Source of the DNA: Loxodes magnus
Taxonomy: Eukaryota; Ciliophora; Karyorelictea; Loxodida; Loxodidae
NCBI GenBank assembly: GCA_946699065.1
Contig: CAMPDV010001937.1
Location: forward strand, 18,850 to 82,849
Direction: 5' to 3'
DNA length: 64,000 nt
In this document: positions 1 through 64,000 of the stretch, piece after piece
How positions within the stretch are numbered: the stretch's first letter is position 1
Layout of the letters: every line of letters begins with the position of its first letter
Made by a program: the position numbers and the translations under genes
Notes under the pieces: generated by a model
The model's input: the letters and a program-made list of their open reading frames with translations, nothing else
Told to the model about the DNA's origin: nothing
The model's database searches: none

Positions 1-1209
1 ATAAAAGGAGCAATACATAAATTTGGTTTAAAATCTGTGAATACATAGGTATTTAATAAGAGCAAAGATAAATACATCAAATAATTTAAGACAAAGTTAT
101 AGTAAGCTATTAACCCTCTGAAAGATAATCTTAACTAGTTAAAGCTAATTTAAAAATATGATTGAAAATTAGCTATAATACAACTCATTAGCACTTGAAT
201 TTTTTCATTTGTCTAGGCTCTGCAATAAAAGCAGCTTGCTCTTAGTAGCCATTTAATTGAATGCAAGATATTAATAATCTCAAATTAATCTATTGATATA
301 GAAGTAGTTTGAGATCAAATTTTAAAGTTATAACGACAATAAAAGTTTGAATAATGTATAAAATAAGGCAGAAATAATTTTTTATAAAAGGATTACTAAA
401 TAAACAATGACTAGACATTTATCTAAAATATAGATTATATGATAACAGTATTGAAAATACTACGTATAATATATAAAGGGAATAAATGCTATCATAGAAG
501 TTTAAAATTAAATTATTTATTTTTAAAAGTAAAAGAACGAAGTTAAACTAGCCAAAAGTATATTAATTACCCACAAATGGAGAATAAGAAATAATATTTA
601 TAAATAAATGATATTAATAAAAATTGTTATTATTGTCTATACGAATCTAAAACTTAAACATTGTGCAAGTTAATTGTTCTGAAAATTGAACCTCATATTT
701 TAGAAAAGAATTATATAAAAAAGAATTTTAACACCTTTGTGAAGAATCTATACCTTAGAACGAGTTGATATTTAAAAGTTGTCTTTCATAGTTTATGTTT
801 ATATAGGGATTTCTTTACAATTCAAGATCTTTTTCAAACTAAAGTTCTATAGAAAACTACTAAAAATACAGGGATTAAAAATATATTTAACGCATTTCTA
901 AAGCATTAAAAATATATTATTAGTCGCAGATTGACTAAACGAATACTATATGACCTTCAAATATTTTAAATATCTTCAAATTTAGTAACTTTATCCATAA
1001 TTACTAAATTACTAGAATTTAAAGTATATAAAGTTTAAAATATTAATTTTGAAGTATTTCTTGTTTATTATTTTTATTAGCTTCCCTCTAATGCTTGCTC
1101 ATTCTTCCATTATAATTGTAATTTTCTCATTTTTGATATCGTTCTGCATCTTTGTTGAATTAATCTAAATAAAGATATATTTCCTTTAATACTTAATGTT
1201 TTATTATGA
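1..1209. other. AT-rich stretch, no gene seen
   Basis: No frame in either direction gives a recognisable protein when TAA and TAG are read as glutamine. The sequence is A/T-dominated and ends where the left arm of the large inverted repeat begins. Confidence 0.5.
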
Positions 1210-3459
1210 TTATAAATTAGTTAGTGATTTATCTAATAATTTTTGCAATAATTTGTTTTATTAAAATGATTATTAATTTGCTTGATTGCTTTTTAAATAT
1301 TATTTAAATTTTAATCTTTTGTTTATAAATTATTTAATCAAAATAATATTATCATCTTATTTAAAAATAAGGGGTTTATTAAAATAATAATAATGAGACT
1401 TAAGTTTAGATAAAGAGAGTTAGTATGATTTAAAGAATATAGAAGATAATATATAGTATACTATTAAACTAAAAGTATTTCTATTATTAATATATTAATA
1501 TATCTTTAATTTTATATACTTCTTAATTAAATTAAAGAAAACTTTCTATTTCACTTAAATTAAAAATCATTAACTGGGAGCCATCAAAGTTTGAATGCCT
1601 TAGAAATTTTTATTAAAATCTTATCTGCATCTAAACTAACTGAGAAACTATTCGGAAAAAGAAAGTTTAAGTCATAAATCTAAAAAAAATTAATGGATAT
1701 TAGAAAGTTAAAATCTTAAGACTTTAAGGATTTACTGAAACTATTGGAAGCTATTTTAATTTGAAAGGGAAAAAGAATTAATTGAGTAGAATAAGTATAA
1801 AGCACTAAAAATATTCGGTAAAAGCAAAATTTAAGATGTTTAAATAAATAGAAATTGTTATAATCGTTTTGAATTTTAATTAGAGATCCAGAGGAATCAT
1901 CATTAGAAAAAATAATTCATTAAATAATTGAAAAATTAGCAAAAATAAATAAATTAAGCTAACTTAATGCCATAAAATGAGCTACAGCCCCCAGTTCTAT
2001 AAATAGAAAGATAAAAATAGAATTTAAAGAAAGATATTTAATGTAATAAAAAATATAGGAAATAAGACATAGATAAAGATAAAGATAAAGACAACTAATA
2101 TGAAATCAATCTAGAGAGTCAATTTTAATTTTCTCTAGTAATATTTTGTTAGCATGTACTGATAGAAAGTAACTGAGGGATTTTTAGCAACTATTTCACA
2201 AAATTATTTAAGATACCTTAAGTTTAAATAAGGATTATAAAATTTACCTTTGGATATTTGCAAAAAGCTTAAGAAATTTATAAAAGATTAAAGCTAGAAT
2301 TTAAATTTTAACTATATTTAACTATTGCTCTTTACAATATTTAAATTATAAACTTTATAAATAATAGATAAAAGAAGTACTAACTATTATATAACTATTA
2401 AATACATTTAATTATAAGGAAATGTCTCTAGCTTAAATAATAAAGTATTATAACTAAATAAAGGAAATTAATAATTAAATTAAAGTTAAAAATAATAGCA
2501 TTAGTAAGCTTAAATATGTAATTTAACTAAGGCTAAATAACTAATACTAAGAAGCTTAGTATTTTAAAATTAACTAATAGATTAAATACTCCTTTCTTAA
2601 GTTAATCTTAATCAATAGATATCTTATATTACCTCAAGTATTTAAATAGTGTCTTAATTTTGGATGTAAGATTGATTAATAGAATATACAAGTTAAACCT
2701 TAATTATTTATGTGATTGGGTCTTAAGAAAGAATTTAAATAAAAATAAGAAATACTTATAAATTTAGAATAACAAACACAAAAATAAAACTTAGAAATAT
2801 TAAAACCTAATTGGTGATTATTATTTCTATAGAGCTAAGATCTTCCTTTAATTTTAAGATTCTTTTTTATTTAAATATATAGTAATACAACTAAATAACT
2901 TTAATTATCTCTTAACTTTAATATTACTCTAAAAATTTGCTTTAGATGTAATCTAGCTTAATAACTTTTTTAATTTTAGTTAATTTTAAAATTCGAAAAT
3001 CAAATAAAAAGGATATTATTCAAATTACAACATAGAAACACTAATCCACAGAAAAAATAAAGACTAGCAACCAATTAGAAAATAATGAAGGGATGAAAGA
3101 TTAATCTTTCTATTTAAAATAATTAAATTGATAGAGGATTCTTAATATATAGTCCATCTGATAGTTTTGCAATTAAATATATTAGAAAGACCCAATCTAA
3201 GTAAAAAGAGCTGGAGCTAAAATAGAATTAGGAAATCAAGAGATGTTTTCTGTGTATTTGCTTCTGATTAATAAAAGATTAAATTACCTTTGATCTCCAA
3301 GAAAAAAAGGAATCTCCCTAAAATTATAATATTTATAGTAATAAAGAGTAGCAAAAGACATTAATTCTGGAACTATATTTCAATCAAAAAATAAGAATAG
3401 GTAAAAAGGATAAGATCTGAAACTTCTAATATGAGCAGAAATAGTTCAGTGACAAAAAG

Positions 3460-3798
3460 ATGAGTTAATCTTAGCAAAAATTGAAAATGCCTAAAATTTT
3501 ATCAAACTTTGAGACATTTTTAGAAGAGTCTGAATTTTCCATAGCAATCAAAATTTCTAAAAACATTAAAATTTCATGCAAATACTAAATTAAACTGAGT
3601 CACATTTAGTTCTTAAAAAGTAGAGTTTATGCATATCTTATAACAGAAGAATACTGTAAGTATTATTTATTTAGACGCTAGACAAATCCCTTTTTATTAT
3701 AGAACATGCCAAGCTTTTAGATCTTAAAAGTTCAAATGACTTAGTTCTTTAGCAAGCTGAAAAAAATACCAGCTATTCAATCTAAAAAGAAATTATGA
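3460..3798 (+). CDS. Unrecognised 112-residue ORF in left arm
   Basis: Open frame of 113 codons from ATG to TGA, using TAA and TAG as glutamine. The product starts MSQSQQKLKMPKI and is rich in lysine, isoleucine and glutamine; no domain is recognised. The right arm, in inverted orientation, has a similar start (MSQSQQTSKEPKV) followed by the shared motif LSNFETF, so this start is supported by comparison of the two arms. The conserved start suggests the frame coded for protein when the arms were duplicated. Function unknown. Confidence 0.5.
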
Positions 3799-4471
3799 GT
3801 TTTAAAGCAGATTCTAAAAGATAATTATTACTTGGCAGCTAAATTTTAAGTACCTATAAATAGATATTAGAAATGAAACTTTTTCTTTTAACAAGCTCGA
3901 CTTCAAGTGTTCTTAATTTCTCACAATTAATTTTAGAATTTGTAAGATAATATATAGAGTCCAGCTCTAATTAATAAAGGAGAGAAAGCTTAGCAAGTAC
4001 TAGAGATAGTAATGCTTGAAAGGAAAATTATAAGCTTAGTGAAAATCATAAGTTTCTTAGTCAATTCTGAAGAATTAAAAAAGCAGATTCATGGAACTGA
4101 GTTCTAGGAAGAATAAATATAGTTTTTAAAAAGTTAGATTGATTACTTTAGAACATTTACAGACTGAAAATAGTTCTTATATAAATATGAAGAAGACCCT
4201 ATAGTTTCCTAAATAAACTTTAGAAGAATCTGGATTATTTATTTAGCATAAAAAATTAACTTCTCCTGAATAATATTGAGTAATCAGTAGCTCTAATTGA
4301 GCATCCAAAAATTAAAGTAGATTGAATTTGAATTTTTAGCATTCAAACTTAAATGAACGTTAAGTTTATGTAATTCTTAGAAGCTTTGATTTCAGATTAT
4401 TGAGAAATAAAATTAAGAAAAATTGTAGAAAACTACTTTAAATAACTTAGTTGGGCTTAGAGATTATCTGA

Positions 4472-5014
4472 TAAAAGATATCTGAAACTATATTAGGAAG
4501 AGACATAAATATCTACAAAATTTCACTTAAAGAAAAATTCACAGTTCCTAATATATCTTGCTAAAAAATCTAAAACAAATGCTCAGCTTACTATAAGAAT
4601 ATTCTGGCTAGGTGGATGCGTGCCAATTAGTGCAAATTTAATAAATATTGCAGAAAAATTTGCTAAATTGAAGCAAAAAAATAATAATAAACTGTTTTAG
4701 CGATTTTTAAACGACTGCAACTAAAATAAAGACTAAATTGGTAGGAATTGAAAAAAATTAGACACCAACTCCTTAAAATATTTGGAGGATTCAAGAATAT
4801 TAGAAATAAATAAATATAATAACCAAGAGTAAAAAACAAATCATATGAAATAATAAGATTTTTTAATTATTAGTGCCTAGTTACCCATGAGAACTCAGGG
4901 ATATTTTTGAAAAAGTTCTTCAAAAAAATAAGGAGATATTGTCACTTAATTTAATAGACCTTAAAAAGCATCTTGATTTAATTTAAGCCATAACTTAAAT
5001 TAATCAAGGGTTGA
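4472..5014 (+). CDS. Unrecognised open frame in left arm
   Basis: A 180-codon frame closed by TGA, with no clear start because it opens directly after another stop. The predicted chain is basic, with runs such as RWMRANQCKF and a tail rich in lysine and isoleucine. It lies inside the inverted repeat and its DNA has a counterpart in the right arm. At this base composition TGA is infrequent, so a frame of this length is suggestive rather than conclusive. No family recognised. Confidence 0.35.
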
Positions 5015-5250
5015 AGAATATAATATTAAGTTTATCATTTTGATTAAATAAAGTAAAAGCTTTAAAAGATATAATAATCATGTCAAAAATTCTTTAAAAA
5101 AATTTTAAAGTTGCTTGAGAACATCTTTTAGCTTTAAAACTTTAGGACTAATTCCTTTTGATAGCATCACGAGAATATCAAATTATTATAATCAATTATT
5201 GACTAGTTATCATGATTAATAATCAGCTCTATCTATTCTCACTAAGTTAG

Positions 5251-6309
5251 CTAAAATATTAATAGATAGAAATCTGCTAATTCCTTGTCTTAAGATAGTT
5301 TAATATAAGAACAGTACTAATATGTTTCTATGCTTAATAAATCTTAATATCTTTCTACTTTTAAGAGCTTCTTAGCATGTATCTTATGCTTAAAAACTTT
5401 TAGTATCTAAATTGCAGCATATTTGCCAGTTTTAGTATCAATAGTAGAACATATTAATAAATATACCACTCTACTCATTATATCTTATATTTACAACCTT
5501 CTATCGACATTGAAAGAAAAGTCTAAGATAGCTAAATTGATAGTCTTAATACCTTAGGGTACTTCAATTTAGATGATAGTATATTGATTTTTTAGGCTAG
5601 CAATTGAAGAAGTTATAGAAGTAATATTTTGTTTAAAGATGATATCAATTTATTAAAAGCAGCTCTATAATTACTTGGTAAGCAAATATTGATAATGAAT
5701 ATCTATAAATAATGATTATAAATCTACAAGCTGTAAATGTTAATAAGATAAGAGTTAGTTTAATTATATATAATAGAAGTAATTGAGTTAATAAATGCTA
5801 ATATATGAAATATAACTTTCTAAAGCTTTTTAAATTAATAGATTATTATTAAACATACACAAGATGGATATTAATAATACTAAGATAAATTAAAGATCTC
5901 TTCATTGAAAACAGGTTTTAATATACTAAAGTGTCTATTTTATAAATACAATACTTTTAAATTATTTAAGAATATAATAGAGAAATTAATAATGTAAAGC
6001 CAGTCCTAAATATAAAGCGTCGCTTAGATCTTTTTATTTAAAGTGATTTACTTATTTTATTTTGTATTAATGACAGTTAAATGATAACTAATTATTTTAT
6101 TGTAAGAATGAAATATAACTATAGGAAAAGTTAAAATACTTAACTAAGTGAAGGGTTAATATCGAAGATATTAAAGTTAGAAAGATTACTTAGTAATATA
6201 ATTCAATAATAAGACAAAGACTATTAAATTTAAATCAAATATTAAAGAATATTCACTGTTAAGGTGTAACGACATAAGATACTTTTGATACGAATTTAGT
6301 TAAAGTTAG
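5251..6309. other. Element interior, no gene seen
   Basis: Stretch between the inner end of the left arm and the first minus-strand ORF. It is AT-rich with short open frames only. Weak similarity to the right arm may continue for a few hundred bases, too degraded to place. Confidence 0.4.
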
Positions 6310-6588
6310 TCACTTCAAATCTTCTAAACTTATTTCATTATAGTGTCTTTTCATGTTTAACCATTTTAGTTGGAGAATATCTTTAATTGATTTTATAAAA
6401 TTAATAAGAAAAATAAAGAAAGTTTACTCTTTAGGTCGTCTCTACTGTAATGTTTACTCTTTTTCTTTATCTGAAGAAATTTCAATGTGAGATTTATTTA
6501 GCTACTTTGTAGAATACAAATAGACATTTCTTGAAGCGATTCTGTTTCTTTAAGAGTATTTGATTTACTTCAGCAAGTCTCTAATCAT
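6310..6588 (-). CDS. Unrecognised 92-residue ORF inside the element
   Basis: Minus-strand frame from ATG to TGA in the ciliate code; the frame is open a few codons further upstream, so the true start may be earlier. The product begins MIRDLLKQIKYSQ and is basic with glutamine-rich patches. It sits just downstream of the 170-residue ORF on the same strand, and together they suggest a minus-strand gene group in the interior of the inverted-repeat structure. No domain recognised. Confidence 0.4.
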
Positions 6589-6760
6589 CTCCCCGCTTCC
6601 TTGTACTTTATCATTTTCACAGCACAAAAGATAGTTTGAAAATACAATTATTAGACAAACTACCTTCTTTTTCTTCTAGACATTTAAAATACTCTTTACA
6701 CTATACTTAGCTGCTACGATAAATTTCACTTTCTTAAATATCCCATAAGCAAGACCTTGT

Positions 6761-7273
6761 TCAAGTTTACTAATAGCCTAGTTTAAAATAGGCTATAATG
6801 TTTGAAATTACTAATTCATCACTAAAGATCTCAATAGTATCTGAATCTAGTTGTATGTCGTATTTAGAGAAATCAATGGAATTGACTTAACCTTTTATAT
6901 TCTTTTCTTCCTAAAAGAATCTTATTTAATTGAATCTAAAATAATTATTCAAAGGCTGAATGTTTTATGCTTGCTATTAAAGATAGCCAAGATTAACTTT
7001 TACAGTTATCCTGACTTTATAAAAAGTAATTACGGATTCTCTTATTCTGATGGCATTCTTTTAGTAAATATCTTTTTCTTGTTTATGATTATTTAGTTCC
7101 TAATAAGGATAAGTTGAAGATACTTGTAGAGGATTACTTTAAATGTTCTTTCTAAGTAAATTTGTTTTTTCCTTAATTTTACACTTGTTTCGCTATTGTA
7201 AGACTTTGACTTATTAAGGTCTTATTTTGAATTACTGTGATTTGCTACTTGTTACCTTAAGGAGAGAATGCAT
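6761..7273 (-). CDS. Unrecognised 170-residue ORF inside the element
   Basis: Complete ATG-to-TGA frame of 171 codons with many TAA/TAG glutamine codons. The product starts MHSLLKVTSSKS, has a basic N-terminal third (QQRNKCKIKEK), a central part with alternating charged and hydrophobic residues, and an acidic section (DIQLDSDTIEIFSDE) near the C-terminus. That even, soluble-protein-like composition makes it more credible than neighbouring chance frames. It lies between the two inverted arms with other minus-strand coding-like segments on both sides. Function unknown. Confidence 0.55.
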
Positions 7274-7298
7274 TAGGTTACATTCTTTAGTAGTACGA

Positions 7299-8650
7299 TC
7301 AAAAAATGTTATTGTAATCCTAAAATAATCTATTTATTTCCCTGAAAATTTTCTTTCTATTTGTAAAATAAATTTTGAGGAAAATTAGCTCTTCTTCTAA
7401 GGATTTAGAAAGCTTTGATAATATTGTTAAAGGTTGCCCTTTCTGCTTTAAAATAGGGAAACATTTCCAATAATTTGCACTTGAAATATTTGTAATATGG
7501 GCTGGTATATCATCACTCCTCTTTTACAGATAGAAAAAAATAATTTTCGGAGTCTTGTTAATCATATATCTCTATTATTTTCAGCTTCATTAATCAGCTC
7601 TTAAAAGAATTTGAGCCATCATTTGATTCAATATTCAGTTTAGTATCAATGCAGCGTATTATTGATATATAGTTCAGAGTTCTTCTCATAATTTCTGCAT
7701 GTTGCTTTTTAGAATTTATTATTTTCTCCAAATTCATCGTTAAAGCTTAGAATCGCATTTTTCTAGCAATTAAAAGGTTTTATTTACATTTATTAAGCGT
7801 TCTAAATATTTTTAATATTTTTTAATTTATAAAGGCTACTCAGAGGTTCTTGTCGTGGCAAAAATCATATAAGTGGAATTCCATTTTAAGAAGATCTTTT
7901 AAGAAGTGTACTTTATTGAAATGATGTAAAGAATTTAGTCCTAGATAATTTGTATAAACTTTTATTTTTTACGTTTTAAGATGTTAATTTATTTGCTCAG
8001 CTTGTATATTTCATCCTTTCTATTCTATGAGTACTGATTTATCTTTTCCTCAGTTCCAGAGTCTTAAAAAGATCTTCTAAACTTTTACTCAATTTTTTAA
8101 ACTTTTAAGATGATAATGTTCGTTTTGGATTAATATAAAGTTAATTCTAAATTGACTAGTTTTGCAAATGTGTCCTATTAAAAATACATAATTTCTTTTC
8201 CTACTTTTCCTAATGTAGTAGTTACTTAAGAAGCTATATTCCTAAGAAAATAATTATAACATCATATTAGTTTATTTTTATTTTAAGGTCTCATATCAAT
8301 CATCTGAAAAAATAAACTTTATAAAGACAATCTGATTTTTGAAAAAATGAATCGATAAACTTTTTAAAGTGTAGGATTTATAAAGTTCAGTGAATATTAT
8401 TTAATGCTACATTTTCTTATCTTATTATAAGTTAATTTAGATTGAAAGTTAATAAGTATAAAAATTGATATTTAAAGGGATAATATCCTTCTAAATAAAA
8501 ATGTCGTACTTTAAAGTAATAAAGTGTCTAGTGTTTATCATTTTTGAGATCTCTCTATTAAGTTTTAAAATAATCGAGTTCTTTAACAAGAATAAATATT
8601 TAATCTGTTTACTTAATCACTTTTTATTCCTCGGTAATTAATATTTAGTA
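7299..8650 (-). CDS. Minus-strand coding-like stretch inside the element
   Basis: Several minus-strand frames here have protein-like composition in the ciliate code, for example one starting MNLEKIINSKK at 7,737 and reading towards 7,300. They continue the minus-strand group of the element interior. I could not assign a single continuous product or a family, and boundaries are approximate. Confidence 0.3.
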
Positions 8651-9742
8651 GTTTCCTCACTCATGTATTTAAGCATCATCTTACATTAATAAAGTAGTGG
8701 CAAAGAAGGAAGCAGCTTATCAAATATGGACAGGACTGTTCTATCAAGAAAAACGATAATTTACTAATTTGAATTAGAAATAACTGACGGCTTTATAAAG
8801 ACATTAGATGGATTTACTATGTTTTAGTAATTAGTCTGTATTTCTTTAAGAAACTCCAGTTAAATTATTACACATTATATTTAAGATCACTTTAACATTG
8901 TCTTACTTTCTGTAGCCGAAATAAATACTTACTTTAAGTTCAAGGAATATTCATACTAGAATTTATTATCCTTATAACATAATGAGAGAGCTAAGGAATT
9001 GACACGTTTCTTTTATCTTCTTTATAATTACCTCATTTTATGAAGACAGTTTTTACCTAAAACTAGGCAAATTTCTATCTCAATCTATCATTAAGACATT
9101 CTATCACTATGATATACAGTCTAGAGTTATCTTAGTAGGTAATCTCTCTATACTACGAAGAGGTATAAATCTTAATGATATAAATTGAACTAAGAAGCAC
9201 AAATAGAAATCTTAATTTTAGAAAGAAAGGTAAATAAGCAAAATAATAGCTTCATAATAGTAAGCTTACAATAATTAAACTATCTATACCTTTTAATATT
9301 ACAATAGATGTCATTTTGAAGACTTAGAGATTTATAATGTATTGATAAGATTCTAGATGATAATGATAAAAATCCGTTAATCTTAAGTTTATGATAGATT
9401 GTAATTTGGAATATAGTAGTATATAATAATGTAATAAGAAGGTTGTATGTATAAAGATATTAAGGAATGAAGTAATAATATAATTAGTTAGGTACTGTGT
9501 TTAGTTATAGGTAGTATTATATATCTATATATGCTAAATCTATTTAAAATTCTTAACTTAATTTGTTCAAATTATTTACTATGTAGCTACTTTTTAATTT
9601 ATTAATTTAATGACTATTAGTGAAGGTATTAAGCAAAACACTACTAAAAATTAAAGCTAATTTTTAAATTGTAACTAAATAAATTGAAATATCAACTTAA
9701 GCCTAAAAAAATCTTTATACAAATATACCAAATACTTGGTAA
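8651..9742. other. Element interior, no gene assigned
   Basis: AT-rich DNA between the minus-strand coding stretch and the plus-strand ORF at 9,743. This divergent arrangement could hold promoters for both, but no specific motif is recognised. Confidence 0.35.
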
Positions 9743-10660
9743 ATGCTTAGAAGCGCAAGAGAAGAGAAGATTAAATCATTAGAATTAATAGATTTCTAGA
9801 CTCTAAAAAACTTTGGACAAGAGTTATCTTGGATTTTTTCTTCTGAAATAAAAAAGTATATGTCATGCTTCAGAATAGAAACGGGAATAGCAATAGAATT
9901 AATAAACAAGTATCTTCATTTTAAGTTTCTCAAGCCTTTGATTAACTGTTGCTTTGTTTCTCTTATTCCAAATAAAATGGAAAATTATTTTCTTATAAAA
10001 GGATTCTTTACAATAAGGATTTTGGATAAAGAAAGATTCTAATTAATTTTAAAATAGTCTAAACATATAATAGTAAGTTTAGGTAAGCTAAAATGGTTTC
10101 TAATTAATGTAGAAGTTTGGTAGCTAAAAAGGAATAATCTCAGCTTACGCTAGAAGCTTCTAAATTTTTACTTAAAGATGAAGTTTAGAGAAAATCTAGT
10201 CTTTCTGTAACGAATATGTTATAAAGTGATCAAAGGTATTCTTGCTAATTACTACTTTAAATTGGAAATATTTAAGCTCTAAAAGAAATTTGAATTTACT
10301 CAATCTAATAATAAAAATCTAATATATGATCAACTGCTAACTCTTTTAGGTACTTTGATAGAAGTTCCAAATATTTTATAATACTAAGAAGCGTTAAGAG
10401 CTTTATTATTTTAGCATAGATTTATTACTAAGAATATGCACGAATCCAAAATGTCTCAGCCGGCCAAGGGAACGAACTTAGCACGATCAAAAGGGAAAGA
10501 AGACTCTGTTGAGTTTGATTTTTGTCTGGCGTATAAGCAGAAGTAGAAGACATAGAAAGAGGTCGCTGTCTTGAAACAAAACTGCTCTAAATGTCGCTTT
10601 GCTTATCCTGTCTTGAAGTAAGTTTCTAGCAATGCAACTGGGTAGAAGAAACCGCCTTGA
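9743..10660 (+). CDS. Unrecognised 305-residue ORF with GC-rich 3' end
   Basis: Complete ATG-to-TGA frame of 306 codons, the longest intact ORF of the element interior. It starts MLRSAREEKIKSLEL; an in-frame ATG at 9,860 is an alternative start. The first ~190 residues are basic and hydrophobic, with segments such as INKYLHFKFLKPLINCC. The last ~75 codons (from about 10,436) have clearly higher GC than anything nearby, use CAG, GCC, AAG and CGC codons, and encode a basic tail with one C-x2-C pair (NCSKC). That change may mark a fusion or a captured sequence. The family is not recognised; length and intactness support a real gene. Confidence 0.65.
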
Positions 10661-10669
10661 AAAAATCAG

Positions 10670-11060
10670 TGATTAGTGAATTCACCAAATAATAGAAAGT
10701 ATTTTAGCTTCATAACAAAAAGAGAATAAATATTCCATTTAACAAAACTAGATGCATTAGAAGTTAAAAATTACCAGTAAACTTGTCATTCAGCTCTACA
10801 TTTTATAATAAGACTTCTGCCTGCTGATCTATAAAATTAGTTAGATTTGTTTGAATATTATCTGTCTTAAGTATCATAGAAGAATTTTATAATAAAAGAG
10901 AAATTTTGACATTAACACTACGGAATTATCTTTTTCTTTTAAAAAATCCTAGCTGGAAAAAGATTACAAAGCTTAGATAAAGATTCATATAAAGCAAGAA
11001 AGCTTTTAGGTAAAATAGCAGTAACATACAGTTTTAATAGTAGAGAATTCTTGAAGGAAA
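10670..11060 (+). CDS. Coding-like stretch after the 305-residue ORF
   Basis: A plus-strand frame (about 10,740-11,050) stays open with reassigned glutamine codons and protein-like composition, for example LEKDYKAQIKIHIKQ. It follows the 305-residue ORF at short distance on the same strand. No start or family is evident. Confidence 0.3.
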
Positions 11061-14049
11061 TATTCAAATAGGTTTAAAATTTAAATTATCGTAGTCATTG
11101 TTTAAAAAATGCAGCTAAAAATAATTTAAGCTATTCCAAGAAATAAACTAAGATTTGCAAAAAAGTCTAATGCATTCAAAACTCAGTTCATAAGTATACT
11201 TGATAATTTTACTAGTGATTAGCTTACAAAAATTGATTTCCTATTATTAGGAAATGAAAAGCCAGAAAGAATACTAAAAATTCTAGCAGTTTATCAGATA
11301 AATGCAGCCAATAAACGCTTATTAAAGGTTTTAAGATTTTCCCAATTTCTTGATTTCTATATAATTAACACTAGTCTTGAAGTAAAATTTAGAATTTCAA
11401 ACGGTTAGCTCTCCAGTTGTTTTCTTAGATCAACCTGAAACCTTCTAATAAGTATAGCAATAGCATTTTTGATAAATATTCCCTTGTAGTTTACCTCTTT
11501 TTAACTAGTTCTTATATATAAATTATGTAACAAGAGTCTGTTATATGCTAAATCTTAATGATGAATGCTTGCTATACAATAAAGTTAATCATAGAGTTGA
11601 ATCTTTTCATATGTTTATGATATTTGTTTTACAATTAGCATAAAATAAGTTTCTTTTTATAATTTGAAAATAGATTAAAAAAATAGTAATAATAATAGGT
11701 AGAAGTGGAAATTTGAGTGCTAAGGTTAGTTTGAGTAAGGTTAATTAGGAAGTAATGATTGAAATAAGGAATAAATATGTATAATAAATAGAGACTAGTA
11801 AATGATGAACTGTAATGTTGTTATAAGTATAATTAAGAAGCATTATTAATAAGCCATATAGATTTAGTTTTGAAGATAATTTGAATAATTGGTATAGTTG
11901 ATATAGCTGGAAGTTATGGAATAATTAGAGAATAAATAAAATTGGATAGATTTAAGTATACTAGAATATTAAAGATATGTTGATATAATAATAATAAATT
12001 GATTAGCGCTGTTGATTTAATAACTAGTTATATGGCTTTTATATAATATGATTGTTAGATATAAAAGAGTTAATAATATTATGTAGAGGATCTATATAAT
12101 TAGTAAAATTTTAATAAGTTTTATCTAAAATTAATACTAAGCAAACTATAAGATTATTTAAAATTAATTAATACCAATAACTTACATTAAAAATAGTATT
12201 GTATAAAGAAAATATTTACTAACCTTTTAAGAAAATATCAATATCACAATATTATTAGAGAAAGATAAGAGTCAAAGTCTTAGTCAAATAGATGCAAATT
12301 TACTAGTATTATTGTGAGAATACTAGAATCTTAAATAGAATGTAATAAAATGGACTTACAATGTTTAGGTTGTAATTTCTAGTTGGGTTTATAAATCCAC
12401 AAAGATAATTGCATATTACCTATTATAACTTTTATATCCATCGACTATTTTATTATTTTCGCCCTTAATAATTATTAATTCTTTTCTATTAAGCATGCTT
12501 TGTAATATCTTGGAAACAAATAAAAGTTTATCTAGATTTGTTTGAAGTAAATTAAGGATGATTCTAAAGAATTTAGCACTTATATTAATAAATCTTAATC
12601 TTAGAAATTTGAGGAGAAGTTAAGAAGTAATAAAGCTATAATGAAGGATTAATATTAACAAGAAAGAAGTTACTTAAGTTAAAAATTATCTTCTATTAGC
12701 ATGTTATTTAAATTAAATATTACCTTAAACAAAAATCAAAAGATCAAGGGGAAATAGTTAAACAGCTAATATCATTAACAACTATTTTATTATTCATTAT
12801 CTTTAATCAATACAAACCTACTATATTGTAGTGCTTTCTAAAATTCCCCTTAAATCAAATAGCTGTAGACTTTAAGATTAATTCATCATTTATTTGTATC
12901 TTATAAGCAGATTAATATTTAATTCTTATCAACAGTTTATAAGCTATACAAGATAGGATATTATTCAATAGATAGATATTCTAATTTATTACCATAAATA
13001 AACCTAAATATACCTTTATCATAATACACCTCTTTATTTATTCTTTAATCTTAATCAATTTTCATTAATTCCAAAAGAATAATACTCTCCTATCTACTCT
13101 TCATCTAATTCAACTGCTTTTGCTAAAATTTATTATTCCATATTTCTAAAATTTCTTATATCCATTTAGCTTCTATTTTTAAGCATAAAGTAGAATGGAA
13201 TTTAAGACTAATAAACTATAACCATTTTTAGTGAATAATTCTTTCTTTTGCATTATAGTCTATTAATTTTAGTAACTAATTAGCATTCTTTTTGCTTACA
13301 AATGTTCAAATTATTCGCTTTAGCATTATTGATTTTTTAATCTAAGCTTGACGAAAATTTTCTGATTTTAGGATTATTTTTTAGAAACTAAATTAAATAA
13401 TACTAAAGATTATTTACTTTTTTATTAGTTTTATGATATAGAATTTACATACAAACTTAAGAAAAGCTTTTTCTAGTTAAAGCTATAAAGATACTAATAT
13501 CTATAAATATAATTAATGAACTGCTTAAATAGAGTATAAAAAGGGTATGTTTTTATTAGGAAGATAATAGATAAATTTAAAAGAATGACAGTAGTATTTT
13601 AGTAGTTAGTTATTATTATAGTTATTTCTTTTAAGGTATATTTGATAAGTAGCTTTATAATATCTTAAGTTAATTTATCTTACTAACTAGAAATTATCTT
13701 ACAAATATACCAATTATATCTTTAATATTAGACTGGAATTATTTAAATACCAAGATAAAGCTACTAATATCAAATAAATCTTAGATTTATATGAATAACT
13801 TTAATTAAATCAGTAAGTAAAATAGTTATAGACTTCTATGTTTAGAATCTAATTTAGTACATACATTAATAAGCAATCTTAGTCATAGTTAGAAGTAATT
13901 AACTAAATATTAACTTTATTTTTATTATCACAAATCATTAATAGAAATACTTTAAATCTACCAATTAAGTAATATTTAACTAATCAAATAACCAAATGTA
14001 ACCCATCTATTATAACTCAATCAGTCTATAATTTAAAATTATGTAATAC
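11061..14049. other. Element interior, no gene seen
   Basis: About 3 kb of AT-rich DNA. A stretch around 11,690-12,120 is noticeably G/T-biased on the plus strand. No recognisable protein or RNA gene. Confidence 0.4.
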
Positions 14050-17000
14050 TTTAGCTTAAATAATAAGCAAAGATAGAATTATTCATTTATCATTAATAGC
14101 TAATCAAGATTTTATTATATGTTTTGATATACTCCTATTAATTATCCAGGAATTAGTTCTAAATGTTAGTAAAAGCCAAAAATTGCTTTCAATGACTCTT
14201 TTGAGAAATTCTCAAGCAACTTTAAAAATTATTTTTAAGAATTTTGGTAAGATTACTATTTTTTGTAGCTTTATTCAATCAAAATGATAAACTAATTTTG
14301 CAGTTTTCAGCCCTTGATTTAATTTAAGCTAGGCTGAAATAATCAAAATATTTGATAAGATCTATTTGATTAAATGCTACGCTTCATTAATTTCTTGAAA
14401 AAATTTTCTAAAGTATCCCTGAGTTCCCAATAAGAATCGAAGTGCCAGGATAATATGATTTTTTTTATTTCATAGAATTTATTTTTTACGCTTTTGATTG
14501 GATTTAATAACTACTAATCTTCTTGAGTTCTTCAAATATTTTATAAAGTTAGTGTCTAATTTTTTTCCACTCCTAGTAATTAAGTCTCTATTTTAGTTGC
14601 AGTATTTAAAAATCTCTCAATTTGTCGTTTCTAAATTTTTTGATAAGTAGTTTTTTTCTGCAGCCTTTATTAAATTTGTCCTAATTGTCATCATTTATAA
14701 TGCCATAATATTCTTATAGTAAACTTGAGTGCTTGTTTAGATTTTCTAGCAGGATATGTTAGAAACCAAACACTTTCCTCTTAGTGAAATTTTCTGTTAT
14801 TTATGTCATTTTTGAGTAAAATTTCAGATATCTTTTAATATATAAGCTCTCAAGCCCTACTAAGTTATTTAGAGTCTAATCAATTGCTTTCTTTTTTTGT
14901 ACTTTTATTTCTAAGGAATATCAATCAAAATTTCTTAGAATTAACTTGCATAAAATTAGCGCACGTTTGAGTTTGAATGCTAAAAGCTCCAATTTAGTTT
15001 AATTTAATCTTCGGGTGCTTTTTTAAAGCTACTGACTATTCAATATTTATTCAAAAAATTTTATTTTTTATGCTAAATTAATAATCCAGATGTTTCTTAA
15101 GTTTATTAAAGAAGCAACAAAGTTTTCTTCTTCCTATTTATAAAGGGACTATTTACATTCGGCAATGTTCTAAAGTAATTACAACCTACCAATTCTATCC
15201 CTAGCACTCAGCACCATGAATCTGTTTTTTTAATTCTTTAGAATTTACACAGAAACTTACAAGTTTCACTTGCGCTTACAATTTTTCCTGTCAAGCTTTA
15301 ATATCACTATCTTTACTAGGCTTTCTCTACTTTATTAATTAGATTTGTACTTTATAAATTATCTTAAAAATTCCAAAATTACTTGTGAAGAATTAAGAAC
15401 ACTTGAAGTCTAGCTTGTTAAAAAAAGAATTGCTTTTCTAATCTCTCTTTAAATTTATTTAAATTTTGCTTCTAAGCTATAAATTATCTCTTAGAATCCG
15501 TTTTCAGCTCTTAATTGTTTTTTAAATTTTATAACTGCTAACTTTTCAGCTTTTATAAAACTAAGCCTCTTTAATTTTTAAGATCAAAAAGCTTGGCAAG
15601 TTCAAGAAGCATCTAAATAAATAATACTTACAGTATTCTTTATTTGCTATAAGATATGCATAAACTCTATTTTTTATGAACTTAATGAGATTCAGTTTAA
15701 TTTAGTATCAACAGGAAATCTTAGTGGTTTTCAGAGTTTTAATTGCTATGGAAAATTCAGACTCTTCTAAAATGTCTCAAAGTTTGACAAAACCTTTGGC
15801 TCTTTCGATGTTTGCTAAGATTAACTCATCTTAAAGTCATTAACTTAATTCTACTCATATTAAAATTTTAGGCCTTATCACCTTTTGCCTTTAAGTATTT
15901 TTTGATCGAAAGATAGTTCCAATCTATTTGCTTTCCTAATCTTTAATACTATAAATATTATACTTTTAAGGAGATGCCTTTTTTTCTTGGAGATCAAAGT
16001 TAACTTAATCTTTGATTAATTAGAAAAAAATGCACTGAAGACGTCTCTAGATTTAATAATTCTATTTTAGCTTTAGCTATTTAACTTAGATTAAACTTTC
16101 CTAGTATTTTTTCAGAGTAAAAGTATTAGATGGGATTTAGAATAAGAATCTTCTATCAATTTAGCTATTTTAAATAGAAAGATTAATCTTTCGTCTCTTC
16201 ATTATTTTCTATATGGTTGCTAGTCTTTACTTTTTGTTGTGAATTAGTGTTTCTATGTTGTAATTTTAATATTATCCATTTTATTTGATTTTAAAATTAA
16301 CTAAAATTAAAAAAGTTATTAAGCTAGATTACATCTAATGCAAATTAATAGAGTAATATTAAAGTTAAGAGATAATTAAAGTTATTTAGTTGCATTACTA
16401 TATATTTAAATAAAAAAGTATCTTAAAATTAAAGGAAGATCTTAGCTCTATAGAAATAATAATCACCAATTAGGTTTTAATATTCTAAGTTTTATTTTTG
16501 TGTTTGTTATTCTAAATTTATAAGTATTTCTTATTTTTATTTAAATTCTTTCTTAAGACTCAACCACATAAATAATTAAGGCTTAACTTGTATATTCTAT
16601 TAATAAATCTTACATCCAAAATTAAGACACTATTTAAATACTATAGGTAATAAATTTATAATAGTTAGTTATATTAGTGATTATATCTATAATTATTTTA
16701 TTTAATTATTCTAACTGTGTATCAAGCATAGTATTTCATATATTTTATTTTAAAATCTTTAGTATCTTACTAATATTTTAAGATAGTTATCAGCTAATGT
16801 AGTTCATTCAATTATTTTAATGGAAATGTGGTTTAATAAGTAAAAATAAATAATATGGTAATAAAATAAATAGTAATAATAGTAATATAAGATACCTATT
16901 GATTAAGATTAACTTAAGAAAGGAATATTTAATTTATTAGTTACTTTTAAAATACTAAGCTTCTTAATATTAGTTATTTAACCTTAGTTAATTTGTATAT

Positions 17001-18360
17001 TAAAGCTTATTAATGCTATTATTTTTAACTTTAATTTTATTATTAGATTCCTTTATTTAGTTATAATACTTTATTATTTTAGCTATAGACATTTCCTTAT
17101 AATTAAATGCATTTAGTAGTTATAGATTAGTTAGTGCTTCTTTTATCTATTATTTATAAAGTTTATATTTTAAAGATTATAAAGAACAATAATTTAAATA
17201 TAGCTAACTTAAATATTTATATTCTGGCATTTATCTTTTTACATTTCTTCAGCTTTTGCAAAATCCGAAGGTAAGTTTTATAATCCTAATTTAAACTTAA
17301 GATATCTTAAATAATTTAGTGAAATAGTTGCTAAAAATCCCTCAGTCACTTTCTATCAGTACAGACTAACAAAATTTTACTAGATAAAATTAAAATTGGC
17401 TCTCTAGATTGATTTCATATTAGTTGTCTTTATCTTTATCTTTATCTATGTCTTATTTCTTATCTTTTATTACAATAAATATCTCTCTTAATTCTATTTT
17501 TCTCTTTCCATTTATAGAATTGAAAGCTGTAGCTCATTTTTATGGTCTTAAATTATTTTTCTTATCATTTTTTGTCACTTTTATAATTATTTAATGAGGC
17601 ATTTCTTTCTTTTTGTGAAGATTTTTCTGAATCTCTAAATGAAATTTAATCTGATTATAATATTTTCTTCTTTTTTATTTTATATTTCTTGATTTTGCTT
17701 TTAGCAAATATTCTTAGTGCTTTATACTTATTCTGCTCAATTAATCTTTTTTCTCTTTCAAATAAAAATAGTTTCAATTACTTCAGTAAATCCTTAAAGT
17801 CTTAAGATTTTAATTTTGTAATATCTGCTAATTTCTTTTAGATTTATGACTTAACTTTCTTATTTGTAAATTATCATAATCATTCTTATTTAATAAGCTA
17901 AGTCGCTAATTCTAATTTTGGAATAGTTTCTCAGTTATTTTAGAGGTAGATAAGATTTGAATTAAAATTTCTAAGGCATTCAAACTTTGATTGCTCCCAG
18001 TTAAGTCTTTTATTTTTTAAATAAAGTGAAATAAGAAGCTTTCTTTTATTTAATTAAGCTGTATATTAAATGAAAGATATATTAATATATTATTAATAGA
18101 AATACTTTTAGTTTAATAACCTATTAATTATTATTTTCCTTTTCCTTAAATTATACTAACTCGCTTTATCTAAACTTAAATCTCATTATTATTATTTTAA
18201 TAAATCCTTATTTATATTAAGATGATACTATTATTTGAATCTAATGTTTATGGTTAGAAGATTTAAATTTAAATAATGTTTGAAAGATAATCAAGCAAGC
18301 TAATGATCTTATTCTAAATAATTCAATAAATTAAAAAATTATTAGATAAATCAAATTTAA
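14050..18360 (-). repeat. Right arm of the large inverted repeat
   Basis: Reverse-complement counterpart of 1,210-5,250. Matching anchors include 17,955-18,003 (with 1,569-1,625), 18,181-18,240 (with 1,320-1,395) and 14,395-14,460 (with 4,860-4,920). Insertions and deletions between the arms are common, which suggests the duplication is not recent. About 8.8 kb of non-repeated DNA lies between the arms. Coding-like frames on the minus strand correspond to those of the left arm. Confidence 0.8.
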
Positions 18361-18546
18361 CTTGTAAGCTTAAGACATTATAAATATCTATATTATGATC
18401 TTAAACTTTTCCTTACTCCTTTTAGTTATTTTTAATTTTTGAGTTCTTGATGTTCCAGCCTATTGAGATTTCACAATTATAAAATCCTTTAATTTAATTT
18501 AAAACTTTCAATTAATTCCTGTTATTTTTAAGGGTCGATTTTCAGC

Positions 18547-19476
18547 ATGATACCATGTAAAGAATCCTAAGAGGAGCTTGAAATTTATGCCTTTAAGTTT
18601 CTTTTCAATTAGGTTATAAATGCACATATTAAGGATATTAAAGCGTTCTTATCTTAATCTTCACTTGTTACTTCTAATGTTTATATTATTCTATTAAGAA
18701 CTAAATCTCTTTTTTCAATCTTATATACTAACTGTCACAACTTGCTTTTGAATATAATATCACAAAAAATAGAAGACTTAACTGATTCTATAGCTCTCTT
18801 ATAATAACATTTATTCTCTACAGCTAATAAGATCGTTTAGTAAGTTTTATTAAGAAGATAATTATTTACCTTGCTCTAATAAGTTAAGGTTCAGCTTTTC
18901 CTTTTTTAATAAATTTAATTTAAAAATTAAAAAAATGTAAGTGTCTATTTATTAAAATAGAGCTTAGGAAAAGAGTTCATAAGTAACCTTCATTACAGTG
19001 AAATCTTAATTTATTACAAATTTAATGGGGTGGTTTAAGTTTTTCAAGTAAGCAGAAAATAGATACTTGAAGGCTTTATTTTCCAAAAAGAATTTAGCCT
19101 GAATATTTACCTATACAACTAAGCATTCCTATAGAAATATCCTATTAAAGCTAAAATGAAGAATATAATTTATGAAAGATGGAACAATATAAAAAGTATA
19201 AAAAAGACGAAAGACAATCTATATAGCATGATTCTTCCAATAATAAAAGAGTAAGTATTTATTAATTTAGAAAAATTAGAAGCATAAAGCTAATTAGAAT
19301 CTTAATTGCTAAGATAGTAAAACTAATAAATCCATCAATTTAAGAAAGTTTTAATAAAGAGATTAAAGTTTATAATAAATCAGAGAAAACTGAATTTTAA
19401 AAATTTTAAGTAAGTAAATAAATATCTATAAGTACTGGAAGATAATGGCCTATTTATATAAATTAGTCTTCATTGA
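18547..19476 (+). CDS. Unrecognised 309-residue ORF
   Basis: Complete ATG-to-TGA frame of 310 codons in the ciliate code, starting MIPCKESQEELEIYAF. The chain is rich in leucine, lysine and glutamine, probably largely helical, with a basic region near the C-terminus (IKRLKFIINQRKLN). A frame of this length without TGA is unlikely by chance. A further plus-strand frame continues to about 19,690 with similar composition (motif MYKLEWEALKNQRN), so the original protein may have been longer or have a second exon. It lies just outside the right inverted arm. No family recognised. Confidence 0.6.
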
Positions 19477-19730
19477 CCCACAATTATTAATATCTTAAGA
19501 GTTATTCTTAGATATTATATTTCTTCAGCTTTTGGAATTTTTTAATGTAAAACTTATAATGTTAAGAAATAGAAGACCTATGAAAATGTACAAATTGGAA
19601 TGGGAAGCACTTAAGAATTAAAGAAATACATAATTAGCTTTTTTTGATAAAAAAAGGAAAAATTAAATTGAAATTTAGGTTTGAAAAACGCTAAAGGCTT
19701 AAATAAACCAAAGAAACACACTCAAAATTA

Positions 19731-20172
19731 TCATAACTTCTTTAGAAGTCGCAAATAGAGCTAATTCCTGTGCTAATTTATTTTCTGCGAATTTCTACAG
19801 CAATATAATAAATACTTATTCTACTCATTTTAAACTTGTATTACTTGATTTTGAGGTTTTTCAGCCTTTTTATCTAGTTTTCTATTCATATTCATGTTAA
19901 TATTTAGCATTTAAAATTTCTTTCTTCTTTTAGCGCTGGTATCTAACTGAAAATTACACAGAATAACTTTTTCAATAGATTTATGTATTCTTTTAATTTT
20001 GTAGCAACTTAATTATCTCTAAATTATTATTTTCGTTATTATTGTCCCTCTCATGTAATCTTTTAATTCTATGTTATTTATCTTTCCTAAAATTTAATTA
20101 TTAATTAGTTTCTTCATATAACTTCTCAGCTTTTGAAGGCAATTTCTTCAGAATTGAATTCTCAAATTTCAT
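19731..20172 (-). CDS. Unrecognised minus-strand ORFs
   Basis: Two overlapping ciliate-code frames lie here: 19,972-20,172 (66 residues, start MKFENSILKKLPSK) and 19,731-20,054 (107 residues, start MRGTIITKII, continuing with a lysine/asparagine-rich section). Both are hydrophilic and glutamine-rich. They could be one gene in two frames or two frames of which one is chance. They run towards the 309-residue ORF. No domain recognised. Confidence 0.35.
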
Positions 20173-21854
20173 CTTTAACTTAAATATTTTTACTTTGCTT
20201 GAATATTTTAGGTATAATTTATTTTGGTCGATTTATTTAATTCCTCATTTTATTAGATTTTAGGATTTAAGATTATCATCTAGTTTTTAATCATATTAGT
20301 CCTGCTAGCTTATCTTGAATAATTTTAACTAACTTCAATTTTATTTTCTAACAGCAACATCTAGCATTATTAAAAATTAGCCTTAATTTTATCTACTAAA
20401 ATACCTTATAAATAAAGATAATTCTTAGTCTTAAAATCCTAAAGACATGTAACTAAGTTAAAGCTAAAGGCTTATAATTAATTCAGATAAATTATAACAT
20501 TTTTGATTAATAATTTTTAGCTTTATTTTATTCTTATTATATAAGCTAGTCTCTTTATAGTTATTAGAGCTTGTCTTAATTTTAGTTTCAAATAGATTTA
20601 TTAAAATAATTAGAAACTTAATTTTTCTTTAGTTCATTAAGACATTTTATTATAATTGCTAAATTTAGTGAGTATCTGATTAGTAGAAATTAGATAATGC
20701 ATCTAATACAATTTAAATAAATATAACTAGTTAAAATAAGTTTTTCTTTTATCTTATGCTTTACTTTTTATTAAATATAATATATATAATCTTAATTATT
20801 ATTACCTTAATTATAGAAATTATTATATTTTATGCTATTCATATATGATTCTACTATTATTAAAACCTTTATTTAAAGCTTATTTAATAAGAATAATAAG
20901 CTTCTTTTGCTTATTTATTCAATTTTTATGATTAAGAATCTTTAGTGAAAAGAATATATTAAATAGTAATCATTTTCCTTCTTTAACTAATAAAAAGCTT
21001 TTTAGTTTAAATTTATTTTTTGAGCTTAATAAAAAACTGTCTTCTTCAGATTTTATTTTTTAGGGAAGAATTTGTTTTGAAACTAATTATTTATTTTTAA
21101 TTATGTAGAATCTCTTCAATTAGTATTACAATTAGTATTTTAATTATATTATTCAGTTAGGAACTTAAAATACTCTCAGTTAAATAGAAATAAAAGCTTT
21201 TAGACTTAATTATTAGATTTATTTTAAGCTATGTAAAAAATAAGTAAATATCTGGCTATTTTATAAGTTTATTTGGATATCAAATAAGATGCTATCAGCA
21301 AAGCCTATTAAATTAATAAATTTAATGCTTACCATGTATAAATTAGCTGTTTTTTCAATTTGATACTTTGCTATTTATCTACTTATTAGCTTTTTAATTG
21401 TGATTCATTAGATTCTTTTTCTTTTTACTATAGTTAAGAATTAAATCTATTTAATAGACTTAATTTAAAACTAGCTAATTTTAATTAGTTTTAGGTTATA
21501 GAGTTAGAGTATAAAATGATTTAATTATTAATTATTTAGACAATTAGCTTTTACAGTTATAGAAGATAAAGCTAATATTAATTGATTTTATTTAATGTTT
21601 TATATAATTTAAGGTATTTAAGAGAATTTAGTCTTTAAAATAATAAAATGTTTACTGGAATTTGCAATTCCAATTGCTATCTTTTCAGTTAAGTTCTGAG
21701 AAACTATCAAGGTTTTCAGTAATAAAGCTAGACGAATTAATTCTTAAATTCACATATTCTTTTAATCCGATTTGGTTCGCCTTTCTTTATGAAGACGATT
21801 AATAGCAATCAAAAGATACTAGAAAGGGATGAACGCTAAACTACAAGTAATTAA
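20173..21854. other. AT-rich stretch, no gene seen
   Basis: No recognisable protein or RNA in about 1.7 kb. This is the 5' flank of the NACHT gene. Confidence 0.4.
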
Positions 21855-24730
21855 ATGAATGAATATGAATAAAAGAATCATAAAGAGAGTTAAACTTTCC
21901 TAGATTCATAAGATGAACAAGTTCCAAATAATTAGATAAAGATCTCTTTATAGTAATCTCAACAATTTGAATATTATAACTTCCTTCAAAACATTTCTTA
22001 TTTTGCTGATTCAAAAAGGCATGCAATTACAAAGTGCTATAATAATTAAATGAATCTTATAGATTAAAAAATTAAGCTTATTTCTAATAAGAGAGATAAG
22101 CTAAATATTTAGAAAAGAATGAAGCTAAAAGGAGGAGATTGTTGTGGTTCTCAGGATAAAAAATTTAAAGATAAGTAGAGTAATTAGCCAGTATCAAAAT
22201 AAGGGTTAAGCAATGATAAAAGTTAGAAATATCAAGAAAATGAGCAAATTTTTGATAATAAGGAACAAAAGATTTATCAAGAAGGATTTTAGCTCTTAAA
22301 AGAAGGTTTGAATGAATAAAAGATGGATAAAGTTCTACAAGGAATTCAAACAATTCAAAAAAAAAAGTTTGCCAATATCAATGATCCATTAGTTCTTATA
22401 AAACAATTCATTAAAATTATTTCCCATAAGTATGCTGAAGGATGGTCTTTGCTTTTGAAAGAGTAGCTTGTACGAAATCTTCCTGAGTTATTGGCTATGT
22501 TTCTTTAGAAGAACGAGTAAAACTCCTTTATAAACGAAAAAACAAAAGAAGAGCTCATTTTAAAAATAAATGATAGCTTAAAGTTAGTAAATAAAAATAA
22601 AAATAGGATTGGAGGTCCAGAACTAGATTTTTACTTAAGATTTAGTTTGATGATTCTGGAGAATATTCCAGATAGCAAACAAACCGAATATTTTGGAATT
22701 CTATGTAAGATTTTAAAAGTTGCTTAATGAATAATTGCCTTGACGTTTGGAGTTGGAGTTATAGGGTCAGAAGCGATCTCTATTATAAAGGAGTTTTTCT
22801 TATGAGGAAAAGGTTGGGTAAATTAGAAGCTCAACTATAAAAAGATTATTAGATTACGAGTCCTAGATGCTCTTGTATGTGATTTAGTGAGACAATACTC
22901 AAAATAAAATTTTTATCAATTTTGAGATATTGTTTTGAAAGAAAAAATAAACTTAAGATTTAGAGCGTGTTTTCTTCTGAAGCACATGATAATAAACTCT
23001 TAAGCAAATAAAGAATTGATAGAAGACTCATGTAAGCTTTTAGAAAAACTATGTGACGACAAGGATTGATAGATAAGGTACTACACATTGAAGACATTTT
23101 TTGAATTGACCTTAGAAAACAATTAAGCAGCTTGCACTTATAAGGAAAGAATATTTAAATAAAAAAAGAGAATTTAAGCTAAAATGTAAAAGAGCGTTAG
23201 TTAATTATTGAATTACTAATGAATCCAGAGCATGTGGTTTAGTTTACTTAAACAATGGAAGAGAATTGACTTGCGTTGAAGGGAATAAGCAGCAGTATTT
23301 ATGAAGATATGATAAGATACTTAAAAGGTGAGGTTTAGAAGAAGTAAGAATATTACGTAAGTTTACTTTGCGCACCTAATCCTAACTCATAAGCTGAGGA
23401 TGATCTTGACCTTGAAGTTTTGTAAATTTTTAGAAAACGATTCTAAGACAGGATTATTACTTCTGGGAGATTCCGGTTCTGGAAAGTCCTTGTTCCTGAA
23501 GATTTTAGCCTTAAAATGTCTAGACTAGAAACATGAATACTTATCCATATATGTGTATCTCCCAACTATAAAAGCATTCGAAGACAAATTAATAGAATCT
23601 GCTTTAAATAATTATTAAATAGAAAGAAATGAGACTTTGAAATTTAGAAAGATTCTGTTCTTATTTGACGCGTATGATGAGTTGGGAGAATGCAAGGCTA
23701 TTATCAGTAGTAATAAATTAAAACAAAAATATCCTCAGGCAAAATATATAATAACATGTAGGGTAAATTATGCCTTAAAAAAAAAATTACCAACATTATT
23801 TTGCACCATACAGAAGCGAAAGAGTCTAATTATAAGAGTTATAGGAACTGTATATAAAGCCATTCGATATCTTTTAGGTAGAAAAATATATAGAAAAAGT
23901 CCTATTTAAGAAGAACCAGTAATAATAAAGTGCAAGTCAAGTGGAAGCATCGAGATGATGGCATTAATATAGAGAATACCTGGTCTGAAAGAAATTATCA
24001 GTAATCCCTTTCTGCTATATATTTGTTTGGGTGAGGAAGAGATATTAGATTATTTAAAAAGTGGTTAAGTAGTTTAAAAGTCTAGAATATATGAGATTTT
24101 CATAGTTTAGTGAAACAAAAGAACCTAAGAAAAATTGTAAAATCAGGGTTTAAAAAGTAAGGTGCTAAACTAGTAAATAAAGTTGTTTGAAAGTATCTAA
24201 GTGAATGCGGCATGGGAAATGTTACAGAGTTCAGTGGAGATATCAAGCTTTGATGAAGTGAATCAAAAGTGGATAGAGTAGTTTACGGACGATTAAAACC
24301 ATTTAGGGTGTTTGATATAGACAAAGGAATAGAATAATAAAAAGAGGTTTGAGTTTATTCATGCGTCGATAAGAGATTACTATGTGGCAAAGAATATTAT
24401 AGATTTAGTTTCATCCGCTAAGGCATAAGCAATAGAGATTGACACAATATAAATAAATTTTTGATAGTAGACAATCTGGAGATACTATAGTTTGTGAGAG
24501 AGATTTATAATTCAAATTCTGCGAATAATAATTCAAGTGTGTAATAAAATCTATTGGAGATAGTGGGAATGTCCAGTACTAATGTTTCTTTATAAATAGC
24601 GGCAACTAATAGTATAACGATATTTAATTGGATATATTACTAATTTACATCTTTGGATCTATCGGGTATATGTGTGTCCGAAATTAAAAATTCTAGACAG
24701 ATGAGCTTGAAGTGGCTGATTAAATAGTGA
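21855..24730 (+). pseudogene. NACHT-domain NTPase gene, damaged
   Basis: From ATG at 21,855 one frame is open for 291 codons and then continues, with a few TGA codons, to the NTPase core at about 23,430-23,780. The core has a Walker A motif (GDSGSGKS, 23,469 on), a Walker B-like segment (ILFLFDAYDELGE) and the sensor-like ITCR. Further NACHT-type motifs follow: NPFLLYICL and FIHASIRDYYVAK. The frame stops at 24,462; a pentapeptide-like piece (SLDLSGICVSEI) follows in another frame to 24,730. The N-terminal ~450 residues look helical. Damage: TGA at 22,728, 22,797, 22,927 and 23,068, several where tryptophan would fit, and two compensating frameshifts between about 23,170 and 23,430. NACHT proteins are STAND-class NTPases acting as signalling switches; in ciliates the domain is often joined to pentapeptide and WD40 repeats, which are missing here. 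A pseudogene is the simplest reading, unless TGA is sense in this organism. Confidence 0.8.
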
Positions 24731-25200
24731 TAAACCACCAAGCAGAGGTTAGGAAACTGAGAAAGGATAATGAGAAGCGAATGGTAAAACTCAGCCTAGC
24801 GGAAGGAATAGAATCGATCTTATGACTTGAGAAAGAGAACTAAGACCATCATAAAAAAAAAATCAAAAAACATAATAAAAAATTCCGAAAAAAAAATTAG
24901 CTAAAAAATAAAAAGATCAAAAAAATAGACTGGAAAAACTAAAAAGAAGCTAGACAAGCGCAGAAAGTAACATTCTATAAAAAAAAGAGAAGTAAAAGAA
25001 AAGGAAGATAAGACAAAAAAAGTGAAGAAATGATACTTTCGCGATTCGAAAGAAATCTGAGTGAAGAAGCTGCAAAAAATTCTATGATCAAATAAGTACA
25101 AAAGAAAAAGAAAAAGAACATAAGAATAAGGTGGAAAAAAAGCAACTGAGAAAATAAAGAGAAAAAAGTATCTGCGATAAAGGATTTAATAAAAAAGATA
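24731..25200. other. Purine-rich tract
   Basis: For about 450 bp the plus strand is dominated by A and G, with lysine/glutamate-type codons in every frame. It directly follows the broken end of the NACHT gene. No frame is convincingly coding; it may be a decayed coiled-coil sequence or simple-sequence expansion. Confidence 0.4.
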
Positions 25201-26689
25201 TATTTCCTAGGATTTTCCTCAAAAATGGGTGGTTCGATTTAATGTTGACCTTTTTGATTCCCTTTTTTTGGTCCTAACTTCTCTAGGGTGTCGTTAACTC
25301 CTACCTTTTTGGAGCCGCGAAAAATCCTGATTTGAATCCTAACATATTATAGCATCTTTATAATTAAACTATTTTTGGGTTTAGAGTATTTTACTTAAAA
25401 TAACAAAAAGAATTATGATAAAAACTTTTAATTATTAAATAGTTTAAAACTTAGTACTTTTTATAAAAAATCTTATCATTCGTTTCAATAAATCTAAATC
25501 TTTTTCTATAAAATATTAAAATTTTGTTCCAAATTATAAAACTTTAATCAAAAACATTAATTAAATAGCCAAAATATTTAAATATTTTAAATAAAGGATT
25601 TCTTTTAGAAATTTTGGATTCAAATATTAAAAAAGGAAATAATTTTATTGATTATGCATCACTTAAAAAGATTTTTTGAATTTTCCCATAAAATATCTGA
25701 AATATATTTTTTTAATCAATTATACATCTTTAAAAGATTCAGAAAAAAAAATTGTTTCTATCCAGATAATTAAATATAAATTAAAGTTATCTCAAAAAGA
25801 ATAAATAATAGAAAAGTTATTTGTAATTGATAATAAATAATAAATAAACTAAAATAAATGCAACAAAAATGAGATAGAAAAAAAGAATGTAAGTAAAATT
25901 AAATGTAAAAAAAAACTTTAAAGAAAAAAATTTGCAAACCAAAATTAAAATAAAATCTTTCCAAATTTTTTCATATTTTATCTTTCTTTGTCTTTTTTTC
26001 ATATATTTCTATTTTATTTTGATTCTCTTTTTATCTCATTTTCTTTTTATTAGTTAAAGTTTTTTGGCGTGCTCTTTACTTTACTTTCAGATTTTTTTAT
26101 TTTAAACCATATTTTTATAATTTATTTTATTCTTTTGAAAAATGTTAATTTTAGTTCTTTATAATTTACTTTTATTAAGACTTTTATCTTAATAATTTAA
26201 AAGTTTTGCATAAATTAATCTTTTAATTGTTTTTTTTTGTTATAATGTGTAGTATTTCTTTGATAAATTAAAGGAATTTTAGATTTTTATAACCAAAATT
26301 TTAATTTTATATTTCAGATTATCTGTATTTAAATTTTACCCTCAAATTTTTTGCTTATAATTTTTTTAATTTTTGGATCAAAGTTGCAATTTTTTTCTTT
26401 TCGCATTTCCTTTTAATTATTTTTAAATTTTTTATGTTTTTTTAGTCTGCTCTTAATTAAAAACATGAAATATTTTTTTCTGTTTATCTATATCTTTTTT
26501 GCTTTTTATAATAATTTTTGATATAAATTTTTTTATTTTAATAATATTCAACTATTATTTATTACTAAATATTATTTTTTAAATGATTTGAGGTTAAGTT
26601 AATTATCGTTTTTTATATATTATAAGTATGCGAAAATTTACCTATATTTTTTAACTCTAAAATATTTTTTTAATATAAATAATAACAAA
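25201..26689. other. AT-rich stretch, no gene seen
   Basis: Mostly homopolymeric A/T runs, with a pyrimidine-rich part near 25,980-26,120. A small patch at 25,225-25,320 has higher GC but no recognisable product. Confidence 0.45.
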
Positions 26690-27345
26690 AAATAAATAAT
26701 AATGGCACTATACTTCTAAGGTTGACCTCTTTAAATTCACTTGTATTTACTCTTATAAAATTTCTGCTACCTCCTGCGAAGTCGTTCATAGATTTCTTGA
26801 TTTTCTTTTTTTCTTCGGTTCAATTTTCATCTTGAAAATAATTTCTTTTTTCCTCTTCTAGTTCTATATATTCTATAGCTCCTTTAAATATTTTCCTCAT
26901 TATTTTATTGTTCGTTTCCATTATTGATTCATTAATTCCAATCCTTGATAGCTTTATCATAAAAAAGTTTAGATATCTTGCGTATAATATTTTAACTCCG
27001 TTTTCTTCAAATTTTTTTACTTATAGTATTTACTTAATTTTAAACTATTAATATATCCTTATTAGATATTCTTTTTGCTTGCAGAATCATCATCATAATA
27101 TTCTTATCTGCTAAATAATTTATTTATTTTAGATTTTTCTCAATATCCATAGGATCTGCATTACTTTAATTTTTCTAGATTATTAATTGCTAATATAATT
27201 TAATTATTTAGTCTATCTTCTATTTACTTTTGTTAGAAGTTTACCTTTTGCATTTCCGATTTTTAGTTGATTTACTTTTTTAATTGCTTATTTTCTTACT
27301 TTATCTTCACAACGATTTATAAAAATGTTATAATTTTTTAATTTA
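26690..27345 (-). CDS. Unrecognised minus-strand coding stretch
   Basis: Read on the minus strand, about 200 codons have protein-like composition: an N-terminal basic part, then NADPMDIEKNLKQI, then a section with KILYARYLNFFMIKL and KGAIEYIELEEEK, ending near 26,700. At least two changes of frame and one TGA are needed, so introns or decay are involved. No family recognised. It lies downstream of, and on the same strand as, the micro-exon gene. Confidence 0.35.
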
Positions 27346-28594
27346 AATCCGAAACTTAAATTTTAGGGTTTTATTTTTGTTATTTTTTGATATATATATC
27401 TTTTTCGTAATTGATAGTTAAAATAGTAAGTCTTTTGCTTGATAAGAGGTTTATTGGATAATATAAATAATGTTTAGGTTGGTAATAAGTTTTTGATCTA
27501 TGACTGACTAGTTGAGTTTGAAAAATAAGATTTTGATTAATTGAATAGTAATATAAAATTGAGTCTATTAGATAGTTTTTGAGTGATAATGTTGTTAAGA
27601 TATATTAAGGAAATGATAGTGTTTTGAATTGAATTAAGGATATGTTTTGTTATTATATTTATAAAGGGTTAGCTAGAACAGATTATTAGTTATTTATATT
27701 GTTTATAATATTTACTTTTATATTATGCTATATTATACTTTTAAAATCAAAATACCATTTTCTAGTTGTCCTTATCAATTACACTTGTTGGTAACTGATT
27801 TGATTGATGTCTAGAGAGTAATAATTTAGTATATAATATAATTTTAGAGTGTACTTAAGATTTGAAATAATAATAGAAATAAATAACTCTGATTATAGAC
27901 ATAAATTAGAAGTTAATAATAAAATATGTAAATAAAGTAGTTTAAGAGTACACTACATCTTAATAGTATTAAACTAGAGAAATCTTACTAATAATATTAG
28001 TAGATAAAATAAAATAGAAGATATAGATAGAGGATATTAATAAATAGGTAAAAATAAGTAGTTAATATATTAATTAGAATATAAAATAGGGTTATAAAGT
28101 ATAGACTGTGTGTTATAATATTAGTAATTCAAATTAATCATATTCAAGTAGTAGTTTATAATAACAATCATTATATAAGCTAAATTCTTACATCTGCTTT
28201 AATCATATTATTACATAGATTATAAATTAAATAGTTATCTATTACAAATTTTTAAAATACCAGCAACAATATCTCAGTAACACTTTAACACTTTATTACA
28301 CAACCATAACTAAATCAAACTAACTAACTACATCCTTATTTACTATTATTTAAACTAACTATTTTATAATTCATAAACACACATTTTGTAGAGACTATAT
28401 TAGATCATTACATATTATCTTTAAAAATTACTAAAACTATTTTAAACACTAATAGAAGGATATCAAATTAACACTTCTAGACATTATTTCAAAATCAAAC
28501 AACTACTATCAACAAATCTAATACATCAGCTAAAATATATACCTATTATCAAAATATTACCTTAATTACTAATTCCAACATCTCCTTAATAGAA
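27346..28594. other. Stretch downstream of the micro-exon gene
   Basis: No gene recognised. The minus strand from about 28,590 to 28,140 is unusually T/G-rich and A/C-poor, and 27,420-27,700 shows the same bias on the plus strand. Occasional TAG-then-GT juxtapositions persist below 28,600 but without the strict 3-nt spacing, so I end the gene at 28,595. Confidence 0.35.
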
Positions 28595-28771
28595 TCAATT
28601 TTTCATCAATAAAGTGAAAAAATCAAGAAAGTTAGCAAAGATCTTGAAATATAAGGCTAATATGTTTAGTAACTTTAAAATAACTAAAGTATCTAAATTA
28701 GAAATTAATTAATAATTAAGTATTAATTTAAGATAAATATTTAAAGTTGTTAAATGTTTTTTCAATCTCTG
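28595..28771 (-). CDS. Putative last exon of the micro-exon gene
   Basis: After the last AG the exon-1 frame stays open for 58 codons to TGA at 28,597-28,595. The peptide starts QRLKKHLTTLNIY and becomes strongly hydrophobic (LKLLNILALYFKIF), a possible membrane segment or amphipathic helix. In the +1 phase the same DNA also has an open frame to TGA at 28,625-28,623 with a more hydrophilic product (EIEKTFNNFKYL). That phase would avoid the TGA codons of the array but requires a frame change near 32,600. The DNA alone does not decide between the two. Confidence 0.4.
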
Positions 28772-31700
28772 CTTATATCAAAAATTACCCTCTATAATCA
28801 AAAACTTACTTATCATTAAATTATTTACATCCTAAAATAGAAAAATAACTACCTAGTATAAATAATCTAATATTAATCATTACTACAACATTCTTTAATC
28901 AATTATATTAGGCATTACTTTCTTTTCAAATCAATCATTACCCCCTATAAATATTAATAATATTACATTCTATATCATTTTATTACTAACTTAGGTTAAA
29001 TAATACAAACTCATATAAGCAAATACTAGCTTCAATAAAATCAAAACCATCTTATAATTATTTCTTACAATCAAAAATTAAAAAGGTACCTGAAGTAGAT
29101 TCTTACCGCCTGAGGTAATTTATTACCCTCTTATAATAATAAAAAATACCAGCTATAATAGTTTTTAAATACAAACTGTCTATAAAAAATATTTTACATT
29201 CTATAAATTTTTAAAATATCTTACAATCTATAAATATTTAAAATATCTTACTCACTATAAATATTTAAAATATCTTACTCACTATAAATATTTAAAATAT
29301 CTTACTCCCTATAAATATTTAAAATATCTTACCATCTATAAATATTTAAAATATCTTACTCACTATAAATATTTAAAATATCTTACTCCCTATAAATATT
29401 TAAAATATCTTACCATCTATAAATATTTAAAATATCTTACCATCTATAAATATTTAAAATATCTTACTCCCTATAAATATTTAAAATATCTTACTCACTA
29501 TAAATATTTAAAATATCTTACTCACTATAAATATTTAAAATATCTTACTCACTATAAATATTTAAAATATCTTACTCACTATAAATATTTAAGATATCTT
29601 ACAATCTATAAATATTTAAAATATCTTGCCCGCTATAAATATTTAAAATATCTTACAATCTATAAATATTTAAAATATCTTACAATCTATAAATATTTAA
29701 AATATCTTACAATCTATAAATATTTAAAATATCTTACAATCTATAAATATTTAAAATATCTTACAATCTATAAATATTTAAAATATCTTACAATCTATAA
29801 ATATTTAAAATATCTTACTCACTATAAATATTTAAAATATCTTACTCACTATAAATATTTAAAATATCTTACTCACTATAAATATTTAAAATATCTTACT
29901 CACTATAAATATTTAAAATATCTTACCATCTATAAATATTTAAAATATCTTACCATCTATAAATATTTAAAATATCTTACAATCTATAAATATTTAAAAT
30001 ATCTTACCATCTATAAATATTTAAAATATCTTACCATCTATAAATATTTAAAATATCTTACCATCTATAAATATTTAAAATATCTTACCATCTATAAATA
30101 TTTAAAATATCTTACTCACTATAAATATTTAAAATATCTTACTCACTATAAATATTTAAAATATCTTACTCACTATAAATATTTAAAATATCTTGCCCGC
30201 TATAAATATTTAAAATATCTTACTCACTATAAATATTTAAAATATCTTGCCCGCTATAAATATTTAAAATATCTTACTCACTATAAATATTTAAAATATC
30301 TATAAATATTTAAAATATCTTGCCCGCTATAAATATTTAAAATATCTTACTCACTATAAATATTTAAAATATCTTACCATCTATAAATATTTAAAATATC
30401 TTACCATCTATAAATATTTAAAATATCTTACCATCTATAAATATTTAAAATATCTTACCATCTATAAATATTTAAAATATCTTGCCCGCTATAAATATTT
30501 AAAATATCTTACTCACTATAAATATTTAAAATATCTTGCCCGCTATAAATATTTAAAATATCTTACTCACTATAAATATTTAAAATATCTTGCCCGCTAT
30601 AAATATTTAAAATATCTTACTCCCTATAAATATTTAAAATATCTTACCATCTATAAATATTTAAAATATCTTACTCCCTATAAATATTTAAAATATCTTG
30701 CAATCTATAAATATTTAAAATATCTTACTCCCTATAAATATTTAAAATATCTTACTCACTATAAATATTTAAAATATCTTACTCCCTATAAATATTTAAA
30801 ATATCTTACCATCTATAAATATTTAAAATATCTTACCATCTATAAATATTTAAAATATCTTACTCCCTATAAATATTTAAAATATCTTACTCACTATAAA
30901 TATTTAAAATATCTTACTCACTATAAATATTTAAAATATCTTACTCACTATAAATATTTAAAATATCTTACTCACTATAAATATTTAAGATATCTTACAA
31001 TCTATAAATATTTAAAATATCTTGCCCGCTATAAATATTTAAAATATCTTACAATCTATAAATATTTAAAATATCTTACAATCTATAAATATTTAAAATA
31101 TCTTACAATCTATAAATATTTAAAATATCTTACAATCTATAAATATTTAAAATATCTTACAATCTATAAATATTTAAAATATCTTACAATCTATAAATAT
31201 TTAAAATATCTTACTCACTATAAATATTTAAAATATCTTACTCACTATAAATATTTAAAATATCTTACTCACTATAAATATTTAAAATATCTTACTCACT
31301 ATAAATATTTAAAATATCTTACCATCTATAAATATTTAAAATATCTTACCATCTATAAATATTTAAAATATCTTACAATCTATAAATATTTAAAATATCT
31401 TACCATCTATAAATATTTAAAATATCTTACCATCTATAAATATTTAAAATATCTTACCATCTATAAATATTTAAAATATCTTACCATCTATAAATATTTA
31501 AAATATCTTACCATCTATAAATATTTAAAATATCTTACTCACTATAAATATTTAAAATATCTTACTCACTATAAATATTTAAAATATCTTGCCCGCTATA
31601 AATATTTAAAATATCTTACTCACTATAAATATTTAAAATATCTTGCCCGCTATAAATATTTAAAATATCTTACTCACTATAAATATTTAAAATATCTTAC

Positions 31701-33237
31701 CATCTATAAATATTTAAAATATCTTACCATCTATAAATATTTAAAATATCTTACCATCTATAAATATTTAAAATATCTTACCATCTATAAATATTTAAAA
31801 TATCTTGCCCGCTATAAATATTTAAAATATCTTACTCACTATAAATATTTAAAATATCTTACCATCTATAAATATTTAAAATATCTTACCATCTATAAAT
31901 ATTTAAAATATCTTACCATCTATAAATATTTAAAATATCTTGCCCGCTATAAATATTTAAAATATCTTACTCACTATAAATATTTAAAATATCTTGCCCG
32001 CTATAAATATTTAAAATATCTTACTCACTATAAATATTTAAAATATCTTGCCCGCTATAAATATTTAAAATATCTTACTCCCTATAAATATTTAAAATAT
32101 CTTACCATCTATAAATATTTAAAATATCTTACTCCCTATAAATATTTAAAATATCTTGCAATCTATAAATAATTAAAATATCTTACATTCTATTTTAAAT
32201 AGAAATACCATCTTATTTTAAGATTTACCTCCTTTATTTGTTTTTTTTACTTGCTATATATTAAATAATTTACTTTCTGGATTTGTTAAATTACCAACTT
32301 AACATAATTATTTTACAATCTTTTTTATTATATACATTCTATATTTAATTATTACTCCCTTTCTTAGTATTCTTACAATCTTATTTATTTTATTACATTC
32401 TTAAATTTTATTTATTACTTTCTAGTTTTTAAAGTATTACTCACTTTTGTTAAATATATTACACACTTTTTTAAAATTTACCTCCTATACATTTATTTCT
32501 AACTTTTTTCGAAGTCATTTTAGCCTTTTTTAAATTTCTTATTTTCTCCTATTTTTGATTATTTAATGCTTTCTAATTTTTATTATTATTTACATTCTAT
32601 TATTATTATATTTACCATATTATTTTCTCATTATCTCGAAAACTAATTTTTTATTAATTACTTTCTATCTTTATTTTTTACCTCCTAAATCTTATTTTCT
32701 CACCTCCTTAAATTTATATTAATTACAAGCCTTCAATTTTAATTCTAGCTAAGCCTCATCTCTATTCTCCATTTTATTTATTTTATGCTAACTATCTAAT
32801 TTTTCTTATCCTCTATAAAGTTCATAAAAATCAGCGTCAATTCCTTCTAGTCTTTCTACTTTTTATTTCAGTTATTCAATTGTTTCTCCTTCCTCTACTG
32901 TTAAGTTTATCTCTTCTTCATTTTCACTTAAAATCTTGACTTTTATTAGTTTCGGTTTCTGCTAATAAGATAGTTCAATTTTAGTTTCTTCAAGATGAAG
33001 TTATTTATATTCTTATTTACTTTCACTTGATTAGCCCTTTTAGCTTATTAAACTTTTTGGATCATTGAATGAAACTTTTCTACAATTTCTTTTTGGGCAC
33101 TGACTAGAACCCTCTTTTAAGTATTCTTCAAGAATACAAATTTGGCATACTTGATGTCCACAAGGAAGGGTTACGGGAATTCGTATTGAGGAGTCGAAAT
33201 GAACTAAGCATGAGCTGCACCTGTTAGATTCAGCCAT
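28595..33237 (-). CDS. RING-UBL gene with 149 mini-introns and one-codon exons (model)
   Basis: Whole-gene model, read downward on the minus strand. Exon 1 (33,237-32,704) encodes a RING finger and a ubiquitin-like domain. Then come 149 intron-like segments: 21 before the 27-bp array, 110 in it and 18 after. All start GT or GC and end AG. They separate 145 exons of exactly 3 nt and three of 27, 45 and 21 nt; the final exon is 28,771-28,595. Lengths tile both flanks exactly (514 and 429 nt). Every internal exon is a whole number of codons, so the frame leaving exon 1 reaches the last exon unchanged, giving 412 residues. That frame holds 37 in-frame TGA codons, 35 in the array, so it is productive only if TGA is read as sense. 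RING proteins are usually E3 ubiquitin ligases. Motifs, lengths and spacing are seen; splicing itself is inferred. A bare tandem repeat beside an unrelated RING gene is the alternative. Confidence 0.6.
28772..29200 (-). other. Downstream series of 18 divergent mini-introns
   Basis: This 429-nt stretch divides exactly into 18 intron-like segments (14-26 nt, plus one of 37 nt), seventeen 3-nt exons and one 21-nt exon. Donors are GTAA, GTAT, GTTT or GTTA; acceptors TAG, AAG, CAG or GAG. The 21-nt exon reads VPFQFLI in the exon-1 frame. None of the triplets is TGA. The one segment needing an assumption is the 37-nt one, which contains an internal TAG. As upstream, sequence and length vary while ends and 3-nt spacing hold. 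Confidence 0.65.
29201..32189 (-). repeat. 27-bp tandem array, 110 units plus one 19-bp unit
   Basis: 2,989 bp equals 110 units of 27 bp plus one shortened 19-bp unit near 30,295. On the minus strand each unit is a variable triplet followed by 24 nt starting GTAAGATATTTT and ending TTTATAG. Hand count of triplets: TGA 35, ATG 31, ATT 19, CGG 14, GGA 10, AAT 1. All 14 CGG units and two ATT units have GCAAG instead of GTAAG. Apart from that, the 24 nt vary only in a few units (near 29,595, 30,990, 29,207 and 32,170). Read unspliced, two of the three minus-strand frames are open, one giving nonapeptides around KIFQIFI. Read as introns, each unit is a 24-nt GT-AG or GC-AG intron with a one-codon exon. 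Confidence 0.95.
29591..32170 (-). repeat. Higher-order 1,396-bp duplication within the array
   Basis: The rare variant unit at 29,591 recurs at 30,987, a spacing of 1,396 bp = 51 x 27 + 19. After each copy, going up in coordinate, unit types follow nearly the same order: one CGG, six ATT, four TGA, two ATG, one ATT, a run of ATG, and so on to the rare ATT/GC-donor unit at about 30,690 and 32,156. The second copy lacks the 19-bp unit and differs by a few units in run lengths. This shows segmental unequal exchange on top of single-unit turnover. Confidence 0.85.
32190..32703 (-). other. Upstream series of 21 divergent mini-introns
   Basis: Read downward, this 514-nt stretch divides exactly into 21 segments of 16-21 nt that begin GT (one GC) and end AG. 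They are separated by eighteen 3-nt exons, one of 27 nt (32,642-32,616) and one of 45 nt. From the eighth segment onward, 14 segments in a row are spaced by exactly 3 nt. Most start GTAA; ends are TAG, AAG or CAG. The sequences differ from one another and from the 27-bp core, so shared ancestry by recent duplication does not explain the constant ends and spacing. The 45-nt exon reads EKIRNLKKAKMTSKK in the frame of exon 1. The 27-nt exon contains one in-frame TGA. Confidence 0.7.
32704..33237 (-). CDS. RING finger plus ubiquitin-like domain protein (exon 1)
   Basis: ATG at 33,237; 178 codons to the first intron-like donor. Residues 7-52 form a RING-HC finger with ligands C7, C10, C26, H28, C31, C34, C47 and C52 (core motif LPCGHQVCQIC). 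Residues ~97-165 align with ubiquitin along their length: a first strand LIKVKILSE, then TIEQLKQKVERLEGI matching ubiquitin's helix and the conserved EGI, then LYRGQEKLD and a closing strand LELKLK. Known role of such parts: the RING recruits a ubiquitin-charged E2, and the UBL contacts proteasome or ubiquitin receptors. If nothing is spliced, the frame runs to TGA at 32,515, giving about 240 residues with a basic tail. The UBL ends a few residues before the first donor, so the splice array sits after a complete domain. Exon 1 has no interruption, which suggests it is functional. Confidence 0.85.
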
Positions 33238-33952
33238 ATTGATTATAATGAAAGTGAATTAAATAGTTTAAATCTATTTATGTTTAATTCTAAAGCTTAA
33301 GAAAATAATAAGTTATTAATAATTAGATAGTTACTATACTAGTCTAAAGCTAAGAAGCTTTTCTAAATTAAGAATTCATATATTAACTTAATTAAACATT
33401 TGGCTATTACTTAATTCATTTTAATCCATATCATATTAACACTATCTATCTATACTCATGTAGTCTATCATTTAGAACTTTAATGCAATCAATATTGCTA
33501 CTATCATAGCTTTTGTATACTAATAATAGTTATCTATTTATAATGCTTTTACTTATAATAGGAAGGATATACTTTTAGTATAATTAGTAGCTTTCTAAAG
33601 GATTATTTTGCTACTTAATTATTTTATTAAGCTTTTCTACCAAGCTAGCCTTTTTAATTTCTTTTTCTATTTAGAACATTTATATATAATGTCCAAACCT
33701 ATACCTCAGAGATGAGAGACAAATGAAAAGATAAGATAATTTAAAGTTAATAGATTAAAGAGAGAGGTTGATTTATTTAGAAGCTGATATAAAAAGTTAG
33801 CTCATTATTCGAACTAGAAGAAAGACTTTTAGGAATAATAAATGTCACATCTTATATCTTAAGATAATAAATAGTAGATAATTTAAGCAGAAGTAAGTGT
33901 AGAATCTATTTTATATTTTTTAATTATTTATTTCTTTAAAATAAAAGGCATT
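33238..33952. other. Intergenic stretch between divergent genes
   Basis: Lies between the start of the minus-strand RING gene and the plus-strand membrane-protein region, so it probably holds both promoters. AT-rich, no specific motif recognised. Confidence 0.4.
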
Positions 33953-34474
33953 ATGCAATCAATCTGGAAACAACCATGCAAGGTAATGTCGAAACTTCAC
34001 CTATTAGCATACAAAGCATCGTTCTTCTTGCAATTCAAAGCTTGCATCTCTTTAGTTAGTCAATTCTTATTATCAAGCGTGAAGCAGATCTTCTTGCTTT
34101 ATTTTTGCTACCTCAGCTTTGTATTATACCTCAAAGCCTTATGGAAATTGAAGCCTTCCTAATTAAGCATAAATTTTGCTGAAGGAAAAAATTATCGAAT
34201 AATCTATTCTAAAGCCAGTAATTTAGCTGAAGTTTCCGAAGGTAGAAATCTTTCCAAAAATATTTTGGAAGGGTTTACTTCTTCCTACTACAGGAGGAAA
34301 AGGAAGAGATTGCTTTTGCTTTTTATTTACCCTACTACTATCTAGCACTTGATGAAACTGAGTCATGCTAGTCTTTATCCTTAATGCTATTATCGTTAAC
34401 TTCCATGCTTCTAACCAAATTTTCTAATTCTCTCGACTTTACCTCTTCAATAATTTCAGAACCACATAAACTGA
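33953..34474 (+). CDS. Unrecognised 173-residue ORF
   Basis: Complete frame from ATG to TGA. The product begins MQSIWKQPCKVMSKL and has a hydrophobic central part (FLLYFCYLSFVLYL) that could span a membrane. A second plus-strand frame over the first 200 bp is also protein-like (MQGNVETSPISIQ), so the true frame is uncertain. It sits at the start of the region encoding membrane-protein pieces and may be its 5' part. Confidence 0.35.
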
Positions 34475-37230
34475 TCTCATATTTTAAATGATATCAAACT
34501 TCAAAGACATTACAAAAATATATCTCAGAGGCAAAATTAGTAGACTTTAATGACACTGGTATTTCTATTAAGGATCTACTTAAAAGCTTTAGAAAAACAG
34601 AATATTACTAACTAATAGAATCTCTAACTCATCAAAAAGACATTAAGTCAAATAGTTTTAGACTTAAAGATTCAAATTAAGATACTTAGATAGCATTACG
34701 AAGGTCTAATTTGTAATTTTCTTATTTTAAATTTCTGGTAAAATTAAAATTTTAATCTTCTTATACTTTAGTTTAACTAAGATGATGAAGGTTTATATCT
34801 CTGGTAATGAGTATAGAGAGATTATTTTTTAGGATAACTGCACATTTTTTAAAAAGTGATTGATATTCCGAATGAAGAATTAAGATTTGAATGAAATTGT
34901 TAAGCTATATACTAAAAATAGACTTCATATAATGAGGCAATCAAAAAAGAAGTAGAAGATAAGTATAATTTCTTTACATCTTCCATTACGTTATAAGGAT
35001 AGTAATTTCTAGTATGTGCATTCTTAGAACTTGATGTACGTGTCTATTTCAACAAACGAAAATAAACCTCTGATAAAGTGTACTTAAATATAACCAATAA
35101 TAAGGTATCTCCAGTGGTTATAATGATACAGAATAATGAATATAGCAAAATAAATCAAGCTAATTTTTTTTATAATGTATGGAGTTGCTTCTAATTCAAG
35201 TGTAGATATAATACAGTTTCTTGATACCAAAGTTCTGGTAGATTTTGATAATCTACTACCTTCTTTGTCCCTAATTGTTTATATAAATTAAGGCATAAGA
35301 ACTAGAGTAAGGAAATTACCATACATTTACTTTTGAAGTATAAGGAGTGATCAAGTGTACTAGCCAAAAATAATCTATATTTACAGAGCTCCTCAAGTTG
35401 AAAATTTTATAGTGAGCTCTCAAAAAGGAAAAGCATGAGATACCTTATTTACTCTAAAGTGTGATGATGCTACTGATTTAGATGAAGATGATTCCTTAAG
35501 ATACCTTTTCTTTTGCATGGGATCATTCTATAAAGAATCTCCTTTAAATTAGATGAAGAATATTAACACTAAAAGCTTTAAGTTATTTAAATACTCTTAG
35601 TTTTCTCCTCTAGATATGAAACAGTTCTTATGATATCTATCCTAAAAAATAGAGAGGCAAGAATAGATGGCAATAGCAGTTTCAAGTTACTAAGAAGTAA
35701 AACTAAACGTAGCACCTGAAAGCATGCAGAGTTATATAGACAGTATCTACCAATGTCTTAACTAGCAAACAAAGTACCAGATATCCTTAAATTAGACGTC
35801 TTTGCTTACGTAGATAATTAAACAGTTCTAATATATAAAATTTAACATTGAACAAGAAGTATAACCTAGTCTAATAACTAGGTGAAGTACCTTTAACTAT
35901 ATAAATAATCATACTTTTACATATAAAACTTCTAAAATCTAAATTTGATAAATCTTGTAAATAATTCTTCTATTCTATGAAAGGAGAAAGAAATTCCTAC
36001 TAAAGAAAAGAGTTACGAGACTAGAATCTTTTCTTTTTTATGATCTCAACTGTTGGAACTCTAAAGGAGAAATAATGATAGTAATGGGAATTTCTCTGCC
36101 TAATTCCTAAGCTATTCAATGATATTAAAGGATGCTTTGTTGTAATATTTTTTGTTTGAAGGAACAATTAATGTGAAATGGATGATTTTAGTTATATCCA
36201 TTATTTAAATCTTCTGTTTACTAAATATCTGAAATGATAGATTCTATATAAGAAGGATAATTTGAAGAAATTTAAAATCTAAGTTAAATATATTCTAAGC
36301 TATAACCAAATTTAAACACCTTCAAATGTAGTGTGCCAATCGTGAGATATCAACTAAAAAAATGAGAAAATGGAACATCATGCTCAATAGAAAAAATCCA
36401 ACTAGCTAACTATTATAGGTGTAAATTGTAGTTAGTCAGGACTTATTATACTCACTTCAGTTGTATAAGAGGTAGAAGAATAAGAAAATGAGGATAAAAT
36501 GAAGAAAAGCAAGGATAAGAGAATCAAATTTAGGAAGAGAGAAACGAAGAAATGTAAAATTATGAAGAATCAAACTTAGGAATGGACTTTAATGAAAAAA
36601 GAGAGGATAATGGAAATTAGTCAAGTTATAAGCATCCAATTCCTGCTTAATCATTAATAATCTTATGTTTAATATTTTTCAATTTATATATTTATAACTC
36701 TGCATGTAATGTCAAAGAAAAAGGAAAATTTAGATAGACCTTTATATTTTAGTTCTTTAAATATACCAAGATTATCCCAATGAACAATTAATGTTTTCAT
36801 GACAGTTCCTTGATTAAAGATTCAATCCCAAACTCTAAAAAAAATTTCATTTTGTATATAGATTTTACTATTGCATCGTGATACTTTCTGGTAAACCTTT
36901 TAATTGCTACTTAATAGAAAAGTTTAGGCTAAGATTTTGAATTTACGGTTTTAGTAGGTTTAGGAATGTCTATAAGGAAGTATTTTGCATAAAGATCCTA
37001 ATATAGTTTAAGAAAATATAGTAGGTCATTATTTTATCCTCTGCATTTTATTCTTAAATTTCATTTCATACACTTTCATGTTTTTTAACACTGAAGAAAC
37101 TATTCTTGACTATCTTGTCTCTTTATCAGCTACATTTCTATTATCTCTATTTGATCCATTATAGTCTTTTATTGCAATATAATGCTCAAAAAGATGCTTA
37201 GACTGCAAATGAATAAAACTATATCCTAAA
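34475..37230 (+). pseudogene. Large membrane protein, N-terminal part, in pieces
   Basis: Successive plus-strand frames have coherent protein composition. 34,490-34,780 includes VDFNDTGISIKDLLK. 34,890-35,330 includes DVRVYFNKRKQTSDKV. 35,340-35,880 includes CDDATDLDEDDSLRYLFF and VAPESMQSYIDSIYQ. About 36,020-36,120 includes YDLNCWNSKGEIMIV. 36,490-36,880 has a membrane-like SLIILCLIFFNLYI. 36,890-37,210 has ILCILFLNFISYTF and DYLVSLSATFLLSLF. Together this resembles the large receptor-like ciliate membrane proteins with an extracellular part, a GPS-like Cys/Trp site and several membrane segments; that assignment is tentative. In-frame TGA codons and frame changes occur repeatedly. A 34-nt GT-AG segment near 34,742 would restore one frame, so some changes may be introns; overall it looks decayed. 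Confidence 0.5.
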
Positions 37231-37332
37231 TATCATAAGCAGTTCATCCTCCTTAAGATGGTAATTAGATGAAGGAAGGTTAAAATGAGAAAAAGAATTG
37301 ACTTAACTAACCTAAAAGCAACTTCTAGATCT

Positions 37333-37818
37333 ATGTTATGGTTGAAGATAGCCCAACTTACTTTAATAAAGATACTTTATAGCATAAATAATACATAACG
37401 TGATGTTTATGAATCTTATATGCATCAGAAAACTAAAGACCAATATATGAATAATGACTATATATCTCTTACCTTTGATTTATTAACTAATCAGACTCTT
37501 TCAAATAATCAAATCAAGCCATACTTTGAAATAAGGCAGATTAGGAGAACTTCTACTCTCTTTGATTAAGAGATAAAAAGACTTTAGAATTTAAACCTTC
37601 TATTAAAGCTTCAAAGCTTAGTTTTTTATATAAATCTAAAGATCTTAATGTAATTAAAATCTCGAAGCATAAACAGCAGTTCTCCACCCTTCATTGGCAG
37701 TAAAAGTACTAAATATCTCATTTAATGGTTTGAAATTGATCTTCATAGATCTCTATAGAAACGCTAAACATCTACCTTACTTTAAATAGTCAAAGGTAAT
37801 CTGGATTTCAGTTAATGA
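37333..37818 (+). CDS. 161-residue ORF, middle of the membrane-protein region
   Basis: Intact frame from ATG to TGA (162 codons), open also a few codons upstream. The product includes RDVYESYMHQKTKDQYM and NDYISLTFDLLTNQ, then a leucine/lysine-rich stretch. It lies between two membrane-protein segments on the same strand and is probably an internal, soluble part of the same protein. No domain recognised. Confidence 0.45.
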
Positions 37819-38854
37819 TAGTAATATAGAGAAGATCAAGAAGGTTAGGCATAAGTTGTAATTTAAGCATGAAAGTGAAAGAATAAAAAGAAGCTGAAAG
37901 AAGATTTAGCCTAAGTTTGTAGCTTAAAGAATGAAATATACTGCAAAAGTAATTTAAGCCAAACTATATTACACTGATTAAGCCTTAAAGTGCTAAACTT
38001 CACTAATAGAACTGTAAAATCTAAATGCAGGAAGGTATAAAATGCATTCAGCTGATACTTAAAGAAATGAGTAAAGCGCTAAGGATCAAGCAAAGGTGAT
38101 AAACCTCTTCGAAGATAGAACTATAAGCTTAAAGTACCCAAGTGAAGCAAAATATTCTAGACTTGCATCAAAAACACTAAAGAAGGTAAGTTTTATCTTT
38201 ACCCAAGACTAAGGTAGATAAAATAAATTTGTATAAGGATATTAATTTACTAACTAAGCTAAGCTTCAAATATTCTAAGGAATGAAGACAAAGTTGTCTC
38301 TTTTAAGGCAAATAATCATTTAGAGTCTAACTTCAGTCCTAGAATAAATAGGATAAAGCAAACTCTTCAGCTAGTATATAAGACAAGCTAATTTTAGATA
38401 AAGCTTGCCAGTCACAGATAAAAGCTGATCTACTGAAATGCTATAAGATGAACTACTTATCTACAGTAAAAGTCTAAAATTAAGAGTTGTTCCTTGATTG
38501 AAATCATATAAGGATAACCTGTGGGTTTACAAGGCTCAATTTCAGTTTTCTAAGAAATTTTGACTCATTAAACTTCAAACTATCAGTTCTTCATTACTCA
38601 GTCAAATGGATTTAAGATTCATTTGATCTAATATCGTCAGAAAATTAATTTAAATATGGAAATACAAACATAAGGTTGATAATTAAAAAGGAGCAAACCA
38701 AATTAAATGTAACTTATCTATTAAGTTAATTTAGCTTCAGCAGAAAACTTCAAGTGTCTTTTTCTCTTTTAGCTAAAATCTAGAGCACATTAATAAATAG
38801 TTAAAACAAGCCAAAGCTAAAAATCTTGATTATTCTTTCTTGCAAAGTAACTAA
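37819..38854 (+). pseudogene. Further membrane-protein coding pieces
   Basis: Plus-strand frames continue with protein-like composition: a stretch around 37,820-38,500 (KYPSEAKYSRLASKTL) interrupted by two TGA codons, then 38,500-38,680 (QTSNYQFFITQSNGF) and 38,680-38,850. They bridge the 161- and 308-residue ORFs. Probably one gene with introns or decay; boundaries approximate. Confidence 0.35.
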
Positions 38855-39781
38855 ATGAAAAGCTAAAAGAGCAACTTGTGTGTGATTAAAATAGTAGAAA
38901 TACTTGAAGCTAAGAAAGTGAGTGAGTATGATAGAGGAATAGAAAGTGAGATTGGAAGTGATAATCAAGAAGATCAAGCAGTTAGAATAAGATGCCAGTA
39001 GATCAACATTATTACTTTAATTAAAGGGTGCAAAGAAAGGATTAGGCATTTAATTAGACATACTTAAAGTTTAGATATTTAGTTACAAGTTATCAAATAG
39101 CTTTAGATAAGAGTTTTGGATATGTCCAAGAGTAATTAATCAAGAAAAATAATCTTTAGATACCTCCATACATATTTTATTAGATTGAGAGAGCAAAGAA
39201 ACCTTTTTTAAAGGCTATCATATTTAGTTTCAGTGATATTCATCATTAAGTATCATTAAGAAATTTTAAATATCTTCTTGTTATTTGCTAAAATTTATGC
39301 CACTGCTATATTAAGCTTTAGATATAAATAGTAATCCTATGAATATAGTATCCATTCAAAGGGTAGTCTTATGATAAACGATTATAGAACAAAAATGATT
39401 TAATATATTAAAAAAGTTCACTTTTATTTGGCTGTTCGTGTAAAGAAATAAGAAAAATGCAAGTTCTGGAATTTGCTCACTAGATTATAAGAAGAATTCA
39501 AACGAAACTTATTTATAAAATACATTACAGACTTTCTCTTAGAGATTACATATCTCTCACTATATAAAAGGGAGTAAATTCATAATTCTGATATTTTAGT
39601 TTAAACTATTACTTATGCAGCTTTTGCTGAATCATTATTAACCGCGGTTTTTTTATTTACTTCTGTTAGTTTTATTCTGGTGTCTAAGCTCACATCCTTC
39701 TATTATTCTTACTAAAAATTTCATTTTATTCAAGGCTTTTGCAAAAGTTAAAACAACAGAAAAAATAGTTAAATTATATGA
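38855..39781 (+). CDS. 308-residue ORF, C-terminal part of membrane protein
   Basis: Complete frame of 309 codons, ATG to TGA. It starts MKSQKSNLCVIKIVEI, has an acidic section (SEIGSDNQEDQAV), then a basic helical middle and several hydrophobic stretches: YLVSVIFIIKYH, LNIFLLFAKIYATAIL and, near the end, AAFAESLLTAVFLFTSVSF. The segment FWNLLTRLQEEFKRN ahead of the last hydrophobic part recalls the juxtamembrane region of large multi-pass ciliate surface proteins. Intact over its length, unlike the pieces upstream. Likely the C-terminal portion of the same locus; family assignment tentative. Confidence 0.5.
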
Positions 39782-39974
39782 ACTTTTGAAATAAATTTAT
39801 ATTAAATTAGAAAAAAATACTATTAGTATACTAATTAAAGTTAATAGTTTTAAAAATTGTTTAAGTGGAATAAATGATAAGAATATCAAAATTAAGATAA
39901 AAAAATTAATAGAAAATAAGTATAAAATAATTATTAATTAATTATCTAAAATTATATAAAAAAATGGATAACAG

Positions 39975-40118
39975 ATGGAAATTGAATGTGGATTCTGTTG
40001 TTCGTAATTGAGTAAGCGGAGATGCGTAGTTAATACTGAACACCAACACTGTTTGGAAGCTTTCAGCTTTAAGGGCAAAATATTACATTCTGATCTCATC
40101 CTTTCTTGCCTTTTTTGA
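39975..40118 (+). CDS. Small Cys/His-rich ORF
   Basis: 47-residue frame in a GC-richer island: MEIECGFCCSQLSKRR then a CVVNTEHQHC stretch and a C-terminal LSCLF. The cysteine and histidine spacing is reminiscent of a small zinc-binding module such as a B-box, but too short to assign. About 20 bp after its stop lies a GTAAGT...TTTAG segment (40,125-40,139) that would make a 15-nt intron. Could be an exon of a gene whose other parts are the islands at 41.1 and 42.1 kb. Confidence 0.35.
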
Positions 40119-41097
40119 GGAAAGGTAAGTATTATTTAGGTGGCATCATAGAGAGAAACAAGAAATTAAACCATTTTGTAGATATAATAAAGCAGAAAGG
40201 AGAATCTACCTCAATTTAAATTAAATTAATTTAATTTAAAACTTTTCTAAAAAAATAAATTATAAGTCTAAAAAGAATCAAAAATATAAAAGGCACAAAC
40301 TTAAAAAAAAGGAATTTAAATAATTAAATTTATTAATTTATATTAAATAATAAGAAATTAAAAAATCTTATAGATGTTATAAAAAATTAAATTGAAATTA
40401 TTAATATCTCTTAAGTTAATTTTAATAATAGAAGTAGGGAATGAAACATGCTAGATCATTATACAATTTTGATATTTAATGATAAATTAAAATTTATAAA
40501 TTTCAATACTCTTTTTCATAATCTTTATGAAATGATGATTATTTTATGATTAAAAAATATTTAGTTATACTAATTATATTAGCATAATAATATATTCTAA
40601 TTTAAAATTTTTTTGTTAACATTTGAACATAAATTTATCAGCTTAAATTTTTTAATTTTGTTTAAATCACCATAAAGATCCAAATCGTAAGAAAAACTAA
40701 AGATAGTCAAAATTTTGTATGCAATATTAATAAAATAAATAGAATATTGTATAAAATTTTAGTTCTTAAGGAGGTAATTTCTTGAATCACTAATATAAAA
40801 AATAATTTATTTATTTGCAAAAATAAATTCTGAGACTTTCTCTGGTTTACATATAAATATAAGGACTAATTTAAGATAATTAATTTTACACGTTAGATTT
40901 GTATTTTTTTAATAATAATTTAATCTCAAAAAACTAACTTTAATAGAATTATTTAGTATAATATCATAATGTTATAATTAAATATTGCAAAAAGGGGAAT
41001 GGTACAAGCAGTTAAATTCAACTAATTATTTTGGTTAATTGTAACCTTTAATTGGTGTATGAGGTGGTGTGCTTTCTTAACTATTTTGGGAATATGA

Positions 41098-41442
41098 GAT
41101 TTAGATAAGGAGGATTGGAGTCTATATTCTGCAATGCTTACAATGGATTGCAAATTCGATGATGACTTGGCATTATCTACAAATTAGGCGTAAAAGATCA
41201 ATTCTCAAACATAGATTCTAGTGAGGTTATTATGTGTTGTATTTAATGGTTTCTTGATTCCGAAATTGGGCTCTTAAGCAAAATTAAAATTTTTATATTA
41301 ATTTTAATATAAAAACTATAAAAATTATATTAAATTTAAATACAATTTTATTAAAATCATTAATGCTTCAAGGGTAATTTCATTAATTAAATCCATTTCA
41401 AGACCGAAAACCTTTCATAAGCATTCCATCCAAGATCTTTGA
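41098..41442 (+). CDS. Coding-like GC-richer island
   Basis: Open frame of 114 codons with no clear start; its first half (to 41,285) has higher GC and good composition (DLDKEDWSLYSAMLT, then LVRLLCVVFNGFLI). The second half becomes AT-rich and is less convincing. No family recognised. Confidence 0.3.
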
Positions 41443-42080
41443 TCCTATTAATGACCTCTCTTAGATTAGAAATAAAATCAGATAATTCCAAATCTTACTC
41501 TTGCTGTTCTTTAATCGTACAAAAATATTATATTTTAGTAATTATATAATCAACTTTAGATTTTGATTAAATTTTTTGTTTTTTCTTAACTTTAATAGAC
41601 ATTTTATTCAATAAATATTAAGCTAGAATGCTTGATTTCAGATTTTTTTTATTGACTAAAAACAAAAAATAATTAGAATTTTTATTTAAGTAACATGAAA
41701 TATAATCTTTTTGCTTTTAACAAAAATTATAAAATTATAAAAAAGCTAATTTTTGCTCCTTTCAATTATAAACAGTTTAGTTTTATTATTTTCCAGTTCG
41801 CCATTCGTAATTTTTTAACATACTTTACTTATTTTTACTTCAGTTAAAGCAGTTATTTCATTTATGACTACATAAAAAGTTTAGCAATCTTTCTTTCAGA
41901 TTTAAAAATTTAGCATAACTACCACACCAAAAAATTAAAAATAAGAATGAAAGCTTAAGAGAATTATTTAATTATATAATATAATTTAAAAGATGGTGAG
42001 AGCCGAGATTGACCTTCTTGACTAAACTTTTCTTGCTTGGAAAAATTCTACCCTGTCGCTGAGAAAATCCCTGTTCAGAG

Positions 42081-42258
42081 TCATTTTCTCAAGGGAACTC
42101 TGTCTTCTAGATTATCTGCTCTTGGTATGGGCTTGAAGCCTTGCTGCTCATAGCGATGGAATTTCCTGGCAGCTGTTTCTGGGTACAATAGGATATCCCC
42201 AGTATTCCTAAAAACGAGCATCGGGTCGTATAACTGGAAAGGAGTTTCAGTTCCCAAA
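42081..42258 (-). CDS. Coding-like GC-rich island, minus strand
   Basis: GC content here is about half, far above its surroundings. The minus-strand frame reads GTETPFQLYDPMLVFRN, then GDILLYPETAARKFHRYE and a basic end, stopping at 42,081. A related frame continues to about 41,996. The codons (CCC, GCC, AGG, CAG) are unlike neighbouring genes, suggesting a fragment of different origin or a highly expressed host exon. Family not recognised. Confidence 0.4.
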
Positions 42259-43249
42259 ATTCTTTTAGTTAAAATTATTAATTTAATTATTTAGTATAAA
42301 GTTTATCACAACACTTCAGAGTTTTCCGTTAGATGATCAATATATCTCAAACATATTATGCAAAAACTTTTTCCTATATACGCTTTTTTTTAGAGAAATT
42401 AAAATCATTATCTTACCATATGCCCTTTATATTTGCAGTATCCACACCTCATTATTTTTTTTACTACATTTTAAAATTTCGGTGAAAAGATATTAATCAA
42501 TTATCTTGGATTATTTTCTTCACTTAGTTAGGTTTACTATAATTCAAAATATCTTTAAATTTGCATAATCTTTAGGCTATTTTAAATTGCATTAATTTAC
42601 AGCGATATTTATTAAGATAGAGTAATCCAGTTTATTTATTGACTTATAATTTTATTTTCATTTATAAATAGATTAATGGATGTCATCAAATTCTCAGTTT
42701 ATTGGCTTAGATCACTTACTTTTTTTTGTGAGTTTTTTGTTCTCTAACTAAAAAAGTATAGTTCATCTGTAGTATCTAGCTAAGATATTCTGGACTTTAT
42801 GGAAGAAATCTAATTCTAAGGTGCCATTATTAAATTATCATAATATTTTTTTATTTAATCAAAATATTATTTTTAACGTTAATTGTTGCTTTGTTAAATT
42901 ATATCGTGGTTAAATTCCTAAAGCTATTAAACATAAAATTAATATATTTATAGCTCTAATCTAAGACTCTTAATTAAAGATTATTACTCACTCCATTTTG
43001 AGAATTTAAGATATTTTATCGAAAAAATTTGCAAATAAGAAGAAAATTAGAAATTTAATTGATTGATAAAAGATTAAGATTCTCATAAATTGACATAGAT
43101 ATAATCATTAATTATAATAATTCGACAAGAAGTTTCATTTCTAAAATCTCAAGTGAATAAAATTAAAAGTTGTGTTGAAGTGATAATAATACACAAGATT
43201 TTCTTATTCTTTGAATTTTAAGACTAGAACTAATCAAGAGAAACAGTTT
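42259..43249. other. AT-rich stretch, no gene seen
   Basis: No recognisable coding or RNA sequence between the GC-rich island and the LINE 3' repeats. Confidence 0.4.
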
Positions 43250-43890
43250 GAATACCTATGCTTTTTTCCTTATCATCTTTAAACTTCTCTCTTAAGTTAA
43301 GGTTTAAAGTCATATCTTTAATTATTCAAATCTTCTGAATTCGATGAAAAAATTCATTTTTTACTTAGATATTCATATTTCTGATCTACTTATTACTTCT
43401 TAAATATCTTTAAACTAAGGTCTATCCTTAAAATCTTTTAGTTTCTTTCTGTAATCAAATGAATCCAGTTTGCCTTATCTATACTTTTCCATATCTTGTT
43501 AAAACTTCTCTCTAAAGCGCCTCTGAAAAGTCACATCTTCCAATATTCAAATCTTCTTTCCTTCAATGAAAAAATTTAATTTTTACTTAATTATGTTTTT
43601 TCTCTGTCTTGCTTCAAATTTCTTTCTTAAGCTTTTTTTAAGTAATATATTCGCTTATTCTAATTTCTATCTGTCAATTTACTCCTTCTGCTTTACTTAG
43701 TTAAACCTGATCTCTTTTTTATTTCAGAATTAACTCTTAAGCTTATTATTAAGGTCACATCTTAAAGTATTTGAAAATTCTATCTTTTTCGATATTTTCA
43801 TTCAATTTTTCTTAATTATGCTTTTTCTTTGTCTATTTCTTACTTCTCTCATAAACTTATTATTATAATCTGACATTCAAGAATTCTGTT
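43250..43890 (-). repeat. Three imperfect ~220-bp repeats at LINE 3' end
   Basis: Similar blocks lie at about 43,281-43,370, 43,496-43,590 and 43,724-43,825. Each has, on the plus strand, a caaatcttc-type block before a tgaaaaaatt and a tttttactta. On the minus strand they read as similar peptide segments (for example ERRFEYWK). They follow the LINE second ORF and probably form its 3' tail or the end of the ORF. Spacing about 220 bp. Confidence 0.5.
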
Positions 43891-44289
43891 TGAAATACTT
43901 GAATCATAAGTGATTCATTTCTAGATAATTTTTTAACTTAATTTTCTTCTTTTTATTACTTGTTTTTAATTTTACAAGTTTTCTATCTAGATTTTTCAAT
44001 ACCTTTTACATGTTTTTTTATTAAAATTTTAAAGTTTTGTTGGCATTTTTATTTTAAAATTAGATTGTTTAATATTTAATATTTTTGGCTATTATTATTT
44101 AATAATATTTTTAATTTGTTTTAATTTTTTTTAATTAAAACATAATATTTTTATGCTTGGCTAATACTTAAAATTTACTTTTTTCTATGTGCTTTTTTTA
44201 ATTTATTTGTAATTTTTTTTAAAACTTTTGTCTAAAATTAAAAACTTAATATTTTTAGATTGTTTTTTTTAAATTAAATTTAAACTAAA

Positions 44290-47192
44290 ATAGTTTTTTG
44301 ATGTCTTTAATTGCAAGAATTGCTTCTTTCTATTCATCTTTAGCTTCTTCCTTTTTTGCTTTCTCCATTTCTAGAATCTCAAGTCTCCTTGTCATTAACT
44401 ACTTATGAAATATTTTGATCTATAAGTCTAAATACTCCAATTTAGACCTTGAAAATGAGTTTAGATATTCTTGATCGTATAGTATAAGGCGCCTTAAGTC
44501 ATAATTTCCGATCTTTTCCGATAATCAATTCATTATATTAGAATAGTACACACATTTAAAGATATACTCGAAAGTTTCATATTCTCCATACATACAAAAG
44601 GGATTATCAATGGGGTAATGACGATCTTAAAGATCCTTACGGAAATTATAAGTTTAGGTTCTAAGCTTATATATACTGATAATTTCTCGCCTGTACTATT
44701 TGTTTAATTTAGTATAAGTAATTTGTGGAAATTGTTAAAGATTACCAAATTATTCAGTATATACTTTAGCTGTTTTCATCCTCATAAATTTTTTAGTAGC
44801 TACTTTGTAGAAATATTGTTGTATTTTTTCTCTTACATGTTTAGTAAAAGTTTTAAGATTGGTATTATTCTATTAATTCTGCAGATCGATATTATAAAGG
44901 TCTGATAATTGCTACACTTAATCGTAGTATTGAAATCCTTTTTTCCATATATTAATGAAAAGAGAGCCTATTGTTTATCTTGGAAAATCAGTACTTTCTT
45001 ATTTAATTTTATGGTAGAATCTGAAGAATTTTATAGCCATAATGTGCTTAAAGGGTAATCAATTCAGGTCTATATAACATGATTCATTAAATGTTAAAGT
45101 TGCTACTTAAAAAGCTTTTCTTGAAATTAATCTCATGTTTGATTCTATTCTGTTCAAAACTCCAGTTACTCCTTTTTGAATACTTCATGGTACTAAGTCT
45201 CCTCAATATTCTGCTTTAGGTAATGTAAAAAGTCTACATAAAGTTTTAAAATGTCAAGGAGTTACATTCTTATATCTCATCAGTTAAAAAACAGCTTTCT
45301 TCATTGCAGCTATATATTTGAATGCAACTTCTTTGCAATGGGGATTTAAGTTCTTCTTCTAATGTAGAATAACTCCTAAATATGTTACTTGTTCTTTTTA
45401 AGCAATTGGTTAATTTCCTAATTATAAATTTAAAATTTATTATTTCTGATTCTTCTTTAGAAATTAGATGCATTCGGATTTGGTAACATTGATCTTTAAA
45501 TGTGTTCATGCAAAAATTTTATTTGCTTCATTTATTAAATTCTACATCTACTTTGCAGATTTGGAAAGAAGAATAAGATCATCTGCCCATCCTCTACAAG
45601 CGAAGCTAATACTTGAATCCTGGCATTTAAATCCTAATTAGTTACTTTTACTTTCCAGATATCTAATTACTATGTCATAATACAATAATGCTAAAACTGG
45701 TCCATGAGAACTTCCTTACATAACTCCATTGTTGAATTATAAAGTTCTGGTGCTCTTACCATCTATGATAAATGAAGAATTTAGGTTTTTATAAAACGAT
45801 TCTAATGCTATTATTATTCCAAGTGGTAGTTTAACTCTCTTAAGTTAATCAAACAAGAGTCTTCTTTCTATTGAGTCAAACATTTTTTCAACGTCTATCA
45901 GTGTTGCTATCAATTTAGTCTTACCTTTAGCACATTTCCGATAGTTATCAATTATTTGTTATATTATTCAAATTTATTAAGTTGCTTATCTGTTTTTCAT
46001 AAATCCCATTTATGAAGGGTGAATCAAATTTCTCTAATAAATCAGATTGTATAGTCTTTTTGTTAAAGCTTTATCATATAGTTTTAGAATAGTATTAATA
46101 AGAGAAATAGGTAGTCAGTTTTTCCAATCATCTTTATTTCCTTTTTTAAATATTGGAATTATCACCGATATATTTAATTCCTAAGGGATTCTTCCAAGTC
46201 TTAGCATATTATTCAGAAAAGAATGAAGAATTATTAATAAATATTATCCACCATATTTCAGAAGTTCGCCTTTTATTCCATCTGGACCAGCTGCTTTTCC
46301 ATTCGGAATTTCTTTTATAATTTCTTATATTTATTTTATGGTAAAAAGATCAAATCCTTACAAATACTAGAGTGGATAATCTTTAATTTCTTAAATATTA
46401 TCGTATATTTTATCTATTTTTTAATTACTAAGATTTATCTATTCTTGAGTTAGATTAGAATGCTTGTTAAAAACACAATTTTCCCATGATTCAATTAATT
46501 TATTTTTGATTTCTTAATTAAAGTTCATAGTATTTCTCTTCAAAGGATTTAGAATTTTCTTAGCTTGTGAAAAAATTTCCTTAAAATCTCCATTAAGAAG
46601 TAGAAATTTCTTTTTTGCTTTGTTTTTTTTTAAATTTTCATAGATTATACTTGAAGTCTTTCCAAAGTCGTTTTGCTTCCTCATGAAGATTAGTTACTTG
46701 ATAGTTTATTCTTCCAAATTTTATGTGAGCTTCCTTATATTCTGAGTTAGCTCTTTTTTCCTCTATATATTTCTTTGTGAGAGCTCGAGGAAGTTTGTTA
46801 TAATTTGAGTCTAGAATAAACGAACCTAATGTTTGATCAGCATTTAGTTATTCATAAGCTAAATCTTTAACAGCTTAACTTTTTCCACTATCAGACATGT
46901 AACAAGACGTGATTAAAATATTATTCAGTTTAATTGTTATGAATCTATTTATTTCTTTTTCAACTTATATATGTATTTCTGTACTATTCAATTCTTCTCC
47001 TACAATTAAGCATACACCTCCTCCTTTTCCTGAGTTCTTAAAATATGTTTTAAATCCATTTATCAATATTGGAGGAAAGTCATCTTTTTATCAGGTTTCG
47101 TTTATTGATAAAATATCTATACTGCTATCTCTGATAAATTCTTCAATATTCAAGCACTTGCTCGCTATTCCATTAATATTTATATGTCCCAT
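44290..47192 (-). mobile_element. LINE ORF2: endonuclease, reverse transcriptase, zinc end
   Basis: ATG at 47,192 begins an APE-type endonuclease start (HININGIASK, then DILSINET at about 47,110). The endonuclease is short: only ~185 codons to TGA at 46,638, with no catalytic C-terminal half seen. The reverse transcriptase follows in another frame: GKAAGPDGIKGE (about 46,265-46,300), a fingers motif LPISLINT, GFMKNRQAT, MQGSSHGPVLA (about 45,700) and the catalytic WADDLILLS (about 45,570). A third frame gives the C-terminal zinc-like segment NPFCMYGEYETFEYIFKC (44,550-44,610). TGA codons fall where tryptophan is expected (47,091; 46,115; 45,506). The chain is that of a non-LTR retrotransposon, like the germline REP elements known from Tetrahymena. 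This copy looks inactive: at least two frameshifts and a shortened endonuclease. Confidence 0.9.
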
Positions 47193-48501
47193 CTTTATTT
47201 TTTTAATTTATTAGTCCTTTCTAATTTTTTCCGACCCTGCAGAAAGATCACTTTCGTAAATGCAAATGCTTTTCTATCCTTATTGGTTAATCTAAATATG
47301 TACTAATCTTTTTCCATACTCAGGATGTTAATGAAAATATTGTATCAAAATATATATTACTTACGTCGTATATTTTTTAAGTAGCTTTCTATCTATATCA
47401 ATTTTACTTTTCACACTATCACATGTACCTTATTCTAAATCTTAAGTAACTGTGACATATCTACCTTATATATTGTACATTTCGTACTATGGACGTCTTC
47501 AAGTTTCGGATTTATTAAACTTTTAAAGTTATAGACTAGTCAGATTGAAATAACATATTATTTAATTGCACTCTTTTTTATTATTATGTTTACTCATACG
47601 TTTTGCTGGCGGAATTGTTTTATCTTCTTCTTTATGTTTCTTTTTAAGAATATTAAGATTAATATTGGAAGATAAGGTTTAATTCTGATAAATAGCATCG
47701 ATCGAATCTGTTTAGTTTTATTAATCTTTTTTTCATCTTTTAGTAGAATAATTAAATATATCTGTTTTCAAATTTTAATTAAGTTTTTAAAACTCTTCTA
47801 TTTTTATCTCAAGTGTCTACATATTTTGGGTACTTTAAATTAATTTTAAGTTGAGTTAGTGATATTAATGCTATAGTAAAACAAAATCTTCATCTGGCAA
47901 TTTTATTTGACAGTATTAGTTATTATGTTATGTTATAATAGTATTAGTTTATGCTTCCTATTAATTATTTTAAGTTTACATTAACTTGTCTTGCTTGATT
48001 ATATTTGTTTGAGTAAATTTTTGACACAAAAAAGCTGTTTATTATTTATTTATATTATCTGTATAGATAATACTATCCTTTGTTTAAATATTTCCATATA
48101 ATGTCTAAGTTTATGCATCTACAAATTACTTCTTCTAAAATTACTATTAATTACTAAATTCTTTTGTATGTTAGATTTAATTCTAAAATAATTCTTTATA
48201 CATTTGAATTTCCTTATTTTTAATAGAAATTTAATTTTGAAAAGCTATATTTATTTCATAGTTTTATTATCTTTACTTATCTAATTAGATTTTAAAAGTT
48301 AAAATTTCCATTTAAGCTTTCTATTCTTAATCTATAAATTACTTATTTTAGTAATATAATTTTTAATATTAAGAATATAACTCTTGGAGTTAAATTTCGA
48401 TTATTATTTTTTATTAGGTAATTTGTTGAAGTAAATATTAGTTCTATTCTAATATAGTCTATTGATATCCTTGCTAAGTTTTATTTAGAAAGTTATCTAT
48501 T
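47193..48501 (-). mobile_element. LINE region between ORF1 and ORF2
   Basis: Minus-strand frames here are glutamine-rich and coiled-coil-like (for example NQYLLQQITQQKIIIE, about 48,430-48,380) and continue the character of ORF1 in a shifted frame down to about 47,690. The last 500 bp hold a shorter frame (KEEDKTIPPAKRMSK). Probably the end of ORF1 after a frameshift, then a linker. Confidence 0.5.
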
Positions 48502-50850
48502 TCAATCTAAGTAAAATTTCTAATTTTATTAAAGTTTTGGCATAGTGAATTATTTGCTCCTATCATTTAAGCTTAATAAAGCTTTAATTAGCATTGGCTT
48601 CAATTTGAATCTCTTAATTAGATTATATTTCATCTATTGAATTGACTTAATTCTCATAGTTTTTCTATTATATCTAAATTTCTTGAACTATATTAATTAT
48701 TTCATCTGTTTAAACTATTTAGTTACTGTAATAAGTGGAGAAGTTTGTTTAAGTAATTTTATGAACTAGTTATTTTGATAGCATTTTTTGTGATATTGCT
48801 ATATATCAGATTTGATTGACTAAAAATAGTTCTATAATAGTTTATATTTCTAATAAATTTTATTTATATAAGTTTTATAATATATTTTGGATATTTCTTA
48901 GTTACTTATCAATGTTTCAATATCTCGTTCATATTTTACCTTTATATTAATTAGCATTTCATTTAATTATTGGTTCTTATCTATAAGTCTTTATATATTA
49001 TGTTTAAGTTCTTTTATTTCTAAGGTAAATAAATTCTCATTAGACTAATTAATTATTTGATTTTATATTACATTTCTTAAATCAGCAGTTTAATTTTAAG
49101 GTTGTTTGCTCTGAAGATCAGGTAAATAATGATTATTTGAATTATCAGGATTAGTAGTATTATTTTATTTCTGATTAATTTCGTTATTTGAAATTTAATA
49201 GAATTGTTAATTAGTATTATTCAAAAATTAATCTTAATTTTATGTTATTTTTGACTACCATAAAAGGATATCTTTATTTGAATTTTAATTAGGATTTGAA
49301 GGTATATCTTTAGAATTCTAACTATCTAAGATAATATCTTATTTTTGGAAAGATTTCTTAGGTAATCGTTTCGTATCTTTCGCGGTATTATTTTAGGCGG
49401 TTAATCTGTTCATCTATTTATAGGTTGATTTCACTTTCATAATACGCTACAATTAATATCCACGTTGAAGATAGTTCCGAAGTAGTTTTAATGGGACGCG
49501 TATGAATTTGTTTTCCGGTTTTTGACTACAATTTTTAAGTAGTTGTCTTAATAAATTCATTATTAGGTTTACTTATTTAATTTGTAGTAACTCCAAATCT
49601 TTCGTTTGGAGATTTTAATGCACCTGCCTATGCTTTTCCTATGAATTTGCAGCTTCTTTGAAATTAATTAAAGAAGAGTCACTATTAAAAACTAGTGAAT
49701 TCTATATTTCGTCCATTTTTTTTTTATTCAAGAACCTTAAATAATTATTTCTTTTATTCATAGGCTATTAGCAAACAGACTTGGATAATATTGTACGACT
49801 TAATAATTATAGGTTAGATAAAATGTGAAGATTAGTAAGATTCTTAAGAAATAATATAACTAGGAATAAAGCTAAAATATCAATTACATTTTGAGGGTTT
49901 CTAATGCTTATTTACTAATAAGTATCAAATAGCATTTATTTGATAATTATAAACTTGATAGTGCTTGTTTAATATAATATAGAGAAGGTATTAAAATACT
50001 TTGTTAAAAGTAATAATTAGTTAAACTTAAATAAGTAATAATAATAGAAAAGGAAGATTGATTATTCGCTATTAAGCTTCTTTTATTAATTATAAACTTA
50101 ATTAATTAATATTAGACATATATTAGACCAGGTAATAGGACAAAAATTACCATGACTAAAAGAATGTAGTTTTAGCATGATTTTTGCTTACTAAAAGTTA
50201 GCAAATAATAGAGTTGCATTAAGCTCATCTTCTCTTACTCTTCTGATGTTTCCTTCTTAAAATTAACAAGGATCATTTTATTTTTCTAATATTTGGCTTA
50301 TGTTTTTTCCCTGAACCGTAACATCTAAGGATTTATCACCTCTACAAATATGTAAACCTTTCAGAAATTTGTTTTTCTTCTTTACTTTAGCTCTCATTTA
50401 TTAATGAAAAGGTTGCTTTATAAATCTACACCTTAGATAGTAAATTCTACCTATCTCTGCCTATTCTTTCATATCTTGTATATGCATAATAGTTTATGCA
50501 CTTTTTTTCAGTAATTTTTTATACTCTTCTAAATAATCAAAGTTAGTTTCAATTACCTTCTAGAAGTTATGTAAAGAATGCTCGCTTACTTTATCTGCTT
50601 TACTCAAAAGGATGTTAATTTCTTCTATATCTTTCTATCTGTATTTATAATATCGCTATTCATTCTATTAGCTGTTGCTAACTTATTTGGCTTCACTTTA
50701 TTAATTGTCAATCTTTTTTGAATTAATGAAAATTATAATATTTTGCTTTGAAAGCTTTTTACTGCAAACTTAATGATTTTCTTTGGTTTACTCTTTCAGT
50801 TTTATTCTATATGGAGAAAATTTTCTTATAAAGAGCACAAATTTTTTCAT
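48502..50850 (-). CDS. LINE ORF1-like protein, 782 residues
   Basis: One frame stays open for 783 codons from ATG at 50,850 to TGA at 48,502, and upstream to 50,934. It is the longest ORF in the window. The N-terminal ~250 residues are basic (RAKVKKKNKFLKGLH, with a HICRGDK segment), the middle includes SLINFKEAANSQEKHR, and the C-terminal half is glutamine/asparagine-rich and strongly coiled-coil (FTLEIKELKHNIQRL). An internal ATG at 49,716 could be an alternative start. Its position upstream of an endonuclease-reverse transcriptase ORF fits LINE ORF1, which usually binds the element RNA. No zinc knuckle or RRM is evident, so the role is inferred from position. It could also be two host-like segments fused in frame, but no stop separates them. 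Confidence 0.65.
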
Positions 50851-51095
50851 TGATTGCTACTTTTTAAGAGTCTTATCTTGCAAACATATTAATCCTGTCT
50901 CTTCATTACACCAAGAAATCTTAGGTTTTTCTTCTCATTTTGGTATAAAATTCAGATCTGCTTACAGTTCCACAAAAGACTCTCAAATATGTTAGTAAAT
51001 TTACCTTTGAAGCTATTTATTCTCTCATCCAATTTTTAGAAAAGCCTCAACATCTGCTATGAGCATAGTTTAAAGATAAAATCAAAAATTTCATT
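50851..51095 (-). CDS. Coding-like stretch upstream of LINE ORF1
   Basis: A minus-strand frame (about 51,090-50,910) reads NWMREQIASKVNLLTYL then RSEFYTKMRRKTQDF and stops near 50,900, in a different frame from the 782-residue ORF. It may be the true N-terminal part displaced by a frameshift. Confidence 0.3.
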
Positions 51096-52011
51096 TTTAT
51101 TTTTATTTCTTTTTCTTACAGCTGAAATCATAAGTGAATTAAGCCAGGTTGCTACAATCTTCAGTGTATTTATTTTTTATTCTATAAAAGTAAGAAAACC
51201 AAATTTTATTTAAAAAATAGATTTAAGTAGCTCAAAAAGTAGATCTAATAGCAGTAGTTTCTTTAAGGATAATCTTTAATTAAGTACATTAAATTGCAAT
51301 AATAATAAAAGCTAGAAATTTAGCTTTATAGACTAAAATGAGAAGCCTGTTTTTTAATTACTAGAGTGGTAGACTAGAATATTAATTTATATATCGACTC
51401 ATTTATAAGGCTAAACATTTAAAAGTACAAGAAATATATGAATGTCTAAAAGTATGTTATGCATAATCTAACTGACTTTATGATTTCATTTATCTTATCT
51501 GATAATTTGGAAGCAAATACAATCATCTTTCGCATCAAAAGCTATTAATCAAACTCCATTCAAATTTACTTTACTTAATATATTGCTGACAATAGATCAA
51601 AGATTAACTATCAATGCGTTTATTAATGAATGAATCTCTGTTAATTTCTAGTTTTCCAGCAATCCTATGAACGAATAAAATTCTTAATTTATTACCTTAT
51701 TTCTTATCGTAAGTAAATTATTATATTCATTCAATTGGAGCATAACAATCCAACTATTAAATCTGAGCAATCTTTAACTGTTTTAAATCAATATAATTAA
51801 ATTTCATTTATAGGTAGTATTCATCCTAAGGCACCAACATATATTATATTGTAATTTCCAATTGGTACCTATTTATTAGCAATTTCTTTTAATCTTATAT
51901 CTATAAATTTTCAAATAAATGATGCTAGCTTATTTATTTAGTCTACTATTAATAATCTACCTCATTTTAATTATTTTCACTCTTTCTTTATTTTTATTTT
52001 GAAACAGTTAA
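51096..52011. other. AT-rich stretch, no gene assigned
   Basis: Short minus-strand frames only; some around 51,780-51,960 have passable composition but no motif. Confidence 0.35.
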
Positions 52012-52215
52012 TCAATTACTAAAAGCTGGTAAATTATGTAATGAATAAGGTGTTAGTATGTTTAGGAATTATGCCAATTTCTTATAATTTCCAGGATTTT
52101 ACTTAATTAGTAATATCATATTGTTAAATATTTTTAATAGTTTGAATTTTCCTATTCCAGTTGATCCAAATGGAAGAAGTATGTATTAGATATTTTGCTT
52201 TTCAAAATTAAATAA
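52012..52215 (-). other. Possible P-loop NTPase fragment
   Basis: Minus-strand frame ending at 52,012 contains LLPFGSTGIGKFKLLKIF (about 52,180-52,130), a Walker A-like G-x4-GK pattern where the usual Ser/Thr after lysine is Phe. It is followed by NNMILLIKQNPGNYKK. No Walker B partner was found. Could be a relic of an element ATPase or a chance match. Confidence 0.3.
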
Positions 52216-55200
52216 ATTAAATTGCTAACTTTAAATTTATTTATAGTTAAATATCTATAATTTCTAATATTTAAAGTTTAACTTTATTTTTTTATTTTTC
52301 ATTTTCTAGTCTTTTTTCTGAATTTATAATCTAATTTTGTTGGATAATACTTATTGTTTATTAATTCTGTATCAAATATTTAAAACGCATCTTCATTGTA
52401 ACTTTCCGTAGAATTATTTTTTTAAATATACAGTCAGTATCTTCTTAATGTCACAGTTTATATAAAATAAGTTAATTTTAGCAATTTTAGGTAAAAGATT
52501 TTTGTTTATACTTTTAGAATCTAAAAAAGTAACTTATTAGATTATTATTTTTTTAATTTTAGTTCTTATAGTAATTACTTTTTTCCAATACTAAATAATA
52601 GAATCAATTCATAACAAGTTATATTTTTTTAATTCTTTGCTACTACTCTCAAATAAACGCTTCGGAGTAAAGTTTGTTTTGAGTCATATGCAAAAAATCT
52701 TATAATTTATCTTCAGAAAATAATGTTTATTATTAATATCTTTCAAATTAATAAATATTATAAGATATTAGATTAGATTAATTTTATTAAATTTAGGTTT
52801 TCGTTATTTATCTTGACTTAGTTTTACATCTAATGAGAACATTTGCAAATTATTCTACTTTCCAAACTTCTCAGTATTTCTAAAATTTTGTATTTCTCAA
52901 AAAAGGATTAATTCAAATATATTTTAATTTACTATTCTACGTTATAAGAGTTTTAATAAATATCTATTTACAAAATCTCTTGCAATCCATTATTTTTAGC
53001 TTTACTTTTGCTATGTTTTTGCTTTTATACTTTAGTACATTATTAATATCTAATACAAACTAAACATCCTAAATGGTTATTCTTAACTGAAGTTAAGGTT
53101 TCATGAATGGCAATATAAATTTATCATTCCGTCAGGATTTTATAATTGCCTTTTAATAAAAAAGCCTATTTCTTATATCTTAACATATAATCTTAATTTG
53201 CGGTTTAGTTCTTTTGCTATTTTATCGATTTTTCTTTTTAATTTGTTGGTTTATTTAGTTTTTATTTAATCTTAGCTGCATTAGTGTAAAATGATATTAA
53301 TTATACATTGTAATTAGTTTGATTAATTTAATTTTATAACACCAATAATGATGTTTTATTTTAGCTAAAATAAAAGTAGTATTCTCTAATGTAGCTGTTT
53401 ATACTTATATATAATTAATATGATTAATGATATAAAATGTATTATGTAATATATGCTTCATACTTATAATTCAAATCTAAATTAATCTTCATTATAATTT
53501 AGTGAAGAGAAAGTTCCCTATAATTCTCTATTAACGTAACTAGTTTTGCTATTTTACTAACTGCTACTTAATTTATTACATATCCCTTTTTACATAATCT
53601 AGATATTTTCATCTATTTTTAGTTATTTTTAAACTAAATTACTTAAATAAAATAAATCTCATTTACTAAAGCTAAAATTAATAGAACAGCTTCTATAATT
53701 TATTACTTTTAAACTATTATTAAATTGCAATACTTTAAAACCTTAAAATTTGCTAGATAAGAAAGGAAAATAACCTATTAAGGATATAATAGATTAGATA
53801 TAAGGGTTAATTTAATTCGGAAAGATAATTGCCAATCTCATTAGTATCCACAGTACAAGAAATATTCCATTATAAGTCTTGCCTTACGTTACTATATTAT
53901 CTTTGAGTAAATTTCATTAAAGCATAAAGTAAACATAGCTACAGACCTCAAGACAATCATATTAAGAATCTCTCTTAGAGCACATAATAAAACTCCTACA
54001 GACTTTTTATTTTATACTTAAGCACTTTTTTAATTTTCTTTGTATTGAATATTCTTTTTAATAATCTAAGTTATAATGAAACTTAGAGCTATTGAAATCC
54101 CTAATACTTTTAACTAAATAATTTTAGTATGCTATTACAAATGTTAAATGATATAAGAATTAAAAATAGAAACAGTATCCGGTTTATAAAAGGATATAAT
54201 AATTAAAATTAATGTTAAATAGATTATAATAAGTAACTGTATGATATAATAATAATACTTCTAGTTATTATTAGTAAACCGTATAATTATATTCAATCTA
54301 TCATACTTTTCATTTATTTTCTATTACCATTAATCTTACATAAGTTGAACCAATATAATAATAAGCCAGGCTTAAATTAAGGCATCAAGAATAACTTTTT
54401 GGGCCTATATAATTAGTTCTAAAGAGGAAATTATAAACAATATATACTAAAGTCTATAAAATTAATTTAACACTTTATAAAGTAAGCTATTAACATTAGA
54501 GTTTATAATATCTTAGGTAAAATAATAATAACAAAGAGAAATAATAGTATTCTCACATATTCACTTAATTATCATATAATAAACCATGTAATATAATATT
54601 TAACTTAAAAAGCATATAGTTAAAATAGATACCTTAAGTGGATTAAGATTTATCAAATAATAAATAATTATAATTTAACTTTAAGATATTCAAACATAGT
54701 TATATCAACAATCAGTCCTTTAATTAAAATAATTTATTCACTTGATAAATCTTTCAGCTACTTAGTGAATTATCTTAGTTATAATAACCCTTCTTAAATT
54801 TTTAAGGCTTTTTATCCTTATGATCTTTAAATAAGAAACTTCAGTGATAATTCATTTTTCTCTTTATTTTTAAATTATAGAAACAATTTTTTCTTTCTAA
54901 CTTGATATCAAATTAAAACTTAATTATTGCCTTTAATTTTCAATTATTTTTTCTGGATATTTCAAAGATTTCAAATAAAACACTTAATTGATTTAAGTTT
55001 TTCGTTTTTCAATTATCTAGATAGCCCTTTCAAATCAATCTAAATTTTACTTGTTTTTCAAGTAATTTATAAACAATCTCCTTCTTTATGAGTTTTTATA
55101 TTCTTATTATTTATATATAAGTAAGAATGAATGTATGGTACTTTACTATGATAAGAGAATTATCTAAATGACATAAGATATTATTAATTTATAAGCATTT

Positions 55201-57429
55201 AAAACATTTTTCTAACTTCAATACTATTATTAAGTTTCATATCTAAAACTTAGCAAGACTGTTTATTTACTGTAGCTTATCAGTAATTGTTAATTTTTCA
55301 AATTAAGTGTTTATTTTAATGTTAAAATATCTTTTTAATTTGATTTGCTTTAATCTTAAATAAAAATATAGTACCACTTTATTAATTTATTGATCATATT
55401 TAAGTTTATCAAATGTTTATTCTTATGCTCATAATACCTATTTTCCTATAGTAAATAATGATTTGATTAGTAAAAGTTGAATATATTATCTATTAATATT
55501 CTATTATCTAGAATATCTTTGCTATGTTTAAATTACTTACTCTAAATTTATAAGTTTTATTACATTTTAATTTTTAAAATAGTATGTTTACTATAAATTA
55601 TAATTATTTTAAATTATTATTTAAACAGATACTTTACTTATGGAGAGAATGTATAGTTTCATTAGTTAAATATTTATTAGTGTAAAATAGATAGTTTTTT
55701 ACTTATAAGAATTAAATAATAAAATTAGTTTTTCATTAAGTTTATTCTGCACATTGTTAGAATTAAAAAATAGATCTTTTGATGATTAAGATTTAAAACA
55801 TATAGCATAAATAAAAAATTTCAACTAATAAGTTTCATTTATTTAATGGCATTATTTAAAATTAAACATTATACAGAAACTAAAAACTTTTATGAAGGAG
55901 CAAGATTAATAAATAGATTATAATATTTATAAAAATGTAAAAATAATAATAAAGCAAATAACTTGTAAATTAATTAACTATGATTAGCAATTGTACTATA
56001 TAAAATCAAATTAAAAATTGGAATTTAAATAATCTAAAAAGTAAATAAAATCTTATAATTAATAGAAAGAGATATAAGCACTCTTAAAAGAATATTAAAA
56101 AGAGAATTAATTTTAATTTCTATTTAAATATAAATCTATTAAACTAATAAAAAGAACTACAAAAATAAAATAATTCAACCTTAATTGTAAAATGACAATT
56201 CCTGAGAGAATTAAGTTTTAATCTTAAAGAAAAGAATATTTTCTTTAAGCAAGTCTCTTTTGCGGATTTTTCTTTAGATAGTTTATTTCTCGATATTTTT
56301 GATTTGATTCTTTACTTATTTTACAATAAAATTTTTGTGCAAACAAAAGTTAAACTTATTGTGTTTAAAGCTTAAGTTTAGAAATCAATTTTCCGTAAGT
56401 CTTGAAATTATCTGCAAATGATACAGATTCACTTTAAGATTTTTAGGAAAAGTTTCTTAAATTTTTCATTAGTTTTTTTCATATAAGCAAAATCTTTATT
56501 AGCAAAAATATTAAGTATTTTCTTATTAATTCATAATCTTAAAGTGATTCCTAATTAGATTTAATATCTTGAAGAGAACGCATCCAAAAAACTGCAAGTG
56601 GAATTTAAATTTTATAATATGAATTTTACATAGAAATTTGTATTTGTGTTAAATGCCTTGCAATATATCCTTGTTAAATTATTAAGAGACACGTTAAAAA
56701 TATAACGATTAATAGTTATGTTTTTAAAATTTCATAATCTAAAAATTATATATTTTTTAAATTATACATATTTATTTTTCCATCTGAATTAATTAAAAAA
56801 ATTATTAATAAATTGAAGTTTCTTAAGAATTTTAAATGCTTAAATTTTATTTTTATTTTGACTAATTCTACTAAATTTATGCTTTAATTATTTTTATTAC
56901 TGTAAGTTAGATAAATTAAAATCATTATAAAATGAAGTTTTTTTAAGTAATTTAATTATTAAAGTAAAATCATTTTAATATAAAGAAATGCTTACTTTTT
57001 TATCTAGATATTAATTTTTTGGCGTTAAGAATATTTTATTTAATGAAATTCTTTAATTTTAAAGATTTTTTTATTCTATAAATTTATTAATTTTTAATCA
57101 AATTTTTACCATTTTTCTTATTTATATGTAACCGATTAAGAAATAATTAAATTTTTTAAGGTTTTCGAAAATAACTTATTTTACTTTCTTTAACTATTAT
57201 TATGTATAGATATCCTAAATTTGCTTAAGTATTTTTATAATATAATGATAATAGCTCGTATATCAGATGTTTAATCATAAAATTTAAAAATTAATTTAAT
57301 AGTTTATTTTTTAATCATTTTTTACTTGCTATCTTACTAAAATTGCAAATTATTTTAATAGGATTATAACTAAAGATTTAATTTGCATTTTTATAATTAG
57401 ATGTTGATAGATTGTTTTTTTAATAAACT
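52216..57429. other. Long AT-rich stretch, no gene seen
   Basis: About 5 kb without a recognisable protein, RNA gene or repeat family. Long chance frames occur because only TGA stops translation and G is scarce. Confidence 0.45.
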
Positions 57430-57567
57430 ATGGATAATTGGAAAAAATATCGAATGAATGAAAAAATATTTAGAAGTAATAGTGATTTAGAATTATTATA
57501 GCTTCAGCTGAGGATATTGGGATAATGGAGTTTGTATTTATTGACTTCTAGAAATAAAAAATCTTGA
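57430..57567 (+). CDS. Small ORF, 45 residues
   Basis: Frame from ATG to TGA starting MDNWKKYRMNEKIF, hydrophilic then leucine-rich, with slightly higher GC than its surroundings. It lies ~600 bp before the WD40 region. No family recognised; may be an isolated exon or chance. Confidence 0.25.
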
Positions 57568-58149
57568 GCTATTAAGTAAAATTAATTTTTGGTTAAATTA
57601 GTATAATTTAATTAAAAATCTTTTATTTTAAAACGAATAAATCATAGATCTCTTATTTTAAAGCAGTTTGCTTATAGCTAAAACTTAAAATCTACATGGA
57701 TAGTACATTTAATTTAATTTCATAAATATGATAGATAATTTGTAAAATATAAAGAAAATTAAGATTAGCATATTTTTCTTATCTTTAAATTAATTAAAAG
57801 GATATAAATTTTAAATTTTATGTTTTGATCATAATGTACTTATAAGCATAATTAATAAAGAAATAATTTAAATATTTAATTATATTTAAGGTAAGTAAAG
57901 AAAACTATTTAGATTTATAAATTGCTTTAATTAAAAAATTATTAAAGTATCTTTTCAAATTAATAATGGAAAATTAAGAAAAACTATTTATTAAAAGTAT
58001 TTTTATGGAAACTCTTAAGACAAAGAAATGCTTTCCTAGGCAGGATAACTCTTCTACTTTTTAGAAATCCTACCCAGCTGGTGTTTTTTTAATACTTGCA
58101 AATAAATCAACTATGATCAACTAATGATAATTCATTAATATTTTAGACT

Positions 58150-59035
58150 AAATATTGAATGACATTAGGGTTCAATTTTATCGGTGTCAGTAACAAATGA
58201 ACTGAAATAAATCTTATCAGGAAGTTTTGATGAGACAATAAAGATATGGAACTTTACAACTGGCTAGTTAAAGAGTATTTTGGTAAGGACAATATTTCTG
58301 TATTTTCTGTAGCGATATCAAGTGACTAGAAATGAATTGTATAAGGTAGTGTTGATAATGCCATTAAAATATGAGATTTTACAACTGATTAGTATACAAG
58401 TACTTTGTAAGGACATACTAGTTCTGTATTTTCTGTATTTTTTTTCCTCTAAAAGTTACTGAATCGTATCGAGTAATTCTGATTATACGATAAAGATATG
58501 GAACTTTACAACCGGTTATTGTAAGAATATTTCGTAGGGAAAAAAATTTTATATTATCTGTAGAAATATCAAATGACATGAAATGAATCGTAGGGTTAGT
58601 GGTGGATGAGGTTCTGATAATGTAATAAAGATATGAGACTTTACAAATGGCTATTTAAAAAGAGTTTTGAGAGGACATAATTATTATTTAATTTCTGCAG
58701 CGATATCAAGGAACCAGAAATGAATCGTATCAGGAAGTTTAGATTATACGATAAAGATTAGGGATTTCTCATCCGGTCAATTAATCAAACTCTTAAGGGT
58801 CATTCAATTGGTGTATCAAGTATTCAAATTAGTAATGATTCAAGTGTAATAATTTCTGGATCTAATGACAGAAAAATAGGATATAGACTCCAGTTCGTTT
58901 AATGCATATAGACTCTTTAGGGACACTGATAGTATATTCGAACTTTAGCATTGAGTAAGGACAATAGATAAATAGTATCTGGAGCCGAGAACAATAAGGT
59001 GAGAAAGTGGAAGATAGCGAAATGAGAGAAATTAT
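58150..59035 (+). pseudogene. WD40-repeat gene fragment, decayed
   Basis: At least five WD40 blades are visible. Blade ends read IKIWNFTTGQLKS (about 58,240), AIKI-stop-DFTTDQ (58,360), TIKIWNFTTGYC (58,490), VIKI-stop-DFTNGYL (58,625) and TIKIRDFSSGQL (58,750). A later one ends VRKWKIAK (about 59,010). In two blades the WD tryptophan is TGA (58,372 and 58,634); in one it is AGG. Several frameshifts separate blades. WD40 propellers are protein-interaction platforms and in ciliates are often the C-terminal part of NACHT proteins. A NACHT gene lacking its WD40 part lies on the same strand at 21.9-24.7 kb. No start or upstream domain is visible here. Confidence 0.8.
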
Positions 59036-61353
59036 ATATTTTTAAACTTTAGACTTTACAATTTAAGAAGTTAATTATTAACATTAGGTAAAATTTACTA
59101 AACATTTAAGTTAGGTATTAAAATTCTAAAGAACTATACGTAGTTAAAATTATTGATCTTTAATCAAGGTTAAAGATTATAGTTAAGTATAAAGGTTTTT
59201 TAAGATTGAGTGATTTAATATTGAAGAGTTTTAAAATAAAATAAAGATTTTACAATTTAAGTTAGCTAACCTTTATAAAATAAAGTATAAGTTTGAGATA
59301 TTTATAATTTTTATCTTAAAAGCAATAGCTTAGAAATTATATATATTTAAGTGTTTGAAATGAAAGTATTAATTGGCTAGATTTTTTTAATGGTAAAAAA
59401 GAATAATTTATCTTTTTGAAGTAAATAACGATTGTTATGTTAAAAATTAGTCAACTTTTATAGGCCTCTTTTCTTAGAATTTTACACTAATGAACATTTT
59501 TATGATGTAATTAAAAATAAATTTTAAATTTTTTAAGAAAAAATTTTATTTAATTTTTATAATTTATTTTATAATAAAAATTAAAAAAATGAAAGTTTTT
59601 TATTTAATTAAAATATTTAATAGCTTATTTTTTGAATCTTAAATGATTTAATTCACTATTTTAATTTATATTAATTTTTTTCCTTAAATATTTTACTTTT
59701 TTAATGAAATTTTAAAATTTCTAAAATCTAATATAAATTTAATTATTTAATTTATTAAAAAAATAATTATTTTAATCATTAAAATTTATTAAACTTAAAT
59801 TCATTAAAAAAATAATAAGTTAAAAACATAAGAAAAATAGCTAGTTTTTTTATTAAATTAAAAGAATTGTTTTTTGCTCAATGTTTACTAGTGGAAGACA
59901 TTTTAGAGACTGGTTAATATTTTAAATTACTGGATAAAATAAAGGAAGTTGGGGAAATAAATTATATATATAAATTAAAGTATGATTTAGTGGTAAATTT
60001 TATAAAAAAAATTAAAAAAGCTTAAGGATAAGAATTAAAATTTTAAAGTTTTTATACTATCAAAATTAAAAACGAAAAGAAATTCTGTAATTCTTTTATT
60101 AAAAATAATATTATAATAGTACGATTTCATTTAATTTAGATAAAGAGGATTTAAAAATCAATAGAAAAAACTAAAAAATAAAAATTTGCTTTTTGCTATT
60201 CGTTTTATTCTAGACAAGATTTTGAGGACATAACTAAAAAAATTTATTTTCAAAATAAAAAATAGAAGTTATAATTAAAATTATTATAAATTATATAATA
60301 ATAGTGCTAATTTTATTTAAAAAAAATTTATTAAGAAGAATTATAAACAGTTTACTATTAAAAAAAATTTAATTAGATAAATCAGATCTTTTTTGCAATA
60401 TGTTTTTATTATGGAAAAATTAAAATTTATAAAAGATCAAGTTCAAAATTTTTATGTCAATATTATTTTAATTTAGAATATAAAAATTAAAAAGCTAAAG
60501 GGAATATAAAATTTTAGCAATTGTAAAAACTAAATATAAGAAATAGTAAAAATTTGCTTTAATGATAAATAAAATAACTTAAAAATTTGAAAATTATTTA
60601 AAAGCAATTAAATATTTAACAAATTATCAAATATTTTAATTCATTTTTCAAAATTGATTATGGAATTTTTCGCACTTTGAAAAAAATAAAAAAGTGAATA
60701 AATAAAGTTAAAAATTATATCTTAATTTAATCAATTTATAGAAAAAATTGTAATTCTCTTTAAAATAATTTTTTAGTGCTGATCATTTGAATAAAGAAAG
60801 ATAAAAGTAGTACATATTAAATTGCTTTATTTTTTACATTTATTCAAATAAAAAATGCTCATTTAAAAATGAAAAATTTTATAAGTATTCATTTTATTTA
60901 ACTTTATAAATAAATAAAAAAATTTTATTATAGAGCGCGTAGCATACCGTTGGTGCGCAGCTTTTTATAATAAAAGCATTAACATTTAAATTAAAAAAAT
61001 TTCTAAAAATTAAATAAAGAATTAACTAAATAAAACTTAAAATGTTTTAAATAAAAAAATAACATTAAAAAATAAATTTACTATAAATTATTCATAAAAT
61101 TAACAAAATTGTAATACTTTATAAAAGAAAAAATTAAAATAAATATAAAGTTAATAAATTTTTAAAGTTAAAAAATAACAAAAGGAAGAAGCAATAAAAT
61201 AAAAAATAAATGATCTAATATCGCATTTGCAACTGAAAAAGGAATAAAGTAAGCTAACTCTTGATTGCCTAAAATTATTAACATAATGTAAAATTAATTA
61301 ATTAATGAACTAAGACAAAATAAGATAGATATTACCATAACATATGAATTGGG
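59036..61353. other. AT-rich stretch with a small GC-rich hairpin-like patch
   Basis: No gene recognised. At 60,932-60,965 a short GC-rich patch (gagcgcgtagcataccgttg...tgcgcagc) stands out in very AT-rich DNA and has partial inverted symmetry. Confidence 0.4.
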
Positions 61354-61488
61354 AAGGAGCAGCCGAAGAAATATGGAGGAGCACTAGCATATGCAGATGA
61401 TTTACTTGGAGTTATTCATCCAGATAAACGGGAATATGATTTTGCGTTATCTAAAAATTTATTGAAAAAAAAAATATGGACATACTGA
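61354..61488 (+). mobile_element. LINE reverse-transcriptase fragment
   Basis: A 44-codon frame reads KEQPKKYGGALAYADDLLG then IHPDKREYDFALSKNLL. GALAYADDLL is the catalytic YADD motif of a reverse transcriptase in its usual non-LTR setting. It differs from the LINE at 44-51 kb (WADDLILLS) and is on the other strand, so it is a remnant of another element. No other RT motif is recognisable around it. Confidence 0.65.
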
Positions 61489-62699
61489 TAAATAAAATGT
61501 ATGATCTATAACGGAAACTCTTGAGGGAAGTTGAAAATATTATAATTATCAAACAGAGAAAGAAAGAATAAAAGAATTTAAATGTTTAGGACACTGAATT
61601 TAAGAAAACATTTAATTCTAAAGCATCTCTTTAATTGAAGCATCTAAAATTTAGAATCAAATTTAATTTTGATTATTTTTTCTATAATTTCTGTTTAATA
61701 TTATTCTTCAAAATATTTTTTTAATTCAACTTTATTTTTCTAACTATGCTAATATTTTTATTTTTTCTGCCAAACTTATCACGAAGAAGTTAAGTACTTT
61801 TATTTAATTAGTAAATCAGTTTTCATGAGTCAATTTTTAAATATTATCCTTTTAAATTTTAAGTTTTAATTCATCAAATTTTTTTTTTAGTTTTTCCTAA
61901 AGATTATTAATAAAACTATTTACAATTATTAAATATTAATATGATCGTCTGATAAATTAGTTCACAATGAAATTATGTATCTTAATGTTTATAATAGTTA
62001 AGCATAAATCTTAAGTTTGTATTCTTAATGGACTATGATAATTTTACATTCTCATTTGATTCCCAATTTCTATCTAATAAAGATTCTTATTTCTATCCTA
62101 ATTCTTATTAATGATATCTTACCTTTTTAAAGATATTTTGAGTCCTTGATGTGAATTTCAACAGGTTATTAATTTTTTAGCTAAAAGAATGGTTTTGCGT
62201 AATGAATTAACATTATATTTAATTATCTTATGATTATAAGTAATAAAATGAATAAAAATATGTAAAATAAAGATTATTTTTAGAATTTAATAAGCTATAA
62301 GCATTAAAAATTAAATAGTTATTATTATAATTTTTTAATTATTTTAAAACATTTATTAAAAAAGAGTTTATGAGAATTGATGCTCTTATTAGTAATAAAT
62401 AAAATATTATAAGCAATTTTATATTTAAATCATAAATAAAAATAATTATTTTCTTAGATTATTATCAATATTTTCGTTTTTAATAGGATAGTATACCAAA
62501 TATTATAAGTAATAACTTAAAATATCTAAATTTCAAATACATTTTTATAATTTAATTATCTTAAAACATGCTAAAGAAAATCTATTCTTTTATACTAGAT
62601 TTAAATTATAATAAGTGATTAAACAATCCATAAATGTCTAGTTTTGTTATTTAATAAAAAGTTTTAAACATTTATTACTTTAAATGTTATTTTTTAAGT
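61489..62699. other. AT-rich stretch, no gene seen
   Basis: No recognisable coding or RNA sequence. Confidence 0.4.
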
Positions 62700-62861
62700 A
62701 TGGCTCACTTGAAAGAAACATCACATCATACCTGCTCATTTCAATCAGGTAGGATTGTAGGCAATAGATATTAATATAATGTTCATAGAGGAACCAACTT
62801 TAGAGCTTCTTATGTACTTATTTCATTTGAAAAAATTAAGTAGATTTACTTAATTAAATGA
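62700..62861 (+). CDS. Small ORF, 53 residues
   Basis: Frame from ATG to TGA starting MAHLKETSHHTCSFQ, then GRIVGNRYQYNVHRG. Balanced composition makes it a plausible exon. A second protein-like frame at 62,920-63,120 (NNEYVKAIIEDSKVSLYW) follows and might be a downstream exon. No family recognised. Confidence 0.35.
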
Positions 62862-63122
62862 AAACCTTCTTAGTAAAAACATCCATAAAATGTTAGCATT
62901 TAATTTTGGTAATATCTCAAAAATAAAAAGAAGTTTTGTTGATATTGAATAATGAATATGTTAAAGCAATAATAGAAGACTCAAAAGTAAGTCTTTATTG
63001 GTTTCTAGATGAAGACAATTTTGACAATAAAGAGATAAAAAATTGCAATAGGATGAGTGTTTTAAAAAGAATAAATAGTGATAAATTTATTAAAGATAAG
63101 CTATTTATAATTTATTATTAAT
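62862..63122 (+). CDS. Coding-like stretch, possible exon
   Basis: The frame through 62,921-63,120 has credible composition, including LYWFLDEDNFDNKEI and MSVLKRINSDKF, then dissolves into AT-rich sequence without a TGA. No clear start; only non-ATG codons lie at its 5' edge. Perhaps part of the same gene as the ORF at 62,700. Confidence 0.3.
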
Positions 63123-64000
63123 ATATTAAAAAATATTAAAAACAATTAATAAAACTTAATTTGATAAATCCATTTAATTAGATTGATTAAATTATGCTAT
63201 TAAAATAGTGGAAAAACTATATTTTAAAATAAAATATTTATAGTGTAAAAAATAATAAAATTTATAATATATTATAGCTTTTATATTTAAATTAATTTTA
63301 ATTAAATTATTATTATAATCGCAGCAATGGATAATGCTAAAGAAAATTAATAAAATTGGTATTTCAATCATAACTTAGTTTTATAGTAGAGCAAATAAAA
63401 ATAAATCTAATTAAAGGATGTTAAAGTTTCTTTCATAATTAAAGAAAAAAATAAGATAATGTAATGAAAATATATGATATATAAAATTTAACAATAAATA
63501 AATTTAAAATAATATAATATTCTAAATAGATATAAAATAATTAGTATTAGATATTATAAAAACATATTAATCAGTTTAAAAAATTCAATCTATTTTAAAA
63601 AATGTTATCATTTTAATTATCTTTTTATTTTTCGTTTCAATTATTTTTATTATTAAGTTTTTCAATACTTTTAACCATTTATAAAAATTCCTTTATCATT
63701 TTTTTTATTTTTACTTTATTCTGAAAATTTTAAACCTTTTCACCCAAACTTTATTTTCAAATTTTTTTCCTTTCACACTATTCCTTCTTATTCAAATTTT
63801 AGAACCCTTTTTTAAAAAAACCTTTTCAAAAAAATTAATTCCGTTTAATAAAATTTTATTACCAACACCCACTAACACCTTTAAAAAATTTTAGTCCCTT
63901 CTCAAATCCCCATCCAGCTCTACACTTTCTTGGCCATCACAAAAAAATCCCCTATAGTGCTAATCGCTGAGCAAAAACAAATTTTTTATTTTCACAATTC
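63123..64000. other. AT-rich end of window with homopolymer-like tail
   Basis: No gene seen. From about 63,600 the sequence is dominated by runs of T, A and C of increasing length, unlike the rest of the window. It may be true simple sequence or lower-quality sequence at an assembly edge. Confidence 0.35.

Follow-up and report, generated by a model that had tools for sequence, protein, structure and literature searches.

The minus strand of the window (the whole 64,000-nt stretch of Loxodes magnus DNA that was analysed) carries a predicted gene that begins with one long coding exon, for a RING finger followed by a probable ubiquitin-like domain (RING-UBL), and continues into an array of very short putative introns, most of them separated by exactly 3 nt. 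Its features, in window coordinates, are as follows.

32727..33237, minus strand: exon 1, 170 codons plus 1 nt (511 nt), with the RING finger and the probable ubiquitin-like domain; open in translation table 6
33079..33219, minus strand: RING finger, residues 7-53, from Pfam; last cysteine pair CxxxxC (by eye)
32731..32949, minus strand: probable ubiquitin-like domain, residues 97-169, from Pfam (below cut-off) and phmmer
32190..32726, minus strand: 5′ flank of the array, where the 22 introns (16-21 nt) all differ; exons of 3 nt plus one of 27 and one of 45 nt
32549..32569, minus strand: GC..AG intron; GT in 14 of 17 copies, GC in the window copy, L034 and L036
32525..32542, minus strand: intron position of 18 nt whose 5′ splice site is lost here (AT for GT), from paralogue comparison
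29201..32186, minus strand: homogenised core of 110 introns, all 24 nt long except one of 43 nt, with a 3-nt exon after each
30281..30323, minus strand: fused 43-nt segment, from which an exon is missing together with the 5′ splice site after it
28893..29197, minus strand: 3′ flank of the array, with 13 dissimilar introns (17-26 nt); the exons measure 3 nt, except for one of 21 nt
28772..28889, minus strand: terminal introns; exact structure uncertain
28623..28771, minus strand: probable last exon; its TGA stop would lie at 28623-28625, provided that the phase-1 frame is right

In a fixed gene model, the array resolves into 149 segments that start with GT or GC and end with AG, of which 148 measure 14-43 nt and the remaining one 58 nt. 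The 5′ flank contributes 22 of them, the core 110, the 3′ flank 13, and the terminal part four. Exactly 3 nt long are 145 of the 148 internal exons, the other three having 27, 45, and 21 nt; both counts equal those of the original prediction, which had also stated correctly that the segments outside the core differ, as the introns of both flanks are unlike one another. When the window was modelled blind to frame and exon length, 139 of 149 exons came out at 3 nt. The core itself is a 27-bp tandem repeat of 111.7 copies, in which divergence per site is 0.003 for the introns and 0.60 for the triplets, chiefly ATG, TGA, CGG, ATT, and GGA. The segment that has lost its 5′ splice site (32525-32542) remains within the 45-nt exon of the window copy, and the fused 43-nt segment maintains the reading frame only when excised as a single intron. 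The 3′ end of the model is less certain, because positions 28832-28889 contain an internal AG|GT and are best read either as two abutting introns without an exon between them or as a single intron of 58 nt.

The longest chain of segments with 3-nt gaps comprises 15 in the 5′ flank and nine in the 3′ flank. A shuffling test had been called for by the original prediction, and among 1000 dinucleotide shuffles of each flank none reached the real length (0/1000), chains never exceeding 4. With any other gap length from 1 to 12, chains of 1-2 were obtained (GTA starts); the opposite strand gave 0-1, and the remainder of the window at most 3. At 12 unselected 10-kb loci there was no chain of 4 or more, and the frame-blind model, run over both of their strands, yielded 54 exons of 3 nt among 3,293. 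Rfam at the gathering threshold and a tRNA search each returned no match in the window.

Exon 1 and the copies of the gene

Exon 1 matches the Pfam model zf-C3HC4 (PF00097) at 24.2 bits, above the cut-off of 21, with all other RING models below their cut-offs, and the ubiquitin model (PF00240) at 23.1 bits, slightly below the cut-off of 25.4; phmmer comparison with single chains of ubiquitin, RUB1, and NEDD8 gave E values of 0.0017-0.01. None of the 72 candidates from a homologue search with exon 1 in the protein collection had E ≤ 0.01, and AlphaFold, run on a single exon 1 sequence, gave a model too poor for use (pLDDT 41). An early gene model that permitted introns inside exon 1 was discarded, the introns that it produced there being spurious. 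The gene has the RING finger, and probably the second domain, in common with RING-type ubiquitin ligases that carry a ubiquitin-like domain. It would differ from them in having a tail made from the array, and its product may be a ubiquitin ligase whose tail varies.

Within the searched assembly of 705,730,643 nt, we found at least 151 matches to exon 1 (150 scored of 2,656 first-look candidates), and nearly all of the matches listed are full-length open frames; the 24-mer of the core intron occurs exactly 26,346 times. The gene that the original prediction described singly belongs to a large family, and an unrelated kinase gene has the layout as well. Among 17 copies compared, exon 1 is free of frame-breaking indels in 16 (it is broken in L015), and with the broken copy left out its dN/dS is 0.41: exon 1 is under purifying selection. 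An apparent element edge at 34470 was rejected as a family edge, since the break is common to the window copy and L011 and six other copies continue.

The indels of the 5′ array follow the proposed introns. All 33 distinct indel patterns among the 17 copies fall within introns (407 nt) and none within exons (108 nt), where about 8.8 would be expected at an equal rate. Exon blocks are multiples of three in 357 of 357 cases in the 5′ flank and in 94 of 96 in the 3′ flank, a count that includes one exon absent in L013 and scored as a multiple of three, the two deviating blocks belonging to L010 and L013. Flank introns, which differ by 1-6 nt in length among copies, begin with GT in 377 and GC in 5 of 389 cases and end with AG in 383 of 389. 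In 521 core units from nine loci, the terminal AG is altered at 1 of 1038 bases and the first G in 3 of 521 units, compared with 4.5% in the intron interior, and there is hardly any indel in exons. A length of 25 or 26 nt is found in 63 core units. In one copy (L012), 23 of 127 units lack the GT/GC..AG ends (18 of the 23 are a single GA variant), the frame-blind model gives 20 exons of 30 nt, and some units seem exonised. By this comparison, the core claim of the original prediction, namely a spliced gene containing some 145 exons, each 3 nt long, is strongly supported. No spliced retrocopy adds to this support: a spliced pattern of 38 nt with at most three mismatches has no match in the genome (the unspliced control has 118). 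When viral contigs were searched for two core units, there was no hit.

The same data bear on two other readings of the array. It might be translated unspliced, each unit giving nine residues (KIFQIFIDG-like): table 6 leaves the 27-nt unit open, with ORFs of 1088 and 706 aa, core introns would add no TGA if retained, and the seemingly exonised units of L012 fit as well. This we consider very unlikely, as the flank introns vary in length, core units of 25 or 26 nt occur, the 43-nt unit breaks the frame, and a protein repeat gives no reason for a near-invariant AG. Removal at the DNA level, as internal eliminated sequences instead of introns, would have precedent in ciliates other than Loxodes, which remove many short DNA segments (PMC11441545). 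It is the least probable explanation of all, as the assembly matches the macronuclear genome, i.e., the state after any excision, the account of L. magnus reports no canonical excised sequences, and the ends here are GT..AG whereas the reported insertions favour TA-containing repeats (PMC11441545).

Reading frame and predicted product

The frame of exon 1 places all array introns in phase 1, so that a codon consists of the last base of one triplet and two bases of the next; each intron splits a codon, and the triplets are therefore not codons. The earlier statement that each triplet adds one codon is right as a count, but the codons straddle the triplets. Instead of the roughly 412 residues first proposed, the fixed gene model predicts about 343 or 395, depending on which TGA stops, as an earlier in-frame TGA is formed at an AAT|GAT junction before the one at 28623-28625. 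The spliced tail would comprise a conserved segment (most copies near W.EIFEIMRKQYEQRESQNDFEKRVLKKYWKYFETRD), a variable core stretch, and a conserved end, LIFDYATFKWE (LIFDYAIFKWE in the window copy).

UGA serves as Trp or stop in L. magnus (PMC11441545), and the standard ciliate code alone, with TGA always a stop, was rejected, in-frame TGA being found at Trp-like places in reverse transcriptase and WD40 repeats. The junction of exons 1 and 2 forms TGA in 17 of 17 copies, with adjacent codons variable and TGG never seen; we infer that this TGA, at residue 171, is read as Trp. Among 592 array-exon codons of 16 copies, TGA occurs 3 times in phase 1, 24 times in phase 0, and 55 times in phase 2, counts that shared ancestry inflates, and in the core there is no clear avoidance, with 4 in-frame TGA observed versus 6.9 expected (fraction 0.11). 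The pN/pS of array exons is 0.75 (0.40-1.35) in phase 1, 0.54 (0.36-0.88) in phase 0, and 0.76 (0.49-1.25) in phase 2, which does not single out phase 1; variability by triplet base (0.114, 0.138, and 0.159) slightly favours phase 0.

The protein could alternatively stop at the exon 1/2 TGA, leaving the array as a 3′ untranslated tail, spliced or unspliced. The invariance of this TGA between variable neighbours and the pN/pS values, which leave the array frame unsettled, speak for such a tail. Multiples of three would then be unconstrained, yet they are kept almost throughout both flanks, and exon indels are nearly lacking in the core units. In addition, the mean length of 3′ UTRs in L. magnus is 53 bp, and UGA far from the poly(A) tail is described as read as Trp (PMC11441545). 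We regard the untranslated tail as unlikely, although it is the strongest of the alternatives.

The best explanation, and in our judgement a highly probable one, is a protein-coding gene whose tail is encoded by a spliced array of about 145 exons of 3 nt, each intron splitting a codon. The spliceosome would remove about 149 tiny introns, every one probably recognised individually, and join the 145 exons. Because phase 1 is common to the array introns, 3-nt exons could be skipped in whatever number without a frame shift, and a retained 24-nt core intron would maintain the frame and introduce no TGA. Such tolerance of errors could allow the unit of 24 + 3 nt to multiply like a satellite inside the gene, each expansion costing one residue per copy.

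Other genes with the same layout and known systems

A kinase gene on contig 16 (kinase domain found) has the same layout, with 93 exons of 3 nt, 121 of 129 exons in multiples of three, and all 89 of 89 introns in the 3-nt runs distinct. So does a distant RING-UBL-like gene (ubiquitin domain above and RING below cut-off), in which 81 of 99 exons are 3 nt and 84 of 86 introns are distinct. The modelled regions (L037-L039) were selected by eye; shuffled kinase and distant RING-UBL-like arrays contained on average only 3.1 and 2.2 exons of 3 nt. These genes bear on whether the array is a non-coding satellite whose unit starts with GT and ends with AG by coincidence, as the repetitive core and the 231-359 Mbp of tandem repeats in the genome (PMC11441545) might suggest. 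The layout is no satellite artefact, because both genes (L037 and L038) share it with nearly all introns different. The likeness of units holds for the core only, the upstream coding exon is intact and constrained, and the AG is nearly invariant; this already disfavoured reading is accordingly very improbable.

Introns of Loxodes are GT..AG, and those of the array lie within the Loxodes range of about 16-25 nt with exceptions of 14, 26, 43, and 58 nt (one each). In the 706-Mbp macronuclear assembly of L. magnus, RNA-seq introns have a mean of 19.3 bp and a mode of 17, with 93% ≤25 bp (PMC11441545). The array has AT-rich introns of 15-25 nt in common with the tiny spliceosomal introns of Loxodes, Stentor, and other ciliates (PMC11441545, PMC9505925) and GT..AG ends with those of Stentor, but the tiny-intron descriptions in these two sources mention no runs of intervening 3-nt exons. 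Schistosoma micro-exon genes (MEGs) likewise have a coding region of mostly tiny symmetrical exons and variable products, and exon skipping preserves their frame because the exons are symmetrical and mostly multiples of three (PMC10526429, PMC4350168). As described there, MEGs differ in having 10-20 exons, mostly of 15 bp (range 6-81, given as 3-81 in an abstract), instead of 145 of exactly 3 nt, and introns of 100 to almost 5000 bp instead of 14-58 nt (mostly 16-26), whereas in the RING-UBL family the intron itself is a tandem repeat.

If the array is spliced as predicted, it would define how small the exons of an entire gene region can be and push the known limit of gene splitting. The spliceosome is able to include a 3-nt exon, as isolated 3-nt microexons occur in animals and plants, where they stand singly between ordinary exons and are not known to form arrays; the question would be how it handles them about 145 times consecutively. 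An intron that is the unit of a tandem repeat, growing inside a gene at almost no cost, would offer a route to intron gain of which we know no description. Gene finders that enforce a minimum length for exons or introns would overlook such genes or treat them as repeats to be masked. More speculatively, and with less than even confidence, Loxodes may possess a class of 'triplet-exon' genes, to which the RING-UBL genes, a kinase, and probably further genes would belong. Introns would have spread in them to the point of cutting almost every codon of the tail, with some exons reduced to zero, and would have been homogenised or copied independently of the exons, leaving the one-codon exons free to become hypervariable. 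If such a class exists, the work of the spliceosome in it would amount to codon-by-codon assembly.

Array layout and chance expectation

Downstream of exon 1, the sequence is tiled by 149 segments that start with GT or GC and end with AG. A fixed gene model reproduces the counts of the original prediction (149 segments and 145 triplet gaps), with 145 of the 148 internal exons exactly 3 nt long and the remaining three measuring 27, 45, and 21 nt. Predicted introns are distributed over the 5′ flank (22), the core (110), the 3′ flank (13), and the end of the array (4), and those of the core are 24 nt long with a single exception of 43 nt. This 43-nt segment lacks one exon and the next 5′ splice site, and the frame is preserved only when it is excised as a single intron.

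33237–32727, minus strand: exon 1 (511 nt), encoding a RING finger and a putative ubiquitin-like domain

Shuffling, a check proposed with the original prediction, shows that such runs are not common: in the 5′ and 3′ flanks, chains with 3-nt gaps reach lengths of 15 and 9, respectively, compared with never more than 4 in 1000 dinucleotide shuffles per flank. Gap lengths other than 3 nt give chains of only 1–2, and the chain maximum in the remainder of the window outside the array is 3. A model blind to both frame and exon length assigns 3 nt to 18 of the 20 exons of the 5′ flank and to 11 of the 16 of the 3′ flank, where shuffled sequence yields means of 0.2 and 0.3 such exons, respectively.

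Paralogous flanks and the predicted protein

In an alignment of 17 copies running from exon 1 through to the core, the 33 distinct indel patterns of the array part are confined to introns (407 nt); the exons (108 nt) have none, where an equal indel rate would predict about 8.8, the patterns not being fully independent. Since 27 of the 33 intron indels are 1–2 nt long, an unspliced translation frame across the array cannot hold. Exon blocks are divisible by three in 357 of 357 cases, and in the 3′ flank in 94 of 96 (8 copies; one of the 94 is an exon absent from the copy L013); L015, a copy with a broken exon 1, gave no alignment there and was left out. Among the 389 introns of the 17 copies, the 5′ end is GT in 377 and GC in 5, and the 3′ end is AG in 383; several non-canonical ends are alignment shifts, and three of the seven other 5′ ends lie in L015, at least one of these three being such a shift. 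Flank divergence is 0.090 in intron interiors, 0.026 at GT, 0.019 at AG, and 0.132 in the 3-nt exons, and exon 1 has a dN of 0.081 and a dS of 0.199 (16 copies, L015 dropped).

Because exon 1 leaves one base over, every array intron is in phase 1. The idea that each triplet is itself a codon thus gives way to codons that combine the final base of one exon with the first two bases of the next. The pN/pS values of the array exons (phase 0, 0.54; phase 1, 0.75; phase 2, 0.76) have intervals that overlap between phases, and codon statistics do not prove the proposed frame. Read in phase 1 with the intron positions of the family, the window copy would encode the tail WGEIFEIMRKQYEQRESQNDFEKRVLKKYWKYFETRD, with variants predicted in the 16 other copies; when the lost splice site of this copy is respected, the predicted tail contains EQRENKKFKKGQNDFEK. 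Its leading W is encoded by TGA in 17 of 17 copies, and its predicted end, LIFDYAIFKWE in the window, is LIFDYATFKWE or a close variant in seven other copies. Instead of the roughly 412 residues first proposed, 343 or 395 are predicted by choice of TGA stop, the 3′ end of the gene being uncertain; the putative function of the protein is read from its domains alone. A genome search for a spliced retrocopy gave 0 matches for one spliced pattern and 118 for the unspliced control.

Genomic distribution and other genes with the same layout

The genome searched comprised 7,843 contigs with a total of 705,730,643 bases. For the Loxodes magnus macronucleus, an assembly of 706 Mbp is described, with 231–359 Mbp of tandem repeats, introns of 19.3 bp on average (mode 17 bp, 93% ≤25 bp) that are depleted in lengths divisible by three, short 3′ UTRs averaging 53 bp, UGA that serves as Trp or stop codon, and ~2,700 RVT_1 domains (PMC11441545). 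The window agrees with this description in containing a reverse transcriptase and TGA codons at Trp-like sites. Elsewhere in the window, a non-LTR reverse transcriptase at 45100–46855 (minus strand; RVT_1, E 7.8e-27 with TGA read as Trp) has several in-frame TGA codons at Trp-like places; decayed-looking WD40 repeats at 58000–59200 (plus strand) extend across two frames with TGA at the usual WD40 Trp sites; and a frame at 21231–24900 (plus strand) with a NACHT-like NTPase domain just below the Pfam cut-off has several in-frame TGA codons. ORFs at 2119–3033 (minus strand) and 16338–17597 (plus strand) have peptide stretches in common, so the window seems to contain an inverted, diverged duplicate.

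Genome-wide, exact copies of the 24-nt core intron number 13,098 + 13,248, against 0 for its reversal. All eight loci fetched via core-intron matches are paralogues of the RING-UBL gene, and no chain of ≥4 was found in 12 unselected loci; the unselected loci L019, L021, L022, L023, and L024 consist mostly or entirely of other tandem repeats, whose units measure roughly 93–285 bp. Exon 1 has at least 151 genomic matches, nearly all of those listed being full-length open frames, and since scoring covered 150 of the 2,656 first-look candidates, further members may exist. On some contigs, two to seven gene copies lie tens of kilobases from one another, most of them in shared orientation. Contig 156 has seven copies in one orientation, 64–116 kb apart, a spacing that suggests very large repeated units, and on contigs 505/1364, 514/1404, and 1878/2250/3628 the copies lie equally far from the contig start and are perhaps haplotype or assembly duplicates (all in G000, the assembly containing the window).

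A generic pattern (three GTAA starts, two TAG ends, 3-nt exons) gives 30,205 matches, RING-UBL family arrays probably among them, and its reversal 663; arrays unlike this family are present among the first 100 matches, which reach contig 16 only. A protein kinase on contig 16 (PF07714, E 3.2e-17) continues into an array for which the model has 130 introns and 93 exons of 3 nt (shuffle mean 3.1, maximum 9), with 121 of 129 exons being multiples of three. About 21 zero-length exons (AG directly followed by GT; shuffle maximum 9) occur at 1560–4760 of this locus, L037. In a distant gene on contig 10, whose ubiquitin domain scores 27.3 bits (cut-off 25.4) and whose weak RING match, at 14.1 bits, stays below its cut-off, 81 of the 99 exons are 3 nt long. 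Introns within the 3-nt runs are distinct in 89 of 89 cases in the kinase array and 84 of 86 in the contig 10 gene, and the layout therefore needs no tandem repeat. In a diverged RING-UBL family member on contig 4 (57% identity), 111 of the 125 exons have this length of 3 nt. Searches of open-licence papers revealed no gene containing such 3-nt exon arrays; the nearest relatives in design met there are the schistosome micro-exon genes (PMC10526429, PMC4350168).

Conservation and expansion of the core

Across 521 core units from 9 loci, AG has a single change in 1038 bases and the first G 3 changes in 521, compared with 4.5% at positions 6–22; the 43 changes of the second base comprise 21 to C, which gives GC..AG, and 22 to A. 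In L012, the copy on contig 80, 23 of 127 core units are not GT/GC..AG, 18 of the 23 being a single GA variant, and a frame-blind model yields 20 exons of 30 nt; this GA-for-GT intron variant seems now to be part of a 30-nt exon amplified ~18–20 times.

In the window core, introns differ by 0.003 and triplets by 0.60 per site, and across 9 loci triplet diversity is 0.51–0.69 regardless of an intron divergence of 0.003–0.204; in the flanks, introns and triplets evolve at similar rates. The contrast in the core would reflect either diversifying selection on codons or homogenisation of introns without exons. Within the window core (29201–32186, minus strand), a duplicated block of ~50 units has an identical triplet order, including a rare ATATCT intron, and growth has therefore also proceeded by kilobase-sized duplication.

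Lengths are divisible by three in 109 of 110 core introns, none of the 109 bringing in a phase-1 TGA on retention, and in 6 of 35 flank introns. An unspliced core intron would therefore add eight residues and no stop, and each skipped 3-nt exon would mean the loss of one residue. The rule is not strict, because 23-nt units occur in other copies; such tolerance of retention and skipping may have let the 24-nt unit multiply.
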